Source: Herpetosiphon aurantiacus DSM 785
Lineage (GTDB): Bacteria > Chloroflexota > Chloroflexia > Chloroflexales > Herpetosiphonaceae
Assembly: GCA_000018565.1 (NCBI GenBank)
Contig: CP000875.1
Span: 1,565,199-1,629,198 of the forward strand
Reading direction: 5' to 3'
Length of the DNA: 64,000 nucleotides
In this document: in pieces, positions 1 to 64,000 of the stretch
Layout: every line of letters starts with the position of its first letter
Position numbering within the stretch: the stretch's first letter is position 1
Translations under genes and position numbers: made by a program
The notes under the pieces: model-generated
Told to the model about the DNA's origin: nothing
The model's database searches: none
Seen by the model: only the letters and a program-made list of their open reading frames with translations

Positions 1-240
1 TATGGGCAGGAAATTCCTGATCCTGAGGCGTGGCAAATCACCCGCTGGGGCGCTGACCCCTATGCATTTGGTTCATACTCCTTTTTGGTCGTTGGCGCAA
101 CCGATGCCCTGCGTGATGACCTTGCACAACCGATTGCTGGACGATTGTTCTTCGCGGGAGAAGCAACAGAACGCACCTATCCCTTCCATGGAGCCTACCT
201 CAGTGGATTGCGTGCCGCCGATGAGGTGATGCAGGCATAG
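1..240 (+). CDS. FAD-dependent amine oxidase, C-terminal end (partial)
   Basis: Reading frame 1 is open from the window edge to TAG at 238-240 and gives 79 residues. It contains the sequence RLFFAGEATERTYPFHGAYL followed by SGLRAADEV. This matches the C-terminal FAD-contacting segment of flavin monoamine oxidases and LSD1/spermine-oxidase-like proteins, where the GE...GAxxSG motif contacts the flavin. The start and the N-terminal Rossmann domain lie outside the window. A longer-looking reading in another frame over the same bases has no family resemblance. It is probably the last host gene before the mobile region. Family assignment is from motif recognition only. Confidence 0.75.
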   Translation, partial: YGQEIPDPEAWQITRWGADPYAFGSYSFLVVGATDALRDDLAQPIAGRLFFAGEATERTYPFHGAYLSGLRAADEVMQA

Positions 241-275
241 ATTGAACTCCAATGATTAACGTTCACAGCCTAAAA

Positions 276-305
276 CCACAAACGACCCGCTGGGGTCGCT
301 TGTGG
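276..305 (-). terminator. Terminator-like hairpin after the 157 aa gene (left repeat)
   Basis: CCACAAACGACCC and GGGTCGCTTGTGG pair over 13 bp with one mismatch and a short loop. On the minus strand the hairpin is followed by TTTTAGGC. It lies about 70 bp past the stop of the minus-strand gene at 376-849. The same structure recurs at 8153-8183 in the other repeat copy. Confidence 0.5.
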
Positions 306-375
306 GAGAGAAGAGAGAGGAGAAGGTTTGACTTCAGTATACCAGAAGATGTGGGTTATCACTATTAGAATGTTA

Positions 376-849
376 TTAATGCGCTCCACCCTCAGCATCG
401 GTTGATGGTTGGGGATTGCCTGCTTGGAGCGATTTCCAACGTGTATAGTTCCCTTGAAAGGTATCTTGGCACATTGGTGCAGCCTCAAGTCCCCAAAGCA
501 GATGTCGAATCGTTTCGGCGCGATCGCGCGTTTTATACATAATTCGTGCGTGGGGCCATGGCGCAGTTGCTGGCTCCGCCCATGCTTCAACTGTATACGC
601 CCCTTGCCAACCAATAATACAGACTGACTCTTGATCGGGGTATGCTTCACGACGAAACGTTAAGTACATCATGCTTCTTCCAACAAGTAATGGCGTTGGA
701 TAGGGGATGACCACGAGATCGGCAAGCAGATCAAGATACATTATATAGACAGCTCGATAGGGATCATCCGGTTCGGACGTGCTTATTGAGAATGTTAATT
801 CTTCTGTCACTGTGCGGTTTTTGGTATTTCGATATTGATGGAGTTCCAT
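376..849 (-). CDS. Unknown 157 aa protein, left repeat copy
   Basis: The start at 849 is preceded by GAGGAGCATCG and begins MELHQYRN. The product is nearly identical to the 146 aa protein at 7609-8049. The left copy reads on about ten residues further at the C terminus because the stop codon is lost. No signal peptide, TM segment or known motif is visible. Conserved parts include SEPDDPYRAVYIMYLDLLAD and RETIRHLL-like helical sequence. It always sits just downstream of the replication-relaxation gene, which suggests a shared function. Unrecognised family. Confidence 0.7.
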   Translation of the reverse strand: MELHQYRNTKNRTVTEELTFSISTSEPDDPYRAVYIMYLDLLADLVVIPYPTPLLVGRSMMYLTFRREAYPDQESVCIIGWQGAYTVEAWAEPATAPWPHARIMYKTRDRAETIRHLLWGLEAAPMCQDTFQGNYTRWKSLQAGNPQPSTDAEGGAH

Positions 850-948
850 CGATGCTCCTCGCTCCTATTCAGACTATTGGCAATCAAAAGTATAGCAGCA
901 TGATGTATTGGTGGATAGCATGTCTGGTAGCTGCAGTTGCTCCATTCC

Positions 949-1887
949 TTATGCGATGATCTTCTCAAACCACGCTGCCCGTAAAAAGCGATGCGGCTGC
1001 TGCATGCGTTGGCCTTGCTTGGTGTACTGGGCTGTCCAGATCGGCGTGAGAATACCCGACTCACGCACCTCGTCGATCGTCGTAATCAGCAATTGACTGC
1101 CAGGCCAGCCGATTTCCCACGCATCGAGCACCGCCCGTTTGCGGCGTTCGCTCGGCACGGTAAAGGCAATCAGCGGCCAGTTGTAGCGCCCTTCCCAATA
1201 CTTCGAGCGATACAACTCCCCATACGAATGCGCCTTCCCCGTGATAATACTCAATTCCTCAGTTCCGCGATCAATTTCAATCGCATAGAGTTGATCAATT
1301 TGCTTTGATTGTTGACCAATCCCCAGCCACGGATAGAGTGACGAGCGCTCACAGTCGGGCTGCGTTGCATCGGCCCAGCGGCGCACCACGACGATGCCAT
1401 CGGCGCGTGGCCGTGCGGTTGGGCCTAAGTCCATCTCAATATAACTACTCATTCCCACAATGCCAGGCACATACGGCAAGGACTGAATCAAGCTAGTGAT
1501 GACCTCGGCATATTCAATCTGGTGTTCAGCTTGATGCTGGAGATTGACCATGGTGGGAGCCAGCCGCTCACTGCCTTCTTCGAGCATCGGAAATGCCTGT
1601 TTGACGATCTCCCAGCCGAGCGGCGTGAGACTATACAAACGGCCATGGCGTGTCCAGCCCAGCGCACCACGCGGGTCATAGCCATGCGATTGAAAGTGTT
1701 CGCAATAGGTGAGCAGCTTGGCATCGACGAGCTTGGACAACGTGCGATTAACCGTCTGAATCGTCACGGTAAACGGATGACCCCACGCGGTACGCAGGTG
1801 GCGAGACAGCAAACGCCCAAGCCGAGCAACGAGCAACAGGATGTGCAACTCGATGGGATTGAGGCCAATAGCGAGCGATGAAGCCAT
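949..1887 (-). CDS. Replication-relaxation family protein, left repeat copy
   Basis: 312 residues starting MASSLAIGLN; GGAGGTTGTTC supplies the ribosome binding site, so the longer upstream frame is not used. The N-terminal part (about residues 10-90) looks like a winged helix: LGRLLSRHL, VNRTLSKLVDAKLL and the wing GRLYSLTPLGWEIV. The C-terminal half has an acidic, nuclease-like layout (YAIEIDRGTEE, then KYWEGRYNWPLIAFTV). This resembles the replication-relaxation (RlxA-type) proteins of mobile elements, which are thought to act on origins. The copy at 6570-7508 is over 95% identical by eye. Confidence 0.65.
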   Translation of the reverse strand: MASSLAIGLNPIELHILLLVARLGRLLSRHLRTAWGHPFTVTIQTVNRTLSKLVDAKLLTYCEHFQSHGYDPRGALGWTRHGRLYSLTPLGWEIVKQAFPMLEEGSERLAPTMVNLQHQAEHQIEYAEVITSLIQSLPYVPGIVGMSSYIEMDLGPTARPRADGIVVVRRWADATQPDCERSSLYPWLGIGQQSKQIDQLYAIEIDRGTEELSIITGKAHSYGELYRSKYWEGRYNWPLIAFTVPSERRKRAVLDAWEIGWPGSQLLITTIDEVRESGILTPIWTAQYTKQGQRMQQPHRFLRAAWFEKIIA

Positions 1888-2135
1888 GAACAACCTCCTC
1901 AGGATGAAAATGGTGGCTATCCAGCCTGTTAAAGAATGTCGGCACGACCAAACGGCCAGTTTAGGCCATTCTGATGGGCTATTCTTTTTTTGGCGGTTTG
2001 TGGGTGATAGGAATGCGCTCTGAATGCAGAATGAACACGGTTTGAACACTGAGAACCGAGAATAACCAAATGACCGTATTCGCCCCTCCCCGATAAACAG
2101 CCGCGTCTCTGTTGTGAGGTGCGGCTGATCTTCAC

Positions 2136-2402
2136 TTAATGATGGCCGATAGATGTTTGTTCGCGGCGGTAGCTGTGGTAGAGCAGCAGCATGCATAGTT
2201 TCAATTGCTCGTGGTGATACTGCTCCTGCATGCGCTGGGTTCGTTTTAAGTACCGACGCTTCATCATGCGGATATTGATGGGCTGGCGTTTGATGGCGGG
2301 TGTGGATCGCGTGGGCATGACAAGCGGTTTCTGGCGACTGGTGATCACGATGACCGAAGCAACAATAGCTACCAGCGTAATAACAATGATCAGTCCTTGC
2401 AT
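2136..2402 (-). CDS. Small membrane-anchored basic protein
   Basis: 88 residues. The start is at MQGLIIVITLV, preceded by AAAGGGACGG. The first 22 residues form one TM helix (LIIVITLVAIVASVIVI). The rest is strongly basic (RQKP, KRRYLKRTQRMQEQYHHEQ). The gene overlaps the end of the upstream membrane-protein gene by 13 bp, indicating one operon. Function unknown; a small membrane accessory protein of a mobile element fits. Confidence 0.55.
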   Translation of the reverse strand: MQGLIIVITLVAIVASVIVITSRQKPLVMPTRSTPAIKRQPINIRMMKRRYLKRTQRMQEQYHHEQLKLCMLLLYHSYRREQTSIGHH

Positions 2403-3007
2403 GAGGCAGCCGTCCCTTTCAGCACATCGCGCACCCCACGCACAAATTGGCGAATCATTGGCTCGGCACTCAAGGCCACCAGCGCGGCCAGCAATCCGCT
2501 CACGAGCGCAAACCACCAGCGATACCCAAACACATCATTCAACACTGTTTGGATATACCAGCCGGTTGCCGTGGCATCGAGTGAACTAACGATCACGGCA
2601 CAGGTCAATCGCATGCGATCGACGTGCACGAAAAAGTAGGGTACTTGCTGATACCAGCGTAGCTCGTTTGGCACATTTACCCCGCGCCAGAGATGTTGGC
2701 CAACAAATGAAACCACCACATGACTCAAGCATCCGATCACAAACCAATCGAGCACTCCAGCATGGACCCATATGCCGTGGTATTGAAGCCAAAGACCACC
2801 GAGCACGACGGCGCTCGCCGTGGCAATCCCATTGGCAATCCATAAGACCACCCAAATCAACAGCATGCTCGCCTCCGCAATTAAACGGCTGCGGTTTACG
2901 AACTGCCAGCGGGTTTTCACCGTCGCGTTTTGGGGCAAGCCTCGCGCAACCAACACACGGTTGCGATGGTGCATATAGCCAAGTGGGCTTCGGGTTTTAA
3001 GACTCAT
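2390..3007 (-). CDS. Four-TM membrane protein
   Basis: About 205 residues. Two ATGs are adjacent (3010 and 3007). The second lies 5 nt from AGGAG and is preferred. Hydrophobic segments fall at roughly residues 45-65, 70-95, 125-150 and 160-180, with a basic N terminus (HHRNRVLVARG). A perfect 13 bp hairpin sits just before the ribosome binding site (3024-3054). It is co-directional with the larger membrane protein at 3074-3952. No enzyme motif is visible. Confidence 0.6.
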   Translation of the reverse strand: MSLKTRSPLGYMHHRNRVLVARGLPQNATVKTRWQFVNRSRLIAEASMLLIWVVLWIANGIATASAVVLGGLWLQYHGIWVHAGVLDWFVIGCLSHVVVSFVGQHLWRGVNVPNELRWYQQVPYFFVHVDRMRLTCAVIVSSLDATATGWYIQTVLNDVFGYRWWFALVSGLLAALVALSAEPMIRQFVRGVRDVLKGTAASCKD

Positions 3008-3023
3008 CATTGCTCCTAAAACA

Positions 3024-3054
3024 GCGAAACCACATCACTCCGATGTGGTTTCGC
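3024..3054 (-). promoter_or_regulatory. Hairpin followed by T run and AGGAGCA ribosome site
   Basis: GCGAAACCACATC pairs perfectly with GATGTGGTTTCGC around a 5 nt loop. It is followed on the minus strand by TGTTTTAGGAGCAATG. The hairpin looks like the upstream gene's intrinsic terminator, but its T tract runs straight into the next gene's Shine-Dalgarno. The same layout occurs at 3980-4011, 4120-4145 and 8258-8292. Confidence 0.6.
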
Positions 3055-3073
3055 GCAATATGCCAAGCTTTCG

Positions 3074-3952
3074 TTAGTTGATTGCGTTGGCATTCTCCCA
3101 AATAATTTCGTAGCCGCTTTCGCCAGCTTCGACCATCGCATACCGCTGCAAGGTATCAAAGGCTTTCGTGCCACTGGAGGTTGACGTAAAACCAAGCAAG
3201 CGGCGAAGGTCTTGTTTGGTTTTGAACTCGGTAATGTTCTTTTCGTAGAGAACTTTCAGGATTGCGTGAATATCATCAGCACTGATCGCACTCTTGCCAT
3301 TGGTGGTGCGCAGAGCGGCTGATTCATCTGGTTCAGGCAACATTGCGATGGTTTCGTTGTGGCTTTCTGATGGCTCAAAACGCTCCTGCATGGCCGTTTG
3401 TCGTTGCTGTTTGCGTTGGGCTTCGAGGCGCTTGCGCTCGTTCTCAGCATCAACGCGCTCAAGGTGTTTAATATAGTCGATGGTTTGGCGCAGGCGATTC
3501 GGGGCGGTTGCGCTGGCATAGATGATCAGGGCAACGAAAGAACCAAATGTGCCCGCAATCAGATAGCCAAAGAAGCCCATGCTTGGCGGCATGTGGATGA
3601 TCAAGGATGCGGTATTGAAGGTAACTTCCACGGCCAACGCAATGATGAACGCAAGCCAGTTCCAAAAGCCAATGGGTTGTTTATGCTTGAGTTGAATGCC
3701 GATGTAAGCGCTCAACCACATCAAGGCCAAGTCAATGCCCAGCACCATGGCCATGGTTGCGCAGGCCACGATAAACCACGCGAAACCAACTAAACCATGG
3801 GTGAACGCAAGCATGGTGAATGCCATATGCACAAACGAAACCGCAATGAACATGTTGTTGAGTCTACGAAAGTTGGTGATTAAATTCTGAATATCATTGT
3901 GTTCATCAGGTGGTGGTTTTTCATACTCAATCGCGCCTCGGAATTTTGTCAT
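3074..3952 (-). CDS. Membrane protein with coiled coil and C-terminal wHTH-like domain
   Basis: 292 residues from MTKFRGAIEYEK (AGGAGCAACC upstream). Four TM helices lie between about residues 35 and 150. A charged coiled coil (about 165-200, ENERKRLEAQRKQQRQ) follows. The last 70 residues (ADDIHAILKVLYEKNI ... TKAFDTLQRYAMVEAG) look like a winged helix. Four TM segments plus a C-terminal DNA-binding-like domain is the layout of DUF2637/Spd-like proteins of actinobacterial integrative elements, but I cannot confirm homology. The protein at 4382 on the other strand has a similar topology. Confidence 0.65.
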   Translation of the reverse strand: MTKFRGAIEYEKPPPDEHNDIQNLITNFRRLNNMFIAVSFVHMAFTMLAFTHGLVGFAWFIVACATMAMVLGIDLALMWLSAYIGIQLKHKQPIGFWNWLAFIIALAVEVTFNTASLIIHMPPSMGFFGYLIAGTFGSFVALIIYASATAPNRLRQTIDYIKHLERVDAENERKRLEAQRKQQRQTAMQERFEPSESHNETIAMLPEPDESAALRTTNGKSAISADDIHAILKVLYEKNITEFKTKQDLRRLLGFTSTSSGTKAFDTLQRYAMVEAGESGYEIIWENANAIN

Positions 3953-3979
3953 AGACTGGTTGCTCCTGAAGCCTAAAAC

Positions 3980-4011
3980 GAAAAACACCGCCATTGCTGA
4001 CGATGTTTTTC
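3980..4011 (-). promoter_or_regulatory. Hairpin and T run before the membrane-protein gene
   Basis: On the minus strand GAAAAACATCGTC pairs with GGCGGTGTTTTTC (13 bp, two G-U pairs). It is followed by GTTTTAGGCTTCAGGAGCAACC and the start at 3952. Second member of the hairpin/T-run/AGGAGCA leader group. Confidence 0.5.
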
Positions 4012-4044
4012 TCACGCTTATTCGGTTTCAACCAGAACGTGTCG

Positions 4045-4061
4045 TTGGAGCGGGAGACGAG
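4045..4061 (+). other. Putative attL: 17 bp copy of the tRNA-Gly 3' end
   Basis: TTGGAGCGGGAGACGAG is identical and in the same orientation as 59084-59100. There it covers the encoded CCA, the acceptor strand and part of the T stem of tRNA-Gly. Bases on both sides differ. A 3' tRNA fragment in direct orientation at the far end from an integrase is the normal footprint of integration into a tRNA gene. It places the left end of the element here. Only 17 bp supports this. Confidence 0.6.
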
Positions 4062-4119
4062 CCTGTCAACGGCTTAATTCATCATACGATCATCTGTGAA
4101 CGCTAGGATATTCGGCGAA

Positions 4120-4145
4120 CAACACCACCGCAATGGGTGGTGTTG
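4120..4145 (+). promoter_or_regulatory. Hairpin, T-rich stretch and AGGAGCA before the zinc-finger gene
   Basis: CAACACCACC pairs with GGTGGTGTTG around GCAATG. It is followed by TTTGGTTTAGGAGCACC and ATG at 4164. Third member of the hairpin leader group. It is the first gene-proximal signal inside the proposed left end of the element. Confidence 0.55.
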
Positions 4146-4163
4146 TTTGGTTTAGGAGCACCA

Positions 4164-4382
4164 ATGGATCAACTAAATAAACACGGTCGTTGGTATTGCA
4201 GCACCTGTTGCCATGTGGCCACGACCGTTAGTGACTATAAAGCCCATAAAGCAACCCATGCGATGATTGGCGAACAGCATGACCCCACGGCCCAACCAGC
4301 CAGTTTGATTGAGCTGCCGATCGTGCGCGTCTGGCAACACGCCACCCGTTTAACCGTTGTGAAACAAAAGGGGGCCGCCTGA
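4164..4382 (+). CDS. Small C2H2 zinc-finger-like protein
   Basis: 72 residues from MDQLNKHGRW with AGGAGCACC upstream. The N-terminal half has the pattern CSTCC...HKATH: two cysteines in WYCSTC and two histidines in KAHKATH, 12 residues apart, as in a classical C2H2 finger. The rest is unremarkable. The stop overlaps the next start (TGATG), so translation is probably coupled. DNA or protein binding is inferred from the finger alone. Confidence 0.6.
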   Translation: MDQLNKHGRWYCSTCCHVATTVSDYKAHKATHAMIGEQHDPTAQPASLIELPIVRVWQHATRLTVVKQKGAA

Positions 4383-5239
4383 TGCTTGCTTCCCATAATC
4401 GTCAATCGATTAAGTCGTTGATCATTTTCGGTAGCGGCTTGGCCTATGTACTTTCGATCGTGATGATGGAGGTCTTGGTTGGCTTTGCCCTCGGTGATAT
4501 CAGCGATTCACTGATCATGCAAGCCTTAGTTGGTATTGGAATTCTAGGAACCTTTCTGAGTGCTTGCTTGATTCCGTTGGCATTGCACTATTGGCTGGCA
4601 CCGGGAACACAATTCATTGTAGGGATTCTCTTTTGGTTGATAGATGTGGTCGTTTTGGCGATTAATGCCACCACCAGCTACCAACTAATTAAGCAGCTTG
4701 AATTATCGAGCTTTTTTACGATGTGGCAATTAGCGATTCCCTTTATTGGTCCGGCGATTACGATTATCGGCTGGGGCTTGGTCTATCTTGCCGATGATGG
4801 ACAAAAGGATCGTCAGTCAGATCGCTTGCTGGAAACATCAAAACGGGCTTTGATGCGTGAGGCGGAGTATGCGCGGGTGAGTGCTGAGCATGAGTTTGCC
4901 ATGAAGCAAATTGCCCAGGTGAAGCAATCGCTAATGATGGCATTACAGGCAAGCGATATTGCCAAGGTTGCCGAGCAGGGCGCGTATAACAGTGCCTTGA
5001 CTATTACGCGCCAAATTGTTGGATTGCCGATTGATACCACCATTCCACCATCACGATCAGCCGAGTTGCCACCAGTGCCACCAGCATTGCAGCCTGTTGT
5101 ACCACCCATGCCACCACCGCGATCAACCGAATTGCCACCATTACCAGTATCATCGGTTCCCAATCAGCAGCCCATGCAGAACGAGGATGATCATTGGACA
5201 TTGCTTTTTGAGCAGCAAGCTAACCACCCAAACCCATAG
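4382..5239 (+). CDS. Four-TM membrane protein with proline-rich tail
   Basis: 285 residues. TM helices fall at about 12-35, 45-70, 75-97 and 115-140. A charged helix (REAEYARVSAEHEFAMKQI) follows. The C-terminal tail contains two near repeats of the type PPxRSxELPPxP (residues about 220-255). The gene is coupled to the zinc-finger gene upstream and its TAG overlaps a GTG start downstream. Topology resembles the divergent gene at 3074-3952. Function unknown; membrane role in a mobile element is likely. Confidence 0.65.
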   Translation: MLASHNRQSIKSLIIFGSGLAYVLSIVMMEVLVGFALGDISDSLIMQALVGIGILGTFLSACLIPLALHYWLAPGTQFIVGILFWLIDVVVLAINATTSYQLIKQLELSSFFTMWQLAIPFIGPAITIIGWGLVYLADDGQKDRQSDRLLETSKRALMREAEYARVSAEHEFAMKQIAQVKQSLMMALQASDIAKVAEQGAYNSALTITRQIVGLPIDTTIPPSRSAELPPVPPALQPVVPPMPPPRSTELPPLPVSSVPNQQPMQNEDDHWTLLFEQQANHPNP

Positions 5240-5679
5240 TGCCAGTGATTGCCGTTGGTGGAAGTACAACACTTCCACCAATGCCACCAATGCAGGAACT
5301 GGCAGATGTCGTGTCACCATTGGTGGCAATGAGGGTTGATGATGGTGGCAACATCGGATTTCTTGATCTTCCGCTCTTAATAGATACGTTCAATCCGTTG
5401 GATTGGCGTACCGAGGTGAAAGGTAATGGGCAATATTGGCAATGGCGAAAAGGCAGCGGGAGCAACCGTAGCAGTCGCTACGGTGGAACCTTCGACCAAC
5501 TCAGTGACGAGCGCAAAGCGGCCTACGAAGCGCACAAACAACGCCGTGCTGCGACAGATCAAACCGGTGAGCCAACAGGAAGCGCTGGAGATGTTGCGGA
5601 GCGCCTTGGTGTATTTACAGCTGAGCGGAGTGCAAGCGCGGTATCGGACGACCGAGGTGGGCTTACTGCTTCAGCTTGA
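5239..5679 (+). CDS. Hypothetical protein, GTG start, possibly frameshifted near 5546
   Basis: GTG at 5239 overlaps the previous stop (TAGTG). The first 100 residues look genuine: a TLPPMPPM segment echoing the upstream gene's tail, then QYWQWRKGSGSNRSSRYGG and FDQLSDERKAAYEAHKQRR. After about residue 103 the sequence becomes low-quality (TDQTGEPTGSAGD...). A protein-like continuation appears in the +1 frame (5546-5728). Either two overlapping genes or one disrupted gene. Confidence 0.5.
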   Translation: MPVIAVGGSTTLPPMPPMQELADVVSPLVAMRVDDGGNIGFLDLPLLIDTFNPLDWRTEVKGNGQYWQWRKGSGSNRSSRYGGTFDQLSDERKAAYEAHKQRRAATDQTGEPTGSAGDVAERLGVFTAERSASAVSDDRGGLTASA

Positions 5680-5728
5680 TGCGGTCTATCTCGATGGCGT
5701 GCGCTTCGCCGTGCGCGATTGCATCTGA
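5546..5728 (+). CDS. Small hypothetical protein overlapping the 5239 gene
   Basis: The frame beginning at GTG 5546 encodes about 60 residues with regular helical character (SQQEALEMLRSALVYLQLSG, then EVGLLLQLDAVYLDG). The same frame extends upstream to ATG 5426, but that part looks like an out-of-frame reading. No ribosome binding site precedes 5546. The more natural reading is that this is the C-terminal part of the protein starting at 5239, separated by a +1 frame change. Confidence 0.4.
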   Translation: MLRQIKPVSQQEALEMLRSALVYLQLSGVQARYRTTEVGLLLQLDAVYLDGVRFAVRDCI

Positions 5729-5810
5729 TAATGCAGCTATACATCTATTTGTATAATCTTAGGCTATCCACTAAAGTATGTGAGTGAACAGTGTATTTTA
5801 AGGAGGATTC

Positions 5811-6269
5811 ATGAAGTCGAATCGTCGGTTTATCTACTTATTGCTTTGTTTGATATGCCTTGGTAGTCTTTCAACGCCCTCATCATTTGCGAATGATTCA
5901 GAGCCTGTTGATGATGATGTCATTGTTGATGACACGCGAGGTTGTCCCGGTACAGGTTATGCGTATGTGGCCATCGAAGAAAACCAAGGTGGACAGCGTT
6001 ATTGGAGAACGTCTGATCATTATGCCGATGGATGTATTAAAAACAATCGTATCAAGATCAAGATTACAACAGGCTGCTTAACCGTTCGGATTCGGCTTCT
6101 TGAGCGGTATACGAATCCACCAGTTACGGTTGGCGTATTCGATTATCAAACACGATGTGCTATGCTTAATAAGCCATTCCAGTCATTTGGTGATCCTATT
6201 TTGCCGGGTACTCGGTATTGGCTGGAAATGTCGTATAAACCCCATGATTTACTGATTGTTCGTGATTAA
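5811..6269 (+). CDS. Small secreted protein
   Basis: 152 residues after AAGGAGGATTC. The N terminus is a clear signal peptide (basic NRRF, hydrophobic YLLLCLICLGSL, cleavage near SSFA). An acidic stretch (DSEPVDDDVIVDD) and five cysteines in the mature part follow, suggesting an exported disulfide-bonded protein. It is monocistronic and lies between the membrane-protein operon and the right inverted repeat. No family recognised. Confidence 0.65.
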   Translation: MKSNRRFIYLLLCLICLGSLSTPSSFANDSEPVDDDVIVDDTRGCPGTGYAYVAIEENQGGQRYWRTSDHYADGCIKNNRIKIKITTGCLTVRIRLLERYTNPPVTVGVFDYQTRCAMLNKPFQSFGDPILPGTRYWLEMSYKPHDLLIVRD

Positions 6270-6569
6270 GTGGCATTCATAATTCTCTTATGATGGGCTT
6301 GCGCTACTCTAGTAGCGCAATTTTATTTTTAGAACGAACTATAACAAGGTTTATGATTGAATAGTCCTTACTACTTAGGGCGGCCATTTGCTCCATTCCC
6401 CTAATAACCGTTCAAACCGTGTTCATTCTGCATTCAGAGCGCATTCCCATCACCCACAAACCGCCAAAAAAAGAATAACCCATCAGAATGGCCTAAACTG
6501 GCTGTTTGGTCGTGCCGACATTCTTTAACAGGCTGCATAGCCACCGTTTTCATCCTGAGGAGGTTGTTC

Positions 6570-7508
6570 ATGGCATTATCGCTCTCCGTTGGCCTCAATC
6601 CCATCGAGTTACACATCCTGCTGCTCATTGCTCGCCTTGGGCGCTTGCTGTCTCGCCACCTACGCACGGCGTGGGGCCATCCGTTTACTGTGACAATTCA
6701 GACGGTCAATCGCACGTTGGTCAAGCTCGTCGATGCCAAACTGCTGACCTATTGCGAACACTTTCAATCGCATGGCTATGACCCGCGTGGTGCGTTAGGC
6801 TGGACGCGCCATGGCCGCTTATATAGTCTTACGCCGCTCGGCTGGGAGATCGTCAAACAGGCCTTTCCCATGCTCGAGGAAGGCAGCGAGCGACTGGCTC
6901 CCACGATGGTCAATCCCCAACATCAAGCCGAGCATCAAATTGAATATGCCGAAGTCATCACCAGTTTGATTCAGTCATTACCCTACGTGCCTGGCATTGT
7001 CGGGATGAGCAGTTATATCGAGATGGACTTAGGCCCAACCGCACGGCCACGCGCCGATGGGATTGTCGTAGTCCGCCGCTGGGCTGATGCGACGCAACCA
7101 GATTGTGAGCGCTCGTCACTCTATCCATGGCTGGGGATTGGTCAACAATCAAAGCAAATTGATCAACTCTATGCCATTGAGATTGATCGCGGAACCGAGG
7201 AGTTGAGTATTATAACGGGGAAAGCCCACTCGTATGGGGAGTTGTATCGCTCGAAGTATTGGGAAGGGCGGTATAGTTGGCCGCTGATTGCCTTTACGGT
7301 GCCAACCGAACGGCGCAAACGGGCCGTGCTTGATGCGTGGGAAATCGGCTGGCCTGGCAGTCAATTGCTGATTACGACGATCGACGCGGTGCGCGAGTCA
7401 GGCGTGCTTACACCGATTTGGACAGCCCAGTATACGAAACACGGGGAACGGATTCAGCAGCCGCATCGCTTTTTGCGGGCTGCATGGTTTGAAAAGATTG
7501 TGGCGTAA
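6570..7508 (+). CDS. Replication-relaxation family protein, right repeat copy
   Basis: 312 residues from MALSLSVGLN with GAGGAGGTTGTTC upstream. It is nearly identical to the product of 949-1887. It has the same N-terminal winged-helix-like region and C-terminal domain with conserved YAIEIDRGTEE and YWEGRYSWPLIAF. Both copies are intact, so there may be dosage or strand-specific roles. It is followed 100 bp later by the partner gene. Family assignment by recognition, not search. Confidence 0.65.
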   Translation: MALSLSVGLNPIELHILLLIARLGRLLSRHLRTAWGHPFTVTIQTVNRTLVKLVDAKLLTYCEHFQSHGYDPRGALGWTRHGRLYSLTPLGWEIVKQAFPMLEEGSERLAPTMVNPQHQAEHQIEYAEVITSLIQSLPYVPGIVGMSSYIEMDLGPTARPRADGIVVVRRWADATQPDCERSSLYPWLGIGQQSKQIDQLYAIEIDRGTEELSIITGKAHSYGELYRSKYWEGRYSWPLIAFTVPTERRKRAVLDAWEIGWPGSQLLITTIDAVRESGVLTPIWTAQYTKHGERIQQPHRFLRAAWFEKIVA

Positions 7509-7608
7509 GAAATGGGTGGAGAATCGCATTGACTAAACCATGCGATTCATTGATATATCAAGCTGCTATACTGAAGGACGCACAGCCCACTATGAGCGAG
7601 GAAGATCG

Positions 7609-8049
7609 ATGGAACTCCATCAATATCGAAATAGCAAAAATCGCACGATTATTGAAGAATTAACGTTCTCGGTAAACACGTCCGAACCAGATGATCCCTA
7701 TCGAGCCGTCTATATCATGTATCTTGATCTGCTCGCCGATCTGGTGGCCGTCCCCTATCCAACGCCATTATTTGTTGGAAAGAGCATGACGAACTTAATA
7801 TTTCGTCGCGAAGCATACCCTGATCAAGAGTCAGTCTGTATTATTGGCTGGCAAGGGTGGTATACAGTTCAAGCATGGGCAGAGCCAGCGACTGCGCCAT
7901 GGCCCGACGCACGAATTATGTATAAAACACGCGATCGCGCCGAAACGATTCGGCATCTGCTTTGGGGACTTGAAGCTGCACCACTGTGCCAAGATGCTAT
8001 TCAAGGGAACTATACGCGGTGGAAATCGCTCCAAGCAGGCAATCCCTAA
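7609..8049 (+). CDS. Unknown 146 aa protein, right repeat copy
   Basis: Starts MELHQYRN after GCGAGGAAGATCG. About 88% identical to the product of 376-849 and stops at NP, ten residues earlier than the left copy. No recognisable domain. The pairing with a replication-relaxation gene in both repeat copies is the main clue to function. Confidence 0.7.
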   Translation: MELHQYRNSKNRTIIEELTFSVNTSEPDDPYRAVYIMYLDLLADLVAVPYPTPLFVGKSMTNLIFRREAYPDQESVCIIGWQGWYTVQAWAEPATAPWPDARIMYKTRDRAETIRHLLWGLEAAPLCQDAIQGNYTRWKSLQAGNP

Positions 8050-8152
8050 CCATCAACCGATGCTGAGGGTGGAGCACATTAATAGTCTTCTAATAGCAAT
8101 AAGCCGTATGTTCTGGTATACTAACGTCAAACCTTCTCCTCTCTCTTCTCTC

Positions 8153-8187
8153 CCACAAGCGACCCCCAGCGGGTCGTTTGTGGTTTT
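8153..8187 (+). terminator. Intrinsic terminator after the right-copy 146 aa gene
   Basis: CCACAAGCGACCC pairs with GGGTCGTTTGTGG and is followed by TTTTAG, about 100 bp past the stop at 8049. It marks the outer end of the inverted repeat. Confidence 0.6.
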
Positions 8188-8257
8188 AGCAGACCATTGC
8201 CAAGAGTTTATCCTTCGCGATGCCTCTGGTTATAAAGTTTATCTCAATAACTACTGC

Positions 8258-8292
8258 AAACCGCGCTTCACTCCGAGGCGCGGTTTTGTTTT
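8258..8292 (+). promoter_or_regulatory. Hairpin, T run and AGGAGCA before the methyltransferase fragment
   Basis: AAACCGCGC pairs with GCGCGGTTT. TGTTTTTAGGAGCAATC then leads into ATG 8309. Fourth member of the leader group found at 3024, 3980 and 4120. Confidence 0.6.
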
Positions 8293-8308
8293 TAGGAGCA
8301 ATCAGCCA

Positions 8309-8545
8309 ATGAGCGATATGACCGTTACCGATTTGTTTTGTAGTGCTGGTGGTAGTTCAACGGGCGTAGTCAATGCTGGGGCTACCGTGCGCATGGCACT
8401 CAACCACTGGAAACTGGTAATCGAAACCAATAATATGAACCACCCTGATACCGACCACGACTGCACCGACATTCAGGCTTGTGATCCGCGTCGCTATCCG
8501 CGCACGACAATCTTAATTGCATCTCCGGAATGCGTTAATGAGTAG
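8309..8545 (+). pseudogene. C5-cytosine DNA methyltransferase, N-terminal fragment
   Basis: 78 residues beginning MSDMTVTDLFCSAGGSSTG. DLFCSAGGSS is the AdoMet-binding motif I of Dcm-like methyltransferases. NHPDTDHDCTDI and PRRYPRT...SPEC correspond to the next motifs, with SPEC at the catalytic-cysteine loop. The frame stops directly after SPEC (VNE, stop), while intact enzymes run past 300 residues. The target-recognition part is gone, so this is a remnant. The cut falls where the AT-rich cargo starts. Confidence 0.7.
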
Positions 8546-8625
8546 GCCTACTATTGCAATATTACAGAAGCTACGACCAATGGCTGAAAATTTTGGTATT
8601 GAGTGGTCAGACCAGTTATAGACAA

Positions 8626-9348
8626 TTAATTAGGATAATACTTTATTAAATCTTGCATGTTCGTTATTAATACAAATAAATTGGTTGAAAATCCGATAAA
8701 TTGAAAAACCAAATTTAACCATATTAGTAAGTTTTTTTTGCGCCTTAAGTTCTCTATAATGAGTAAAGGAGCATAAGCTACAACAGAAAATGTTATAAAT
8801 ATCAAGAAAACTACTGAGGATATAGATTTTTTCGGTATAGTTGTATCTTTTATGTTATTTATTCCAATTATTCGTGATGATATATTTATATTTGATTGAT
8901 TATTTATTAATATCTTAATTGTAATCTTATCCTCTGGGTTTAGTAATACAGGATCTAGTGTGATTCTTTTATTTGTTACGGATAAGGGTATTGTGAGATT
9001 TTCAGGGGAAACATCAACTATATTAGCAGAGAGGATTTGTTCTTGATTATCAATTTCTATAGTAATTGGCATTTCATAATCAGATTTTATGATTGGAATA
9101 TCACCATCATTAGTTATTTCTAAGAGAATGAGCCTTACATCTTCTACGGGAGTACCATCAAATGTAATCTGTATTTTCTCTTTGGCTTCTTCATTAATAC
9201 TAACGATTTGACTACTTGATATGATTGCATAACTGAGACTCTTCACGTCTTTATCAATACCACTCCATACTATTGGAACTACCATACTAAGTGCAGCAAG
9301 AATTAATCCGATAGTACCTTGAAGGTTGCTTTGTTTTTCTTCTGTCAT
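8626..9348 (-). CDS. Membrane protein with extracytoplasmic beta-rich domain
   Basis: 240 residues from MTEEKQSNLQ (GAGGGGATACC upstream). One TM helix lies near the N terminus (residues 12-32, IGLILAALSMVVPIVW). A 130-residue beta-rich region follows (VRLILLEITNDGDIPI, ITIKILINNQ). Two TM helices are near the C terminus. The gene is AT-rich compared with neighbours, a sign of separate acquisition. No family recognised. Confidence 0.65.
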   Translation of the reverse strand: MTEEKQSNLQGTIGLILAALSMVVPIVWSGIDKDVKSLSYAIISSSQIVSINEEAKEKIQITFDGTPVEDVRLILLEITNDGDIPIIKSDYEMPITIEIDNQEQILSANIVDVSPENLTIPLSVTNKRITLDPVLLNPEDKITIKILINNQSNINISSRIIGINNIKDTTIPKKSISSVVFLIFITFSVVAYAPLLIIENLRRKKNLLIWLNLVFQFIGFSTNLFVLITNMQDLIKYYPN

Positions 9349-9557
9349 TTGGTATCCCCTCTGATTAATTAATTTGATTCTGGTGTTTTTTACAATAACT
9401 CTCAATAATGACCTATCAAAGAATTGTAAGGATTATAATAGTTTCTCCTTTTGACTTCAAGCAATATACTATAGTATACCCAGTCAAAACCTTAAAAAAT
9501 GGGAATATAGTTATGTAAATCATTCATTGAGGACGGCATCAATACTCTTTATGCAAC

Positions 9558-9593
9558 AGAGCCGCTCTAGTCGATGATGACTAGAGCGGCTCT
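9558..9593. terminator. Perfect 15 bp hairpin
   Basis: AGAGCCGCTCTAGTC and GACTAGAGCGGCTCT around GATGAT, immediately after the stop of the minus-strand gene at 9598. No long T tract on either side, so termination is plausible but not certain. Confidence 0.5.
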
Positions 9594-9597
9594 TCAT

Positions 9598-9915
9598 CTA
9601 ATTACCTGATTCTTCTCGTACTCGTGCAGCGATATAATTAAACTTGGTAACCGCTTCGTAATAAGGCAAGAACGGGTGAAGTACAGGGTTGAGTTTACTG
9701 CCCTGTTTCGGGTTGAATTGAACACACCATGCTTGATTCGCCGGAATATAAAAGGCAAGGAGATCACCATTAAACTCTAACAATGGTGGGGTTGGCGTTG
9801 AAACAAGTTTCAAGTTTTCTTCAAGGTTTGCGATTGCATCATGGATGTTATCGATTGCAATCCTGCCTGCTTGAATGTCCACAATGTGTTGCTTGGCGTA
9901 CTCTTCAAAAGTCAT
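9598..9915 (-). CDS. Hypothetical 105 aa protein
   Basis: Begins MTFEEYAKQHIVDIQAGRIA with AAAGGAGCTGTT before the start. An N-terminal helical part is followed by LLEFNGDLLAFYIPANQAWC and a C-terminal helix. No TM segment or known motif. Single gene bracketed by a hairpin; unknown role. Confidence 0.6.
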   Translation of the reverse strand: MTFEEYAKQHIVDIQAGRIAIDNIHDAIANLEENLKLVSTPTPPLLEFNGDLLAFYIPANQAWCVQFNPKQGSKLNPVLHPFLPYYEAVTKFNYIAARVREESGN

Positions 9916-10046
9916 AACAGCTCCTTTGTTGGATTATGACTATACCAGAGTATCACACAGAATTATAGTGAGCATACAATTCAGCTTGACGTGCATGATA
10001 GGATAAATCATCGCTTATTGATCCTGCTTCATTAATGGAGGTAGTT

Positions 10047-10163
10047 ATGGGCAACAAGGCTTATGATCGAGCCAGAGGTTATTCTGATGCCATAAATAAC
10101 AATACCACCGTTTCTTTCGTTGGATCACGCGAGTATTATGAAGGCTTCAAGGTAGGTATGTAA
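10047..10163 (+). CDS. Small 38 aa ORF
   Basis: ATG at 10047 is preceded by AATGGAGGTAGTT, a strong ribosome site. The peptide MGNKAYDRARGYSDAINNN... ends EYYEGFKVGM. The spacing of Y and G residues (YDRARGYSDA, YYEGFKVG) resembles small hypothetical proteins, but no family can be named. Confidence 0.4.
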   Translation: MGNKAYDRARGYSDAINNNTTVSFVGSREYYEGFKVGM

Positions 10164-10229
10164 GGATAATAGCTTAAGTTCTACTTCATCATCCTCAGAG
10201 TCTTCTCCCTACATAGACATGAGAAGTGA

Positions 10230-10415
10230 ATCATCATATCAATAAAGCGACTCAGGTATAAAGGGGAGCCGTCGATCGTACAGACCGCTGCGATCCGGTG
10301 GTGGTTAGTCAATGAGCCAACGATCAACGCATCAGAGATCGCCCGGCGGCTGGGCGCGAATAAGAAAAATAGATTGCGCTGGGTTCGGGAGATTAATGTA
10401 CAGGAAGAAAAATAA
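10230..10415 (+). pseudogene. Remnant of a helix-turn-helix ORF
   Basis: An open frame without ATG/GTG/TTG start encodes NEPTINASEIARRLGANKKN then RLRWVREIN, a clear helix-turn-helix. It ends at TAA 10413-10415, which overlaps the next ATG (TAATG). Probably the 3' end of a truncated recombinase or regulator left beside the membrane-protein gene. Confidence 0.4.
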
Positions 10416-11020
10416 TGGAAGCTTTTTTACTATCGTTTGGCAAAGAAATTATAGCCCTCGTCTCGATAGCCCTTGGAATGTCAGCATCATTCTATGGGCA
10501 AAGTATCGTAAAAAAAGAGATTGAAATCAAAAAAAATCAAATTCAAGAGGCTGATAAAAAAGCTGAAAAAGATCCAGAAAAAATAAAACCTTCGTGGGAT
10601 GCTGCACGCACCCGACTAGAATTATATTTTGATATGAATATTCGACAAGTTAATTTTATTTTCTGGTTGAGTGTTACAGTCATGATCCTTGGATTTGGTA
10701 TTGTCATTTTTGGAATAACCCAAGCTATGACTTCAGAGGCAACTTTACCCGCCATTATTGCCAGCTCCGCTGGAATTATTATGGAGATTATTGGCGCTAC
10801 CTTTATGGTGATGTATAAATCAACGATGGAGCATGCTGGAAGTTATACAAAAACCCTAGAGCGGATGAACTCTGTAGGGATGGCAATGCAGATCTTGGAT
10901 ACGATGCCCGATGATCCCGATCAGGGAGCACTCAAAAACACGACTAAAACAGAGGTAATTAAAATATTAATGCAACAGGCACATACGCCAGAGGAGCAAG
11001 CAACGTCGAAACAGCCATAA
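10415..11020 (+). CDS. Two-TM protein resembling TRADD-N-associated membrane proteins
   Basis: 201 residues. N-terminal hydrophobic helix (5-27), then a lysine-rich helix (KKEIEIKKNQIQEADKKAEK). Next is W-x2-AR-x2-LE-x-YF-x2-N and IFWLSVTVMILGFGIVIFGI, with a second TM pair ending near residue 135. This order resembles the two-TM domain described next to cyanobacterial TRADD-N in NLR-like conflict systems. I recall that family only in outline. No effector domain is fused; the C terminus is short and charged. A partner protein follows 28 bp later. Confidence 0.55.
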   Translation: MEAFLLSFGKEIIALVSIALGMSASFYGQSIVKKEIEIKKNQIQEADKKAEKDPEKIKPSWDAARTRLELYFDMNIRQVNFIFWLSVTVMILGFGIVIFGITQAMTSEATLPAIIASSAGIIMEIIGATFMVMYKSTMEHAGSYTKTLERMNSVGMAMQILDTMPDDPDQGALKNTTKTEVIKILMQQAHTPEEQATSKQP

Positions 11021-11047
11021 ACCGATGATATAAGCAAGGAGACCTTT

Positions 11048-11566
11048 ATGAGTGACGATAATCAATATAGCGATATTCCACATGCGGCCTTACGTTCCTA
11101 TATTGAACAAAAGGGTTGGGTTCGCAGGTATCCAAATCTAACAGGTGGCAAACCGATAGGGTATGTTTACTTTGACGATCGATATATCGATGCAAATATC
11201 TTGAAATTTGTCGAGCCTCTTAATCTAGCAAATGCTATCCATTTTGCTCCAAAAGTACCAAAACAAGTTGAACAATTCATACCCAATAATCCAATGGGTT
11301 CTCTGCGTTTAAATATTCAAAATACCATCTTTTATTTTGTAATACCGAAGCAAGAACTTGAAGATTTATTCAACAAATCGGGCATGTCTGTGGCAGAGGT
11401 TATTAAATCGCACAATGAAGAAAAAATTAGAGAGATGGGAATTATATATAGTGACCATCAAGGAGTGCTTGATAGTGCTATTGGTAAGCATGTTGTTATT
11501 CCTAAGGGTGGAGGGTTTGTTGATCTAGATGGCTCCGAAATACATCTGCCTACAGTTATTCGCTAA
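11048..11566 (+). CDS. Hypothetical partner of the two-TM protein
   Basis: 172 residues after AAGGAGACCTTT. Mixed alpha/beta sequence; no TM or signal. PKQVEQFIPNNPMGSLR and KSGMSVAEVIKSHNEEKIRE are the most regular segments. Co-transcribed with 10415-11020 and followed by a strong terminator, so the two form a cassette. Function unknown. Confidence 0.6.
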   Translation: MSDDNQYSDIPHAALRSYIEQKGWVRRYPNLTGGKPIGYVYFDDRYIDANILKFVEPLNLANAIHFAPKVPKQVEQFIPNNPMGSLRLNIQNTIFYFVIPKQELEDLFNKSGMSVAEVIKSHNEEKIREMGIIYSDHQGVLDSAIGKHVVIPKGGGFVDLDGSEIHLPTVIR

Positions 11567-11570
11567 AACT

Positions 11571-11608
11571 AAAATCCCAGTCAATAAATATTGGCTGGGA
11601 TTTTCTTT
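11571..11608 (+). terminator. Intrinsic terminator
   Basis: AAAATCCCAG pairs with CTGGGATTTT and runs into TTTTCTTTC, a few bases after the stop at 11566. The remaining stretch up to 12008 is AT-rich with no convincing gene. Confidence 0.8.
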
Positions 11609-12008
11609 CACTGAAACTACTTCAAATTTTCGCGCCGTGCCTCATAGCACGCTAACCGTGGGCCACGTGCTTCGGGTGATACGCGTAACTCACCACTGGC
11701 AGCATCATAGCTAGTTACGGCTTATATGACTGGCCATTAGACCTGTTGATTATTGATTATATTATCCGCAGTTTTCAAAGCATGCTTCTTTGGTTATAAG
11801 CCCTTCCAAGAACTCTGTTAATTAGTACTATGGTACGTAGTTATAGAACATATGTGATAGCTATTAGCTGTTAGGAAATTATTCTTATACTGGAGTATAA
11901 CATCTGTCGGGGTATAAGGGGAAGAGCTGCATCTATTAATTAACTATCTGTACTTCTATGATAGGTCTCATATTCTTATAGTTCCACCATACTACATGTG
12001 AGGCCGCT

Positions 12009-14786
12009 ATGCAACCTCTTGAGTTTGTGCGAAAATGGCGAGGTATTCAGGTCAACGAACGACGTGCATATTATGAGCATTTTACCGACCTCTGTTCTTT
12101 AGTTGGTGCTAAAACCCCGCTTGAGGAAGATCCCACAGGAACATTTTATACCTTTGAGGCCGGTGTTACAAAACTCAATGGTGGAAAAGGATGGGCTGAT
12201 GTTTGGAAAAAAGGGTACTTTGCAATTGAATATAAAGGCAAGCATGGGAATCTTAACCGCGCTTATGATCAACTTCTCCAATATCGTGAGGCTCTATTAA
12301 ATCCTCCACTCCTAATCGTCTCCGATCTTGACAGTCTCGTTATTCATACAAACTTTACCAATACAGTCAAAAAGGTAACAACACTTACTTTAGATGAAAC
12401 ATTAACAAGAAATGGCCTTGATACAATTCGAAGTATTTTTTATGCTCCTGATACCTTTCGATCTCCAGTCACACCAGAGCGGGTAACCGAAGAAGTTGCT
12501 GCAAAGTTCGCCCGCTTAGCCCAGCTTATTACCCGCTATGAAAAACACACTTCTCCGCAAGAAATTGCACATTTTTTAACACGATTATTATTTTGTTTAT
12601 TTGCAGAAGATGTCAATTTACTTCCAAAGGATATCTTCTCTCGTTTAGTGACTCAAACACGTGGGAAATCCTCTGCGTTTGCAGCCCAACTCAGCCAGCT
12701 TTTCAATGTCATGACTACAGGAGGATGGTTCGGCATTGAGGAGATACGGCATTTTAACGGGTCGCTCTTTGATAATGCAACGGTTTTACCCATGGATAGT
12801 GAAGCACTTGATATTCTAGTGGATATCTGCTCCTATGATTGGTCATCGATTGAACCAGCAATTTTTGGAACTCTGTTTGAACGTTCACTCGATCCGGCGA
12901 AACGGAAGCAACTGGGTGCACACTATACCAGTAAAGATGATATTTTACTGTTAGTCGAACCAGTTGTTATTCAACCTTTAAGGGAAGAATGGAGTAAGCA
13001 AGAACAGGTTATCGAGGGATTAGTTACCCAGCGTAATGAAACAGTGGGTAATGATGTAACCAAAATTAATCGGCAAATTGAATTCCATATCAATACCTTC
13101 TTGCATAAACTGAGATCAATAAAAGTCCTTGATCCTGCCTGTGGAAGCGGCAATTTTCTCTATATCGCATTAAAATTGTTGCTCGATTTGGAAAAGGATG
13201 TTATTCGTTTTGGTGCTGATGCAGGCTTGCCGTTACAAATCCCACAGGTCAATCCAGAGCAATTTCTTGGGATGGAAGTTAATGCTTATGCTCATGAGTT
13301 AGCTCAAATTACGATTTGGATTGGCTATATTCAGTGGATGAAAGAAAATGGATTCGGAAATTTATCGGAACCTATCTTGAAGTCCCTCAAAACAATTCAT
13401 CGTATGGATGCGATTTTAGCTTTTGATGCTGACGGGAATAGCATTGAGCCTGCCTGGCCTCAGGCGGATTACATTATTGGGAATCCACCGTTTTTGGGTG
13501 GCAATAAGATTCGGCAAGAGCTGGGTGATGGCTATGTTGACGCATTGTTTAGCCGTTATGCGGATCGTGTTCCTGCATTTGCTGATCTGGTGTGTTACTG
13601 GTTTGAAAAGGCTCGCGCAATGATTGGCAGTGACATAACTCGACGAGCTGGTTTTATTGCAACCAATTCAATTCGGGGTGGGTCGAATCGAAAAGTTTTA
13701 GAGCGTATCAAAACGTCTGGTGATATTTTTATGGGTTGGTCAGATCGCCCGTGGATTCTTAATGGAGCGGCAGTACGGGTGTCAATGGTGGGATTCGATA
13801 AAGGCGAAGAAATAATACATAGTTTGAATGGGATGATAGTTCAATCCATTAATGCAAACCTAACCCAAGACATTGATACAACTAAGGCTTTAATCCTTCC
13901 TGAAAATAAAAATATTATTTTTGGAGGAACAAAGAAAGGTGGAAAATTTGATATTACACAAGGTATATATGATGTATTGATGCAGAGTCAAAATAATCCC
14001 CATGGCCGTCCCAATAGCGATGTAATTAAGCCATGGGTCAATGGACAAGCGTTATTAGGAAAGGGAGAAAAACGATGGGTTATTGATTTTGGCGTAGATA
14101 TGTCTCTGGAGGATGCAAGTCAGTATGAAAAAATATTTGAGTATATCAAAAAAGAAGTTTATCCTATTCGTATAAATAATAGGATGGAGAGCAGAAGCAA
14201 GCATTGGTGGCTTCATTCTTTTACAGCCCCATCAATGCGGCATGCAGTCGCCACTATCTCAAGATATATCGCTACGCCTCGGGTATCAAAATACCGACTT
14301 TTTGTATGGGTTGATAGCAACACAATCCCAGATGATGGGACATATATTGTTGCCCGCGACGATGACTATTTTATGGGTGTGTTGCATTCAAAAATCCATG
14401 AGTTATGGGCATTGCGGCAAGGAACATTTCTTGGGGTTGGAAACGATCCACGCTATACCCCAACCTCAACCTTTGAAACCTTTCCCTTCCCATGGCCACC
14501 AGCGAAGGAACCCAAGGATTCACCGCTGGTTAACGCCATTGCCGAGGCAGCAAAAGAGTTAGTTGAGAAGCGGGATCGGTGGCTGAATCCGGCTGGAGCA
14601 ACCGAGGCCGATTTGAAAAAGCGCACGTTGACCAATCTCTATAACGAGCGGCCAACGTGGCTCGATTTGGCGCACAAAAAGCTGGACAAAGCGGTGTTTG
14701 CGGCCTATGGGTGGCCGGATACCTTGACCGATGATGAAATCCTTGGCCCTTTGCTGGTCCTCAATCACGATCGGGCGGCAGGCTAG
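12009..14786 (+). CDS. MmeI-like type IIL restriction-modification enzyme
   Basis: 925 residues, GAGG before the start. The N-terminal nuclease domain has D64, then E74 and K76 in FAIEYKGK (PD-ExK pattern). A helical connector follows. AdoMet motif I is LDPACGSGNF at about residue 375 and the catalytic NPPF about residue 490, giving an N6-adenine methylase. LGDGYVDALF and ADLVCYWFEKAR are typical of MmeI relatives. The C-terminal 350 residues (target recognition, then helical tail) are full length. All key residues are present, so restriction and modification are probably active. Encoded alone, as usual for type IIL. Intact and placed in prophage cargo, it fits a superinfection-defence gene. 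Confidence 0.85.
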   Translation: MQPLEFVRKWRGIQVNERRAYYEHFTDLCSLVGAKTPLEEDPTGTFYTFEAGVTKLNGGKGWADVWKKGYFAIEYKGKHGNLNRAYDQLLQYREALLNPPLLIVSDLDSLVIHTNFTNTVKKVTTLTLDETLTRNGLDTIRSIFYAPDTFRSPVTPERVTEEVAAKFARLAQLITRYEKHTSPQEIAHFLTRLLFCLFAEDVNLLPKDIFSRLVTQTRGKSSAFAAQLSQLFNVMTTGGWFGIEEIRHFNGSLFDNATVLPMDSEALDILVDICSYDWSSIEPAIFGTLFERSLDPAKRKQLGAHYTSKDDILLLVEPVVIQPLREEWSKQEQVIEGLVTQRNETVGNDVTKINRQIEFHINTFLHKLRSIKVLDPACGSGNFLYIALKLLLDLEKDVIRFGADAGLPLQIPQVNPEQFLGMEVNAYAHELAQITIWIGYIQWMKENGFGNLSEPILKSLKTIHRMDAILAFDADGNSIEPAWPQADYIIGNPPFLGGNKIRQELGDGYVDALFSRYADRVPAFADLVCYWFEKARAMIGSDITRRAGFIATNSIRGGSNRKVLERIKTSGDIFMGWSDRPWILNGAAVRVSMVGFDKGEEIIHSLNGMIVQSINANLTQDIDTTKALILPENKNIIFGGTKKGGKFDITQGIYDVLMQSQNNPHGRPNSDVIKPWVNGQALLGKGEKRWVIDFGVDMSLEDASQYEKIFEYIKKEVYPIRINNRMESRSKHWWLHSFTAPSMRHAVATISRYIATPRVSKYRLFVWVDSNTIPDDGTYIVARDDDYFMGVLHSKIHELWALRQGTFLGVGNDPRYTPTSTFETFPFPWPPAKEPKDSPLVNAIAEAAKELVEKRDRWLNPAGATEADLKKRTLTNLYNERPTWLDLAHKKLDKAVFAAYGWPDTLTDDEILGPLLVLNHDRAAG

Positions 14787-14900
14787 GCGGGGAATGGTGG
14801 GGGGCGTGCGCGTTTATCAAGCAGCACGCTCCGGCTTGGTAGCAGTGCGGGTTTTACTTTTGTCCACTATCCCTCAAGATGCTGGAATTTTATCGCTAAA

Positions 14901-14952
14901 ACACCACGACCCTGATTCGGGCTGTGCTATCAACCGACCAGGGTCGTGGTGT
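14901..14952. repeat. 14 bp inverted repeat, 24 nt loop
   Basis: ACACCACGACCCTG and CAGGGTCGTGGTGT are perfect complements, about 115 bp past the restriction-modification gene. No T tract, so a terminator is uncertain. A second weaker hairpin lies at about 15031-15070. No gene is seen between 14787 and 15129. Confidence 0.6.
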
Positions 14953-15129
14953 GAATTGTCATTTTGCTCGTGAGCCTGCGCAGTATCCTACGAGCGATTG
15001 CAGTATATCATAGCGACTTTGGGGCTTACAAGAGCCGCCGATTGGCACTGTCAAGGCTGATCGGTGGCTTTCACCCAACTTGCGCTACGAGGGCGCACAC
15101 GGTTGCTTAAGCAGCTTGAGTGTCATAGG

Positions 15130-16080
15130 CTAGTCAACGAATTGGTTTTCGGATGTCTTACTCCGAATGATGCCTGCAAACAATAAGAGCGCTTCACGAA
15201 ACTTGTCATGCTCGACTACAACGAGCTTGTGTAATCCGTCTAATGTGTGCGGTTGATTCGCGGATGTTGATATGGCTCCTATGGGTCGTGGCGATAACTC
15301 ATGTATCAAGGCATTTCGCAATACTTTCAGTTCACTGGTCTTGCCTATATAAGCTATGCGTATCTTATTGAACGCGTCAAAAAAATAGCATTGGTTATCA
15401 TTCCCTTTAATCTTTGTAGGGATACTTTCATCAAATAATGTTTTCCATTCACTATCTTTTTTAGGAGGTATCAGACCAAAGTATGCGGGAAGCGCATATT
15501 TTGTAAGTCGCTCCCAGGATGATGTGATTCTTATAATACAGTTTTCTAGATACGTCCATGCTCGTAATATGCCAATATTAACTTGGCTCATACTGATTAT
15601 ATTTACATTGGCCCCTAATTTCTTTCTTCGGTTTTTATACCTCTGCAAATCTGATAGATTCAAAAAATCATAAACACCTATATCTACCCACTGATTAAAT
15701 AATGTATCAATCTGGGTTTCTGGGTACAAAAATCGCCCAAATCCCTCAAGGTTACAATTGATAAGCATAAACTGGCTGTCTATTTCCAGAGCTATTCCAA
15801 CGGTTTTAATACGGTTTTTCATTTCATCATCAAATACGTGCCATGCACTAGGCCAAGACTTTTGGTATGTTATTGATTTGCGGATAACCTTATTGTTGCC
15901 ATCGAGCTTGGCCGGAAGCCCATAAAGATAGAGGGCATGGAGGTTTCTTAAATTTGCACGAATGCTCTCTGGTATGTCGATCACTGACTCTTCTTGTTTA
16001 TGAGTTTCATGAGAGGTTTTCGTCCATCGTACTCCTATACCCATTACGGATTCATTTTCGTTGATATTGAGATCTTCCAT
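15130..16080 (-). CDS. Unknown protein with HEPN-like R-x4-H motif
   Basis: 316 residues, largely helical with aromatic-rich segments (SWPSAWHVFDDEMKNRIKTV). Near the C terminus LRNALIHELSPRP contains R-N-x3-H within a predicted helix. This resembles the HEPN active-site signature (R-x4-6-H) of RNases and toxin/defence proteins. Position beside a restriction-modification gene supports a defence role. One motif is weak evidence, and no second domain is recognised. AT-rich relative to the phage operon. Confidence 0.55.
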   Translation of the reverse strand: MEDLNINENESVMGIGVRWTKTSHETHKQEESVIDIPESIRANLRNLHALYLYGLPAKLDGNNKVIRKSITYQKSWPSAWHVFDDEMKNRIKTVGIALEIDSQFMLINCNLEGFGRFLYPETQIDTLFNQWVDIGVYDFLNLSDLQRYKNRRKKLGANVNIISMSQVNIGILRAWTYLENCIIRITSSWERLTKYALPAYFGLIPPKKDSEWKTLFDESIPTKIKGNDNQCYFFDAFNKIRIAYIGKTSELKVLRNALIHELSPRPIGAISTSANQPHTLDGLHKLVVVEHDKFREALLLFAGIIRSKTSENQFVD

Positions 16081-16262
16081 GATGCCCTCCCAGCATTATC
16101 CTGTCAGAACAACAATGCGGCGTTAATGATAAATATATGACATCTTCGCTTGACCTACTAGGCTGCATGAACCAATACATGCCGTTTAATACTCTATTAA
16201 GAGTGTTGGTACACTCAAATGGCCGCTAGGCCGCTCTGGCAGTGGTGCGAGGGGTGTTTGTG

Positions 16263-16317
16263 GTAGTGCAGTCGTAGTGAAGCTGTAGTGCAATGGTAGT
16301 GAAACGGTAGTGCAGTG
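16263..16317 (+). repeat. Five tandem 11 bp repeats (GTAGTGnARnn)
   Basis: Five successive 11-mers all begin GTAGTG: GTAGTGCAGTC, GTAGTGAAGCT, GTAGTGCAATG, GTAGTGAAACG, GTAGTGCAGTG. An 11 bp period keeps them on one face of the helix, as in operators or iterons. Two more copies occur in inverted orientation at 48231-48252. They lie between the HEPN-like gene and the 16387 gene. Confidence 0.8.
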
Positions 16318-16386
16318 CGATTGAGGGATTGACCAAACGGCTGTGGCATGATTGAATTGTGGGGAAACATTTTGTTGGGGGTGGCT

Positions 16387-16716
16387 ATGACAAGGTACGA
16401 GCAACCTTTATTCCAGCTTCGAGACGGGGTAGGCCGTTTATGCTCTAGTGGTTCACTAGATGAGCGACTGGACGGTGCTTACGGGCATTTTGCCGCAACG
16501 TCCCTTTTCTTTACTGCAATAGATGATACAGCAATCGACACATTAGTTGCGGTGCGCGATGTCTATTCCCGTTTAGTGGAAGCATTTGCTGTTCATGGCG
16601 GGCGAGGTGGGTCTGACCATGAATCTATAAAAGGCGATTTAACACCAGCAGGTTTTGATACAATCGCGCAGTTATATCTAACTCTTTATGATACACTACG
16701 AGGCCAAGACCTCTAA
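16387..16716 (+). CDS. Hypothetical 109 aa protein
   Basis: Start MTRYEQPLFQLRDGVG chosen for GGGGGTGGCT just upstream; an ATG 39 bp earlier lacks one. All-helical sequence (TAIDTLVAVRDVYSRLVEAF, then DTIAQLYLTLYDTLRG). It lies 70 bp beyond the 11 bp repeats, which may regulate it, and faces the end of the late operon. Function unknown. Confidence 0.55.
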   Translation: MTRYEQPLFQLRDGVGRLCSSGSLDERLDGAYGHFAATSLFFTAIDDTAIDTLVAVRDVYSRLVEAFAVHGGRGGSDHESIKGDLTPAGFDTIAQLYLTLYDTLRGQDL

Positions 16717-16776
16717 ACGACAAAACGACGGTCGCCGGAGCGCACACGCCGTTTTGTGGAAGCATCACTTCATATC

Positions 16777-16817
16777 AAGGAGTACTTGGTACTACCCCAA
16801 GTGCTCCCTTCTTTATT
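16777..16817 (+). terminator. Convergent terminator hairpin
   Basis: AAGGAGTACTTGG pairs with CCAAGTGCTCCCTT around a short loop and is followed by CTTTATT. It separates the plus-strand gene at 16387 from the end of the late operon at 16816. A weaker stem (ACAAAACG...CGTTTTGT) lies just before it. Confidence 0.65.
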
Positions 16818-18495
16818 AGCCCTGCGCCAGCCAGAGATCGAGTTGCTTGATCGGTGCTTCGGGCGTAACACTCACCTCACCTGTCACGAGATTAACCGAG
16901 GTTTCCGCCAGTGTATAACTGCGTTTGTTGATCGCACCGGATAAATCGCCGATGGTGATCACGTCGCCCCGACTGAGCAGGTCAAGCGGCTCTCTTACGT
17001 TGTACTCATTGCGCACGGCGCGGACACCCAAGCTGGCGCGAACGGTCGGTGCAGCATCGGTTAGGGCTACACTGCGCAACGTGGCCGCTTCGGTCGCGTC
17101 GGTGGTTTCGCTGGCAATGGTGCGCTGGCGGACAATGCCTAAGGCATAGCGCTCGCTGGCGTTTTCCGCAAACGCGGTATAGAGTGGCTGGTTACTCGCG
17201 TTTTTGTAGGCAAAACGTACCTGATTGGTTGCCTCGCCCAGTGCTTTCTCTAACTCAATCGAGCCATCGACCAAGGCGAAGGTGCGGCCCACTTCTTTAG
17301 GGCCAAAGTACAGATATTGGGCATCGTCAACATAGGTGACATACTGCGCCTGATCAGCCAACTCCTGCACCACGCTTAAGCCCGATGCAGCCGACCATAC
17401 GGCTTCCAAACAATCGCGACTACTCTTGCTGATCCGCGCACTGCTCTGCTTGATCCCGCTACCCGGGTTGGTTGTGAGGTTGCGGCTTAAGACATCCTCC
17501 ACAATCTCTTTGTCCGTGACCACAATCCCGCGCACCGTGCTGCCCAGAACGTGGGTCTTGGTGAAGGCGGCTTGGAATTGGGTCGCGGTGACGGCCAAGA
17601 CTACGACGCTCTCACTATTCGCGCCGCCGCTTTCGATGGTCAGGCGTTGGCCAACCGCGATATTGGCGGTACTCGCCACGGTCACAAAGGCTGTGCCGAT
17701 GGCAATCGCGCCGCTGGTCGTGGTGTTCACCATATTGGTGGTGACGGTGGCCACGCGGAGGTTGCTGATCTTCAGGTAATCATCGCCTGTTTCGCCAATA
17801 TAGGTTGCCAGCGCCGCGTTGTAATACATCGCAACACTAACCAAGGGCCGCGCCGCGAAGGTGAAGCACATGGAGCCAGTTTGGGCCGTGCCGTTGCCGA
17901 GGGCAATCGTGGTGGCTCCGGTTTGGCTGCTGTAGTCGCGCTCGGCAGCGAGGAAGGTCGCCAGCCAATTGGTTGGGCCTTTGAACCGCCAATCGAACTG
18001 AATCACCTGAAAGCCGGTAGTGTTCAGATTCGCCGGAATGAACATGGATTGACGGCCAATCCCCTTGGCGTTCGAGAATTGTTCGTTTTTGCGCGGAGAC
18101 AGGCTGATCGTGCTATCGTCGTGGCGCATCTCCCAGCGCTCGGGCGTGGACGAGGCGGTTTCTACGGGCAACCAGCCATCGAGCTTGGTGACTGACCACC
18201 AGCCATCGTACTCCAAGTCATCGAGCGTGACGATCAGATTGTGGCATTCAATCGCCAAGCCCTGATCAATCAAGCGCAGGGTTACGGTGCGATAGCGCAA
18301 AACCTTGCCATCGTTGCGTTGCACCACAGCGGTCAATAATCGCGCTTGGGCATACAGCGTTTTGGCGATGAACGGCGCAAGGCGCACACTGGCGGTTAGG
18401 CCATTGGTGCTCAAGGTTGCGTCCGTGACCTGGCGATCAAACCGTGCCAGTTGCACATTGGTGAAGGGATCATAAAGCGAAATCGCGTACTGCAT
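16816..18495 (-). CDS. Phage tail-tip protein (Tal-like)
   Basis: 559 residues, last gene of the late operon. Starts MQYAISLYDPFTNVQLARF. The N-terminal beta-rich part, the HDSTISL region and the C-terminal LDLLSRGDVITIGDLSG ... ETSVNLVTGEVSVTPEAP resemble baseplate/tail-associated hub proteins. The gene directly follows the distal tail gene, the expected position. No lysozyme or peptidase motif is visible. No tail fibre gene follows, so receptor binding may reside here or elsewhere. Confidence 0.6.
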   Translation of the reverse strand: MQYAISLYDPFTNVQLARFDRQVTDATLSTNGLTASVRLAPFIAKTLYAQARLLTAVVQRNDGKVLRYRTVTLRLIDQGLAIECHNLIVTLDDLEYDGWWSVTKLDGWLPVETASSTPERWEMRHDDSTISLSPRKNEQFSNAKGIGRQSMFIPANLNTTGFQVIQFDWRFKGPTNWLATFLAAERDYSSQTGATTIALGNGTAQTGSMCFTFAARPLVSVAMYYNAALATYIGETGDDYLKISNLRVATVTTNMVNTTTSGAIAIGTAFVTVASTANIAVGQRLTIESGGANSESVVVLAVTATQFQAAFTKTHVLGSTVRGIVVTDKEIVEDVLSRNLTTNPGSGIKQSSARISKSSRDCLEAVWSAASGLSVVQELADQAQYVTYVDDAQYLYFGPKEVGRTFALVDGSIELEKALGEATNQVRFAYKNASNQPLYTAFAENASERYALGIVRQRTIASETTDATEAATLRSVALTDAAPTVRASLGVRAVRNEYNVREPLDLLSRGDVITIGDLSGAINKRSYTLAETSVNLVTGEVSVTPEAPIKQLDLWLAQG

Positions 18496-18504
18496 TGACC
18501 CCTC

Positions 18505-19881
18505 CTACAGTGGAATAATCGCGCCGTTGAGGCGTGATGCTTGGACGGTCATGGTGCGAGCACTGGCGGCATTTTCGGTGGTGGCACTCCAGGCATTGCC
18601 ATTGACCGCAAACAAATTGACATCCAGCTGGAGATCCTTCGTCAATGCCAAGGGATTGCTATCGGTGGGCACGGCTTGGGTCACGCCTGCGCTGGTGTAG
18701 GTCAAACTGGCATCGGGATTGCTCAGATAGCGGGCATCGACGGTGATCGTGGTGGTCGTGCTCGGGAGCGGCAGCGATGCGAACGGAATCACACTCCAGC
18801 CGCCTGCATCGGCGGCAATCGTCAGGATGGCGTTGATGTAGATCGCTCCAGCGTTGGTCAGATTGGTCAGCTTGAGTTGATGACCCGTGATTAAGTAGGG
18901 TGCGCTGGTTTGGCCAAGCGGGACAATGATCGGCGTGGCACTATCGACGAGGGTCGCACGGCCTTCGATCAACGCGCCATTGCTCCGCACGACAGGCGTA
19001 ATGAGGAATGGTGCGGTGGTTTTGAGCATCGCCCATTGAATCACCGAGCGGCTATTGAGCGGCCCAATATCCGTCAAGACCCCGTTCGGTGAATAGGATG
19101 GCGTGACGCTGGGAAAGTTGTAGAAACAGACCAGATTATCAGTGGCATAGACTCCTGATGCCTGAATTTGGCGTGACCAGCCAAAGACACTGGGACTGGG
19201 CGCAAACAACCACGCCGCCGATTTGACCATTTTGCCACGTGGCGCGACGGCAATCAATCCACTAATGGTTGCGCCGTTGGTCGCTGCGGCCACGTTCAGG
19301 GTGAGGTTGGTGGGGCTTTCCAGCGGGGCTGCGCTGCCGCTGAAATTCGGCTGATGAATAGTGGCAATATTGGCACTGGCGCTGGTGCTGCTGCTCACAC
19401 TACTGGCGGCGCAACGCAGCGGACGACAGAGAAAGGTGACAGGCACATTCAGAATCCACCAAACATCATTGTCTTGGATCAAGGTGGGCGATGTGCCAAC
19501 CATGGGCGTATCGCCTGCGCGGCCCATCACCAGCATATCGCTATGGACGGTGGTATCACTGGGCTTGGTACGCCACACGACTGCGCTACTATAGCCTTCT
19601 TCATAGAAACGCTCAGCATCATCGAGCAAGACCATCAGCGCGTGATAGGCGGCCCACGCCTGATCTTCATTGGTTCCGCCGAAGATGTTCACGGCAAACG
19701 ATTGCACGCTCGGCTGAAACTGTTCGCCATTGGAGATCAGACGGCGGTCACGCTGCGGCACTTGCGGCTGCCATGAGCCATCGACGAGCCAATAACAGGT
19801 GGTTCCTTCGGTTGGGTTTACGCCAGCAGGCATGAAATCAATCACGACGCTGCCATTGCGCAAGAGTTGCATGGTTGTCAT
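18505..19881 (-). CDS. Phage distal tail protein (Dit-like)
   Basis: 458 residues from MTTMQLLRNGSVVIDFMPAG. GGAGGGCGGATTT sits before this start, so the 27-codon upstream extension is rejected. Beta-rich sequence throughout, with an early WQPQVPQRDRRL segment and conserved insertion-rich jelly-roll-like C-terminal part. Position between tape measure and tail tip supports the Dit assignment. The ribosome site is partly inside a CCGCCC...GGGCGG stem. Confidence 0.55.
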   Translation of the reverse strand: MTTMQLLRNGSVVIDFMPAGVNPTEGTTCYWLVDGSWQPQVPQRDRRLISNGEQFQPSVQSFAVNIFGGTNEDQAWAAYHALMVLLDDAERFYEEGYSSAVVWRTKPSDTTVHSDMLVMGRAGDTPMVGTSPTLIQDNDVWWILNVPVTFLCRPLRCAASSVSSSTSASANIATIHQPNFSGSAAPLESPTNLTLNVAAATNGATISGLIAVAPRGKMVKSAAWLFAPSPSVFGWSRQIQASGVYATDNLVCFYNFPSVTPSYSPNGVLTDIGPLNSRSVIQWAMLKTTAPFLITPVVRSNGALIEGRATLVDSATPIIVPLGQTSAPYLITGHQLKLTNLTNAGAIYINAILTIAADAGGWSVIPFASLPLPSTTTTITVDARYLSNPDASLTYTSAGVTQAVPTDSNPLALTKDLQLDVNLFAVNGNAWSATTENAASARTMTVQASRLNGAIIPL

Positions 19882-19925
19882 AAATCCGCCCTCCTTTGGG
19901 CGGGGGTTTGGTTGGGTTAATGGTC

Positions 19926-19958
19926 GTGTGTGCAGGGTTGTTTCAGCCCTGCACACGG
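19926..19958. terminator. Strong hairpin between tape-measure and distal-tail genes
   Basis: GTGTGCAGGG pairs perfectly with CCCTGCACAC around TTGTTTCAG. No T run on the minus strand, so it may be an RNA-stabilising or processing structure within the late transcript rather than a terminator. Confidence 0.5.
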
Positions 19959-19965
19959 TCAATCG

Positions 19966-22900
19966 TTATTTGCCATATGGATTGGTTTTGAGCAGGATAT
20001 TGGCGCTACCCAAAATATCTTTCATCTTCTTGTTCCAGACTTCTTCAACGGCGGCTTTGATGGCTGCCGGATTGGTGGCCTGTCGCGCATCGATGGTGAT
20101 CTGATTGATGATCGACGGCGCAGATGGTTGATTCGTTGGCAACGCATTGGACAGCGTGCCCACCATGCCGCCTTGCGGGACGACCATCCGCGCAGCCATG
20201 CCCTTGGTTTCTTCGGCGGTGAACACCTCCGCGCCGCGTGGAATATTGCTAATACCTGGTGGCAGCAGGGCAAAGTCACCACCCCGCGTGCGCATGGCTT
20301 CGATGCCTTTCCACGGCTCGGACGCAAAGGCCAAACCGCCCGCCCAGTTTTTCACGCCGTCTGCTAAGTAGGGAATCAGTGGAATACCACCGAAGCCCAA
20401 GGCGGAGCCAACGGTATTCGCGCCTTCAATGAGTTTGTTGACGGCGGTGATCATCAGGTTGAGTGGGGATTTAATGCCACTGAGGATGCCGCGAAAGGCT
20501 TCTACAATCCCGTTGGTAATTTCATCCCACACCGCAGCACTGGCATCCTTAATCCATTGCCATGCCACCGCAACCCCGTTTTTGAATTGCTCCAAAAAGC
20601 CATCAAGGTTGTCGAGCACACCGCCAAACATCGTGCGGAAGTAGTCGCTGATGCCATCCCACGCGGTGCTGATGCCCGTGCCAATGAGATCCCACGCCAC
20701 CACCAAGAGGTTCCAGACGACCTCCAGTGCTCCCTTCACGATGTCGATGATGCCATTCCAGAGTCCAGCAAAGACATCCTTGATTGCCGTCCATGCGCCT
20801 GACCAATCGCCCTGAATCACGGCGCTGACGGTTTTGATCACGCCTTGAATCACGCTCATGGCGGCTTCAACGATGCCCTTGATGATGCTCCATGCGCCAC
20901 TGAGCAGGCCCGTGATCTGGTCTTTGTGGTCGCTGAGGAAGGTGGCGATGCCGTGGAAGAATGGAATGATCGCACCATTGATCACATCCAGTGCGCCATC
21001 AATGACGACCTGAATGGTTTCCCACGCCATCGTCAGCACGCCTTTGATTTCTTCGCCGTGCTGCTCGAGGAAGGTTCGGATTGCGCCGAGTGCCGTTTGA
21101 ATCACCGTGCCAACCGCGCCCAGCACCGTGCTGACAATGCCCTCAATCCGGCCCCACGCATTGCGGAGGAACGTCACGATCTGCTCGCCGTTCTCGCGGA
21201 ACCAGCTGGTGATGATGCCCCACGCGGTTTGTACCATGGACTGAATCGATGTAAAGACCTCGGTCGTGATGGTGCGAATAGTGGCGAAATTGGTTTGCCA
21301 CGCCAATCCCAGCGCTGCGGCTCCAGCTACCAGCAAGCCCATCGGTGAAACGAGTGCGGCTACCGCTCCCGCCAAACCGGAGAACAGGGACACCAGTCCC
21401 ATACCCGTGAAGAGTGCCGCAATGCCCATGAATGCGCCTTTAACCGATTCAATAAACGGGGCGGCTTGGCTGAAGGCGTTGCGAATCCGGTCGATCAAGG
21501 ACGGTACAGGCGCAGTGGCAGTCGCCATTTCGACTTGGCGATCCTTCAAATCAGCATAGCGATCGGCGGCTGCCTCGGCTCCGGTGGCTGCATCCTGCAT
21601 GGATTGATTGGTTTCGTCCGCCCCATCCTTGACCTTGGTGAATGGTGGAACGAGCGCACCCACGCCTTTGGCTGCTCCCTTGGCGGCTCCGCCTACACCC
21701 TTCATCTTCTCGGCTGACGCTTCCAGCTCTTTTTGTTGCTGGGCTTCGAGCTGCAAAATCTGGGTTTTGATGCGCCAGTATTCGGATTGATCGGCGTTGG
21801 TATTGGCCAATTCACCTTGTAGGATTGCTAGTTTGCCAGCGGTGTCAGCGGTGGCATACTGATAATCCCGCTCGGCTTTGGCCGCTTCGTCCTGTTTGCG
21901 TTTGACTTCCTCCAGCTCGCGCTGGCGTTGTTTCTCGGCTTTGTTAATCTCCTGCTGAATGTCGTTGTATTCGGCGCTGCCCTCGGCATATTGACCCTGT
22001 TCTTGGCGCAAGCGAGCTAACTGATCCTCAGTGGACATGAGGCTTAACTCATAGTCGCGTTGCTCCTTGGCCAGTTTATTGAGTTCCGCCTGACGTTTCT
22101 GCTCTTCCTGATTAATCTGCCCTTGCAGTCGCCAATACTCGGCATCGGTCGTAGCATAGGCGGCTTGCTTGTCCTTGAGCATCTGCAAGCGATCGACAGT
22201 TCCGGCAATACTGAATGTGTATTCCCACTGCGCACGGGCCGCCGCTTCAGCGTTCTTGGCGGCATCGTCCATCGGGGATTTGCCACCGCCACCTCCGCCA
22301 CCACTCGCTTTGGGCTTTTTGGTTTCTTGCTCGGCAGCTTTAGCCTGCTCCTCGCGAATCTTTTGGCGCAGCTTCAGCGCGGCCAATTCGAGCTTGGCCT
22401 GTTCGCGGTCGCTGTCTTTACCACCCGTGCTGTTGATCAGCGCCAAGAGCTGCTGTTCTTGGGCTGCTTCCTTGACCCGCTGCTGCGCATCTTCAATGGA
22501 TTTCAGTTCGGTTTCGAGATAGGCCAGCAAGCCATCGGTGGGCAGCCGCGCATCATTCCAGCCATCCATCCAGACTTGGGCGGTATCGCGACCCCATGTG
22601 TCGATGTTGGGTAATAACTTTGGTGGGGAGTGCGGTTCAAGCCAGTAGGTGATAAGGTCGCCAATGTATCCCAAGCTATCGACGACCGCACCAGCACCAC
22701 CCATAATCCCGTTGGCTAACTGGGTGGCAATGTTGCTGCCCCATTGCACGGCGCTTGATGCGAGGTCAATGAACAGACCAAAGGCTTCGCTCGCGGTGCT
22801 GGCAAAGTCAAGGAAATACGGGCCAACCATCTGAACCGCTGCGCCAATCCGCTCAAACGCTCCCACGACCACGGCGCTGATGCGGGGCATGGCTTCGGCC

Positions 22901-24009
22901 AACCAATCGGCAAAGGCTTGCACGGTGGGGGCTAACGCATTGCCAATATTCGTTTGCAGCACGGCAAACTGGGCACGAATCCCGTCAAAGGCTCGCGCTA
23001 ACCCCTGATCCATTTGGGTGTAGGCGGCCTCGGTGGCTCCGGCGCTGTTCTGCATCGCATCGAGCGCCCCCGTAAACATCTCGGTGCCACGGCCTGTCAG
23101 GGTCAGTGCTGCACTACCCGCTTCAACACTACTAAATAAGTCATTGATGCCCACGCCGCTGGCATTGGCGTGCTGCTCCAGCAGTTGCAGCGCTTGTTGA
23201 ACATTGCCACCACTTTCAATAAAGCTCTTGAACGACGTGCCCGATAACTGTTGGAAGAGGTCAGAAACCTCGCCACCGGATTGCGATAACTCCACAAACA
23301 ACTGGCGCAACATCGTGGTGGTTTGGGCCGTGGGCACACCTTGGGAAGTCATGGCGGCGATGGCTGCCGACACGTCGCTGAAGGATACGCCCAAGCTGGC
23401 GGCAATCGGGTTGACGTTGTAGAGCGTGCTCGCCAGTTCGGCAAAGGTGGTTTTGCCATAGGCCACGGCGGTGAACATCTGATCACTCGCGTCCTGCACG
23501 CTCAGCACGTCCGCGCCGTAGGCATTGACCACGCTGGTCAAACCGTCCACGGTGGTTTGGGTATCCGTTACGCCGCCGATAGCCGCTTTCTGTGCGGTTT
23601 CAAGGAAGGAAAATACATTGTCTTTGGGCACGCCGGACGAGAGGGCTTCATAGAGCGCGGGGATCACCTTTTCAGGCAGCGCTCCAAACTCCACCGCAAA
23701 GTCTTTGACCTGCTCACCCATCTGCTGCATGGCCTGTTGGGAGATACCAGGCAAGAGAGTGAACACGCTGTTCATCTGCTCTTGGAAGCCCGCAAACGCG
23801 TTGACCCCCGTGACCGCCAGTCCTGCCAAGGCTGCGCCTGCGGCAGCCACCGCGCCTGCAATGGCGGTGGTCAGTGCGGTACTCAGACTTTCGGCTAAGG
23901 ATTGCGCGAAGCCTTTGGCTTTGGTTTCGGCGTTGCTGATCGAACGATCAAGCTCGGCATCATCCGCGCCGATTTTAATAATGGCTCGCCCTAATTCTTC
24001 ATCGGCCAT
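19966..24009 (-). CDS. Tail tape-measure protein
   Basis: 1347 residues. Start MADEELGRAIIK with AGAGGTGGCGG upstream. The N-terminal third is a TP901-like tape-measure region (DGLTSVVNAYGADVLS, MTSQGVPTAQTTTMLRQLF). The middle (about 545-800) is a coiled coil made of degenerate repeats around STEDQLARLRQEQGQY and KLAILQGELANTNADQ. A hydrophobic patch of about 60 residues lies near residue 880-950 (GMGLVSLFSGLAGAVAAL). The C-terminal part carries repeated tryptophan motifs. A 1347-residue protein predicts a tail of about 200 nm by the usual 1.5 Å per residue rule. Confidence 0.9.
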   Translation of the reverse strand: MADEELGRAIIKIGADDAELDRSISNAETKAKGFAQSLAESLSTALTTAIAGAVAAAGAALAGLAVTGVNAFAGFQEQMNSVFTLLPGISQQAMQQMGEQVKDFAVEFGALPEKVIPALYEALSSGVPKDNVFSFLETAQKAAIGGVTDTQTTVDGLTSVVNAYGADVLSVQDASDQMFTAVAYGKTTFAELASTLYNVNPIAASLGVSFSDVSAAIAAMTSQGVPTAQTTTMLRQLFVELSQSGGEVSDLFQQLSGTSFKSFIESGGNVQQALQLLEQHANASGVGINDLFSSVEAGSAALTLTGRGTEMFTGALDAMQNSAGATEAAYTQMDQGLARAFDGIRAQFAVLQTNIGNALAPTVQAFADWLAEAMPRISAVVVGAFERIGAAVQMVGPYFLDFASTASEAFGLFIDLASSAVQWGSNIATQLANGIMGGAGAVVDSLGYIGDLITYWLEPHSPPKLLPNIDTWGRDTAQVWMDGWNDARLPTDGLLAYLETELKSIEDAQQRVKEAAQEQQLLALINSTGGKDSDREQAKLELAALKLRQKIREEQAKAAEQETKKPKASGGGGGGGKSPMDDAAKNAEAAARAQWEYTFSIAGTVDRLQMLKDKQAAYATTDAEYWRLQGQINQEEQKRQAELNKLAKEQRDYELSLMSTEDQLARLRQEQGQYAEGSAEYNDIQQEINKAEKQRQRELEEVKRKQDEAAKAERDYQYATADTAGKLAILQGELANTNADQSEYWRIKTQILQLEAQQQKELEASAEKMKGVGGAAKGAAKGVGALVPPFTKVKDGADETNQSMQDAATGAEAAADRYADLKDRQVEMATATAPVPSLIDRIRNAFSQAAPFIESVKGAFMGIAALFTGMGLVSLFSGLAGAVAALVSPMGLLVAGAAALGLAWQTNFATIRTITTEVFTSIQSMVQTAWGIITSWFRENGEQIVTFLRNAWGRIEGIVSTVLGAVGTVIQTALGAIRTFLEQHGEEIKGVLTMAWETIQVVIDGALDVINGAIIPFFHGIATFLSDHKDQITGLLSGAWSIIKGIVEAAMSVIQGVIKTVSAVIQGDWSGAWTAIKDVFAGLWNGIIDIVKGALEVVWNLLVVAWDLIGTGISTAWDGISDYFRTMFGGVLDNLDGFLEQFKNGVAVAWQWIKDASAAVWDEITNGIVEAFRGILSGIKSPLNLMITAVNKLIEGANTVGSALGFGGIPLIPYLADGVKNWAGGLAFASEPWKGIEAMRTRGGDFALLPPGISNIPRGAEVFTAEETKGMAARMVVPQGGMVGTLSNALPTNQPSAPSIINQITIDARQATNPAAIKAAVEEVWNKKMKDILGSANILLKTNPYGK

Positions 24010-24155
24010 GGCCGCCACCTCTGCTGATGGAATAGAACGCCCACGCGCCCATCCCACGATTGCGATTGTCGAATCGTGAAAAGCGGGCGCGTGGGCAATC
24101 CATCGCGGCGGCTTTGTTTCCTATGAAGCGGCGCAGCGGCGCGGGTTACATAGGA

Positions 24156-24278
24156 CTAGTCTTTTGTTTTGGGTTGCGCTTTGCGACGACCAGGCTTGAT
24201 TTTGTAGGTGTCGATCGCTTTGGCAATGGCTATCAACGCGCGATGGATGGCGATCCACATCGTGGTATCTGCATCCAT
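24156..24278 (-). CDS. Small basic protein between chaperone and tape-measure genes
   Basis: 40 residues (MDADTTMWIAIHRALIAIAK...) with GGAGACCCCT before the ATG. It ends in a lysine/arginine-rich tail (KPGRRKAQPKTKD). Too short for the usual ORF cut-off, but the spacing and ribosome site support it. Function unknown. Confidence 0.5.
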   Translation of the reverse strand: MDADTTMWIAIHRALIAIAKAIDTYKIKPGRRKAQPKTKD

Positions 24279-24294
24279 AGGGGTCTCCAATGAG

Positions 24295-25022
24295 TTATGG
24301 CCGGACCGATCGGGCTTTCATATTGGCGATAAGCTGGGATGCGCTGACGTAGGTCACCTCGGATCGGGTGCTGGCTGGTTGGGTAGTTGAGCCTTGCTTT
24401 TGCTTTCGCTTGCTTTTACCCTTTCCCTTGGTATCATCGCCAAACAACATCGTACCCACCTTAGTGGCAATCAGCATGGCCTGCTGCTCGCGTTCGTTGT
24501 GCATGCGGCGCAGGTAGGATGGCAGCAGCTCCAGCACGGTTTCTTCATACAGCTCGTGGGGTGGAATGCTATACACGGCATACATCACTTCTACCACATC
24601 ATCAGTATGGCTGGCTTCCGTTAGCCAATGCTTGAAAAACCCGCTGCCAAGACTTGTAACTTTTTTATCGGGACAGCCGCATTGGCAATGCACAGGAAGG
24701 CATCAATGATTTCGTCATCAAGAATTTCTTGATCAAGCTCGTGTGAAAGCGTGCCACTGGCATAGGCAATAATGAGCTTGAATGCTTCTTCGAGCAGGCC
24801 ATCAATGGACTCAAGCATGGCAACAATATAGGCCGTCAAGGCTTCGCCAGATTGCGTGCCAGCTTCATTGGTTGCGGGCGGTTTACTCATCTGATCGACT
24901 TGTGGCATCACCTTTTTGGCGACATCAATCAACTTCTTTTTGAAGTCTTGATTTTGACGAAACGGCAGCTTACGAATTTCTTTGACCTCGCCGCCGATGG
25001 TCAGGGAAAGCATGACAGCCAT
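24295..25022 (-). CDS. Tail assembly chaperone, -1 frameshift fusion (gpGT-like)
   Basis: The 0-frame gene reads into A AAA AAG at 24666-24660. A -1 slip continues in the overlapping frame to 24295. The fusion continues ...PIKKVTSLGSGFFKHWLTEA and then about 110 further residues ending in a lysine-rich, low-complexity region. The downstream frame has no ribosome site of its own. Overlapping chaperones joined by -1 frameshifting just before the tape-measure gene is the standard arrangement in siphoviruses; they are thought to coat the tape measure during tail assembly. Confidence 0.8.
24621..25022 (-). CDS. Tail assembly chaperone, short product (gpG-like)
   Basis: 133 residues, start MAVMLSLTIGGEVKEIRKL after AAAGGATACACACCC. 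Acidic helical protein; ends KKLQVLAAGFSSIG when no frameshift occurs. Most ribosomes should make this form, with a minority shifting to the fusion. Confidence 0.8.
   Translation of the reverse strand: MAVMLSLTIGGEVKEIRKLPFRQNQDFKKKLIDVAKKVMPQVDQMSKPPATNEAGTQSGEALTAYIVAMLESIDGLLEEAFKLIIAYASGTLSHELDQEILDDEIIDAFLCIANAAVPIKKLQVLAAGFSSIG
24660..24666 (-). promoter_or_regulatory. -1 ribosomal frameshift slippery heptamer
   Basis: A AAA AAG in the zero frame (codons ATA AAA AAG), exactly where the downstream frame overlaps. Canonical X XXY YYZ type. A hairpin stimulator was not clearly identified. Confidence 0.85.
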
Positions 25023-25079
25023 GGGTGTGTATCCTTTGCAAATGTTAATCAAACCAAACCTTCTCGCGCTCTCAACCCC

Positions 25080-25676
25080 TTAGGACGCGGCCTCAACCAC
25101 GCGGACTAATTGAAATAACCGCTCGCCCTTGGTGCGCGATAAGTCTTCCAAGGCGGACAGCTTCAGCGGGAGACCCGTCCAATCTTCTTTGCTAAATTCC
25201 AACTCGCCGCCTTCTTCCGCTGTGGCTTTCCAAATAAAGCCGCGCACCGGAAAGACATTGCCCTCCTCGTCCTCTTGTTCGGCTTCAAAGCCCCACATGC
25301 GGATGGGTAACTGGGCCGCGCCACCAATTTTGAAGGTTTCTTTGCCGACTTGGCCCACGCCCGAGGCCACCACGGTATTGGTTCCACCCCATGTACTGGG
25401 CAATCCGGCGAAATCGAGCTGGGCCATGGTCGTTTCGGCGGTTAATTCTTCGCTGACCTTTTTGCGCTTGACTGCGCCCAAGGCTTCTTGGATTTCGGGT
25501 GCTTTGGTTTCGTAGCTATAGGCCACCACCAGTGGGGCACTGGTCAAGCCGTACTGTACCCAACCTACGGGCCACGCGGCCCCAACGGCCAGGCTATCAG
25601 CAGGCAGGGTTGTGCCCACAGGCGCATAGAACAACGTGGCATTACTCATCGTTACAGCAGCAACATCGGTTGGCAT
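25080..25676 (-). CDS. Major tail tube protein
   Basis: 198 residues. Begins MPTDVAAVTMSNATLFYAPVG; includes VGAAWPVGWVQYGLTSAP and SYETKAPEIQEALGAVKRKK, which resembles siphovirus tail tube proteins (beta sandwich with a long hairpin). Located between the tail terminator gene and the chaperones, as expected. No extra Ig-like domain. Confidence 0.75.
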   Translation of the reverse strand: MPTDVAAVTMSNATLFYAPVGTTLPADSLAVGAAWPVGWVQYGLTSAPLVVAYSYETKAPEIQEALGAVKRKKVSEELTAETTMAQLDFAGLPSTWGGTNTVVASGVGQVGKETFKIGGAAQLPIRMWGFEAEQEDEEGNVFPVRGFIWKATAEEGGELEFSKEDWTGLPLKLSALEDLSRTKGERLFQLVRVVEAAS

Positions 25677-25718
25677 TCCAACCTCCTTTGTAGTGAAATC
25701 GGTCGAAATCGATTTGAT

Positions 25719-26105
25719 CTAATAATTCTTGATATGGGCCGTCCAGCCCGACAAGGCGAACAGCCACAAGGTTGTTTGGGTGCGGAGCAGGCGCGGCATG
25801 GCGCTGCTATCGGGTCGTAGCCGCGTCACGCCATTGCCGCGATCCATCCACGCATCACAGCAGGTGCGCCACAGGTCGATGCACACCCCTTCGTCCGTGC
25901 CATACAGCTGCACATACAGTGATGGACTGAGGATTGTGCGGGTGTAATCAAAGCCACCACCGCGAATCACACACAGAATCGCGGGGCCAGTATCCGGCGT
26001 ATAGCCCTGCGGCAAATCCGGCCCCACCCACACCCGATTGCTTACCAGTGCGGTCACGGCAGGTGTGCTCATGGCGGTGATGATGGCAGCAATCAGGTCA
26101 ACCAT
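25719..26105 (-). CDS. Tail terminator-like protein
   Basis: 128 residues (MVDLIAAIITAMSTPAVTAL). The N-terminal helix then PDLPQGYTPDTGPAILCVI and a beta-rich end fit the minor tail U/terminator fold. Overlaps the previous stop by one base. Assignment relies mainly on order. Confidence 0.55.
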   Translation of the reverse strand: MVDLIAAIITAMSTPAVTALVSNRVWVGPDLPQGYTPDTGPAILCVIRGGGFDYTRTILSPSLYVQLYGTDEGVCIDLWRTCCDAWMDRGNGVTRLRPDSSAMPRLLRTQTTLWLFALSGWTAHIKNY

Positions 26106-26530
26106 TACAAGCCTCGCTTGCGGCGCACGACCTGCACGATGCTGCCAAAATCGGCCTTGACCTGATCGAGCGCGGGAAACAAAAAGGGTGCTCGCAGTTC
26201 GATGTAGATCGCATAGGTGGCTGCGCAGCCGACCGCGCTGGTGTTGTCGCCCATGGCAGGCAATCCAGCGGATGTACGCTGCACCACATCGCCGTGCTTA
26301 TCTGGCAGATCGGTCGTGGCCGCATCGACCCCTTGCCCATCGACCAATACGGCATGGATGCTATTCAAGGCAAAGCCGGTATCAATGCTGTTATTGGCCA
26401 CCATATTTTGTTTGGCATGCCCTTCACCTGCCAGCGCCGCCTCGTTCAGCAGGTCGCGGGTTGCGCCATCAATGCGCACGCGAAAGCGCTTGGCAAAGGA
26501 TTGGTACTGGGCTACGCCTTTCTTCGCCAT
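26105..26530 (-). CDS. HK97 gp10-like tail-completion protein
   Basis: 141 residues. GHAKQNMVANNSIDTGFALN is the usual gp10 region (a helix then N-x-IDTG-x-LxxS), followed by YAIYIELRAPFLFPALDQVK, which corresponds to the conserved Y..Y.E.G....P...PA end. Head-tail joining or tail completion role. Third gene of the connector block. Confidence 0.75.
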   Translation of the reverse strand: MAKKGVAQYQSFAKRFRVRIDGATRDLLNEAALAGEGHAKQNMVANNSIDTGFALNSIHAVLVDGQGVDAATTDLPDKHGDVVQRTSAGLPAMGDNTSAVGCAATYAIYIELRAPFLFPALDQVKADFGSIVQVVRRKRGL

Positions 26531-26533
26531 GAC

Positions 26534-26944
26534 TTAGACCTCCTCGCGGGTGACGGTGGCCAGCTCCACTACGATGGCCGTGCCAACGGTAGATGGATCG
26601 CCCACTATGTCGAATGCCAATGGACTGGTCAGTGCCTGCCCATTGCGGTGGGTGATGCGCACGCGCCATGACGCACGAATCACGGTTCCAGTAGGCAGGC
26701 GCAGGGTTGGCTTGGTGATCACGACCGCCGTGCTGTCTAAAACTTCCTCGCTGGCAACGCCGTTGGCCGTGCTGGGATTGAACCCACAGACCGCCGACCC
26801 TGCATCGGTATAGGTGATCACGGGTTTGTTGTTGCGGCCTGCGCTAGTCTGTGGCTCCATGAGCACACAGTGGTCGCGCATCGCGTCCGTGTGCGTGGCC
26901 TGCATCACCGTGAATTCGTTGGGTCGCATCGGCAACATCGGCAT
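26534..26944 (-). CDS. Head-closure/head-tail joining protein
   Basis: 136 residues, beta-rich (VVITKPTLRLPTGTVIRASW, RVRITHRNG). Small SPP1 gp16-like head-closure size and position. No specific motif confirms the family; called by synteny. Confidence 0.5.
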   Translation of the reverse strand: MPMLPMRPNEFTVMQATHTDAMRDHCVLMEPQTSAGRNNKPVITYTDAGSAVCGFNPSTANGVASEEVLDSTAVVITKPTLRLPTGTVIRASWRVRITHRNGQALTSPLAFDIVGDPSTVGTAIVVELATVTREEV

Positions 26945-26947
26945 CTC

Positions 26948-27340
26948 CTACCAGCGACTAAAGGTGTCGAGCGTACCACTCATGGGCGCTTCTTCGATCA
27001 CCACGGGTTGATTGGTCACAAACTCGGCTTCGAGCTGCTTAACCATGCGCACCGCATGGTCGTGCATATCCTTGCGGTTGAATGTGCCGCCATCGGCTTC
27101 GAAGTTGATCGCGGTCACGGTCGCATTGGCCACGCTGCGCCACACTTCAATGATGGCCACGGTTTCCAGGAGCGGATCATTGGTTGACGCTTCCGTGGTG
27201 GCGAGATTGAGTCGTCGTAAGGTTCTTCGTAAGGCGGCGTTGTAGCCTGCGTTACTCACATCCGTCCAGCCAAGGACGGTCGCGGTTTCCAGCAGTTCTT
27301 CCAGCATCACTGCTTTGATCGTGGCATCGGTGTGTGCCAT
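26948..27340 (-). CDS. Head-tail connector protein
   Basis: 130 residues, helical (EELLETATVLGWTDVSNAGY, ALRRTLRRLNLA). Typical of gp6/gp15-like adaptor proteins by size and position directly after the capsid block. Confidence 0.5.
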   Translation of the reverse strand: MAHTDATIKAVMLEELLETATVLGWTDVSNAGYNAALRRTLRRLNLATTEASTNDPLLETVAIIEVWRSVANATVTAINFEADGGTFNRKDMHDHAVRMVKQLEAEFVTNQPVVIEEAPMSGTLDTFSRW

Positions 27341-27342
27341 GC

Positions 27343-27732
27343 TTAGGCCGCCTTGTACTCACGCAATTTCTTGATCGTCGCTTCGCCAATGCCATCGATG
27401 GCGCTCAACGTGGCATCATCGGCGGCCATGGCATCGCCATAGGTGGTATACCCCGCTGCGGCCAAGGTCGCTGCTGCCTTGCTTCCCACAATCGACTCTA
27501 GCGTTGGCTCGGCGGGTGGTTCGCCATTGGGCGTGCCTGCGTCGCCATCGTTGGATGGGGTGGGTGGTTGGACTGGCTCGGCGGCCACAGGCTCAATCGG
27601 CTGTGCGTCGGTGGTCGCTCCACGGGCAATCAACACATTGGCAATCGATTCGTCGAGCGCGTGAACACCCGGTAGATAGGTGGTTCCTAAATACATCCAT
27701 GAATCGGTTAATGTGACTTGCACTTTTGGCAT
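27343..27732 (-). CDS. Small virion-region protein with helix-hairpin-helix end
   Basis: 129 residues from MPKVQVTLTDSWMYLG; the ATG-proximal extension from 27846 is rejected because it overlaps the capsid gene. N-terminal beta strand region, a proline-rich linker (EPVQPPTPSND), then two HhH-like units (SIVGSKAAATLAAAG, LSAIDGIGEATIKKL). HhH motifs bind DNA non-specifically, so a packaged-DNA contact or neck role is possible. Confidence 0.6.
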   Translation of the reverse strand: MPKVQVTLTDSWMYLGTTYLPGVHALDESIANVLIARGATTDAQPIEPVAAEPVQPPTPSNDGDAGTPNGEPPAEPTLESIVGSKAAATLAAAGYTTYGDAMAADDATLSAIDGIGEATIKKLREYKAA

Positions 27733-27782
27733 GAAAACACTCCTTTGAATCAATTGAATGATTGCAACCTTCTCCTTACCCC

Positions 27783-28871
27783 CTAGATGTTCTTCAACAC
27801 GCCAATCGCTTCTGGCTCGGTAATGACGGGGAAGCTGGTCTGCCATGCTTCGCCTTCAATGCGCGGTGGCTTGTTCGACTTGAACTCGGTATGAATCACG
27901 CGGCCCGATTCGCTTTGGCCTGCGGCTCGCCCAACGGCGGTATAGCCCAAGGTATCGGTAATCAACGATTGTTCGGCATCAGGCACATCCAACTCTTCGT
28001 TGCGGCCTGTGAGGGCCACCATCACGAAGGCTTGGGCGTGCAGAAAGCGGGTATCGCCCGTTTGGGTGCGATAACGCAAGTCATAGCGCTCAATCGGGGG
28101 TAAGCCATCCATTTGCAAGGCCATATTGACCCCCATCAGGCTGGCACGACCCGCCATAAGTTCTAAAGACCCACCGTTGTTGGTCACAAAGTGACTGGTG
28201 CGCGATGCAACCTTGGCATTCCGCGCCATTTTGGTCAGCACAGGCGTGCCCGTAATGATCCGGCCCACGGTGTAGCCTTTGCTTTGCAGCAAATCAGCCA
28301 TGGCGTAAATATCTTCAAAGGGGTCGTAGGCATCGTCAGCCCAATCGCCCGCCACGTTGACGCGGTGGCCTGCGGGATTGGTCAAGGCTACGGGTTTCCG
28401 AAAGGCGTTATCGCCTTCAATGATCACGCTGGCATCGACAATGGCTTGCCAGCGCCATGCTTCGTTGGTTTCGATCAAGGACAAATTGAGCGTAGTTTCG
28501 GCCCAGCTCGTGAGCGCAGCAATGGCTTCCATCGAGGCATTGCGTTCAAGGTGTCGCAACAGGATATCGTAGTCGCGGCCACTCAGCTCGCGGGCAATAT
28601 CACTGTTGGCCAACTTGACATCGAACGTCCCGATCAGGTCGCCACCCTTCTTTTGGGCGGGGCCGTAACGCGTTCCCCCATTGGCCACCACGGTGCGGTA
28701 GCGAATGGAATCCTCGGTATATTGGTTTTCTTCGACCATGCGCTCGGGCAGTAACTCCGCGCCAAGGTAGCGCCGTTGTGGTCGCCCGAACTGAGCTAAG
28801 ACATTGCGAGCAAGCCGGATCAGGGTTCCGTCCGCTCGCGCCTGATTGATTAAACTGGCAATATCAGCCAT
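27783..28871 (-). CDS. Major capsid protein (phage E/HK97-type)
   Basis: 362 residues. GRPQRRYLGAELLPERMVEE and the downstream strand/helix pattern (IRYRTVVANGGTRYGPAQKK; ATLNLSLIETNEAWRWQ-like region) resemble the lambda E-family of capsid proteins. Placed after scaffold and decoration genes. The ETNEAWRWQAI segment and the long E-loop-like N terminus support it. Called from resemblance and order. Confidence 0.7.
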   Translation of the reverse strand: MADIASLINQARADGTLIRLARNVLAQFGRPQRRYLGAELLPERMVEENQYTEDSIRYRTVVANGGTRYGPAQKKGGDLIGTFDVKLANSDIARELSGRDYDILLRHLERNASMEAIAALTSWAETTLNLSLIETNEAWRWQAIVDASVIIEGDNAFRKPVALTNPAGHRVNVAGDWADDAYDPFEDIYAMADLLQSKGYTVGRIITGTPVLTKMARNAKVASRTSHFVTNNGGSLELMAGRASLMGVNMALQMDGLPPIERYDLRYRTQTGDTRFLHAQAFVMVALTGRNEELDVPDAEQSLITDTLGYTAVGRAAGQSESGRVIHTEFKSNKPPRIEGEAWQTSFPVITEPEAIGVLKNI

Positions 28872-28928
28872 ACCAACAAACTCCTAAACAGATTGATGAT
28901 TGAATGAATAACGATGCCTTCGCCCTGC

Positions 28929-29549
28929 TTAGGCTCTGCCGACCGTGCATTGATAGTGGCTGCGCACAAAGGCCTTGAGCGTGCTACTCAACCCTGCCCA
29001 GCCAGGTACAAAGGTTTCTTTCACGATGCTGTTGTAGCGATACAAATCGGCATCGTTGTTTCTGCTGGCATCGCTGATATCGAACGCCAGCAAATAGATC
29101 TCTTCATCAGCATCAGCAGCCGGACCAAAGGCTGTGCCGGCATCGCGCTCGGCCCAGGTGCGACCAATCAGCGTGCCCGAGACGATGGTGACGGGCTTGG
29201 TACCACTGCCCTTGTAGGTCGCTTTATCGCCACTCGTGAGGGCCACGGGCAACGCTTCAACGGCAATACTGGTTGCGCCAGCAGCAGCGGCAGCGGTCGA
29301 ATAGGCATACTTGCCAGCGGCAAAGCGCAGCAACGTATTTGCCGGAATAGGATTCACCAAGGCGGTGACGGCGATACTGGTCGCACTGACCAACGCATTG
29401 GCCGACAAGGTGACAATTGCGCCATCGGTTGCCAAGAACTGGCTTGCATCAACCGTGGCTCCGCCGGGCATTAAGTGCTCGCGGTCTAAGAAATCGCCTG
29501 CCCAAATTGGGCTGGTAAGTTGATTAACGGTACCGATTACTCCAGCCAT
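28929..29549 (-). CDS. Capsid decoration/stabilisation-like protein
   Basis: 206 residues. Two similar segments rich in A, S and T (SANALVSATSIAVTALVNPI and AAAAGATSIAVEALPVAL) suggest internal duplication of a beta domain. Lies between scaffold and capsid as decoration genes do. Function inferred from position. Confidence 0.5.
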   Translation of the reverse strand: MAGVIGTVNQLTSPIWAGDFLDREHLMPGGATVDASQFLATDGAIVTLSANALVSATSIAVTALVNPIPANTLLRFAAGKYAYSTAAAAAGATSIAVEALPVALTSGDKATYKGSGTKPVTIVSGTLIGRTWAERDAGTAFGPAADADEEIYLLAFDISDASRNNDADLYRYNSIVKETFVPGWAGLSSTLKAFVRSHYQCTVGRA

Positions 29550-29551
29550 GA

Positions 29552-30283
29552 TTAACCTCGCTTCGGAAGGCTATAGCCCATCCGTTGATTGTGAGTGGTG
29601 ATGGGGTCGTCGTTCTTGGGATTGCCTGCACCTTGGCGGACAAAGCCCGTTCCCCGCCCTGCGGGGGCTGTATCAGTTTTGAGAGCGGGCATGAATTCAC
29701 CCCAGTGTTTGTCGGCATAGGCATCGAGTGGGGTTTCCACGTCGCCATCCTTGACGGTGATCGTGGTCTTGTCGCCCTCGGTTTTGGTGATAAATGTGAC
29801 ATTGCCTGCTAAGCGCTCCAGCACACTCGACTTCCACTGCATTGCTTCAGCAACCGTGCGAATGGTGGCTTGTGTGCGGAGATTAGTCAGCTCGGTTTGC
29901 GCTTGCTCGCGCTCGGTCAAGCGGGTGCGCAATTCATCGAGCTGACCAAGCGCTTGATAGTCCCGCCAGCGCTGCACATCGTCGCCGCTGAGCACCACGG
30001 CCCCATCAGGAACACGCTCGCGCAGCTGGCGATTCTGGTCGCGATACTGATAGTTTTCCTGCATGAGCAGCATCAGCGCAGCATCAGGGCTGCCTTGACG
30101 AGCAATCAGATTGGCAATTTGACCCGCAATATCGGGTTGATTTCCTCCGCCACTAGCGGGCGGATTAGCTGGTGGATTCGCAGGCGGGTTGGCTGGCGCT
30201 GGATTGCCACCGCCGCCACTGCCGGAACCACCGCCGCCGTTATCAGCAGCAAACAATTTGATTGAGCGAAAAAAACGAACCAT
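29552..30283 (-). CDS. Capsid scaffold-like protein
   Basis: 243 residues. N-terminal glycine-rich linker followed by four PANPP repeats, then a coiled coil (YRDQNRQLRERV, then LDELRTRLTEREQAQTEL). The C-terminal tail is basic. Scaffold proteins are usually coiled coils next to the capsid gene. No protease domain is seen here or nearby, so maturation may be protease-free or use the zincin-like protein upstream. Confidence 0.6.
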   Translation of the reverse strand: MVRFFRSIKLFAADNGGGGSGSGGGGNPAPANPPANPPANPPASGGGNQPDIAGQIANLIARQGSPDAALMLLMQENYQYRDQNRQLRERVPDGAVVLSGDDVQRWRDYQALGQLDELRTRLTEREQAQTELTNLRTQATIRTVAEAMQWKSSVLERLAGNVTFITKTEGDKTTITVKDGDVETPLDAYADKHWGEFMPALKTDTAPAGRGTGFVRQGAGNPKNDDPITTHNQRMGYSLPKRG

Positions 30284-30289
30284 CGGTAA

Positions 30290-30745
30290 TTACTCCTCTA
30301 TTGCGTGCGCTGCCAGTGATTGCTGGAGCAGCGGGAAAATAATGCGTGTCAGTGCCGTAACAACCTGCTCTTCGGCATGGATTTGCATTTCGTGCATAAA
30401 CATGCCCCGCCGTTTAACAGGAATTTCGAGCAGCATGGCTTCAATCAAAGTCGTCAACGGTGCTACGAGAATATGAAGAAACTCATGTACCAAGACCCGT
30501 TTAAGTGGCTCTACTGGTTGTTGATCCCAATACTCAATCACGGCATTTGAATAACGATGATTGACGTGAGCAAGCCCCGCTGTCGTTGGCTCCTCGTCGT
30601 GTTGCTCTTTGGTCATCGGACGAACATAGATATCCCATCCTTGAAGGCTGAAGCAGTCACGCACCTGTTGTGCATAGGCTTCGACCCAAGCGGGGGGAAG
30701 TTGCCCGCTGTCACAGTCGTCTAGTGTTTCCGACGTGGCTGCCAT
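30290..30745 (-). CDS. Zincin-like protein in the head operon
   Basis: About 151 residues from MAATSETLDD (GGGAG 9 nt upstream; an ATG at 30760 is an alternative). VLVHEFLHILVAP contains HExxH, the zinc metallopeptidase signature. A downstream glutamate ligand is not obvious (HEMQIHAEEQ is a candidate). Could process capsid proteins or be a host-derived cargo gene; unusual in this location. Confidence 0.6.
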   Translation of the reverse strand: MAATSETLDDCDSGQLPPAWVEAYAQQVRDCFSLQGWDIYVRPMTKEQHDEEPTTAGLAHVNHRYSNAVIEYWDQQPVEPLKRVLVHEFLHILVAPLTTLIEAMLLEIPVKRRGMFMHEMQIHAEEQVVTALTRIIFPLLQQSLAAHAIEE

Positions 30746-31002
30746 CGCACTGACTCCCATACCTTTGGCTTTCGATTCGGTGCCGCTTCACATCCCCGTG
30801 CGGGTGGATCACCAACGCGGGATGGATGGATGCATGGATGGGTGAAGTCATCAAAAGACAGCAACCGTGTGGTCATTGGATACGGCCCGAGACTCAATGA
30901 CCGAAGCGATTCGCGAAGCTGTTCCGCTTTCAACGCGAACGCTGAATCGACCTCCGCCTGTAGTGCTCGCATTGCTTGCGCGGCATCATTGAATTCCATC
31001 AT
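30721..31002 (-). CDS. Small hypothetical head-region protein
   Basis: 93 residues, start MMEFNDAAQAMRALQAEVDS overlapping the previous stop (ATGA). Helical N terminus, then basic C terminus (RKPKVWESVRWQPRRKH). Translationally coupled to the gpF-like gene. Confidence 0.55.
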   Translation of the reverse strand: MMEFNDAAQAMRALQAEVDSAFALKAEQLRESLRSLSLGPYPMTTRLLSFDDFTHPCIHPSRVGDPPARGCEAAPNRKPKVWESVRWQPRRKH

Positions 31003-31994
31003 TGCGCCATCCTCCGTAATGCTTCGACCGTGGTGACTTGGGTGTTTGCACCCCACACCCCACCGCTGTGGACGGTTGCTAAATCTTCAAACTGAAAGAC
31101 ACCCTTTTGCCATAAGGCGTAGCGCCCTGGACCAAGCATTGATCGTTGGGTTGCTGCGTCCTGTTGCAGAAACCATTGCTTGCCCGTTGGGATCGCCAGC
31201 GGCTCGCGGCCTCTTAAAATGGGCACGATAGTGCATCTGCACTGAGGGTGTAGCGGCATCATCACATTGGTTGGATAGACCGTACCATCGAGCGCCAAAC
31301 ATGCCAGACAGGTACGCCGCTGGCGTGCCGCGATGCGCATGTAAGCGTCGGCTAAGCCACTCGTTTGATACTGCTGCAACGCAGCCAAGCGTGCTGCTCG
31401 AATCGACTGATCACGGGTCAATAACAAGGCATGATTGAGACTGGTTGCTAAGCCGTCATTGACCATCATCCGCGCCGTGATGCGCGGATTCTTCCCTAAC
31501 GCAAGGCCACTCAACAGGGCATCGGTGATGGCTTGGGCCGTTTCCGGATAGGCGTTGCTCAGCAAGAGCGCCAAGGGATTGTCAGCCCGTGCCAACGCGG
31601 CAATGTTTTCAAATGCGCCGCTGTTCAACTGCGTGAATGACCCTTGAATCGCGCCGGAATAGCGCAACCACGCCGTGGCCTGCTCCGCGCCCATACTGGC
31701 AAAACTCAACTGCTGGGCTTGCATGATGGCCGCTGCATCGGCGTTGTACTTGGCCAATTCCCGCTGGAGCTGCACCAACAACGCTTGGTAGCGCTCGTTC
31801 GCATACAGTTGCGATTCACTGACCGTTTGCCCATCAGCTTTGGTCTGACTCATTTGAAACGCCAACGCTTCCATTTCGGCCTGCAACGCCGCTTCGACCG
31901 TGCGCCAGCGTGTGGTCAGCGCGTCCATCGCACTCGCGTTCTGCGCCTGAAGCTCAGCACGGAATTGATTGGCAATGGCAACCGCGTCGATCAT
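30999..31994 (-). CDS. Mu gpF-like head morphogenesis protein
   Basis: 331 residues. C-terminal RRTCLACLALDGTVYPTNVM then HPQCRCTIVPI is the conserved cysteine/HPxCRC core of the phage Mu F family (minor head protein). The preceding ~220 residues are helical. Starts overlapping the portal stop. Positioned directly after portal, as usual. Confidence 0.8.
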   Translation of the reverse strand: MIDAVAIANQFRAELQAQNASAMDALTTRWRTVEAALQAEMEALAFQMSQTKADGQTVSESQLYANERYQALLVQLQRELAKYNADAAAIMQAQQLSFASMGAEQATAWLRYSGAIQGSFTQLNSGAFENIAALARADNPLALLLSNAYPETAQAITDALLSGLALGKNPRITARMMVNDGLATSLNHALLLTRDQSIRAARLAALQQYQTSGLADAYMRIAARQRRTCLACLALDGTVYPTNVMMPLHPQCRCTIVPILRGREPLAIPTGKQWFLQQDAATQRSMLGPGRYALWQKGVFQFEDLATVHSGGVWGANTQVTTVEALRRMAQ

Positions 31995-33562
31995 GCGGGC
32001 TGCTCCAATCCGGTGCTAGCAGCACCACTATCAAGTCGCGCTTGCTGCATTGCCAAGGCTGCGCCTAAACTTCGAGCGCTACGAGCCTGCTTTTCTTCCT
32101 GCTCGGCAGCAATGCGAGCCTTTTCAGCATCGACATCTTCAACATCAATCAGACTCAAGAACAGGTCGTGACTAATGGCCCCTTTTTCATAGGCGGCCAA
32201 TAAAAAGTTGCGTTCCTCGCTGCTCAGGCTACCCAGCCACAACCGTGGCGTGACATCGGCGCGGAGACTATCAAAGGCTTGAGCACGACCTGCAAAATGC
32301 GCCGCCAACGCGAGGGCCGCTTCGAGCACCCAGCGCACCAGCTGCTTGAGGGCCGTGGCCGTTGGCCCAAGCGACATCGCAAAATCCAACAACGCTTGTT
32401 TGCGGCTTTCCCCACTCGCCACCGCGTCACCACTCAGCAGCGCATGCAGTTGCTTGCACTCCTTGAGCATCCGGCTATAAATCGCTGCGTCGGTATCGAT
32501 GAACGTGCCAACGGGAACGGGTTCACGCCATTGCACCGATGGGGTGGTGTAACCCGTGATGCGCTCAATCTGCCCATCTTTTTCACGCATCGGCAGCCCA
32601 ATTAAATTGGTGGTTTTGCCCGGCCCGATGTCATACGGGCGATACACCCGCAACTTTTTACCCGGGTTGGCCGGGTCGTCTACTTCATCAAACGGCATTT
32701 GAGCATTGGTCATGACCCGCTCAACAAAGCCACTAATCACAATGTTGTGTTGGAGCATGGTCAGGGTCATATTGAGCGCCTTCTGCATTTGTTGCATGGA
32801 CAACCCGATCAAGGGCTTGCAGACGATTTCGATCATCAGCAAATGACCCATCAGCGGTAGCCGTGTTTCGCCAGTCATTGCCTCGCCTTCGAGCGTGCGC
32901 ATCACGGTTTGGCCTTCATCGATAAAGGTCACTTCTGCGACTTCTTTTTTATTGTCATTCGTATAGACATAGACCCCACATGCCTGCATCGTGGCTTTAT
33001 CACGGCTCACCCCTGCTTGCTCGGGCGCTAACCAATCGAGCCAAATCAGGTTCAAGGCATCGGCCAAGGTTTCTTGGACTTGAATCACGTTGTCTTCGAC
33101 ATAGGCGGGTGGAACAAACAAGCGGAGCACGGCGCGACCATGCACCACGGCGGTGGCAATGCTTTCTTGCAGGATACCGAGTACATTGCGCTGATCCCAC
33201 CAACTCGTCATGGCGGCTTCGGCCTCATCAAGCAAACCTTGCTCTTGGGGATTGGGTTGTTCCTCCTCTAGTAGCGGACGACGCACGGCATAGCTCCACT
33301 GGGGTTCACGGCCACACACGGCATTGGCGTGGCGCTCAATCACCTCGGCAATCACGTTGCTGGAAACAAACTCGCGCTGAATGCGAGTCATGACCTCGGT
33401 CGCGCCTTTATCCGTTGACGCAGGAGCTGGACCAGTCCACGCCGCCCCACCCTGCCAGTGATCGCCATCGCGAAACAGCACCGCACTTTTGACCGCTTCC
33501 GGCGTAGTTGGCAAGCGTTTTTTGGCGACTTCGACCGAGAGATTGTCAAAGGCTGTTGGCAT
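31991..33562 (-). CDS. Portal protein
   Basis: 523 residues. Contains VLFRDGDHWQGGAAW and NVIAEVIERHANAVCGREPQ, typical of SPP1/gp6-like portals, then a long helical C-terminal arm ending in a coiled coil (DAEKARIAAEQEEKQARSAR). Follows the large terminase by 8 bp. The portal ring forms the DNA entry vertex and the terminase dock. Confidence 0.75.
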   Translation of the reverse strand: MPTAFDNLSVEVAKKRLPTTPEAVKSAVLFRDGDHWQGGAAWTGPAPASTDKGATEVMTRIQREFVSSNVIAEVIERHANAVCGREPQWSYAVRRPLLEEEQPNPQEQGLLDEAEAAMTSWWDQRNVLGILQESIATAVVHGRAVLRLFVPPAYVEDNVIQVQETLADALNLIWLDWLAPEQAGVSRDKATMQACGVYVYTNDNKKEVAEVTFIDEGQTVMRTLEGEAMTGETRLPLMGHLLMIEIVCKPLIGLSMQQMQKALNMTLTMLQHNIVISGFVERVMTNAQMPFDEVDDPANPGKKLRVYRPYDIGPGKTTNLIGLPMREKDGQIERITGYTTPSVQWREPVPVGTFIDTDAAIYSRMLKECKQLHALLSGDAVASGESRKQALLDFAMSLGPTATALKQLVRWVLEAALALAAHFAGRAQAFDSLRADVTPRLWLGSLSSEERNFLLAAYEKGAISHDLFLSLIDVEDVDAEKARIAAEQEEKQARSARSLGAALAMQQARLDSGAASTGLEQPA

Positions 33563-33570
33563 CGATACCT

Positions 33571-35004
33571 CTAGTAGCTATTCCACGAGCCAGCCATGGC
33601 TTCGTCTTCGACTTCCATTGGTTGACTGGCAACCATCAGGGCAATGGCCCATGCCATCACGAAATCATCGTGATAGCCTGCGGGTGCGCCCGTCCCGCCG
33701 TTCTTCAAAATCCGATAAATCGCCAGTTCATTCAGCGCCGTTTGATTGCGAATTGTGACCAACACATCGCGCAGTGCCGTGGCGAACAAGTCAATCATTT
33801 GCGGCTTGGTCTGCGCATTGGTGAGCCACCCTGCTCGCCCATCAAGGCCATACACGATGCGGGTGAATCCGGCCAGTTTCATCGTGGTCAATACCGCGTG
33901 ACCGTGATTGTTCCGCTCAACCGCAACCGTGGCCCCGTACACGTCTGACAAATTCATGAGAATGCGAGCGTATTCGTCCGGTTCCCATTTGCCGTGGACG
34001 CTGGCCATTTCTTCCCACGACACCGCATCGATCAAGGTGGCAGCGCAGAAGTCGCCGTGCTCCAGCCCTTCGGCCACGTCCGCTGCCAGAATGTAGCGTC
34101 GTCCTTGCTGCGGCAGGTGGTAAACGGTCACGCCGTCCAGGAGCGAGAGCGATGCTGGAAGCTCATCGAGCGCAAGGCCATCGCTGGGATTTTGCTTCAG
34201 CAGCCATGGCATTTTGAATCGCGTGCGCCCTGACACCAAAAAGGCTTCTTGCGCGGTTGAGGGATATTCTTGCCGCACCATGTCCGGGTCGGTATATTCC
34301 TCAAGCTGGTTGTGATACCACGCCGCATCCCGCGTTGGTCGTGCCCACCACGGTAAAAAGATCGTGGTAAAGCGATTTTTGGCACTGATGGCCTTGAGCC
34401 ACAGTTGATGAAACAGATTGCCAATCCCATTGGCCGTCGATAAGACAATCAGTTGGCCGCCGCCGTCGATCGTGGGCTTGAGCGCGGTATACAACTGGGT
34501 TGCCCAGAGCAGGAACGCGGCTTCGTCCAAAATCACCAGTGATGCCGTAAAGCTGCGACCTGCCCCTTTGGTCGCGGGGAGTGACTTGACCCGACTGCCA
34601 TTGGCCCATTCCAGTTCGGTCGTGTTGTCCGTGACTAGCGCTGGCGAGGCCTCACGCATCCACTCGGGTAAGCGTTCATACAAGCGCTTGACCCGTTGCA
34701 GCATCTCATCGGCTTCGCCTTGGCCTTTGCTGAAGATCAGCACCACTTTGCCCGGTTGGAAGAGGCAGAGCCACAACGCATAGGCGCAACACAACCAACT
34801 AATGCCTAATTGCCGTGCCTTGAGAATCAAGACCAAACGCTGGATTAAGAGTGTCCAGAGCACCTGTACTTGGGCAGGCCAGAGCGTAAAGGGCATCGCG
34901 CCGCTGCCATCCCCCAACCCTTGGGCATCGTCGATTAATCCGAAGTGGTGGGTGAAGTAGGCAGGGTCGGCATGGCACTTTGCCAGTTCGACAGCATTCG
35001 ACAT
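33571..35004 (-). CDS. terL: Large terminase subunit
   Basis: 477 residues. Start MSNAVELAKCHAD with GAGGAAC upstream. The ATPase domain has the terminase-type Walker A LKARQLGIS and Walker B LVILDEAAF. The nuclease domain has LAADVAEGLEHGDF, VAVERNNHGH and a distal HDDFVMA acidic/His cluster. Full length. Cleaves and pumps phage DNA through the portal. The gene overlaps the small subunit gene by 70 bp. Confidence 0.9.
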   Translation of the reverse strand: MSNAVELAKCHADPAYFTHHFGLIDDAQGLGDGSGAMPFTLWPAQVQVLWTLLIQRLVLILKARQLGISWLCCAYALWLCLFQPGKVVLIFSKGQGEADEMLQRVKRLYERLPEWMREASPALVTDNTTELEWANGSRVKSLPATKGAGRSFTASLVILDEAAFLLWATQLYTALKPTIDGGGQLIVLSTANGIGNLFHQLWLKAISAKNRFTTIFLPWWARPTRDAAWYHNQLEEYTDPDMVRQEYPSTAQEAFLVSGRTRFKMPWLLKQNPSDGLALDELPASLSLLDGVTVYHLPQQGRRYILAADVAEGLEHGDFCAATLIDAVSWEEMASVHGKWEPDEYARILMNLSDVYGATVAVERNNHGHAVLTTMKLAGFTRIVYGLDGRAGWLTNAQTKPQMIDLFATALRDVLVTIRNQTALNELAIYRILKNGGTGAPAGYHDDFVMAWAIALMVASQPMEVEDEAMAGSWNSY

Positions 35005-35654
35005 TGTTCCTCACGCCACTGCTGCAATTCCTTGGCAGCCTGTTCCAACGCTGGACTATCAATCACAATCGGCGCACTGCGATCCCCTTTATGCACATGT
35101 TCTTGTTTCTGCTTGCGACCTCCCGTTTCCTTGGCCAAGTCATCGAGCACCCCGCGATAATCACTAATGAGGGCCGAGTTGTAGCGGTAGATTTCAACCT
35201 GCTCGGCATACTCGCCTGCCCCGATTTGTTTGACATCGCGTATCCATACATTCGGTCGCTTGTGTGGGTGATGTTCGTCAACCTCTTTAATTTGTTCTTC
35301 TAAATCCTTAGCCAACTCCTTGAGCTTGATCACCCGCTCGAAGTCAAGGCCTAAGCCGTCTTCAAACACCTCACGTCGTCGAGCGGCCAGCGCATCATTT
35401 TTTGCTTGCTCCAGCTGCGCATCATAGGCTTTCGCACGATCGGTCCAATGGAATTCGGTTGACCAGTGAGCCAGTGTTTTGAAGCGAACTGTTGGCGGTT
35501 TGTTGGCGGTTTGTTGGCGGTAGCGCTCAAGCAAGATGCGTAACGAACGCCCACTCCCAAGGCGCAGATAATCGTTGCAGGCGACTACCGCCTTATCCGA
35601 TTCGGTGGCGTGACGTTGACCTGTGATAAGTTGTAGTGGTTCGTGCGTGGTCAT
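34935..35654 (-). CDS. Small terminase subunit
   Basis: 239 residues. N-terminal region with NDYLRLGSGRSLRILLERY and W..E..W..RA (HWSTEFHWTDRAKAYD), typical of the helix-turn-helix and linker of small terminases. A coiled coil follows (LKELAKDLEEQIKEVDEHH). Bases 35490-35520 hold a triplicated GTTTGTTGGCG stretch within the N-terminal region, a possible slippage-prone tract. Recognises the packaging site. Confidence 0.7.
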   Translation of the reverse strand: MTTHEPLQLITGQRHATESDKAVVACNDYLRLGSGRSLRILLERYRQQTANKPPTVRFKTLAHWSTEFHWTDRAKAYDAQLEQAKNDALAARRREVFEDGLGLDFERVIKLKELAKDLEEQIKEVDEHHPHKRPNVWIRDVKQIGAGEYAEQVEIYRYNSALISDYRGVLDDLAKETGGRKQKQEHVHKGDRSAPIVIDSPALEQAAKELQQWREEQCRMLSNWQSAMPTLPTSPTTSD

Positions 35655-35698
35655 TGCTCGCCGCCTCGGTCGTTTCGCCGCTGGCGCGGCGGATAATA

Positions 35699-35782
35699 TT
35701 AAGCGTCTTGCGATAGGTCATCGCTGATGACGATGAAGAAACACAGAACAAAGCCGATGGAGATCAGCGCACACCAGAGCAT
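35699..35782 (-). CDS. Short membrane peptide ORF
   Basis: 27 residues (MLWCALISIGFVLCFFIVIS...) forming a single TM helix, between holin and small terminase genes. The only ribosome site is weak (AGGA 13 nt upstream). Too small for most ORF finders; might be a holin partner. Confidence 0.35.
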   Translation of the reverse strand: MLWCALISIGFVLCFFIVISDDLSQDA

Positions 35783-35785
35783 GGA

Positions 35786-36121
35786 TTATGCGGATTCCTG
35801 CATCTTTTTCTGCTTTTCAGCCATCACGAGATCGCGGAGCAGGGTTTCGCTGAATGGCAAGCCATACTGGGTAAGATAGCCACTAGCAACCTGCACCGCT
35901 TTGGTCAATAGATCCTCAGCCTTAAGGCCGTGGGCTTCGGCTGCTCGCAAGCCTGCTTTCACTGCTCCATAAAGCGCGGCACGTTGCTCTGCCCCAAGAT
36001 TGGCAGCAGCCCAAGTGTTCAAGGCGTTTGCCGCTTTGGGGGCAGCCGATTTGAGAAAACCAACAGCGAACGAGAGGGTGGTCACAATGACCAGCGCGAT
36101 GGCGGTTTGAGTTAGGGTCAT
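35786..36121 (-). CDS. LLH-type phage holin
   Basis: 111 residues. One N-terminal TM helix (TQTAIALVIVTTLSFAVGFL), then an amphipathic helical domain (KSAAPKAANALNTWAAANLG ... LLTKAVQVASGYLTQYGLPF). This is the pattern of the LLH family holins. ATGA overlap with the upstream gene. Holins form membrane lesions that time lysis. No endolysin gene is recognisable nearby. Confidence 0.7.
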   Translation of the reverse strand: MTLTQTAIALVIVTTLSFAVGFLKSAAPKAANALNTWAAANLGAEQRAALYGAVKAGLRAAEAHGLKAEDLLTKAVQVASGYLTQYGLPFSETLLRDLVMAEKQKKMQESA

Positions 36122-36567
36122 ACCGATGCTCCTTGTCCAAGGGGTGATAATAATTCATCAATGGGGTCAAGCCCCGTGTGTTGATCGTCGGTTCGTGGAG
36201 AGGTGGTTGGGCGATCAAGGCCTGCCCGCCGAGGCTTTTTGGGCAAGGGGATCTGATGGTGATGACAGGTGTCTTCGAGGGCTTGGATGTACAACTGGGC
36301 ATCCATGAGCGCATAGGCATCGATCGTCCAGCGTTCACGGGCATTGATCACTTCACGCCGCAAGGCGCTCAGCGCCAAATCGAACTGGGCACTGAGTGCC
36401 GCCAGTTCGCGTTTAGCCGCATCACGCACGGCATGCAACTCGGCTTTCAAGCTAACGTTTTCGCGGACAACCGAGAGGTAGCCCCGCGCAAACATCCATG
36501 CCCCAACCATCACGACAATGGTGAGGCCGATCAGCCATACCACCGCACCAATCAGTAGACTATCCAT
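36118..36567 (-). CDS. Membrane-anchored coiled-coil protein (possible spanin-like)
   Basis: 149 residues, first gene of the late operon. One TM helix (residues 5-28), then a long coiled coil (VRENVSLKAELHAVRDAAKR... ), then a basic/proline tail. Same layout as inner-membrane spanins (Rz), and it pairs with a holin gene. No outer-membrane partner was found, as expected if the host lacks a classical LPS outer membrane. Confidence 0.5.
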   Translation of the reverse strand: MDSLLIGAVVWLIGLTIVVMVGAWMFARGYLSVVRENVSLKAELHAVRDAAKRELAALSAQFDLALSALRREVINARERWTIDAYALMDAQLYIQALEDTCHHHQIPLPKKPRRAGLDRPTTSPRTDDQHTGLDPIDELLSPLGQGASV

Positions 36568-36631
36568 AGATCCCCAACCACATCAGGAGGAAGCGAAGGC
36601 CAGGCAAGAAGGGGTTTGCACAGAAAGGAGG

Positions 36632-36680
36632 AAAACAAAAAGCAACAGGTTAAATTGGTCTGTGCAGACCCCTGTTGCTT
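36632..36680 (-). terminator. Intrinsic terminator overlapping the transcription start (copy A)
   Basis: Minus strand: AAGCAACAGG ... CCTGTTGCTT pairs perfectly over 10 bp with a nested GGTCTG...CAGACC hairpin in the loop. It is followed by TTTTTGTTTTCC. The 5' arm starts about 7 nt after the -10 box, so RNA polymerase would meet a terminator after about 45-50 nt. Confidence 0.75.
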
Positions 36681-36686
36681 GCGAGG

Positions 36687-36714
36687 ATTATAGCACGTCT
36701 GTGCTGTTTGTCAA
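36687..36714 (-). promoter_or_regulatory. Consensus promoter of the late operon (copy A)
   Basis: TTGACA (36714-36709) and TATAAT (36692-36687) with a 16 bp spacer, minus strand. Both hexamers match sigma-70 consensus exactly. Predicted start near 36680. Points into the late operon beginning at 36567. Confidence 0.8.
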
Positions 36715-36917
36715 TGAAAATAAAGCGAATTATCCCAACTTATCCCACATATCCCACATCTTTAATAAAAATGATGTTGCAATTGAAATCCTTACATAGA
36801 GCGAATCTGATAATCTTCAATTATAGGCTCTGTCTATGATTCAATGTTGTAACATACAACATGAAACTCTAAATCTTTTTTTTCGTAAAGAGGCAAAGTT
36901 AAAATGGAAGGAATTAT

Positions 36918-37265
36918 ATGGAATGGCAAAATCTTACAATACAAATTCTATTTATGATTCTAGGACTATTGAGTTTTCTATATATGATTATTGGTCTATA
37001 TAAATGGGTTGTATCAGGAGGAAATAGATATAATATTTATGAATCAATAAATATTATAAGTGATAGTATAATTATATTGATTATTGTAATTTCCTCTATT
37101 ATTTTAGGTTATATACTGAAAATGGAATTTAATCAAGAATGGGCTATTATGATATCACTATTGTTTATGATATTTATGATATATTTGTATAAAAAAAGGA
37201 TAATTTATTTATATAAATTTGATTACAAAAAAGATGATGAAGGAAATGGGGATATATATGAATAA
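36918..37265 (+). CDS. AT-rich three-TM membrane protein
   Basis: 115 residues starting MEWQNLTIQILFMILGLLSF. TM segments at about 8-28, 45-65 and 75-95; basic C terminus (KKRIIYLYKFDYKKDDEG). Base composition is about 25% GC here, far below the neighbours, a sign of foreign origin. Overlaps the next gene. Unrecognised. Confidence 0.6.
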   Translation: MEWQNLTIQILFMILGLLSFLYMIIGLYKWVVSGGNRYNIYESINIISDSIIILIIVISSIILGYILKMEFNQEWAIMISLLFMIFMIYLYKKRIIYLYKFDYKKDDEGNGDIYE

Positions 37266-37620
37266 AATAGAATTTCATCAAGAAGCAAAAGAACTTGTTG
37301 TTAAATACAGAGAAGATTATGTAAAAGATATTATATTTCATTCGAGAAATAAAGCAATTATAGATAAAGATGAAATTGTATTAAAAAAGCATGTCCTATT
37401 TGCTATTGATAAAATTTATGCTAATAAAGAGAAAAAATGGAAAGATGAAATGCTTAATATAATAGGTGGGATTTTTCTTGGTACCGGGCTGCAAGGTTTT
37501 ATTAACGAATTAGGAATACCTGAAATTCGTATACCATTACTTATTATTTATGTAATTATGCTTATTATTGGTGCAATATGTGTTTCTGTGGTAATAACAT
37601 CATCTCGGCGACGCATATAA
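37258..37620 (+). CDS. AT-rich membrane protein with helical head
   Basis: 120 residues from MNKIEFHQEAKELVVKYRE; GGAAATGGGGAT upstream. Overlaps the previous gene by 8 bp. An N-terminal helical domain of about 65 residues is followed by two TM helices (IIGGIFLGTGLQGFI, LLIIYVIMLIIGAICVSVV). Pairs with the gene before it as a two-gene cassette; toxin or exclusion role possible but unproven. Confidence 0.6.
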   Translation: MNKIEFHQEAKELVVKYREDYVKDIIFHSRNKAIIDKDEIVLKKHVLFAIDKIYANKEKKWKDEMLNIIGGIFLGTGLQGFINELGIPEIRIPLLIIYVIMLIIGAICVSVVITSSRRRI

Positions 37621-37677
37621 AATAATTAAGAATTATGAGATTATTAATATTTTATTTATATAGTTATACAATTGATA

Positions 37678-38799
37678 TTATTCAGTGCGTTTGATTTCTC
37701 GTAAATAATAACTATTACCTCGCTTTTCGCAGAATACCTCCACTTTCTCACCCCACAATGGGCGAACAATATCATTCATCATTCCTGGGGGTACAATAAT
37801 CTTTTGTTTTTTATTATCGGAGAATAGCAGTTGAATCGTGTTATTCGCTGATATTTCATCAGCATGTTTTAATTGCCCCACAAAGGTCTGATGTTTAGAT
37901 TTATCCTTTTTCGTTGCTATATTACTCCCCGCGAGCGTACTTATTTCAGGTGGGGTTTTATCAAAAGCAACTGATAAGACCTCATTACTCCCGCTTTGAA
38001 GCGTAGTCAAACCAACCATACGTACATCTTGTCCATCAGGGGCTATTTTTTTTGCAAGAGCAACGAAATTATTATAGTAGGACTCATTAGGTATACGTTC
38101 TTTTAACGATTGAAAATCTCCTTTATTTACTAAACTAATATTCTGGATAACATCTTCGAGAACAATGCTAGAAAGATCAATCTCTGGTATATCAAAGCGT
38201 TGCTGTCTACCGAGTTGCAATGTCACTGCAAAGCTTCCCGCTCGTGGGGCTGACATGTAGACGCTATAACCCTCCTGAAGAACTTGGGCTGTTCCGCCCC
38301 TTTCTCGAAATTCTCGTTTTAGTAGGCGCTCTACAGTGCGAAAAATCATTCGTTCAATATCTTGTAGCCTACTTAAGAAGATGTCCATGAGAGTAAGCCC
38401 TGGGTAAATCTCTTGGCCAGTCATTGATACTTGAACTTGACCGGGATCAATTTTAACATCACGAATTGCAAGATGTCGTTGGAAGTGAACTTGTTCGAGT
38501 AAATCGCGCAATTCTTCCGCGATCTCATATGGAGGATTTCCTGCCAGTGCTGTAGCAATTAAACGCTCTGCTAATCGGTGTTCGTCACAGTCAAGTGCCA
38601 AGGTGGCTGCACTACGATGAAGAATGGAACGAGTAGGTTCTGTATCAAAGGGTGCTACTAATGCTGCTGCTTCTATTTCTAGGTCAAGAGCCTGTCGTGA
38701 ATAGGCAATAAAACTATGGATATCTCCAGTATGTTTCGCATGAAGTGCAAGATCTGCAAAGTCCATAGCTTGCATATGGAGTTCACGTACTGATTTCAT
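37678..38799 (-). CDS. Unknown 373 aa protein
   Basis: Starts MKSVRELHMQAMDFADLALH. The N-terminal third is TPR-like (HSFIAYSRQALDLEIEAAAL, LAERLIATALAG). A beta-rich middle (SMTGQEIYPGLTLMDIFLSR, LEEVIRNI-type) and an OB/SH3-like C-terminal region (VPPGMMNDIVRPLWGEKVEV) follow. ATGA overlap with the preceding gene, so the pair forms one operon. No catalytic motif recognised. Confidence 0.55.
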   Translation of the reverse strand: MKSVRELHMQAMDFADLALHAKHTGDIHSFIAYSRQALDLEIEAAALVAPFDTEPTRSILHRSAATLALDCDEHRLAERLIATALAGNPPYEIAEELRDLLEQVHFQRHLAIRDVKIDPGQVQVSMTGQEIYPGLTLMDIFLSRLQDIERMIFRTVERLLKREFRERGGTAQVLQEGYSVYMSAPRAGSFAVTLQLGRQQRFDIPEIDLSSIVLEDVIQNISLVNKGDFQSLKERIPNESYYNNFVALAKKIAPDGQDVRMVGLTTLQSGSNEVLSVAFDKTPPEISTLAGSNIATKKDKSKHQTFVGQLKHADEISANNTIQLLFSDNKKQKIIVPPGMMNDIVRPLWGEKVEVFCEKRGNSYYLREIKRTE

Positions 38800-39362
38800 T
38801 TTCGTACAACCCTTGCTGTAGGTTGACTAAATTCAACCACAACGACATATGCAGGCATTTGCATTGAATCGGAAGGATTCGTTTGCCTCAGTTTCAATTT
38901 GACGCGATTTTCAATGTCTTTACCAGATCCTTGGCGAATACCTGAGACTTCTAAACGGGCATCATGTTTATCAAAAGGCAGTATATCATCCCCATCCTGC
39001 TTCGCCAACCAGTAATCAAACCCTGTTCCTTTTCGTGATCGATTGATAACCGTATAATCTGTTAGCTCAACAGCGAGGAGACAAGCAATGCCACAAGCGG
39101 CGTGTTCAGTTGTATACTCTTCATCAGTCCATGCTGCGAGATGACGAGGCGTAATTTCATCCCAATCTTCAATAACAAAGCTATGATCGGATTTTGTATC
39201 GCACCGTCGTTCCACCGATAGCTGTACACCCCGAGAATGACGCTGATCTTCCAAACGAATTGAGCAAGCCTCGATCAGGTAGCGTCCCATATTGGGAGTT
39301 AAGCCAGGTATCTTTGTTTCTAGATCGTTGAGCTGGAGTCTTTTCGATACTGGTTGGGTCAT
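38796..39362 (-). CDS. Unknown protein with nuclease-like features
   Basis: 188 residues after GAGGATTTT. GTGFDYWLAKQDGDD, then DARLEVSGIRQGSGKD resemble the D ... ExxG/ExS spacing of PD-(D/E)xK folds, and LKLRQTNPSDSMQ follows. Coupled to 37678-38799. It could be a nuclease part of a two-gene defence unit; this is an inference from loose motif spacing. Confidence 0.5.
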   Translation of the reverse strand: MTQPVSKRLQLNDLETKIPGLTPNMGRYLIEACSIRLEDQRHSRGVQLSVERRCDTKSDHSFVIEDWDEITPRHLAAWTDEEYTTEHAACGIACLLAVELTDYTVINRSRKGTGFDYWLAKQDGDDILPFDKHDARLEVSGIRQGSGKDIENRVKLKLRQTNPSDSMQMPAYVVVVEFSQPTARVVRK

Positions 39363-39414
39363 AAAATCCTCAGCATGATAAAAAGAAAGGCTTAATTATT
39401 AGCTACAAAATTTC

Positions 39415-39765
39415 TTAGGAGGGTATTGCAAAACATAGAAGGCCTTCGTTTTGATCATCAGCACCAATAAAATAATTGCCTTGTATATGAACTTTATTTT
39501 TTAATGATCGTATTTTTGATACTATATCGTGATCATTTTGATGGACAGTGAACCAGCTAACGCCATCCCCGCCATTATTGAGACGGTCTACAAATGCTCC
39601 AAAGCTTTCAACACTTTCAAAATCAACCTGTTGAATATTTTTATAGTCTTTCTCAATTACTCTAATAAAATGCTGTGGATAGGATTTTTTTAATGCTTCT
39701 AATCTTTGTTTATCCTCTTCTAGTAACAAATCGTTACTTTCGGCAGTTCGTAACTGTAACCACAT
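39415..39765 (-). CDS. Hypothetical 116 aa protein
   Basis: Start at MWLQLRTAESNDLL, where GGAGGTTTGTT is an excellent ribosome site (the longer frame lacks one). Mixed alpha/beta (HFIRVIEKDYKNIQQVDFES, GVSWFTVHQNDHDIV). No known domain. Lies at the end of the cargo block next to the CRISPR array. Confidence 0.6.
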   Translation of the reverse strand: MWLQLRTAESNDLLLEEDKQRLEALKKSYPQHFIRVIEKDYKNIQQVDFESVESFGAFVDRLNNGGDGVSWFTVHQNDHDIVSKIRSLKNKVHIQGNYFIGADDQNEGLLCFAIPS

Positions 39766-39869
39766 AACAAACCTCCAACTTACTTTGATAAAGATATTCC
39801 ACATATTTAATATAGTGGGTTGTAGTCTATCACCTCCTAACGAACGCTACAAGACAAACATTTGTGCTT

Positions 39870-39900
39870 AAACAAAAACACCACCCAACTGGGTGGTGCT
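39870..39900 (-). terminator. Terminator at the distal end of the CRISPR array
   Basis: Minus strand CACCACCC AGTT GGGTGGTG followed by TTTTTGTTT. It lies 70 bp past the degenerate last repeat and fits termination of a leftward pre-crRNA. It also shields the minus-strand genes beyond. Confidence 0.65.
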
Positions 39901-40363
39901 TGCAGTCCCCTCGCGAGCCTTAGTAACCTTGAGTGGCAGAACTACGGAAACATAAATCCTCACGATTATTGATCGTAATCCCTGCTGAGGATTCAGGTCT
40001 TTCGAATCGATGAATATATTGGTTATAGAATCTGGGCAGATAACGCTTTTATCCCCCAAAGAGGATTCAGGTCTTTCGAATCTAAACCTAAACGATTCTA
40101 GTACCAACTGGACATACCGGTTTTAATCCCCCAGAGAGGATTCAGGTCTTTCGAATAGGCTATTGACGCGATGTTTATCCCTATGTGGGAAGAGTTTTAA
40201 TCCCCCAGAGAGGATTCAGGTCTTTCGAATACCTTTAATTCGATTCAAACCGTCGCGTAAAACTTGGGGTTTTAATCCCCCAGAGAGGATTCAGGTCTTT
40301 CGAATACCTTTAATTCGATTCAAACCGTCGCGTAAAACTTGGGGTTTTAATCCCCCAGAGAGG

Positions 40364-42299
40364 AGGGCTGGGCTTAACATAGAATTGGTTCCCCTGCCCG
40401 ATCCATCAGGGTCGGGGGGCGACACCGATCCGCCGTAGCGCGACACCCATGCCCCAATCGGGGTCGTTTTCGACACCAGGCGACTCTCTATCGGGTACGA
40501 TACGGGTATCAGATCCAACCATCCCCAGAATAGGAGTCGCTGATGCTGGATCGCATCATACCAAACATCCTTCGTCGCTTCAAGCGCCCTGTGGCCACCG
40601 TGCCCGTGTCCGATGGTGCCCTGCTGCCTACCCATCCCCGTCGTCCCTGCCCGCTCTCCATGCCGGATCTCCCCCCGATCATTGCCGCTGATCCCACCGC
40701 TGCTGCGGCGCATCAGTGGCTCGCCCCCATTCCGTGGCATGCTTTGCCGCCGCTCAGTGACCGCCCTCGGCCTGGGCCACGCCCCGCGCCGCGTGCCCCC
40801 TTTCTCGCCGCGTTCCTCCTCAAACTCGATCTCCAATTGCCCTCCATGGGGCATTTGCGCCGCTATCTCCTGCGCCATCCCGCCCTCGTCTGGACGCTCG
40901 GCTTTCCCCTTCGGCCTGACCCTGCCGCCCCGCTCGGCTTCGATGTCGCCGCCAGTGTCCCGTCGCGTCGTCAGTTTGCCCGTGTCCTGCGAACCTTACC
41001 CACGCCCATGCTCGACTTCCTCCGCATGGCGCTCGTGCGGCGCATTCGTGATGCCCTCCCCCCCGATCACCACGCCACCTTCGCCGACACCATTGCGGGC
41101 GATACCAAGCACATTTTGGCGTGGGTCAAAGAGAACAATCCCAACCGCTTTGCCCCGGATCGCGCGAAGAAGCAGGTGCAACCCCCCGGTGATCCGGACT
41201 GTCGGCTCGGAGTCAAGCGCCGGAGTAACCAGCAGCCGACCCCCACCACCGATGGTCAATCGCCAACCCAGAGTAAGGCCGAAGCCTACTGGGGCTACGC
41301 CAGTGGCATTGTCGTCACGCGCACCCCCTTTGGCTCAATCGTGCTTGCCGAACATACCCAACCGATCAATGCGGGCGATATGACCTATTTTGACCCGCTC
41401 ATGGCGCAGGTGGAGCAGACGCTCGGTCGCCGACCGCGTAATGGCGTGTGGGATGCCGCCTTCGACAGCCAACGGGTCTACACCTACTTCCACACGGCTG
41501 GCGGGATGGCGGCGGTTCCGGTGCGGAAGCCCAACCAGCCACGGCAGTTTTCGCCCGACGGCGTGCCGCTGTGTGCCGCTGGTTTGGCCATGCCGCAACA
41601 GTTTACGTATGCCATGAACACCAATGGCCCGCCACAAGAGCGGGCACGCCATCGCTGTCCGTTGCTGTACCCGACTGCCACCGGCGAGCCATGCCCAACC
41701 AATGACAAACACTTTGCGACGGGCGGGTGTGTCACGACGATCGGGACGCAAGTTGGGGCAACGCTGCGCTGGACGATCGATCGTGGGTCAGCGGCCTATA
41801 AAGCCTTGTATCGCGAACGCGCGTTGGTCGAACAGATCAACAGCCAAGCGTATGCCTTGGGGATCGAATGGCCAAAACTGCGTCGTCAAAGCGCGGTCAC
41901 AGCGTGGACATCCTTAATCTATGTGGTGATTAACCTGCGCGTCGTGCATCGCCAGCAGGGAACACACGACCCGATCCACGACTAACGTGGCATGCGTCTC
42001 GTCCGTGAATCGCCAGGGGGATGGCTTGGATGGATGGACGGACGCAGCCACAGCGATCAGGGAACAGCCACAGCGGCGGATCAGGGATGATCGGTCGGCG
42101 TGATCGGCTGTCCGTGCATCAGCCAACGCCGCGCAGCAGCACACCGATGGGCTGCCGCTGCGCGGGATTGCGGGTAGCATAACGGGCGATGGGGCGGATC
42201 TGCCCACAAAAAAACCACGCAAAGCGTGGTGATCGGCCAGCGGCGGCGCGGAATGAGCGAAAAAACCTGCCAAAACCACGCAGGAATTCGTCCAGCCCT
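40364..42299 (+). mobile_element. Insertion sequence inside a CRISPR repeat
   Basis: Terminal inverted repeat AGGGCTGG / CCAGCCCT (8-10 bp). It is flanked by duplicated CCCAGAGAGG (40354-40363 and 42300-42309), the target duplication; alternative phasing allows 6-10 bp. Joining the flanks restores one complete CRISPR repeat. Contains one transposase gene and about 300 bp of 3' non-coding DNA with an ACCACGC hairpin. Higher GC than the surroundings. Confidence 0.9.
40543..41985 (+). CDS. DDE transposase
   Basis: 480 residues, AGGAG 7 nt before the ATG. Proline-rich N terminus. Catalytic triad candidates: D in TFADTIAGDTKH, D in NGVWDAAFDSQ, E in ALVEQINSQAYALG. A cysteine/histidine-containing insert (HRCPLLYP ... 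ATGGCV) precedes the E. Layout matches DDE-domain transposases of IS4/IS1182-like type; the exact IS family is not determined. The frame is intact. Confidence 0.8.
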   Translation: MLDRIIPNILRRFKRPVATVPVSDGALLPTHPRRPCPLSMPDLPPIIAADPTAAAAHQWLAPIPWHALPPLSDRPRPGPRPAPRAPFLAAFLLKLDLQLPSMGHLRRYLLRHPALVWTLGFPLRPDPAAPLGFDVAASVPSRRQFARVLRTLPTPMLDFLRMALVRRIRDALPPDHHATFADTIAGDTKHILAWVKENNPNRFAPDRAKKQVQPPGDPDCRLGVKRRSNQQPTPTTDGQSPTQSKAEAYWGYASGIVVTRTPFGSIVLAEHTQPINAGDMTYFDPLMAQVEQTLGRRPRNGVWDAAFDSQRVYTYFHTAGGMAAVPVRKPNQPRQFSPDGVPLCAAGLAMPQQFTYAMNTNGPPQERARHRCPLLYPTATGEPCPTNDKHFATGGCVTTIGTQVGATLRWTIDRGSAAYKALYRERALVEQINSQAYALGIEWPKLRRQSAVTAWTSLIYVVINLRVVHRQQGTHDPIHD

Positions 42300-43388
42300 C
42301 CCAGAGAGGATTCAGGTCTTTCGAATTCTTACAGGCGAACAGGCCGCTGAATACGGTCTGCGTTTTAATCCCCCAGAGAGGATTCAGGTCTTTCGAATCT
42401 TGGCTTAGATACGGCCAAAATGTATTATTACACGGCAGTTTTAATCCCCCAGAGAGGATTCAGGTCTTTCGAATTTATTATTAACCGCATGGGTGGCTAT
42501 GGGGCCATCAACCCCGTTTTAATCCCCCAGAGAGGATTCAGGTCTTTCGAATAATGAATGCGGTAGAGAAATTTCGCCCCAGAATCGATTTAGTTTTAAT
42601 CCCCCAGAGAGGATTCAGGTCTTTCGAATCGATAGTTCACCCGTTCTGAGGGTACTCACCCAAAGGTTTTAATCCCCCAGAGAGGATTCAGGTCTTTCGA
42701 ATGCGCTTGAGATAGCCCAGCCGCCCGCCACCAACGTTGCCAAGGTTTTAATCCCCCAGAGAGGATTCAGGTCTTTCGAATTTTGTCGTAGACAGCTACG
42801 ATTTGATCGTAGTGCTCAGTTTTAATCCCCCAGAGAGGATTCAGGTCTTTCGAATAACCAAATTCCTGTGATCGAAAATGGCTTCCTGAAGGGATGTTGT
42901 TTTAATCCCCCAGAGAGGATTCAGGTCTTTCGAATATAGCCGAGACTGGCGACATCGCGGGTTCAATTATATGGGTTTTAATCCCCCAGAGAGGATTCAG
43001 GTCTTTCGAATCAACGTCAGCGGGGTGCTGGCTGTAGCTGCGGATTTGATGGTTTTAATCCCCCAGAGAGGATTCAGGTCTTTCGAATAATAAGCAAGCT
43101 GATAGTATGGTTCGTAGCGCCAAAGGTGTTTTAATCCCCCAGAGAGGATTCAGGTCTTTCGAATTAATCGCTCACTAGCCTATTGAATTGGCGGGGCCAA
43201 TGTGGTTTTAATCCCCCAGAGAGGATTCAGGTCTTTCGAATCAAGAACTTGCCCAAGTTGCTCGAACGTATTTCAAGTAGGTTTTAATCCCCCAGAGAGG
43301 ATTCAGGTCTTTCGAATCTTGTAAGCGTTTTGATTTGACCAGTGTTGGGCGGTTTTAATCCCCCAGAGAGGATTCAGGTCTTTCGAAT

Positions 43389-43594
43389 ATACCCCATTTT
43401 TTAGGGCTTTGCAAGGGGCTAAAATGAACGGTTTGCGCGGTCCGCTTAAATTTGTTCAATTAATGCCTATTCTGCGCTACAAATAACGGTGGAAAACTGC
43501 CTTTTAGACCATTGGAATGGGATCGCGCGGCATATACCACTTTTTTGCCAAGTATTGGCATGATCACGGTCTTGTATTCGCTGATGCTACCGAA
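43389..43594 (-). promoter_or_regulatory. CRISPR leader region
   Basis: Sequence right of the newest (non-degenerate) repeat, between the array and direct-repeat block B. Moderately AT-rich with no coding potential; includes CCTTGCAAAGCCCTAAAA on the minus strand. No cas gene is attached. Orientation follows from repeat degeneracy and the ATTAAAAC repeat end. Confidence 0.6.
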
Positions 43595-43641
43595 TCAGGA
43601 GGAAGCGAAGACCACGCAAGAATGGGCATGCACAGAAAAGA

Positions 43642-43692
43642 GGAAAACAAAAAGCAACAGGTTAAATTGGTCTATGCAGACCCCTGTTGCTT
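43642..43692 (-). terminator. Intrinsic terminator overlapping the transcription start (copy B)
   Basis: AAGCAACAGG...CCTGTTGCTT (43692-43683 with 43661-43652) followed by TTTTTGTTTTCC on the minus strand. The outer stem and T tract are the same as copy A. One base of the nested hairpin differs (GTGC to ATGC). Confidence 0.7.
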
Positions 43693-43698
43693 GCGAGG

Positions 43699-43726
43699 AT
43701 TATAGTGCGTCTGTGCTGTTTGTCAA
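43699..43726 (-). promoter_or_regulatory. Consensus promoter of block B
   Basis: TTGACA (43726-43721), 16 bp spacer, TATAAT (43704-43699), minus strand. Identical geometry to copy A. Confidence 0.8.
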
Positions 43727-43879
43727 CAAAAATAAGCCAACGTATCCCACATATCCCACACTCGACTAATATAATTCGTATCACCTAAACTATTGTGCTA
43801 TCACAAAGCCCACCTATTTCTCTACGATCACAGATGCCTTTGTTACAGTCGGAGGCAATGGGTATTCAGTATGTCTAAC

Positions 43880-44356
43880 TTATGGCTGTACTCCTTCTGA
43901 ATCGATATGGTCGATATTTTCAAGATCATGGCGACGCTGATCCATCCAGCGTTGTCCACACACATCGTGTCGCGGTTGCATGGAGCAACGCGGGCATTGA
44001 TCAAAGCCAGTGTGGGCAGTATAGCCACAGGCGTAACAGCCATGAGAGATGGTATGACTGACCCGCACCGATTCAACTGGATATCCATAACGGGTTTCGC
44101 GGGCAACGCGCCAGCAGATTGTATGGTCTTGATTAAACACATCCACTAACACGAGATCGGAGTCGGTAATCACCAGCGCATCAACAATCTCGATCAGGTG
44201 TTCTGCCGATTCCCCGAGGTCAGGCACGAGGTAAAGGACATGCTGTGGTGATGATCTGCGGCTGAGCATCGCAAAAGGTTTTCCCTCTTTGGTCGTATGG
44301 AGGTGCTCCCAGAGTGGGTTATCGTGCGTACCAGTGGCAAGGTTAAAGTACTTCAT
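43880..44356 (-). CDS. Zinc-ribbon protein of unknown role
   Basis: 158 residues, GGGAGGCC before the ATG. The N-terminal ~100 residues are beta-rich (PFAMLSRRSSPQHVLYLVPD, LVLVDVFNQDHTICWRVAR). HGCYACGY ... FDQCPRCSMQ is a CxxC...CxxC zinc ribbon. Followed 18 bp later by the STAS gene upstream in the transcript sense; both on the minus strand. Confidence 0.6.
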   Translation of the reverse strand: MKYFNLATGTHDNPLWEHLHTTKEGKPFAMLSRRSSPQHVLYLVPDLGESAEHLIEIVDALVITDSDLVLVDVFNQDHTICWRVARETRYGYPVESVRVSHTISHGCYACGYTAHTGFDQCPRCSMQPRHDVCGQRWMDQRRHDLENIDHIDSEGVQP

Positions 44357-44374
44357 ATATGGCCTCCCTTTAGA

Positions 44375-45529
44375 TCATTGGACAAGTAGTGTGGGCCGAG
44401 GGACGGTCACGGCGGGCGATCTTATGTGGTCAATCGCATCTTGAAGCGTGGAAAAACTCTGAATCGCATTGGGTAAAGAACGGATGGATTGCAAGTCCAT
44501 CGCCACATGGGGCGGAATGCCTACAAACACAGGGCGGCATCCTAAAATCAGGCTAACCTGAAGGAGATCGGCAAGTGTTGTCAATGTATCGGGATCAATT
44601 CCTGTAACTCCCGTGAGATCGATGAGTACATGCCGCAGTTGTTGCTGCTCAATCTGGCGCGGGAGCAGGGATGCTAATTGATCCATCCGAGCACTGTCGA
44701 GGTGTCCGATCAAGGGGAGCACTGCTCGCTGAGGAATAATTGGGATTACCGGAAAGGTCATTTGGCTGAGTTGCGTGGTCAGGGCTTGTCGTTCAGCACT
44801 ACTCGATGCTAAGGCCGTGAGGGTGTCTCGTAACTGGGTATTGCGGGCCTCGCTTGCTGCGTGCGCTGTGCGTAATTCCTGCTGGGCGGTTTCAAGTTCT
44901 GTTGAGCGTGCTTGGAGATGCTGATAGGCCAGTTCGAGGGTGGTATCAAACCGTCGTCGTAGACTCGCGATTACGAAGATAGCTTGGATCACCATCCCAC
45001 CACCGATCAGGAATAAGATAGTGCGGACGCGAGCAAAGGCGGTGCGTTGTTGATTGGCCGTCTGTTGGACGAGGATGCGCCGTTCATTGACCATCGTGCG
45101 GCTCTGAAATTCGAGGTTGATAAAGATGGTAGAGAAGGAAGAAAGATCGTTTATTTCTTGGGCAGGGACACGCTGAAACTCACGCTGAATCACGGTAAAT
45201 GCTTGATATTCAATAGAGGTGTATTGCGATTCTGCTGCACTGCTATAGAAGCTATTCATGGCAGCGAGACGATTCGACACGAGATTGTGACGCAGCTGAT
45301 ATTCAGTAGCCAGGGTAGGATTGTTCGTCCCTCCATCGTTGGCAACGGCACGCAACCGTAAGATATCGCGTTCGAGTTGAGTTGGATTCCAGATTCCATC
45401 ATCCTGCTCAAAAAAGCGGGTCGCCTGACTTAAGGTTTGAAGATTGAGGACAGTGAGTGCGAGTAAGATACCAAGAAGGCTGCTCATGCCGCCCGTCATG
45501 ATTCGGTGTGGCCATGGTGATCGATTCAT
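44375..45529 (-). CDS. Membrane protein with C-terminal STAS domain (RsbR/SpoIIAA-like)
   Basis: 384 residues. TM1 about residues 12-32, an extracytoplasmic helical sensor-like region to about 165, TM2 (ILFLIGGGMVIQAIFVIASL), a coiled coil (residues 195-245), then a STAS domain. The STAS part includes VLIDLTGVTGIDPDTLTTLA and LGCRPVFVGIPPHVA. RsbR-type proteins usually read xIDxTGVxxxDTxxA, with a phosphorylated Thr after D. Here the position is D-P-D-T, so phosphorylation control may be changed or lost. Signals to an anti-sigma partner are inferred. Confidence 0.75.
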   Translation of the reverse strand: MNRSPWPHRIMTGGMSSLLGILLALTVLNLQTLSQATRFFEQDDGIWNPTQLERDILRLRAVANDGGTNNPTLATEYQLRHNLVSNRLAAMNSFYSSAAESQYTSIEYQAFTVIQREFQRVPAQEINDLSSFSTIFINLEFQSRTMVNERRILVQQTANQQRTAFARVRTILFLIGGGMVIQAIFVIASLRRRFDTTLELAYQHLQARSTELETAQQELRTAHAASEARNTQLRDTLTALASSSAERQALTTQLSQMTFPVIPIIPQRAVLPLIGHLDSARMDQLASLLPRQIEQQQLRHVLIDLTGVTGIDPDTLTTLADLLQVSLILGCRPVFVGIPPHVAMDLQSIRSLPNAIQSFSTLQDAIDHIRSPAVTVPRPTLLVQ

Positions 45530-45692
45530 AGGGTGATCATTCCTTGCTGGCAGTGATGTATGGATGACCGACGGATGATACCGCTATGGAGTATGGCTCT
45601 ATCAACAGAGTCACAATTTCTTAGGTAGGGCTTTCATATCAGTCTGCTCTTAAAGACACCATGAATATCAAGCGTGTATTATGACTGAGTTA

Positions 45693-45881
45693 AGCCTTTG
45701 ATGGTTGGTTGCCCGTAAGCTGTAGAGGCTACCTCGCCATCAAAAGCTTAATCGTTGCTTAATCTGCAATGATACGGTAGGATTGACGCGAATGGTGGTA
45801 GTTTGGATCACTGATCGACCAACGAGCAAAGGCGCTCACCAACCACCGATGCGTCGCGTTGGTATCACGCCCAACGCGACG
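45693..45881. other. Hairpin-rich intergenic region
   Basis: Contains an arm pair AGCCTTTGATGG/CCATCAAAAGCT (45693-45751) and a perfect 11 bp stem CGTCGCGTTGG/CCAACGCGACG (45852-45881). No gene-like frame between 45530 and 45948. Structured leader or terminators; purpose unclear. Confidence 0.4.
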
Positions 45882-45948
45882 GCCTATGGGTTTGGTGGTA
45901 TACCGAAATAGTTATGGTGATGGCGTTACGTTGGTAGGGAGGTGTCAT

Positions 45949-46233
45949 ATGGATCAGATAATGTGGTGGGAGTGGTATGAGGCTATGGCGACAAGACTAA
46001 TGGCATTGCATTGGCAGTGTCTTGAGGATGGACTGCTCCGACAGCCGCCATCGACTACGCTGCGCACAGCAGTCACCACCTTCGCCGTAACTGTACACCA
46101 GGCGACAACCTCACTTGATACCAAGCAATGCCCCGAGTCGTTGGGTGATGCGATCACCCAACTCGCCGCGATTACCCAACGCCTTTATGAGCTAGTGACC
46201 AAAGATGAAGGGTTACCGATACGAAATGTGTAA
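45949..46233 (+). CDS. Hypothetical 94 aa protein
   Basis: Start MDQIMWWEWYEAMATRLMAL with GGGAGGTGTCAT upstream (an earlier in-frame start lacks a ribosome site). Helical protein of about 94 residues with VTTFAVTVHQATTSLDT and ITQLAAITQRLYELVT. No family seen. Intergenic 46234-46461 shows no gene. Confidence 0.5.
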   Translation: MDQIMWWEWYEAMATRLMALHWQCLEDGLLRQPPSTTLRTAVTTFAVTVHQATTSLDTKQCPESLGDAITQLAAITQRLYELVTKDEGLPIRNV

Positions 46234-46461
46234 CCGCGAGGAATGAGAGCAGCCAGATTAGCTTAAACATAGTGGTTCTACGCCAATAGTTGATGTCCCC
46301 ATTCAGCGGAATAGAGCAGGTAGTCTCAGTCACGAGAGCGCACCTGTGCCTCTTCCTTGACCGATTCCAAAGATACCGCTACGCTCTACCCAACTTCTTG
46401 ACGATAACAATCAACTACAACATCATGGCCTGACTGCATTTCGTTCTAAGGAGAATCCCGA

Positions 46462-47709
46462 ATGCGACGTTTCCTTATTGCTTTGGGCGTGCTCGCACTA
46501 CTTGGGCTACCACGGGCGGTATCTGCTCACGACATGTGTTTTCCCTCGGACAAAACACCGTACTGCCTTCCTGATCCGTTTAGCGATTATTGGGAATTGA
46601 ACGGTGGGTTGCCCGTTTTTGGCTATCCAGTGACAGCCAAGGCCGATGAACTCAATAAAGACACGGGCAAAATGCATCCAACCCAGTGGCTTGAGCGGAA
46701 TCGGCTTGAATATCACAACGAAAATAAAGGAACGGCCTATGAAGTGTTGCTGGGATTGTTGGGAAAGGAACGCCTTGCCCAATTAGGTCGTAATCCTGCG
46801 AGTGAGCCGCGTGAAGCCGGGGCCAAAGCTGGGTGTTTGTGGTTTGAACAAACGGGACACAACATCTGCAATATTGAAGGTACGGTGGGCTTTAAGACCT
46901 ATTGGGAAACCCATGGCTTGAAGATCAATGGCATGGACAAGTTTAGCCAATCGTTGCAACTGTTTGGACTTCCATTAACGGAACCAAAGATGGAAACCAA
47001 TAGTGCAGGCGATAGGGTGTTGACGCAATGGTTTGAGCGTGCCCGCTTTGAATGGCATCCCAAGAATGGTGCTGAATATAAGGTGCTTTTAGGTTTGCTT
47101 GGCAAAGAAGTTCATGATAATGCTGGCTCACCTCCGCCAGCCACCCTTGCGATTGTTAGCCACCGCACGTATGTTGATAGTATCGACTTCCGGTGGATTG
47201 TTGGTGAAGTTGTGAATAATACAGCGAGCAATCAGCAATTTGTTAAGGTTATTGCGAATCTTTATGATGCTGGGAGTAATCTTGTTGGTACTGAGACTGG
47301 CTATACCATCCTCGATATTGTTAAGGCTGGTACGAAATCACCGTTTAGTATTCTGATTCTTGAGCCTCCAGCGAACTTTGATCATTACACGCTACAAATT
47401 GAGGCCCGTGAAACCACAACTGCACCCCTCGATACATTCGCCATCTTAAGTTTTGGCAATCGTGATTCCGAGATTGGCAATTACCGCTATGTGTATGGTG
47501 AAGTCCGCAATGATACGGGTGTTCCAGTGAAATTTACTAAGATAGCGATTACCTGTTACACCAAAGAATCAACGGTTCAACAAGTAGGGTTTGGCTACAC
47601 ATCGCTGCAAAATATTGCTGTTGGGCAGTCCTCTGCATTTGAAATATTGCTATCACAATGGTCAGGCGTTGAGCGCTGTGAGGCGCAAGTTCAAGCCAGA
47701 AAGCAATAA
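46462..47709 (+). CDS. Secreted repeat protein with FxLyD-like domains
   Basis: 415 residues, AAGGAGAATCCCG before the start. Signal peptide (MRRFLIALGVLALLGLPRAV, cleavage near SAH). Two copies of a ~70-residue repeat ending in TQWLERNRLEYH...YEVLLGLLGKE (first) and TQWFERARFEWH...YKVLLGLLGKE (second). Then two beta-sandwich FxLyD-like domains (FRWIVGEVVNNTASNQ; YVYGEVRNDTGVPVKF). Such secreted proteins are common in Chloroflexota. In a phage it would be a lysogenic-conversion type gene. Has its own terminator. Confidence 0.8.
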   Translation: MRRFLIALGVLALLGLPRAVSAHDMCFPSDKTPYCLPDPFSDYWELNGGLPVFGYPVTAKADELNKDTGKMHPTQWLERNRLEYHNENKGTAYEVLLGLLGKERLAQLGRNPASEPREAGAKAGCLWFEQTGHNICNIEGTVGFKTYWETHGLKINGMDKFSQSLQLFGLPLTEPKMETNSAGDRVLTQWFERARFEWHPKNGAEYKVLLGLLGKEVHDNAGSPPPATLAIVSHRTYVDSIDFRWIVGEVVNNTASNQQFVKVIANLYDAGSNLVGTETGYTILDIVKAGTKSPFSILILEPPANFDHYTLQIEARETTTAPLDTFAILSFGNRDSEIGNYRYVYGEVRNDTGVPVKFTKIAITCYTKESTVQQVGFGYTSLQNIAVGQSSAFEILLSQWSGVERCEAQVQARKQ

Positions 47710-47727
47710 CTGGAGCTATTGTTGGAA

Positions 47728-47755
47728 AAGCCTGCTCCTAGGAGCAGGCTTTTTT
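47728..47755 (+). terminator. Intrinsic terminator after the secreted protein gene
   Basis: AAGCCTGCTCC TA GGAGCAGGCTT followed by TTTTTG. Perfect 11 bp stem. Confidence 0.9.
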
Positions 47756-47810
47756 GATGCCGTGTGGATCGGTGAGCCGGAGCTGGCGGCCAGCGCTGAG
47801 CAAAAGCAAC

Positions 47811-47985
47811 AACAAACCAACAACATTTGTTCGCGCTATGTTGTCGCTATATTGTTGCTTTGCAACTGGTGATCAGCGCTTTCGACAATAAACCGACAAC
47901 GTTTGTTGTCGTTTCGTAAACCCCTATCGCAAGCAATAACAAACCAACAATAAACTAACAATATTTGTTGTCGTTTCGTAAACCC
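47811..47985 (+). repeat. Direct repeats in the control region (AACAAACCAACA and TTTGTTGTCGTTTCG types)
   Basis: A 22 bp sequence starting TTTGTTGTCGTTTCG and ending TAAACCC occurs at 47902-47923 and 47964-47985 (62 bp apart). AACAAACCAACA occurs at about 47811 and 47939. Together with inverted ACAACGTTTGTTGT-like dyads this looks like a binding-site cluster, possibly an origin or partition region. Confidence 0.6.
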
Positions 47986-48000
47986 ATCGACACTCACGGA

Positions 48001-48112
48001 TGTATTCAATTGCGTTCAATTGTAAACATCGCGCTAACCACGGTGTATTCAATTGCGTTCAATTGCGTTCAATTGAACGCATCGCACCTTATCGATACTT
48101 ACAATTGAACGC
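48001..48112 (+). repeat. CAATTG-centred palindrome cluster
   Basis: TGTATTCAATTGCGTTCAAT TG is repeated at 48001 and 48044. The half-site GCGTTCAATTG occurs at 48012, 48055 and 48065, and inverted at 48070-48080 and 48102-48112. The middle pair makes the 16 bp perfect palindrome GCGTTCAATTGAACGC (48065-48080). This is the pattern of a dimeric repressor operator or replication iterons. No gene in 47710-48469. Confidence 0.7.
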
Positions 48113-48230
48113 ACCATGGTTCCACTAATCCTTTTGGGTTAATCGGGGCAAAACTATACCGTGTTCGGATTAATCATTTGGTGTATTACGTTCGCGAATG
48201 AATATATTCAAAAGCGATATTTCGTTTCTT

Positions 48231-48252
48231 AAATGCACTACCATTGCACTAC
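48231..48252 (-). repeat. Two GTAGTGCAATG-type 11 bp iterons
   Basis: On the minus strand GTAGTGCAATG GTAGTGCATTT, the same 11 bp unit as the five copies at 16263-16317. Confidence 0.75.
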
Positions 48253-48469
48253 CGTATGAAAATTGCTGATTTTTACCGTCATTTAATCCCGTTTATAAGA
48301 ATCTTGTTAACATCTGACGTGACAAAGTGATTTAGGCGTAGTTCGGGCGTTTTTTGCACTTGCAAAAATAAAACGTTTCAATCATAATTTTTGCTATTGC
48401 ATCGGCATTATTTGCTCACATCCTCGTTGCCGATGCACACTCATTCACCCCAGTTAGAGGTACAACACC

Positions 48470-48838
48470 ATGGCGTGTGACCATCTTCTCCGCTCAGGGG
48501 TTTGTGGAGGGCTTGATCTTGTGGTCAATGTCCGCATAGAAACCACTGTATCCGCTGGGTCACTGCATCATGCCACGACTGCTGATGCAGATGCCCAGGT
48601 TCACCATGTTCGTGTCGGGATAGAACTGTTGGAGCAGTATTCGGTAACACACAACGATGACACCGAAGTGCTTGAATGGATCGCGAGTGTTGGACTTGAT
48701 CAACAAACGCTTGATGAGGATCAATCAGTGGGGGGGCGACCAGTGGTTGATGATCAAAACCAAGCGGGTCGTGGGCAACCCGCTTGGCAGGACAGCGATC
48801 AGGCGTTCGTGGACGTTTCGACTTTCCAGCGCAAATGA
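48470..48838 (+). CDS. Doubtful 122 aa ORF
   Basis: ATG preceded by TTAGAGGTACAACACC. The protein (MACDHLLRSGVCGGLDLVVN...) is low-complexity in the second half and a CAAGCGGGT/ACCCGCTTG hairpin (48762-48787) lies inside it. It overlaps the 3' end of the first HTH gene. Could be non-coding; listed for completeness. Confidence 0.25.
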   Translation: MACDHLLRSGVCGGLDLVVNVRIETTVSAGSLHHATTADADAQVHHVRVGIELLEQYSVTHNDDTEVLEWIASVGLDQQTLDEDQSVGGRPVVDDQNQAGRGQPAWQDSDQAFVDVSTFQRK

Positions 48839-49173
48839 GACAGGATAGCAGCACGATCATCGGGTGAGAGTTGACCCAATAAGTTCAGAAACATGCGTAC
48901 CTCGGGGACGGCAGCGATGAGGACTTGGATGGTGGCATCCTCATCGGTGGGGTGAGCGTCCACGGGAATTCCACAGGCCTCAACGAGCTGGCGGAAGGGC
49001 AGGTTGAGGCTAATGGATAAGGCATTCAAGGTACGAAGATCGGGCATGACATCGGGCTTATTGATGAGATTGGAGAGGGTTGAAACGGCAATGCCAGAGC
49101 GTGTGGCAAGTTCCCGCAACGACCAGTTGCGGGAAGCCAGTTCTTGCGACAGGAGACTGGATAACCCAAGCAT
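48799..49173 (-). CDS. HTH regulator paralogue 1
   Basis: 124 residues from MLGLSSLLSQELASRN (GAGAGGTGTTTT upstream). XRE-type HTH: SLRELATRSGIAVSTLSNLI, then RTLNALSISLNLPFRQLVEA. C-terminal part about 45 residues (EVRMFLNLLGQLSPDDRAAI). One of five tandem paralogues. The region upstream carries a dyad operator. Confidence 0.8.
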   Translation of the reverse strand: MLGLSSLLSQELASRNWSLRELATRSGIAVSTLSNLINKPDVMPDLRTLNALSISLNLPFRQLVEACGIPVDAHPTDEDATIQVLIAAVPEVRMFLNLLGQLSPDDRAAILSHLRWKVETSTNA

Positions 49174-49219
49174 AAAACACCTCTCGATGGAATGTGATGG
49201 AACGGACGAAAACAAGGGA

Positions 49220-49247
49220 TTGACAGATGTTCGATTTAGTGTACAAT
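49220..49247 (+). promoter_or_regulatory. Plus-strand promoter inside the HTH control region
   Basis: TTGACA (49220-49225), 16 bp, TACAAT (49242-49247). It reads away from the HTH 1 gene over a CTCCAC...GTGGAG hairpin with TATTTT (49296-49320). A short divergent transcript or antisense RNA could start here. No ORF with a ribosome site follows. Confidence 0.45.
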
Positions 49248-49253
49248 CCGACA
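49228..49253. promoter_or_regulatory. Putative repressor operator (TGTTCGATT ... AATCCGACA)
   Basis: Two 9 bp arms in inverted orientation (one mismatch), 8 bp apart, overlapping the promoter above. Related TGTYSGATW sequences occur at 49330, 49382, 51370 and 51553. Confidence 0.55.
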
Positions 49254-49478
49254 CATAATACACGAGGTTGAAGAAACAATCAACCGGAGACGGAACTCCA
49301 CGGCAAGGTGGAGCTATTTTGGGATAAAGTGTTCGATTTGAAGAACAGTTCAAGGAATGATTATAATCATTAATCTACTGCTGTCGGATAGGTTAGTCGG
49401 ATGAACGAGTTTAGAATTGCAGCTATGCTAAAACTGTATGTCGGTTTTACGTGGGAGTTCATTGTATGGAATACCAAA

Positions 49479-49880
49479 TCAAGATTGATCAACTTCTTGG
49501 TTTATATTTTTCTGACGATGCAGACGACGCATTTCAATATATGCCAGAACATCAGCTTGATCGAGAGGAGAAAATGTCATCATCTCTTCCACAAGACGCT
49601 GAAAGTCTGGAATTGCTGAAACAATAGTTTGTAGTCGTTGGCTGTCTTCTGATTTAGCACTAGAGACATCGAAGCCACATGCAGCAATAATTCTAGCTAG
49701 CGGGATGTCAAAAGCTTGAGCTAATGTTGCAAGATTTTCTAATTTTGGTATCTGATTTGGGTTTTTGAGGATTTTAGATATGGTTGAATCAGGAATTCCT
49801 GATATTTCAGACAACTTTGTCTGATTCCACCCTCGTGCATCCATTTCAGATTTGATGAGATAAATCAAACCTGTAGTCAT
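49479..49880 (-). CDS. HTH regulator paralogue 2
   Basis: 133 residues. HTH: NQTKLSEISGIPDSTISKIL; followed by NLATLAQAFDIPLARIIAAC and a C-terminal helix pair (PDFQRLVEEMMTFSPLDQAD). Same layout and length as the neighbouring regulators. A plus-strand ORF of 72 aa over the gap (49401-49619) is antisense and not credible. Confidence 0.8.
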   Translation of the reverse strand: MTTGLIYLIKSEMDARGWNQTKLSEISGIPDSTISKILKNPNQIPKLENLATLAQAFDIPLARIIAACGFDVSSAKSEDSQRLQTIVSAIPDFQRLVEEMMTFSPLDQADVLAYIEMRRLHRQKNINQEVDQS

Positions 49881-50028
49881 TATTAGGCCTTTGTTGATAG
49901 TAAATAATAATAACCATTACTTTATTTTAGAGGATAACATATGAGCCATCTACGAGACAATTCCAGTATGTGCGAAAATTTACGTTCAAAGATTATCAAA
50001 TTTGTAGATTCTATACTTGAAGCACGAA

Positions 50029-50397
50029 CTACTTCTTGTGAAGATACCCTTGAATATAAGCCTGAATTACACGTAAATCCTCAGCTTGGAGTTGTGCTAG
50101 ATCTGAAACAACAGATCGTAGCTCCGGTAATGAGTTTAACAGAATCGAAATCTGTTCCTCTGGTAACTCTCCTCGAAGATCGATATCAAATCCGCAGACT
50201 GTAATCAACCGTGCTAGAGGGATATTTAATGCTTGACTTAATCGATCAAGGGTTTCTAGTTTTGGAACCGATTGAGGGTTCTTGAAGATATTACTAAGCG
50301 TTGATCGATCAATCCCTGCGCTATCCGCAAGCTGGCTATCTCGCCATCCTCTCGCAGTTAGTTGAACACGTAAGAATACTGCTAGTGTATTGGGCAT
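50029..50397 (-). CDS. HTH regulator paralogue 3
   Basis: 122 residues. HTH: RDSQLADSAGIDRSTLSNIF; then ETLDRLSQALNIPLARLITV and PELRSVVSDLAQLQAEDLRV. Conserved architecture with paralogue 2. Antisense plus-strand ORFs overlapping it are not supported. Confidence 0.8.
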   Translation of the reverse strand: MPNTLAVFLRVQLTARGWRDSQLADSAGIDRSTLSNIFKNPQSVPKLETLDRLSQALNIPLARLITVCGFDIDLRGELPEEQISILLNSLPELRSVVSDLAQLQAEDLRVIQAYIQGYLHKK

Positions 50398-50505
50398 TTA
50401 ATTCACCAATAATTTCTTGAGAATGTTTATAAATTTATATTTTGAGGTATAGCATGAAAAAGCTGGGAGAATTGGCAGCCATGATTGATCGGATAACCAA
50501 AAACC

Positions 50506-50892
50506 TTATTTCCGATGGTTTTTTAGTGTTTCCAGATAAATCAGAACTGAGTTTACCTCATAACTGTCTAATTCAAGAAGATGCTCTACTACAGATTGAT
50601 ACTCAGGCATTGCATCCATTACCGAAATTAAGCGTTGAGCTTGAATCGTAGATGTTTCACTGAATTCGAGATCAAATCCAGCCATTTCTATAATTCGCCA
50701 GAATGGTAGCTTAAAGGTTTTTGCGAATTTAACCAGAGTTTCTAGGTCAGGAGTCACATCAGGATTATCACGAAGATTTTTTAATCCCGTATACGACACG
50801 CCAGATTTAATCGACAGTGCACGTAAACTTCCCTCGACTTCTGAGTGTTGTTTGATCTTATTTGAGAGTTGTCTCATTGTAAAAAATACCAT
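50506..50892 (-). CDS. HTH regulator paralogue 4
   Basis: 128 residues (MVFFTMRQLSNKIKQHSEVE). HTH region LRALSIKSGVSYTGLKNLRD, then FAKTFKLPFWRIIEMAGFDL and MPEYQSVVEHLLELDSYEVN. Shares the fixed two-helix C-terminal region with the other members. Confidence 0.8.
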   Translation of the reverse strand: MVFFTMRQLSNKIKQHSEVEGSLRALSIKSGVSYTGLKNLRDNPDVTPDLETLVKFAKTFKLPFWRIIEMAGFDLEFSETSTIQAQRLISVMDAMPEYQSVVEHLLELDSYEVNSVLIYLETLKNHRK

Positions 50893-50907
50893 ATAGCCTT
50901 TATAGGC

Positions 50908-51288
50908 CTATGTTGTGGCTCGGCGGCGTGCTAATACTTCAAGATAGGCAAGCACTCCATCGATATCTTCTTTATCTAATTTCTGAAGGTGTTCTAATAC
51001 AGGTTTATATTGAGGCATTACTTCCATAAGTTTGGATAATCGTTTTGTATGATCAGGATCGGTTGTATCTAAATCTAGATCATATCCAGCCATTTCTACG
51101 ACACGCCAGAGAGGTATATTAAATGCTCTAGAAACTTTTGATAAAGTTTCTAAACTAGGAATAACGTTGGGATTATCAATAATATTAGCAAGGGCAGATT
51201 TGGATACTCCAGTTGTTTCCTCGAACTCACGCCAAGTCCACTCGTTATCCTTCATCTGCTTTTTAAGAAAAATGGATAATTCTGTCAT
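50908..51288 (-). CDS. HTH regulator paralogue 5
   Basis: 126 residues from MTELSIFLKKQMKDNEWTWR (GAGGTCAG before it). HTH EFEETTGVSKSALANIIDNP, then VSRAFNIPLWRVVEMAGYDL and a C-terminal helical pair. First gene of the leftward cluster and divergent from the early operon, so it is the best candidate for the main repressor. Confidence 0.8.
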   Translation of the reverse strand: MTELSIFLKKQMKDNEWTWREFEETTGVSKSALANIIDNPNVIPSLETLSKVSRAFNIPLWRVVEMAGYDLDLDTTDPDHTKRLSKLMEVMPQYKPVLEHLQKLDKEDIDGVLAYLEVLARRRATT

Positions 51289-51341
51289 TCTGACCTCGTG
51301 GACAAGCCGATAATACTTAGTATAAGGCATTGATTGTACTC

Positions 51342-51370
51342 TTGACAACTACAAATAACTACACTAGAAT
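51342..51370 (+). promoter_or_regulatory. Early operon promoter with overlapping operator
   Basis: TTGACA (51342-51347), 17 bp, TAGAAT (51365-51370). TGTCCGATAGATAGTCAAAA starts at the last -10 base. A close copy of that sequence (TGTCCGATGAATAGTCAAAA) lies at 51553-51572 within the first gene. Divergent from the repressor-like cluster, as in phage early control regions. Confidence 0.7.
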
Positions 51371-51414
51371 GTCCGATAGATAGTCAAAAAAACTTTCAAA
51401 AGTAAAGGAGTTCT

Positions 51415-51618
51415 ATGAATAATTTGCAAGGTCGATTCACTGATGAACAACGTGATAAGTTAGAAAAAATATCGAAACAAGCAAAGGTTCCTATCGCAGC
51501 GGTATTACGATGGGCGGTAGAGGCCTACAATCCACCTATTTTTTTATCTACTTGTCCGATGAATAGTCAAAATGACAATGAAAAATATAACCAACCTGAA
51601 CAAAACCAAGCAGCATAA
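51415..51618 (+). CDS. Ribbon-helix-helix-like protein
   Basis: 67 residues after AAAGGAGTTCT. NLQGRFTDEQRDKLEKISKQ then AKVPIAAVLRWAVEAYNPP matches the RHH fold (strand, helix A, helix B) of CopG/Arc-like regulators. First gene of the early operon, overlapping operator-like sequence; probable transcriptional regulator. Confidence 0.65.
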   Translation: MNNLQGRFTDEQRDKLEKISKQAKVPIAAVLRWAVEAYNPPIFLSTCPMNSQNDNEKYNQPEQNQAA

Positions 51619-51642
51619 CTGTCCCATAGAAAGGAGCCAACG

Positions 51643-51987
51643 ATGCGAACCATTGATACGATTCACCGTCATCTGAACAGTTTCCAAGGGTTTATTCCTA
51701 CACCATCCTATCCTGTGCCTTCTCCTTGCCGACCTAGTTCGACAGCCCCGATCACCCCAGTCATCGCACGCACCAAAAAGACCCGCAAACCTAAGCGCCA
51801 ACCCAGTTGCTCATGCCCTGCTTGCACGAAGGAACACACTGCGACTGGGGTATTCCGTTGCCTCAAGGGCAAGGAATACGTGATCTTTGCTGCTGGCCAA
51901 TGCTTAGGTTATCGCAAGACCGAAGGCACCGCTGATACCCTGCTCCGCGACTATCGCTATACCTTTCTCACCAAGCATGCAGGCTGA
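51643..51987 (+). CDS. Small cysteine-rich protein
   Basis: 114 residues after AAAGGAGCC. Basic N-terminal half (TKKTRKPKRQPS), then CSCPACTKEHTATGVFRC, a probable zinc ribbon. No further domain. Second gene of the early operon. Confidence 0.6.
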   Translation: MRTIDTIHRHLNSFQGFIPTPSYPVPSPCRPSSTAPITPVIARTKKTRKPKRQPSCSCPACTKEHTATGVFRCLKGKEYVIFAAGQCLGYRKTEGTADTLLRDYRYTFLTKHAG

Positions 51988-52387
51988 TTGTTGGACGGCT
52001 ATCGGTTGCATGCCGTAAATGCAGCGCCAGAAGCGTAACTGGCACGGCCTGAGCAGTCCACAACCTGCTCACCAGCGCCAGTGTGGCGCAACTCGGTATG
52101 TATCGATGCTCACCCGTTGTTGTGCGGAACAGCGGCCCCGTTCGCCAGCAGGACTACCTTAACAACTGCATACGCAGTCGTGGCATATCGTGCGCACCCA
52201 GCGCGGGATTGCAGCATACCAACGAAGGCTATAGGCGATGACCCTACCTCGGCAGACACGCCGCGCCGTTGCTCATGCTGCACCACGATCACCGGGCAGG
52301 AAATCACGTAGGCCTGCCCAAAACACACGATCAAAAGTCTACTACGTCCTATGGTTTTTCGTCTCTCAGTTTGTTGATGAGGTTTCG
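51988..52387 (+). other. Hairpin-rich region without a convincing gene
   Basis: Contains several GCGCCAG/CTGGCGC stems. An ORF at 52081-52311 has no ribosome site and a poor composition. May be a structured leader or small RNA, or simply intergenic. Confidence 0.35.
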
Positions 52388-52738
52388 ATGATTGAATTGC
52401 TGATTTGCACCCTTGGTTGTGCCATTAGCCTGGCCACGGAACATCTTGCCTTGTGGGATCACCCATGGCGGTTACGCCCACCCATCACCTACATGATCGG
52501 CATGCTCACGATCATTGCGTGGTTTACCGTTTTTTGTCTCTTGATCGACCCGCTCTATGTCTTTTTTGGCGTGGCGCTGCTGTTGTTGTCTGGCGGGGCC
52601 GGACTGGTGGTGATTCTTGGCTATTGGCTCCGCAGGGTATTGACGGTCAAAGATCAGGCCGCGTTTACCGCTGGGCAGCTTAGTCGGTCGGTTCCATCAC
52701 CAATCACGCAGGATTGGATTGATGGCCACGACCGATAA
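52388..52738 (+). CDS. Small membrane protein
   Basis: 116 residues from MIELLICTLGCAISLATEHL; GATGAGGTTTCG gives the ribosome site. Three TM segments (1-20, 38-60, 62-88), then a cytoplasmic tail of about 30 residues. Unknown function; part of the early operon. Confidence 0.6.
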   Translation: MIELLICTLGCAISLATEHLALWDHPWRLRPPITYMIGMLTIIAWFTVFCLLIDPLYVFFGVALLLLSGGAGLVVILGYWLRRVLTVKDQAAFTAGQLSRSVPSPITQDWIDGHDR

Positions 52739-52937
52739 ACACAAACGTTGGGCCGAGATTACGGATGCGCTCGCATTGCGCGGCAATGCTGATGATGCGT
52801 TCGTCGAAATTGCCCAACGTTCCCGCGAGCCGGTGATTTTGCAGCTGGTGCAAAAAGGGCGTGATGAGTTGGCCAAGCAACGTCAACGCCTGATCGCCCT
52901 GCGTGATGCACCGGAAAAGGAGCTGAAACAGGAATGA
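52719..52937 (+). CDS. Small charged protein
   Basis: 72 residues (MMATTDKHKRWAEITDALAL). Helical, with DDAFVEIAQRSREPVILQLV and a basic/acidic C terminus. Overlaps both neighbours. Unknown. Confidence 0.55.
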   Translation: MMATTDKHKRWAEITDALALRGNADDAFVEIAQRSREPVILQLVQKGRDELAKQRQRLIALRDAPEKELKQE

Positions 52938-53143
52938 GTTTTCACATTGTCATCCAGTATGGGACGGTTGAAACTCCACTTCAAATTGGTCAATTAAATC
53001 AGGATGAAGCATTGATGATTCAGCGCCAACTGACCACAGTTGCGCGAGCCGTGTTCGCTGATCTGGAAGTTCAAACCCTTAATTGCTTCCCGACCTATCA
53101 CATTAAGGAGTTGCCACATGACCCAATGGATTCACACCAGTGA
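52934..53143 (+). CDS. Small hypothetical protein
   Basis: 69 residues, ATGA overlap with the preceding gene. MSFHIVIQYGTVETPLQIGQ ... QTLNCFPTYHI; mixed beta/alpha. Unknown. Confidence 0.5.
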   Translation: MSFHIVIQYGTVETPLQIGQLNQDEALMIQRQLTTVARAVFADLEVQTLNCFPTYHIKELPHDPMDSHQ

Positions 53144-53345
53144 TGGATCATTTGAGAATCTTGGTGAGGCGATTGAAGCCTACCGAGAGCGCCAACGCAA
53201 GGCTGATGAAGCTGAGCAGCGAGCTGCCTACTTGGCATCAAAGAATGACCCCGAAGTGCAACAGTGGATAGAGCTAGCTCAGCGTGAAGAGGCGCTAGTA
53301 CGCAGTGCACGGACACAACGTCCAAACAAAAAGCCCACGGCCTAA
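53118..53345 (+). CDS. Small helical hypothetical protein
   Basis: 75 residues from MTQWIHTSDGSFENLGEAI after AAGGAG. Helical with basic end (RTQRPNKKPTA). Ends within a terminator-like hairpin. Confidence 0.5.
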   Translation: MTQWIHTSDGSFENLGEAIEAYRERQRKADEAEQRAAYLASKNDPEVQQWIELAQREEALVRSARTQRPNKKPTA

Positions 53346-53360
53346 GGCCAATGGGCTTTT
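53329..53360 (+). terminator. Terminator-like hairpin
   Basis: AAAAGCCCA ... TGGGCTTTT with an internal GGCC pairing, then ATATACC. Lies before the AAA ATPase gene, so the early operon may be split into two transcription units or attenuated here. Confidence 0.6.
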
Positions 53361-53449
53361 ATATACCGTTCACCAGCACCGATTCATGGATCAGATGAAT
53401 GGGTGCTTTTGTTTTTCAACCGTCCCCCAGTATACCATGGAGATTTTGC

Positions 53450-54400
53450 ATGTTTCAACGGGCAACGAAATTTCGCAGCAAACTGCGGCTGGCTCTGCTC
53501 GGCGTTGCGGGGAGTGGCAAAACCTACACCGCGCTGAATATCGCCAAACACTTGGGTCGCAATATCGCCGTGATTGATACCGAGCATGGCAGTGCCAGCA
53601 AATACGCTGATGATGTGGCCAGTTTCGATGTCGTCGAACTGACCTCGTTTCACCCCAAACGCTATATCGAAGCGATCAAGGCCGCCAATTGGGTGAACTA
53701 CGATGTCTTGATTATTGATAGCCTCTCGCATGCTTGGAATGGCAAAGATGGCATTTTGGAGCAGGTTGATCAGGTGGGGAAGCGCGGTGCCAACAAATTT
53801 ACCGCGTGGGCCGATGCGACCCCACTCCATCAACAATTGATCGATGCCATTCTTGACTGTCGAATGCATGTGATTTGTACCATGCGGCTCAAAACCGAGT
53901 ATGTCGTCGAACAAAATGAGCGCGGCAAACAAACCCCACGGAAAGTCGGATTGGCTCCCGTACAGCGCGACGGCTTGGAATACGAGTTTGATGTGGTGGC
54001 CGATCTGGATATGCACAATACGCTGATGGTCAGTAAAACGCGCTGCCCTGCCTTGCATGGTGTGAGTATCCCTCGCGCTGGAGCCGAGATTGCTACCACC
54101 CTGCTCGACTGGCTCAATCAGGGCATTGATCTCCACGCGCTCAACGAGCCTGATCCGGCATCGATCGACCCCTTGAATAACCCGACCCCATCCCTGTACA
54201 AAATCGAACGCGTCCAAGCCTGTCGTGGCTGTCGCGCATCGGTCATTTGGATTGACAATCAGCCCTACAACGCTGATGCCAATGGCCAACGCACGCCGCA
54301 GCTCCACTGGGAAACCTGTCCGAAAGCCCATCTCTTCCGCCAAACCAACCGCCTCACTGCGGCGCAAATGGCTGAGCGGGATGCGGTGTTTGATAACTAA
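53450..54400 (+). CDS. Sak4-like AAA ATPase (single-strand annealing/recombination)
   Basis: 316 residues from MFQRATKFRSKLRLALLGVA; GGAG 8 nt upstream. Walker A GVAGSGKT (residues 18-25), Walker B VLIIDS (about residue 85). LSHAWNGKDGI matches the AAA_24/Sak4 family of phage recombinases. C-terminal CRGCRA ... CPKAH forms a probable zinc ribbon, an uncommon addition. Acts in phage DNA recombination with replication proteins. Confidence 0.75.
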   Translation: MFQRATKFRSKLRLALLGVAGSGKTYTALNIAKHLGRNIAVIDTEHGSASKYADDVASFDVVELTSFHPKRYIEAIKAANWVNYDVLIIDSLSHAWNGKDGILEQVDQVGKRGANKFTAWADATPLHQQLIDAILDCRMHVICTMRLKTEYVVEQNERGKQTPRKVGLAPVQRDGLEYEFDVVADLDMHNTLMVSKTRCPALHGVSIPRAGAEIATTLLDWLNQGIDLHALNEPDPASIDPLNNPTPSLYKIERVQACRGCRASVIWIDNQPYNADANGQRTPQLHWETCPKAHLFRQTNRLTAAQMAERDAVFDN

Positions 54401-54414
54401 CTGGTCGTGTCTTT

Positions 54415-54434
54415 GAGCGCCTTACGGGGCGCTC
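54415..54434 (+). promoter_or_regulatory. Hairpin before the replication-initiator gene
   Basis: GAGCGCC TTAC GGGGCGCTC, 20 bp before the start of the next gene. Similar in style to the hairpins preceding other genes in this element, without a T run. Confidence 0.45.
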
Positions 54435-54453
54435 GTCTGGTTAAAGGTGTGCT

Positions 54454-55530
54454 ATGACAACCGGAAATGCATGGGTTGATGCGATTGCGCAGCTCCCAAT
54501 CGAAGGCAATATTGTGCCGCCAGTGTGGTTTCAACAGATTACATTCGCGAATGGGAAGCCGCATGCCTGTGCGGTCATCCTGCTTTCCGATATTGTCTAT
54601 TGGTATCGCCCAACGATTCTGCGCGATGAAACCACGGGCCTCGTGATTGGCAGCCGGAAGAAGTTTCGCGCGGATATGCTCCAGCGCAGTTACGACAACT
54701 TTGCCGACCAATATGGGTTTACCAAAGCCCAGGTCAAAGCAGGGATTAATGCCTTAGTGGAGTTGGGGTTAATCGTGCGCGAATTTCGCTCGGAAACGGT
54801 GAATGGGCAGCGCTTAACCAATCTGTTGTATGTTGCGCCGATTGCCCATGCGATTGCCAAGATGAGCACACCCCTCTGTGATTCCATTGATACACCTCCC
54901 CCAATAGAATCGCAGACCTCCCCCAATAGAATGGCAGAGGTGGGTGATTCTAGTGGCACACCTCCCTCAACAGAATCGCAGACAAATACAAAGACTACCC
55001 AGAGACTACCCAAAGACTTCCCATCATCATCCGCTCCTGCGGCGCGTGCTGCCAATCGTGCGCGAACAACCCGCACGGCCACCCGCCACCGCGCATCTGG
55101 CGATGCGGATAAAAATAAACATCAACAATCGGCAACCTATCGGCTGTTACGCGATCGGCAAGTCTGGTCAGCCAGCAAGTTTGCCGAGGAGCCACTGGCT
55201 CTGATTCAAGCCTATCTTGATCACGTTGGCCCTGAGTATCCAGCGGCCCAAATCGCCATTGACCTGAACGCTGGCGTGCATCAACGCCTTGGTCAACATC
55301 CTACCGCCGAGCCAACCCAACCCGCTGAACCCGTGCCCGATTGGCCAACCTGGTTACCCGCCGATCACGGCTTGCCGCCTGATATGGCTGCGTGGATGCG
55401 CGATGCCGTATGGGTGGCCGAGCGTGGCGAAATTGAAATCCCCAAGCATAACGATCGCTTTCGGCGGCGTTTCAGCTATTGGCTGACCCCGCTCGAAAGC
55501 CAGTTACGAGGATTGTATGCAACGATTTGA
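54454..55530 (+). CDS. Phage replication initiator-like protein
   Basis: 358 residues. The N-terminal winged-helix-like region has AVILLSDIVYWYRPT, then YDNFADQYGFTKAQVKAGIN and ALVELGLIVREF, typical of replisome-organiser/DnaD-related initiators. A linker rich in S, T and P follows. The C-terminal third contains a W-rich motif (LPADHGLPPDMAAWMRDA). Overlaps the DnaC-like gene by 14 bp, which supports an initiator/loader pair. Confidence 0.65.
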   Translation: MTTGNAWVDAIAQLPIEGNIVPPVWFQQITFANGKPHACAVILLSDIVYWYRPTILRDETTGLVIGSRKKFRADMLQRSYDNFADQYGFTKAQVKAGINALVELGLIVREFRSETVNGQRLTNLLYVAPIAHAIAKMSTPLCDSIDTPPPIESQTSPNRMAEVGDSSGTPPSTESQTNTKTTQRLPKDFPSSSAPAARAANRARTTRTATRHRASGDADKNKHQQSATYRLLRDRQVWSASKFAEEPLALIQAYLDHVGPEYPAAQIAIDLNAGVHQRLGQHPTAEPTQPAEPVPDWPTWLPADHGLPPDMAAWMRDAVWVAERGEIEIPKHNDRFRRRFSYWLTPLESQLRGLYATI

Positions 55531-56320
55531 TACCAGTATCCAAGCATCGGTAACGCCTGCTCCCGACATGCTGCCACCGGTTGTCCCATGGGAGCCGAAT
55601 GAAACCTGTCCGTGTTGTAAAGGCGCTGGCTATTTTGTCTACGATGTGGCGGTTGACCATCACATGTTTGGCAAACTGCAAGCCTGTGGCTGTCTGCAAC
55701 AACGCCAAATTGAGCGCCGTCGCAGCGAACTGCATGCCAAGAGCGGTCTTGCGCCGTTTCGCGGCAAAACCTTTGCCAGCTTCGATCGCACGATTGCAGG
55801 CGTTGATCACGCCGTTGGTGCGGCCCAAGCCTTTGCCGACAACCCCGACGGTTTTTTGACCTTGGTCGGCAACCCGGGCTGTGGCAAAACCCACTTAGCC
55901 CAAGCGATCGGCAATGCGCTGCAAGCCCGTGGCTTCGAAGTCGTTTGGTCAACGGCTCCCGATGCCTTGCGCCTGCTGCGCTCGACCTTCGATCAAACGA
56001 GCAACAAGCCCAAGAATAGCTTCGATGAACAATTCGAACTCTTCCGCAAAGCCCCAATGCTGCTGCTCGATGACCTTGGAGCCGAGAATGCCACCGATTG
56101 GGGCAAAGAAACCTTGTTCCAGTTGCTCAACGAGCGCTATGAATACCAACGCCCCACCGTGATCACGAGCAACCTGCACCCGAACACCGCTGAAGCGAAT
56201 CGCCGCTTTGGCATGCGTTTATGCAGTCGTTTGCTCGATGCGGTTCAAGGTCAGTTGGTCGTGGTGCAAGCGGCGGATTATCGACGACGCGATCCGATGG
56301 ATCGATTGGGGGCTGCCTAA
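55517..56320 (+). CDS. DnaC-like replicative helicase loader
   Basis: 267 residues. N-terminal cysteine pair set CPCCKGAGYFVYD ... CGC, then AAA+ core: Walker A NPGCGKTH, Walker B LLLDDLGAEN, sensor I-like VITSNLHP. This is the DnaC/IstB-like loader family. Would load the host replicative helicase at the phage origin with the initiator before it. Confidence 0.8.
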   Translation: MQRFDTSIQASVTPAPDMLPPVVPWEPNETCPCCKGAGYFVYDVAVDHHMFGKLQACGCLQQRQIERRRSELHAKSGLAPFRGKTFASFDRTIAGVDHAVGAAQAFADNPDGFLTLVGNPGCGKTHLAQAIGNALQARGFEVVWSTAPDALRLLRSTFDQTSNKPKNSFDEQFELFRKAPMLLLDDLGAENATDWGKETLFQLLNERYEYQRPTVITSNLHPNTAEANRRFGMRLCSRLLDAVQGQLVVVQAADYRRRDPMDRLGAA

Positions 56321-56541
56321 TGCGCCGCAAACCCGTGAGTTTTACCACCGTGCGGTTGGTGTGGGGTGCGGTGAGCCGCCGACCACTGGCAACGGTGCGT
56401 GATTTAGCCGATGAACTGCGCCTTGGCTATAGCACCGTGGCCCAAGCCTTGTTGGTGCTGCGTGATGCGGGCTATATCGAATTTACGCCCAAGCGCTGCG
56501 GCTGCCGCAAAATTATTATTCCCTTGCTGGAGGCCGCATGA
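56320..56541 (+). CDS. Small winged-helix protein
   Basis: 73 residues; ATG overlaps the preceding stop (TAATG). VRDLADELRLGYSTVAQALL and LRDAGYIEFTPKRCG form an HTH and wing. Probably a local transcription regulator of the replication block. Confidence 0.65.
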   Translation: MRRKPVSFTTVRLVWGAVSRRPLATVRDLADELRLGYSTVAQALLVLRDAGYIEFTPKRCGCRKIIIPLLEAA

Positions 56542-56780
56542 GCACCCTGATCAATCTGGTGGGCACGCGGCTGGAGATTCAAGCGCAGCTGCGCAACGGT
56601 AATATCGCGGCGGCTCGCAACCTGATCACCAATCGCATGATTTCGCCATGGTTGTTGGCCACGTGGTTGACTCCAGCGCAACAAGCGCTCCTGACTGATC
56701 AATCACCGCCAATGATGAACCATTCTCTTGGAGCAGATCCGCTATATCAAGCAAACCAATTGATGTTTGCGCTCAGATGA
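56538..56780 (+). CDS. Small hypothetical protein
   Basis: 80 residues, ATGA overlap. LEIQAQLRNGNIAAARNLIT, then PWLLATWLTPAQQALL; helical. Unknown. Confidence 0.5.
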   Translation: MSTLINLVGTRLEIQAQLRNGNIAAARNLITNRMISPWLLATWLTPAQQALLTDQSPPMMNHSLGADPLYQANQLMFALR

Positions 56781-56794
56781 TCGTGAGGTGTTTG

Positions 56795-56977
56795 ATGGCC
56801 CTGAATCCTGATGAGATTGATGTGACCGCTGATCCGGCATTGGTTGCGTGGCTCCACGCTGGAGCGGAATGGATTGCGGCCAATTCCTGTCCCAAGTGTT
56901 CGTCGCGCATAGTGCGCCAACGAGGAGATCAGCGAGAATGCTGCACATGTTTGTACCAGTGGACGGTCACTGGGTAG
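56795..56977 (+). CDS. Small zinc-ribbon protein
   Basis: 60 residues from MALNPDEIDVTADPALVAWL; GAGGTG 7 nt upstream (a coupled ATG at 56777 is possible). C-terminal CPKCSSRIVRQ...CCTCLYQW is a CxxC/CxxC zinc ribbon. Possibly involved in replication or transcription. Confidence 0.55.
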   Translation: MALNPDEIDVTADPALVAWLHAGAEWIAANSCPKCSSRIVRQRGDQRECCTCLYQWTVTG

Positions 56978-56994
56978 CGTGCAAGGAACGAATC

Positions 56995-57537
56995 ATGGAT
57001 TTTCGAAGCTATTATCACGCTGCCAAGCGCACGATGAACAGCACGCTGAGTCGCGAGATGCAGCTCTGTACCGCCGCGCTTGGTATCTGTGGTGAAGTGG
57101 GTGAAGCGCTGACGGCACTCGAAACCAGCATTGACACGCCCGATCAAGCGGTCATCAACGAACTTGGTGATGTGTGCTGGTATATCACGTGGAGCATGGA
57201 ATTATTTGATATCAATATGCTCCATTCCTTTGTCTCCGCGCCCGAGAACGATCGGGATGTGTATTTGCTTGCTGCCCAGTTTGCCGATATCGTCAAGAAA
57301 ATCGCTTGTCACCAGCACCCGATGACCGATAACCACAAAGCCACCATTATTGATATTCTCAGTCGATTGCACGCATGGGTGTGCGACGCGGCCACGTGGG
57401 AAAACGCCAGTATTTATGATGTGTATGAAGCCAATATCGCCAAGTTACAGCAGCGATTTGCCACCGAGCAGGGCTTTACCAGTGAAGAAAGTATCAGTCG
57501 TGCTGATACGGTAGCGATAGAGAGGTCAATCCCGTGA
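56995..57537 (+). CDS. MazG-like nucleotide pyrophosphohydrolase
   Basis: 180 residues, AAGGAACG before the start. GICGEVGEALTALE and INELGDVCWYITW give the E-x3-E / E-x2-D metal-binding pattern of MazG/all-alpha NTP pyrophosphatases. The rest is helical. Phage members can degrade alarmones or damaged NTPs; that role here is inference. Confidence 0.75.
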   Translation: MDFRSYYHAAKRTMNSTLSREMQLCTAALGICGEVGEALTALETSIDTPDQAVINELGDVCWYITWSMELFDINMLHSFVSAPENDRDVYLLAAQFADIVKKIACHQHPMTDNHKATIIDILSRLHAWVCDAATWENASIYDVYEANIAKLQQRFATEQGFTSEESISRADTVAIERSIP

Positions 57538-57722
57538 CTGTTCACGTTCAGATTCAACCCCAACTGCCCACCGAGGCAGTTTTTTTTATTGAAATTGAGC
57601 CAGCCGATCCTGGCACTGACCATGGCTTGATTACTACCCTGATCGATATTCTTGCGAACTTGTGTACTATAGAGGACACAGGAGGAATGCAGCATGCGAA
57701 TAGCGATCTATCGGCGTATTAG
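57534..57722 (+). CDS. Possible small protein (GTG start)
   Basis: 62 residues from GTG overlapping the MazG stop, GAGAGG before it. However, an intrinsic terminator (57562-57587) lies within the frame. Its sequence (ITTLIDILANLCTIEDTGG) is protein-like. Doubtful. Confidence 0.3.
   Translation: MTVHVQIQPQLPTEAVFFIEIEPADPGTDHGLITTLIDILANLCTIEDTGGMQHANSDLSAY
57562..57587 (+). terminator. Early operon terminator
   Basis: AACTGCC CACCGA GGCAGTT followed by TTTTTTT. Located after the MazG-like gene, separating it from the recombinase. Confidence 0.75.
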
Positions 57723-59217
57723 TACGGAGGAACAATCGGATTTTTCGCTGTCGGCACAAGAGGCGAAATGTTTGGCCTACATCGAGGAGCACCAGTGGAC
57801 TCATATCAAGACCTACACCGACGAAGGCATTAGCGGTGCGAAAGAGTCGCGGCCCGCGCTCGATCAGCTGCGCTACGATGCTCAAAATAAGCGGTTTGAT
57901 GTGATTTTGGTGCATGACCTCAGTCGGTTGGCACGCGGGATGCGGATTCAAGAAAACATCTTGCATGAATTTATGAATCTCAAAGTGCGCTTGATTGCCC
58001 TAAAAGATGGCTTTGATAGCGCGAATCCCCAGTCGATGTTGATGGCCCAGTTTATGGGCATTATCAACCAACAGTATCGGGACAATCTCCGCTGGCATAC
58101 CCAAAAAGGTCTCCAAGAAAAAGCCGCGCGTGGTCACTGGGTCGGAACCGTTCCATGGGGCTATCGCGCACTCGACAAAAACACGATTGTGCCTGATGAG
58201 AGTGCCCAGTATGTTCGCCAGATTTTCAGCCTATATGCAACGGGCCAATATTCGCTGAGCGAACTGGCCGATCATATCAATGGACTGCAAACTCGCCACT
58301 GTACCCGCGATTTTATTCGGGCTGTGCTGAGCAGTCGTGCCTACTTGGGCTATGTTCATTGTGGAAAGGAGTATCAAGGCAATCACGAAGCGATTGTTAC
58401 CGAGGACGTATGGCAGGCCTGCCAAGCCATTCGTAATAGTCGCAGCGGTGAGCGACGGATTATGCAAAAGCCCAAGGCGACAATCAAGGGCTTGATCATG
58501 TCGATCGTGTGTTGTGAACGCTGCGGCGCGGCAATGTGGCAGCATGTGAATAGTAATATGGGCAAAGCAACGCCGATTTACTATTACCGTTGTAGCGGCA
58601 ATAGCCGCCGGACCTGTAATGCCCCACTCTCACGCATGACCAAAGTCGATCAAATGGTGTTGGATATGTTGGCCAGTTTCATGCTCGACGATGACCAAAT
58701 CCAGCGGGTTATGGATGGTCTGCGCCATCGCCAGCCCACGCCACAGCCAGCCCTTGATCATGCAACGATTCAAGCCCGGATTGATCGGCTTGCCCTGGCA
58801 TGGTCACATGGCAATCTTTCGGATGCGGTGTATACCCGGGAAGTGGCCAAACTCAAAGCACGATTCGACGAAAAGCCAAAACAACCCCAGTCTATTGACA
58901 TTGAGAAGGCGGCAAGCTATTTGCGCAATGTTCCCATGTTGTTGAATGCGGTTGGCTTACAAGAGCAGCGACGAATTGTGCAGGAGTTATTGGTAAAAGT
59001 GGTGGTATATGAGGGAGTAATTGTTCGTATAAAGCCAACAGCGGCGTTTGCGCCGCTGTTTCCCCAACAATTTGATGTTGTATTTGGAGCGGGAGACGAG
59101 ACTCGAACTCGCAACCATCTGCTTGGAAGGCAGATGCGCTACCATTGCGCTACTCCCGCGTTTGATTTGCTAGCGCCAATGATGCCCGAAGTTGCTGAAT
59201 TTGTCAAGTCTGAATGA
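57694..59217 (+). CDS. Large serine recombinase (integrase)
   Basis: 507 residues, GGAGG 8 nt before the ATG. Resolvase-type catalytic domain: S10 in YRRISTEEQ, then HDLSRLARG (the conserved R-containing helix) and GFDSANPQS. The recombinase domain contains a CERCGAAMW/CNAPL zinc ribbon. The last ~35 residues run through the antisense strand of tRNA-Gly (ETRTRNHLLG...), so the natural C terminus was probably altered by integration. Directly adjacent to the attachment site. Would integrate the element into tRNA-Gly; excision usually needs a separate directionality factor, not identified. Confidence 0.9.
   Translation: MRIAIYRRISTEEQSDFSLSAQEAKCLAYIEEHQWTHIKTYTDEGISGAKESRPALDQLRYDAQNKRFDVILVHDLSRLARGMRIQENILHEFMNLKVRLIALKDGFDSANPQSMLMAQFMGIINQQYRDNLRWHTQKGLQEKAARGHWVGTVPWGYRALDKNTIVPDESAQYVRQIFSLYATGQYSLSELADHINGLQTRHCTRDFIRAVLSSRAYLGYVHCGKEYQGNHEAIVTEDVWQACQAIRNSRSGERRIMQKPKATIKGLIMSIVCCERCGAAMWQHVNSNMGKATPIYYYRCSGNSRRTCNAPLSRMTKVDQMVLDMLASFMLDDDQIQRVMDGLRHRQPTPQPALDHATIQARIDRLALAWSHGNLSDAVYTREVAKLKARFDEKPKQPQSIDIEKAASYLRNVPMLLNAVGLQEQRRIVQELLVKVVVYEGVIVRIKPTAAFAPLFPQQFDVVFGAGDETRTRNHLLGRQMRYHCATPAFDLLAPMMPEVAEFVKSE
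59037..59060. terminator. Perfect hairpin downstream of tRNA-Gly, inside the recombinase frame
   Basis: AACAGCGGCG TTTG CGCCGCTGTT. It lies about 25 nt past the tRNA 3' end on the minus strand. May terminate tRNA transcription although no T tract follows. Confidence 0.5.
59084..59100 (+). other. Putative attR core
   Basis: TTGGAGCGGGAGACGAG, identical to 4045-4061 in the same orientation. Covers the CCA end, acceptor and part of the T arm of tRNA-Gly. Confidence 0.6.
59085..59159 (-). tRNA. tRNA-Gly (anticodon TCC)
   Basis: 75 nt including encoded CCA. 5' GCGGGAG pairs with CTCCCGC at the 3' end. Anticodon loop CTTCCAA gives TCC. The T loop is TTCGAGT. All four arms can be drawn. Intact, although it is the integration target: the element carried or restored the 3' end. 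Confidence 0.9.
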
Positions 59218-59223
59218 AACGAG

Positions 59224-59262
59224 TAGAGCTAGCCCTTCGCCAATGATAAAGGACTAGCTCTA
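59224..59262. terminator. Terminator-like hairpin between recombinase and lipoprotein gene
   Basis: AGAGCTAGCCCTT and AAGGACTAGCTCT pair with one mismatch. Between two genes that converge. Confidence 0.55.
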
Positions 59263-59266
59263 GGTC

Positions 59267-59674
59267 TTATTCTGGTACGTTGAAATCGAAGCTGGCCTGA
59301 TATTCTTTGCCATCAAATTCAGCAAAAACGCTCACCGCCCATGCTCCGCCCATGGTGTAAATGCCTTGGGCTCGATAGTTGCCGTTACCCTCGCCTTTAG
59401 CTAGCGGTTTGTTCTGGCCCATTGGCATCGAAGGCATATCGATATCTAAATAGACATCGGCATTATCCACCGGTTGGCCATTTTGCGTCACATTAATCAC
59501 CCAGGTTTGGTCGGTGTTTTGGCTCAATGGGCTTTCCGAGATGAGTTTGAGGGTCACTCCATCAACGGTTTTTTCAACCGGAGCAGGCACTTGGCCCGCA
59601 CCATTGCCGCCACAAGCAACGAGGCTGGTTAATAGCAATAAGCAAAATAAAAGTCGTTTGAACACGCTGAACAC
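59267..59674 (-). CDS. FixH/YtkA-like lipoprotein
   Basis: 135 residues. Lipobox LVAC after a hydrophobic signal (RLLFCLLLLTS). The domain VNVTQNGQPVDNADVYLDID then MPSMPMG corresponds to YtkA-like/FixH proteins, with the MPMG turn. Probably outside the mobile element: first clear host gene after the tRNA. Confidence 0.75.
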   Translation of the reverse strand: MFSVFKRLLFCLLLLTSLVACGGNGAGQVPAPVEKTVDGVTLKLISESPLSQNTDQTWVINVTQNGQPVDNADVYLDIDMPSMPMGQNKPLAKGEGNGNYRAQGIYTMGGAWAVSVFAEFDGKEYQASFDFNVPE

Positions 59675-59705
59675 TCCTTATAAAAATAGCAAGAATGAAT
59701 TGAAA

Positions 59706-60119
59706 TTAACTTAATCGTAGTAATTCTGGTGGGGGCGCTAGGGGCGGTGCTGTCGGTTGGCTCTGCCAAATCAGTGGTTGATAGTTAGATTGTTGCCAAA
59801 GCCAGTTCAAATCTAATTCAAGGTTTTCAAGCCCATTCAGTTGCGCTACTCCTTGCTGGGCTGGATCGGGGTTTGAACTAGGTGCATGGGTGTGTAGGCT
59901 GCTGGCGGGCGGCTGCGATTCGGCCATCAAGCAAATAAACATGCCAGCATCGCGATTCAGATTCATTTCATTTGCTTGGGTCGATGCACCACAGTGCCAT
60001 AAGCAACTGAGCGGATTTAGCCCACAGAATAGTACCCACAGCCAAATCAGCCAACGCTGCTGAATGCTTAAATTAATCGAAGAAATCTGCGCCGTTTGCA
60101 TGCCAATCCACACGTTCAA
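59706..60119 (-). CDS. Hypothetical protein with one membrane segment
   Basis: 137 residues. WLIWLWVLFCGLNPLSCLWH forms a TM segment; a proline-rich C terminus follows. 31 bp upstream of the lipoprotein gene in transcription order, so they may form an operon. No family seen. Confidence 0.5.
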   Translation of the reverse strand: MNVWIGMQTAQISSINLSIQQRWLIWLWVLFCGLNPLSCLWHCGASTQANEMNLNRDAGMFICLMAESQPPASSLHTHAPSSNPDPAQQGVAQLNGLENLELDLNWLWQQSNYQPLIWQSQPTAPPLAPPPELLRLS

Positions 60120-60212
60120 TCACTCAGGTTATCGTATCACAGGTTTTGGGGTTTTAAACACAAATTGCCCATAGTTTCGGCAACTATGAGCAATTTATGC
60201 TGGAATTTATGC

Positions 60213-61997
60213 TTAACCGCGTGGTTCAACTCCATCGGCCAAGCGCAAGCCAAGCTCGCGTAATTGCTTGGCATCAACCGATGATGGCGCATTCATCATC
60301 AGATCTTCGGCGCGTTGAGTTTTGGGGAAGGCAATCACATCGCGAATGTTGTCGGTATCAGCCAACAACATCACCAAGCGATCGATGCCTGGGGCCATAC
60401 CGCCATGAGGTGGTGCGCCATATTCGAAGGCTTCCAACATATGCCCAAAGCGCTTTTGAATTTCTTCAGGGCTGTAGGGCAAGCGATCAAAAATGTATTG
60501 CTGAATGCTGCGATCGTGAATCCGAATTGAGCCAGAAGCCAACTCGTAGCCGTTACATACCAAGTCGTATGAGGCGGCCCGCACGCCTTCAAACTCGCCG
60601 CGCTGCATTTTTTCAACATCGGCAGGGTTGACCATACAGAATGGATGGTGAGCGGCATCCCATTCGCCACTTTCGGCATTGTATTCAAACATTGGGAAGT
60701 CGATTACCCAGGCAAAATGCATCAGATCTTTGTCGGCAAGATCGAGCCGCTTGGCCATTTCGCGCCGTACTTTATCTAACGAGGCCGCTACCACTGCTGG
60801 TTTGTCGGCAACATAGACAATTAAGTCGCCAGCTTCAGCCGCCGTTGCACTCTTTAATTGATCAAGTTGGGCTTGCTCGAAGAATTTTGCGATTGGCGAG
60901 CGCACGCTGCCATCAGCTTCGATCGCCATCCAAGCCATGCCTTTGGCTCCACCAATTTTGGCAACTTCTTGCAGATCGTCGATTTGCTTACGTGAATAGC
61001 TGCCACAGCCAGGCAAGCGAATGGCTTGAACTTTGCCGCCGCTGCTGAGTGCACCAGTAAACACGCCAAATTGGCTATCTTTGACGATTTCGCCTACGTT
61101 GACAAATTTCAAGTCGTAGCGCAAATCGGGCTTATCGGAGCCGTAATATTCAATCGCGTCGGCGTAGGTGAGCCGTGGGAAGGGCGAAACCAAGCGTTTG
61201 TGCGGCGTGACATTGGCCACCAGTTCAGTCATCAAGCGTTCGACAACATCAAGTACATCATCTTGCTCAACAAAGCTCATCTCAATGTCGAGTTGAGTGA
61301 ATTCAGGCTGGCGGTCGGCGCGTAAATCTTCATCACGCATACAACGCGCAATTTGGAAATACTTGTCGATCCCCGAAACCATCAACAATTGCTTAAGTTG
61401 TTGTGGCGATTGGGGCAATGCATAAAATTCGCCTGGATGTAAGCGACTTGGCACAAGATAGTCGCGTGCGCCTTCGGGCGTGCTTTTCATCAAAATCGGG
61501 GTTTCAATTTCCCAAAAGCCCTCGCGATCCATCCAATCGCGCATAAATTTGATCGTGCGATGGCGTAACCCCAAGATATGCTGTTGGCGTTCGCGGCGCA
61601 ATTCAATATAGCGATATTTCAAGCGCAGCGCTTCATCCTCGCCACCATCACGATTCACCAAGATTGGCGGAGTTTTGGCAGTGTTGAGAATCTTGGCACT
61701 TTGCACTTCGAGTTCGATCGCGCCAGTTGCCAAATTGGCATTTTCTGCGCCCTCAAGCCGTGAGCGCACCCGCCCAGTTACCTGAATCACATACTCATTT
61801 TTGATGCTATCGAGCATAGCGCGAGCTTCGGGATTCGACGAAGGATCAACAATCACTTGGGTCAAGCCATAGCGATCACGCAAATCTAAAAAGAGCACCG
61901 TGCCGTGATCACGGCGGCGATGAACCCAACCAGCTAACGTCACGGTTTGGTCGATGTGGTCGCGGCGCAACTCGCCGCAGGTGTGAGTTCGGAGCAT
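60213..61997 (-). CDS. aspS: Aspartate-tRNA ligase (AspRS/AsnRS class II, bacterial type)
   Basis: 594 residues, start [14 protein letters not shown] with GAGGAGAGCAG upstream, which excludes the longer frame. Anticodon-binding OB fold ([20 protein letters not shown]), motif 2 [16 protein letters not shown] then [24 protein letters not shown] insertion domain, and motif 3 [14 protein letters not shown]. Full length for bacterial AspRS. Charges tRNA-Asp in the cytosol. Confidence 0.95.
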
Positions 61998-62259
61998 ACG
62001 ACTGCTCTCCTCGCGTTTGGATACTAACAAAGCCAAAGCCACGCCTAGAAGCAGCACGTCGGTGTGCAATCAGCGTTGATAACGCGGCTAGAGCCGTTGG
62101 GCGACAACACAATGTTGCGTATTTTAACACAAGGATGCTGCTTGTGTCGCATCTGGCTTTTGTGCTATGCTTGTTGTGCCGCTCACAGCAGTTCATAAAC
62201 TGCAACATTTTAATAATTACCACGTATAGAAGCTACACTAGGATGTGGAGAAAACGCCC

Positions 62260-62862
62260 ATGAAGGTATGGACAACGTGGTACAACTTACCATTTTTAAT
62301 TAGTCTTGGCCTTGGCTTGGTCTTTGCAGTGTTGCAAATCGTTGGTGGCTTCGGCGACCACGATAGCGATGCTGATATTGATAGCGATGGTCACGATTTT
62401 TTTGATGGCGCTCTCGATACCCTTGGGGTTGGCAAAGTGCCCCTGATGTTTATCCTCGTTAGTTTTTTATCGCTGTTTGGCTTGATTGGCCTCCTGCTGA
62501 ATGCAGTAGCGTTTCAATTTGATAGCGTGTACCCCAGTTGGTTTTTTGCGGTGGTGTTGGTGCTGAGTTTGCCCTTGGCCTTTGTCGGAACCAGCCGTAC
62601 CAGTCGCTTATTCGCTAAATTAGCTCCTGAAAATAGCCTGATCGTTGGTTTTGAGCAATTGGTTGGGCGGGTTGGGCGAGTTAGTAGCCCAACGATTAGC
62701 GTAACCTATGGCCGAGTTGAGGTGCGTGATCCCCATGGCACAGTGCACACGGTATTTGCTCAATTAGCAACTGGCGAACCATTACCAACCAATACTGAAG
62801 TCGCTTTGGTTGAATACGATCAAGCTAAGCGTTGTTTTATTGCCAAACAATTTGGTCGTTAG
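62260..62862 (+). CDS. NfeD/YqiJ-like membrane protein
   Basis: 200 residues, GTGGAG upstream of MKVWTTWYNL. Three TM helices (about 8-28, 60-85, 95-115) followed by an OB-like C-terminal domain (VGRVGRVSSPTISVTYGRVE). An acidic DHDSDADIDSDGHD loop follows TM1. Pairs with the flotillin gene that follows 150 bp later, as in YqiJ-YqiK. Confidence 0.7.
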   Translation: MKVWTTWYNLPFLISLGLGLVFAVLQIVGGFGDHDSDADIDSDGHDFFDGALDTLGVGKVPLMFILVSFLSLFGLIGLLLNAVAFQFDSVYPSWFFAVVLVLSLPLAFVGTSRTSRLFAKLAPENSLIVGFEQLVGRVGRVSSPTISVTYGRVEVRDPHGTVHTVFAQLATGEPLPTNTEVALVEYDQAKRCFIAKQFGR

Positions 62863-63009
62863 TTTTAGATATTGGGTTGAGTTTGAGGAATGCTCAAATG
62901 TGATGATTATAGCTTTTTGAAAGAAGGAACATGTTACGAGGGAACGTCTCTAGGATGGCTGTTTGAGTAGAGTATTGCTGCCATCCTGGGTTATAAGGAG
63001 TTATTGATA

Positions 63010-64000
63010 ATGGAACAGATTGCAGTGTTAGTCGGGATTACCCTACTGGTCGTGATTCTGTTGGTTGTGGTGTTTTTTGCCTTGGTCAACCATTTTTATG
63101 TGAAAGCACCAGCCGACCGTACCTATGTGCGAACTGGTGGCAGCAAACCAAAGGTTGTTTTCAATGGTGGTAGCTGGGTGATTCCAGCTTTTCATGAAAT
63201 TACCTGGGTTGATTTGCGCACGATGGATATTGATGTCGAGCGGACGGAAGCCAATGCGTTGCTGACGATCGACCCCCAATATGCCGATATTCGGGCAATT
63301 TTCTTTATCAAAGTTAATCCAATTGCTGAAGATATTGAACGCGCTGCCCGTACCATCGGTGGCAAAGAAGTTAATACCGATAGTGTAAAACGTTTGGTTG
63401 AAAGTAAATTGGAAGGTGCACTGCGCGACGTAGCTGCTACCTTTACCTTGATGTCATTGCACCAAGAGCGGGAAAAATTTGTTGAGCGAGTGCAAAATTT
63501 GGTGCGTAGCGATTTAGCTGAAAATGGTTTGGTGCTTGAAGCAGTTTCAATTACCACATTAAAGAGTGCTCGCCAAGGGAGTTTTGGCACTGATGATGTG
63601 TTCGGGGCGCAAGTGGCGCGGGCCAATGCCGAAGTTATTCAGCAAGCGCTCAAACAACGCAACGAAATTGATCAAATGACCCAAACTGAAATTGCCAAGC
63701 GCAATGCTACTGCTGAGCAAGAACGCAATACGATCGAGCGCCAAAAGCAACTTGAAATTGCTCGACGTAATGCTTCGACTTCGCAAGAACAAAATGATAT
63801 TGAACGCTCCAGCGAATTGGAAATTACGCGGCGTAATGCTGATGTTGATCAAGAAAAATTGAATTTAGAGCGAAACCTATCGCAAGCTCGCGCCACCCAA
63901 CAACGTGAAATTTTGATTCGCGAATCTGAGGAACGCACTGCTGCTGAGCGAGTGGCTTACGAACAGCAACAAGCTGCTGAATTAAGTCGGGTTGAAAAAG
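63010..64000 (+). CDS. Flotillin/YqiK-like protein (partial, 3' truncated by window)
   Basis: 330 residues seen. Start after AAGGAGTTATTGATA. N-terminal TM (QIAVLVGITLLVVILLVVVF), SPFH/band 7 domain (YVRTGGSKPKVVFNGGSWVI, ADIRAIFFIKVNPIAEDIER), and then a long coiled coil with repeated IERQKQLEIARRNA-type units. Scaffold of membrane microdomains. Confidence 0.85.
   Translation, partial: MEQIAVLVGITLLVVILLVVVFFALVNHFYVKAPADRTYVRTGGSKPKVVFNGGSWVIPAFHEITWVDLRTMDIDVERTEANALLTIDPQYADIRAIFFIKVNPIAEDIERAARTIGGKEVNTDSVKRLVESKLEGALRDVAATFTLMSLHQEREKFVERVQNLVRSDLAENGLVLEAVSITTLKSARQGSFGTDDVFGAQVARANAEVIQQALKQRNEIDQMTQTEIAKRNATAEQERNTIERQKQLEIARRNASTSQEQNDIERSSELEITRRNADVDQEKLNLERNLSQARATQQREILIRESEERTAAERVAYEQQQAAELSRVEK

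Follow-up and report, generated by a model that had tools for sequence, protein, structure and literature searches.

A putative read-through-gated late promoter with a two-state leader in a Herpetosiphon prophage

Background

How are the late genes of a prophage expressed when their promoter leads almost at once into a terminator? The question is raised by an element on the minus strand (36757-36631) of the 64,000-nucleotide stretch of DNA analysed here (the window), in which boxes, a promoter and then a nested intrinsic terminator follow one another. For late genes, antitermination has been described chiefly in Proteobacteria, in their phages and mobile elements. We compared the element with relatives in five genomes of the same genus (G001-G005) and lean, with moderate confidence, towards a read-through-gated late promoter of a temperate phage.

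Results

The element precedes the late operon of a prophage

The genome holding the window (6,785,430 bp in three contigs) carries at window positions 4045-59100 a prophage of about 55 kb, which is delimited by a 17-bp repeat and has a recombinase-type integrase at its right end. Its late operon runs leftwards on the minus strand, from 36567 to 16816. The late-operon context assumed in a preliminary description of this DNA is real, as the promoter-terminator element lies just before this operon.

4045..4061, plus strand: attL core, 17-bp repeat
59084..59100, plus strand: attR core, second 17-bp repeat, 3' end of a tRNA-Gly gene
36118..36567, minus strand: first late ORF, 149 aa, no assigned function
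16816..35654, minus strand: late genes, including the small and large terminase subunits, the major head protein and the tape measure protein

A homologue of the first late ORF with 95% identity heads the late operon of L055, a prophage in the same genome. Five consecutive repressor-like genes are encoded at 48799-51348 (minus strand), all of which resemble the single repressor of the G001 prophage.

A perfect promoter with a fixed box distance and a palindromic spacer

36757-36750 and 36748-36741, minus strand: two boxes GTGGGATA, read from the sequence
36738-36731, minus strand: variant box TTGGGATA, the nearest box, ending 16 nt before the -35
36687..36714, minus strand: promoter TTGACA-16-TATAAT, 12/12 match (TTGACA 36714-36709, TATAAT 36692-36687)
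36692..36705, minus strand: spacer palindrome AGCACAGACGTGCT, a putative factor-binding element

The predicted +1 lies near 36680 (minus strand). The perfect TTGACA-16-TATAAT and the two to three upstream boxes of the preliminary description were both confirmed, with a match at all 12 positions, a 16-bp spacer, two copies of GTGGGATA and one TTGGGATA variant. Promoters with a 12/12 match are expected 0.01 times per shuffled window and two were observed in the window, the second of which (43726) carries the same boxes and terminator. In the six promoters that we compared, the distance from the nearest box to the -35 (6/6) and the spacer length (6/6) are constant, at 16 nt and 16 bp respectively.

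The spacers of these six promoters are AGYACNNNNGTGCT-like and consist of AGYAC followed by a GTGCT-like half, forming a perfect palindrome in three and the weakest one in the second window copy. The exact motif is found within the window at the late promoter only and is absent near the repressors, and the palindrome was thus rejected as an operator of the lysogenic repressor. Reading the sequence, we found no promoter between the terminator and the first late ORF. Nor did we find, within the first 25 nt of the transcript, a pause hexamer resembling a -10 (NANNNT), which counts against a gate.

The boxes are real but not phage-specific, since the motif occurs across the order. Tandem GTGGGATA is present in 32 of the 45 genomes searched, outside Herpetosiphon usually at one place per genome and upstream of varied genes, and this wide distribution suggests that it is bound by a host DNA-binding protein. 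At L056 (5062-5304) and loci L091-L119, tandem GTGGGATA lies at a site that is conserved in many genomes across the order, in some of them near a DnaA-box-like TTATCCACA, and this site is possibly origin-related or regulatory. With regard to the boxes as oriC or DnaA sites, the sampled GC skew is flat and dnaA is located elsewhere.

A CRISPR spacer in G003 C34 (L068 4654-4690) contains tandem GTGGGATA and resembles the late promoter module. It matches the modules of G001 and G004 C23 at 27/35 positions, which points to infection of Herpetosiphon by phages with this promoter.

A predicted nested terminator with a stem maintained by compensatory changes

36631..36679, minus strand: nested intrinsic terminator (about +2 to +50) with stem, inner hairpin and U-tract; predicted end of the short RNA

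The terminator stem AGCAACAGG/CCTGTTGCT (36679-36671 / 36649-36641) encloses the inner hairpin and is followed by TTTTTGTTTT. The 58-nt terminator segment folds at -19.3 kcal/mol (z = -3.64), and 0 of 200 shuffles folded as well. An intrinsic terminator with its stem at about the transcription start, as described earlier, is therefore supported, with a stem that begins at about +2, and the predicted default RNA of about 45-50 nt agrees with the 45-50 nt nested hairpin RNA proposed before. The structure was revealed by folding and was not listed by the terminator scan, in our surmise because the loop limit of the scan is 8 nt. Against the Rfam covariance models, the window gave hits to tRNA and to CRISPR repeats alone, and the element had no match.

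The complete element was found four times, twice in the window, once in a G001 prophage and once in a G004 prophage, and the short RNA of each copy folds as a terminator. Within the stem, 3/9 pairs are changed on both sides and 0 are broken in any of the four copies, a sample in which two sequences are recent duplicates. The double changes are C-G to U-A and A-U to G-C in G001, and A-U to G-C in G004a. Pairs were counted on hand-picked segments because automatic alignment of the DNA puts the right arm of G001 and segment C of G004a (see below) in the wrong place. With three of the nine pairs doubly changed and none broken, the stem is maintained as a pairing. The inner part, GGGGTC(T)GCAYAGACCAATTTAA, is nearly invariant across copies.

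The left arm of the terminator has a predicted second partner

36659..36682, minus strand: arm A, the left side of the terminator, common to the alternative helix; its first two bases may precede +1
36604..36624, minus strand: segment C, the predicted partner of arm A once the terminator has been passed

The 122-nt read-through leader has a different folding optimum, in which arm A (AGGGGU.UGCACAGA plus a GCAA block) pairs with segment C (UCUGUGCA.ACCCCU..UUGC) beyond the U-tract. This complementary segment was missed by the preliminary description, and the alternative pairing of the left terminator arm is new here. Taken as a duplex of the 19-20-nt arm, the helix comprises about 16 to 19 pairs in the four copies, with energies of -22.8 to -30.0 kcal/mol that were equalled by 1, 6, 0 and 0 of 2000 shuffles. 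Taken whole, the leader shows no unusual stability (z -1.00), a point against the gated reading, and the support for the helix comes from conserved complementarity. In G004a, the most diverged copy, the arms pair with each other at -30.0 kcal/mol, the left arm with foreign C segments at -21.5 to -25.5 and its segment C with foreign left arms at -23.1 to -26.2. The matched G004a pairing is thus favoured by 3.8-8.5 kcal/mol over pairings with arms of other copies, in a test that is informative for G004a only, as the other three copies are too similar. On this comparison of sequences, the complementarity of arm A and segment C is conserved in the four copies and co-evolving.

Segment C was excluded as a classical antiterminator acting on its own transcript: it is made after the U-tract, too late to save the polymerase that transcribed it. 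It would act, if at all, on the read-through RNA or in trans.

Distribution of the element and of other late terminators

43594..43760, minus strand: second copy of the element, 87% identical, oriented towards a CRISPR array at a distance of about 230 bp

This copy, also missed earlier, has no late operon downstream, which counts against a gate. The copies at 36603-36757 and 43594-43760 are direct repeats on either side of about 7 kb, possibly an inserted block, in which CRISPR repeats and uncharacterised genes are found. The CRISPR repeats inside the prophage (40045-40306 and 42290-43389) have a DDE transposase gene (40543-41985) between them and no recognised cas genes nearby. Similar CRISPR repeats lie between the repressor and the late module in the G001 and G004 C23 prophages.

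A covariance model run on 60 genomes of the order returned the same four copies only, with filters whose stricter settings can lose weak matches. Among species genomes we found the hairpin core in Herpetosiphon alone, and two IMG/VR contigs that match it are probably the same prophages. Outside the genus, the element was found neither by the hairpin-core pattern in genome and viral collections, nor by the covariance model in the 60 genomes, nor in phage records, and a DNA search of 41 genomes gave only short box-like matches there.

The prophages in G004 C23 (G4b) and G002 C25 (G2) keep the boxes and the promoter and lack the compact terminator, which we count against the gate; ahead of their late genes they encode an 88-aa ORF followed by a terminator of -39.4 kcal/mol. 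The 88-aa ORF is located between late promoter and terminator at L059 9581-9895 and L060 9388-9654. Another prophage type (L055 in the same genome as the window, G005 C53 and G002 C11) has terminators of -27 to -31 kcal/mol before the late genes, positioned in G005 C53 and G002 C11 relative to the following reading frame and not to an annotated gene. In a prophage type different from that of G4b and G2, the boxes are overlapped by an 80-aa cysteine-rich ORF. Overall, a terminator is present ahead of the first late gene in 8/8 late operons examined, three of them with the compact element. From these arrangements, a promoter-terminator gate on the late genes appears likely.

Two candidate read-through factors

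4164..4379, plus strand: 72-aa C2H2-type zinc-finger protein, candidate late regulator
53118..53342, plus strand: p75, a 75-aa early protein, candidate late regulator

Only these two proteins are common to the prophages of the window, G001, G004 C44 and G004 C23, whose other genes are largely divergent, and we consider them candidate late regulators because they co-occur in these four module prophages. The factor had been described as not obvious in the window. This stands in so far as no Q homologue was found, while two candidates, the zinc-finger protein at attL and p75, can now be named. No antiterminator family was detected with PHROGs among 20 window proteins, a scope that leaves room for a diverged or unscanned Q, and this result counts against the gate.

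In each of the three prophages with att repeats found, the gene of the zinc-finger protein is the one nearest the att site at the end away from the integrase, and would therefore come after the integrase gene in the circular phage. Between attL and this gene, a hairpin AACACCACC..GGTGGTGTT is followed by GTTTGGTTT (4110-4150); it is perhaps a terminator that separates the two genes in the circular phage. The finger part of the predicted structure has a pLDDT of about 80 in an overall poor model. The protein was not found elsewhere in 21 genomes. That it was also not found in G002 counts against the gate, although the module prophage there runs towards the contig end. The late activator Ogr of P2 is likewise small (72 aa) and zinc-binding, with a gene that adjoins the attachment site. 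The protein described here has a C2H2-type finger, gave no Ogr/Delta family match and had a weak Pfam zf-C2H2 match for one homologue, and it was thus rejected as an Ogr.

Four further matches were found for p75, including one in G002 C25 and three in or near the other prophage type. Its predicted fold is a beta-hairpin with two helices (pLDDT 83), which had no match in PDB by profile or by fold. It is similar in size to Xp10 p7, a small antitermination protein of 7 kDa (PMC4513864), but shares with it no sequence or fold match in PDB, and homology with p7 was rejected.

Discussion

Comparison with known gates

In lambda, and also in phage 21, a terminator separates the late promoter regulated by Q from the late genes. 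Q binds in the -35/-10 spacer, and lambda tR' ends near +194. The layout here is alike, and the near-palindromic spacer may be an equivalent of the Q element. Unlike in lambda, the terminator begins at about +2 and the leader has two states. The parallel with PR'/tR' drawn in the preliminary description holds for the order of promoter, terminator and late genes, and fails for Q and the pause; as neither a Q-family protein nor a pause hexamer was found, we do not class the element as a lambda-type member.

The terminator is extremely close to the start, as had been pointed out, but not without a near precedent: at PA0807, an AlpA target in Pseudomonas aeruginosa, the terminator begins 26 bp after the start (PMC7969949). 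The AlpA binding element lies in the promoter spacer with a terminator downstream (PMC7969949), and the element here resembles alpB and PA0807 in the very near terminator and, possibly, in the spacer element. AlpA differs in its phylum, and the available text of PMC7969949 describes no alternative helix for it. The AlpA motif as stated there, GGGACGN5GGTA, is absent from the spacers of the six promoters examined. Neither candidate factor is known to be like AlpA. The GafY/GafZ/IHF system of the Caulobacter gene transfer agent has factor sites upstream, a near-palindrome in the -35/-10 spacer, where GafZ binds, and a terminator before most structural genes (PMC11150451). The upstream sites, the spacer and the terminator ahead of structural genes resemble the element here, whereas terGTA, a repeat array, comes after the first gene; here, the boxes are tandem GTGGGATA and the terminator precedes the first late ORF.

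In IsrK of Gifsy-1 (PMC4825925), one promoter yields a short terminated RNA and a read-through mRNA, a stretch of the short RNA being complementary to the transcript further downstream. The terminated RNA here likewise has an arm complementary to the read-through transcript downstream, but the downstream genes form the late operon and the complement lies within about 60 nt. Our best reading is that the element works like lambda PR'/tR' or AlpA/GafZ and has an IsrK-like two-state leader.

Proposed mechanism

In the gated reading, the strong promoter, below boxes of a host-wide motif, would initiate, and by default RNA polymerase would halt at the terminator, freeing the hairpin RNA of about 45-50 nt. 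The late genes would be on only if the polymerase were made to read through. We infer a phage factor that is loaded at the promoter, perhaps via the AGYACNNNNGTGCT element between -35 and -10 in the manner of Q, AlpA and GafZ; p75 and the zinc-finger protein are candidates for this factor. After read-through, the leader would refold, with arm A and segment C forming a hairpin of about 19-20 bp; this would remove the terminator hairpin from the late mRNA, and the new hairpin may be a processing or regulatory structure. The sequences show the anatomy of the element, its conservation, the covariation and the association with late operons, from which promoter activity, termination, the read-through factor and the role of the alternative helix are deduced.

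A bolder version, which we regard as rather doubtful, is that the bistable leader (one arm forming the terminator or, after read-through, the long hairpin), the terminated and read-through RNAs and a small non-Q protein (p75 or the zinc-finger protein) together make up a feedback switch that decides between lysogeny and late expression. We know of no such bistable late-gene switch in Chloroflexota phages.

Alternative explanations

The element could instead encode an IsrK-like dual RNA, in which the short terminated RNA competes in trans for segment C and tunes translation, stability or processing of the late mRNA, while leak-through supplies the long RNA and makes an antitermination protein unnecessary. 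The anatomy is that documented for IsrK (PMC4825925), and arm A is complementary to segment C in 4/4 copies, co-evolving in G004a. However, arm A of the long RNA itself should pair in cis first, such a leader is absent, by reading, from the prophages with other terminators (G4b and the O55 type), and an AntQ-like partner was not found, so that we consider this explanation unlikely.

If the terminator were an insulator or attenuator only, it would lower basal late transcription in the lysogen, and induction would come from promoter strength (boxes, copy number) with leak-through sufficing. The near-perfect promoter and the boxes at a fixed distance, which suggest activation, are in line with this, and terminators insulate in mobile elements such as Tn916 (PMC11658703). 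The terminator here, however, lies inside the late promoter's own transcript and is kept by covariation, and the conservation of the inner hairpin and of segment C exceeds the needs of an insulator, which makes this a distinctly unlikely account.

We find it improbable indeed that the element is a free-standing small-RNA gene with other targets that lies upstream of the late operon by chance, the late genes using another promoter. The nearly invariant inner hairpin and the second copy at 43.7 kb, which is not before late genes, would fit such a gene. Against it, three different prophages have the element directly upstream of late genes, late operons are also headed by this promoter where the compact terminator is missing, and no promoter is visible from the terminator to the first late ORF.

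Least probable of all is a put-like cis RNA whose read-through hairpin binds RNA polymerase and confers resistance to later operon terminators: the structured leader is conserved at the extreme 5' end of a long operon and HK022 put is a precedent (PMC9378689), yet the anatomy differs and passage of the first terminator would be left unexplained. The put parallel in the preliminary description is accordingly weak, because the single nested hairpin here is itself the terminator while put consists of two stem-loops over about 70 nt (PMC9378689).

Conclusions

With a stop built in directly after a strong promoter, a special factor is probably needed for this prophage to make particles. The read-through-gated reading would offer a compact natural system of about 150 bp in which polymerase could be studied as it passes a terminator located right where it starts, and the two-state leader gives a specific prediction about arm A and segment C. 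If true, a promoter-terminator gate with covariation and non-Q candidates in another phylum would mean that this strategy is more widespread.

Follow-up and report, generated by a model that had tools for sequence, protein, structure and literature searches.

Five tandem predicted repressor genes in the probable immunity region of a Herpetosiphon aurantiacus prophage

The stretch of DNA considered here (64 kb, hereafter the window), from the gliding soil bacterium Herpetosiphon aurantiacus DSM 785, contains a prophage with genes for a serine integrase, terminase and tape measure protein. It is bounded by a 17-bp direct repeat, identical to the 3′ end of tRNA-Gly, which is the longest shared word when positions 58900–60200 are scanned against the remaining window. 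Spacers of the prophage CRISPR array, compared with the related loci described below, gave matches only within the array itself. Between these att repeats lie five intact minus-strand genes, R1–R5, with a divergent early operon on the other side of R5 (Table 1), as the first-pass annotation had described.

Table 1. Features of the prophage and its repressor array, in window coordinates.
Feature	Position	Strand	Remarks
Prophage	4045–59100	.	17-bp direct repeat at 4045 and 59084 (tRNA-Gly 3′ end)
122-aa ORF convergent with R1	48470–48838	+	40-nt overlap; conserved in L024, L025
R1, small XRE repressor	48799–49173	-	124 aa; conserved accessory unit
P+ ahead of R1, rightward promoter	49220–49247	+	TTGACA-16-TACAAT; identical in L024, L025
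Candidate R1 operator O1	49228–49245	+	TGTTCGATTTAGTGTACA; covers P+ spacer and −10
Candidate R1 promoter	49255–49283	-	TTGATT-17-TATTAT; faces P+; conserved in alignment with relatives
Hairpin in P+ leader	49296–49313	+	CTCCAC/GTGGAG; terminator-like; stem kept in L024, L025
Candidate R1 operator O2	49330–49347	+	TGTTCGATTTGAAGAACA
s1, short ORF	49466–49627	+	SD present; 53 aa; reads into R2 on the opposite strand; putative coding
R2, small XRE repressor	49479–49880	-	133 aa
s2, short ORF	49941–50204	+	SD present; 87 aa; reads into R3 on the opposite strand; putative coding
R3, small XRE repressor	50029–50397	-	122 aa
s3, short ORF	50454–50651	+	SD present; 65 aa; reads into R4 on the opposite strand; putative coding
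R4, diverged member	50506–50892	-	128 aa, or 123 from second ATG
R5, probable main lysogeny repressor	50908–51288	-	126 aa
Divergent promoters, R5/RHH	51319–51370	.	−35 regions overlap; aligned with L006 and L025
P− of R5/RHH pair	51348–51319	-	TTGTCA-18-TATACT
P+ of R5/RHH pair	51342–51370	+	TTGACA-17-TAGAAT
Candidate R5 operator 1	51370–51387	+	TGTCCGATAGATAGTCAA; start of RHH transcript
Ribbon-helix-helix (RHH) gene, divergent from R5	51415–51618	+	RHH_3 E 0.002, below Pfam cut-off; followed in the early operon by Sak4-like, O-like and DnaC-like genes and serine integrase
Candidate R5 operator 2	51553–51570	+	TGTCCGATGAATAGTCAA; near RHH gene end
tRNA-Gly	59085–59159		

All ten pairs of R1–R5 align over most of their length at 26–43% identity (BLASTP E values between 1.4e-10 and 4e-31, with the database size set nominally to 1 million residues). 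All five are homologous and their frames are uninterrupted; unrelated or inactivated copies were the two possibilities that the first-pass annotation had raised against its array of five paralogous HTH repressors. Pfam HTH_3 is above cut-off in four of the five, placing them among XRE/Cro-C1-type proteins; for R4, Pfam gave nothing at E≤1 and PHROGs a weak match, but R4 is 43% identical to R5 along its length. R4 and R5 are separated by 15 nt and probably form one operon. Recent tandem duplication in place was rejected as the origin of the array, since identities this low argue against such expansion. Related prophage loci in the genus (four in all) hold one, one, two and two members of the family, in keeping with the earlier remark that phages usually carry one or two such genes, and a literature search by title and abstract returned no description of five such genes in tandem in one prophage. 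As all five recognition helices differ from one another, the array likely holds several DNA specificities; the different, genome-unique candidate operators of R1 and R5, described below, also support this earlier proposal.

The structure model of R5 (mean pLDDT 78.8) has an all-helical C-terminus, and among its best neighbours by Foldseek and profile comparison are SinR and DdrO (PDB 1b0n, 6jq1, 6rnx), besides 9a7f and HipB. The likeness to SinR and DdrO lies in an HTH joined to a short helical C-terminal region; it does not extend to a significant whole-fold match (best E 2e-3, full-length rmsd above 10 Å) or to a shown SinI homologue. No S24-type peptidase match was found in R1–R5 (122–133 aa) with Pfam or PHROGs, and without a C-terminal self-cleavage domain they do not class as cleavable repressors of the lambda CI/LexA type. 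Induction by self-cleavage or by an M78 protease was likewise set aside, because R1–R5 have no such domain and the ten prophage ORFs scanned gave no Pfam match to M78 (IrrE/ImmA-type). As the five repressors lack a self-cleavage domain, induction should come from outside.

R5 and the RHH gene are arranged as a lysogeny repressor and a divergent Cro-like gene, with overlapping promoter-like sequences and paired candidate sites. The RHH gene is a candidate first lytic gene, and short divergent genes hold its position in four related loci (L006, L024, L025, L027). Two DNA sites had been proposed at the first pass. GTAGTG is ruled out as an operator by its absence between 48799 and 51640. The other, TGTCCGAT, shows no enrichment as an 8-mer (four copies against 1.97 expected), yet two of the four copies are part of a longer 18-mer on either side of the RHH gene, and this 18-mer occurs twice in nine family genomes (≤1 mismatch), both times at the RHH gene. 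Paired TGTCC sites and overlapping −35 regions recur in L006/L028 and L025, with a perfect TGTCCC-N6-GGGACA as the second site; unlike these sites of R5 relatives, the candidate R5 sites are poor palindromes. The RHH protein is a less likely binder of sites of the form TGTNC-N8-GNACA, because several lie away from any RHH gene, namely the R1 sites and a site 48 nt upstream of L023_b (L023 1103–1120). This format has three exact matches in the window, one at 27970, far from the array, and at one mismatch is not enriched (16 against 23.9 expected), so that only longer, repressor-specific versions are distinctive. Because of the overlapping divergent promoters and the unique repeated 18-bp site, R5 is the probable main lysis-lysogeny repressor, and we infer that it would bind and repress there.

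R1 is a separate conserved unit with its own candidate operator pair. Its orthologues in two other species are 96–97% identical and show purifying selection (dN 0.015–0.018, dS 0.115); relatives of the adjoining convergent 122-aa ORF differ from the window copy at dN 0.115–0.141 and dS 0.248–0.267. At zero mismatch the candidate R1 operator has six sites in the nine family genomes, two at each of three R1 loci. O1 lies over the spacer and −10 of P+, which R1 may silence, and in L024 the R1 promoter and operators run straight into a short ORF that overlaps the main repressor.

Such short ORFs are a recurring feature of the family. In relatives, as in the window, they are convergent with a repressor gene and read antisense into its 3′ end. 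One with an ATG and SD accompanies 7 of 15 family genes but 3 of 105 background genes (Fisher p 1.1e-5), or 5 of 9 when a single member per repressor type is counted (p 4.4e-5), the background being script-called ORFs rather than annotated genes, with family HTH genes excluded. That they are mere antisense open frames with no role is nonetheless close to an even chance, if slightly under it. One antisense phase tends to stay open under synonymous shuffling (5.6–40% across the seven genes), and dN/dS is above 1 in both comparable pairs, an excess of replacement over silent change which implies that the overlapping tails are not conserved proteins. Against a lack of function stand the enrichment just given, the common short ORF start that same-type repressor cassettes in L024 and L027 keep behind different upstream sequence, and LexA-like boxes directly upstream of the short ORF in three relatives. 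The boxes of L028 (TAGAACATGGGTTCTA) and L027 (TCGAACACAGGTTCTA) have a perfect GAAC-N4-GTTC core and that of L025 has one core mismatch; the motif is absent from the window and from L024. In the host, the lexA and recA promoters each carry an imperfect GAAC-type box between their −35 and −10 elements. AGAAC-N4-GTTC is not commoner in the host genome than a reversed control, and the weight therefore rests on the position of the boxes. The short-ORF promoter with its LexA-like box in these three relatives is a candidate SOS switch, through which the short ORF or its antisense RNA may antagonise the repressor. In the window, R1 and its candidate operators occupy the place of the box.

How R2–R4 fit in can be read in several ways. 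Repressors and antisense short ORFs alternate along the array, which, with the enrichment of these ORFs and the R1 operators or LexA-like box leading into them in relatives, would suit a serial relay: R1 over s1 and so R2, R2 over s2 and R3, R3 over s3 and R4–R5, and R5 over RHH. Failure of any link, by different signals, would then induce the phage. Such a relay is quite unlikely, as no operators or convincing promoters were found for R2 and R3 or before s2 and s3, the short ORFs show no visible coding constraint, and the terminator-like hairpin sits between P+ and s1. More doubtful again is the specific history in which the chain grew by cassette insertion between the main repressor and an input that senses damage, LexA in relatives and R1 in this prophage. 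In it, each repressor would keep a rightward promoter off whose product, as short ORF or antisense RNA, could otherwise disable the following repressor, ending at R5/RHH.

A second possibility, somewhat on the unlikely side, is that R2–R4, and R1 with them, were taken over from other phages in which they served as main repressors, and that, made from the lysogeny operon, they silence incoming phages with matching operators. The differing recognition helices and low identities are as expected of main repressors from different phages, the stretch from R5 to R2 has no predicted terminator, R4 groups in the tree with type A main repressors (support 100/96, with a long-branch warning), and the operator of a second related prophage in this genome is a different one. 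Yet no phage or prophage with a main repressor matching R2, R3 or R4 was found in nine family genomes, 400 genomes of the phylum or, for close relatives only, viral contigs, and the exact R1 operators are confined to R1 loci in the nine genomes. The earlier suggestion that the array expanded through competition between phages gains no support from these searches. The same searches returned no orthologue of R2, R3 or R4 outside this prophage, which, with the diverged HTH of R4 and the weak promoters, would fit leftover cassettes that recombination brought into the immunity region and that no longer play any part. We think this unlikely, given that all frames are intact and that R1, the sole member with orthologues, is under purifying selection.

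The reading we favour, at slightly better than an even chance, is a temperate-phage immunity region that has taken up a stack of repressor cassettes differing in DNA specificity, with R5 and the divergent RHH gene as the working lysis-lysogeny switch and R1 as a separate silencer. R5 would hold down the early promoter through the two 18-bp sites flanking the RHH gene, and self-contained R1 would silence a rightward promoter directed towards the other repressor genes, 3′ end first. We infer for R2–R4 a place as extra cassettes, possibly co-transcribed with R5, since terminator prediction gave none from R5 through to R2. In relatives, a LexA-boxed rightward promoter would express the short ORF together with RNA antisense to the 3′ end of the repressor gene, a likely route of induction; in this prophage R1 and its operators would replace the LexA box.

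Phages 186 and N15 have a LexA-controlled antagonist of the repressor, and are likened to the present system by regulation alone, with no homology claimed. The Salmonella prophages Gifsy-1, -2 and -3 are described as having small non-cleavable repressors (136 aa in Gifsy-1 and -2, without a self-cleavage domain) that are inactivated by LexA-controlled antirepressors, and 186 and N15 are named there as similarly regulated (Lemire et al., 2011, PMC3121763). The present system resembles Gifsy in its small repressors without a self-cleavage domain and in a candidate SOS link via a LexA-controlled small protein. As described in that source, however, the Gifsy antirepressor is encoded outside the immunity region, whereas the candidate here is inside, convergent with and antisense to the repressor; a further difference is that five repressors are present in this prophage and GAAC-N4-GTTC is absent. 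In the TF-smORF modules described for linear plasmid-like phages, which govern induction, a transcription factor activates a counter-oriented smORF that inactivates a separate cI (Silpe et al., 2023, PMC10432266). The likeness is one of arrangement only, a phage transcription factor beside an oppositely oriented short ORF; unlike in those modules, repression is proposed here and the units are in tandem. No antisense antirepressor ORF inside an immunity region was described in the titles and abstracts searched.

Stacked immunity, a serial relay and leftover cassettes make different and simple predictions. A single prophage offers five homologous repressors in one compact, naturally occurring array, probably of different specificities and two of them with predicted genome-unique operators. 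For the small non-cleavable repressors of Chloroflexota phages, a possible link to the SOS response is suggested by the antisense short ORF that lies behind a LexA-like box within the immunity region.

The first-pass annotation reported five tandem helix-turn-helix (HTH) paralogues on one strand, and this array is right. The small XRE-type repressors R1-R5 are 122-133 aa long, and 10 of 10 pairs are homologous across most of their length, with 26-43% identity. As all five reading frames are also uninterrupted, the paralogues are neither unrelated nor inactivated by frame loss. HTH_3 scores above the Pfam cut-off in four of the five; R4, whose best match within the array is R5, is too diverged for a Pfam match. 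The divergent early operon claimed beside the array is likewise present, beginning at the ribbon-helix-helix (RHH)-like gene and continuing with Sak4-like, replication O-like and DnaC-like genes and a serine integrase. A protein with a GGLPVFGYP-type motif adjoins the array, and similar genes flank the lysogeny region in the related loci L024 and L025.

Features of the repressor array and its surroundings (positions in the window)
Feature	Position	Strand	Frame	Recognition-helix residues (alignment)
17-bp direct repeat	4045 and 59084
CRISPR-like blocks	40045-40305 and 42290-43388
DDE-transposase ORF	40543-41985
GGLPVFGYP-type protein	46462-47709
R1	48799-49173	-	uninterrupted	VSTLSNLIN
R1 rightward leader	49248-49325
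R2	49479-49880	-	uninterrupted	DSTISKILK
R3	50029-50397	-	uninterrupted	RSTLSNIFK
R4	50506-50892	-	uninterrupted	YTGLKNLRD
R5	50908-51288	-	uninterrupted	KSALANIID
TGTCCGATNNATAGTCAA copies	51370 and 51553
RHH-like gene	51415-51618	+
Serine integrase ORF	57694-59217
tRNA-Gly gene	59085-59159	opposite to integrase ORF

The array lies in a prophage of a 6.79 Mb genome in three contigs, since genes for terminase, tape measure, replication and integrase lie between the two copies of a 17-bp direct repeat that corresponds to the tRNA-Gly 3' end. The same stretch is present in an IMG/VR record (100% identical over the 8,027 bases compared). As the integrase ORF reads across both the tRNA-Gly gene and the att repeat, its final codons are supplied by host DNA beyond attR, and excision would alter them. 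Within the prophage boundaries a script search found a CRISPR-like array, with 19 copies of a 37-bp repeat in two blocks split by a DDE-transposase ORF. Its spacers had no match outside the array in the loci compared; L025 and L027 carry similar repeats close to their lysogeny regions.

Searching 9 genomes of the bacterial family with a profile of the repressors gave 15 members, carried by 5 genomes of a single genus; among 400 genomes of the phylum there were two more, weaker matches, one from the same order. Four related prophage loci carry one member each (L027, L028) or two each (L024, L025); L023, a short contig, has two adjacent members, and L026 and L029 have one each, so that the five of this array are the maximum observed. 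Orthologues of R1 occur in L024 (97% identical) and L025 (96%), with dN 0.015-0.018 and dS 0.115. R2, R3 and R4 have no other occurrence in the 9 family genomes, the 400 phylum genomes or viral contigs (in the latter, as regards close relatives), and phage records gave no match to the region or to R5. The L028 prophage (also L006), a second related one at ~1.550 Mb on the same contig as the window, appears to be missing the majority of structural genes over the 18 kb examined. It encodes one repressor with a divergent RHH-like gene, a perfect LexA-like box ahead of an antisense short ORF, and a 3.4-kb tail-gene stretch 85% identical to the window.

R5 and the RHH-like gene, divergent from overlapping promoter-like sequences, are the probable main switch. 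TGTCCGATNNATAGTCAA is present twice, once where the RHH transcript begins and once close to the gene's end, with no further copy at up to one mismatch in 9 genomes. L028 and L025 share this layout, their second site being a perfect TGTCCC-N6-GGGACA, and in 4 of 4 relatives the gene facing the main repressor is short, divergent and, by eye, RHH-like. The block ahead of R1, nearly invariant across three genomes, holds a predicted rightward promoter (TTGACA-16-TACAAT), which is directed toward the other repressors from their 3' side, together with two copies of an 18-bp site, TGTTCGATTTNNNGNACA, of which one overlies this promoter. Six exact copies of TGTTCGATTTNNNGNACA occur in 9 genomes, two per R1 locus. 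One-mismatch copies occur elsewhere at 21 places, in all 9 genomes (13 in all in the reversed control), which leaves the exact site alone as distinctive; as this is confined to R1 loci, R1 appears, from its sites, to control mainly its own region. The promoter's leader, possibly a short RNA, contains a pair of small hairpins, GGTTGA/TCAACC and CTCCAC/GTGGAG; the latter is terminator-like and may limit rightward transcription, and its stem is retained in L024 and L025 with a variable loop.

The R1-R5-type proteins combine an HTH with a short helical tail, are nearest to SinR and DdrO, and have no cleavage domain; comparison of the loci suggests how they may be switched off. Antisense short ORFs, defined by an ATG with a Shine-Dalgarno sequence, a start just past the repressor stop codon and at least 140 nt of antisense overlap, accompany 7 of 15 family genes (R2, R3, R4 and the main repressors of L024, L025, L027 and L028) vs 3 of 105 other genes (p 1.1e-5), or 5 of 9 when counted by repressor type (p 4.4e-5). 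A GAAC-N4-GTTC box ends 14-18 nt upstream of the short-ORF ATG in L028, L027 and L025 (the last with one core mismatch). This is the LexA motif of Gram-positive bacteria (PMC3323433), and in the window's genome the promoters of lexA and recA hold imperfect versions. L024 and the window have no such box; there, R1 with its candidate operators stands ahead of the short ORF. AGAAC-N4-GTTC shows no genome-wide enrichment (21 matches vs 41 in the reversed control). Three host promoters carry GAAC-N4-GTTC between -35 and -10 (G000 contig 1, near 4637940, 5665683 and 577527), two preceding similar membrane proteins; the genes behind them are candidate SOS genes of Herpetosiphon. In the Gifsy phages, antirepressors under LexA control inactivate the short repressors (PMC3121763). 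The pairing of non-cleavable repressors with short ORFs behind LexA-like boxes resembles this, and has a looser likeness to TF-smORF modules (PMC10432266).

Several results speak against such an off-switch, the genome-wide count of AGAAC-N4-GTTC among them. Across the whole short ORF, replacement exceeds silent change in the two comparable pairs (0.193 vs 0.139; 0.107 vs 0.049), so the overlapping tail shows no conservation as a protein, and a role could lie only in the short-ORF start or in an antisense RNA. By composition, one antisense phase of these genes also tends to stay open (5.6-40% of synonymous shuffles, seven genes). No good promoter was found for R2, R3 or s2 and s3, the short ORFs antisense into R3 and R4.

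The multiple specificities proposed for the array fit the recognition helices (residues 30-38 in the R5 predicted model), which are all distinct and differ at the first residue in each of R1-R5. R5 has lysine at this position, as do its L006 and L025 relatives, and all three have TGTCC sites; R1 has valine and TGTTC sites. Competition between related phages, the other purpose suggested for the expansion, is a conjecture. A difference in DNA specificity between R1 and R5 is therefore well supported, and multiple specificities are likely among R2-R4, for which stacked immunity, a relay or leftovers are alternative readings compatible with the sequence.
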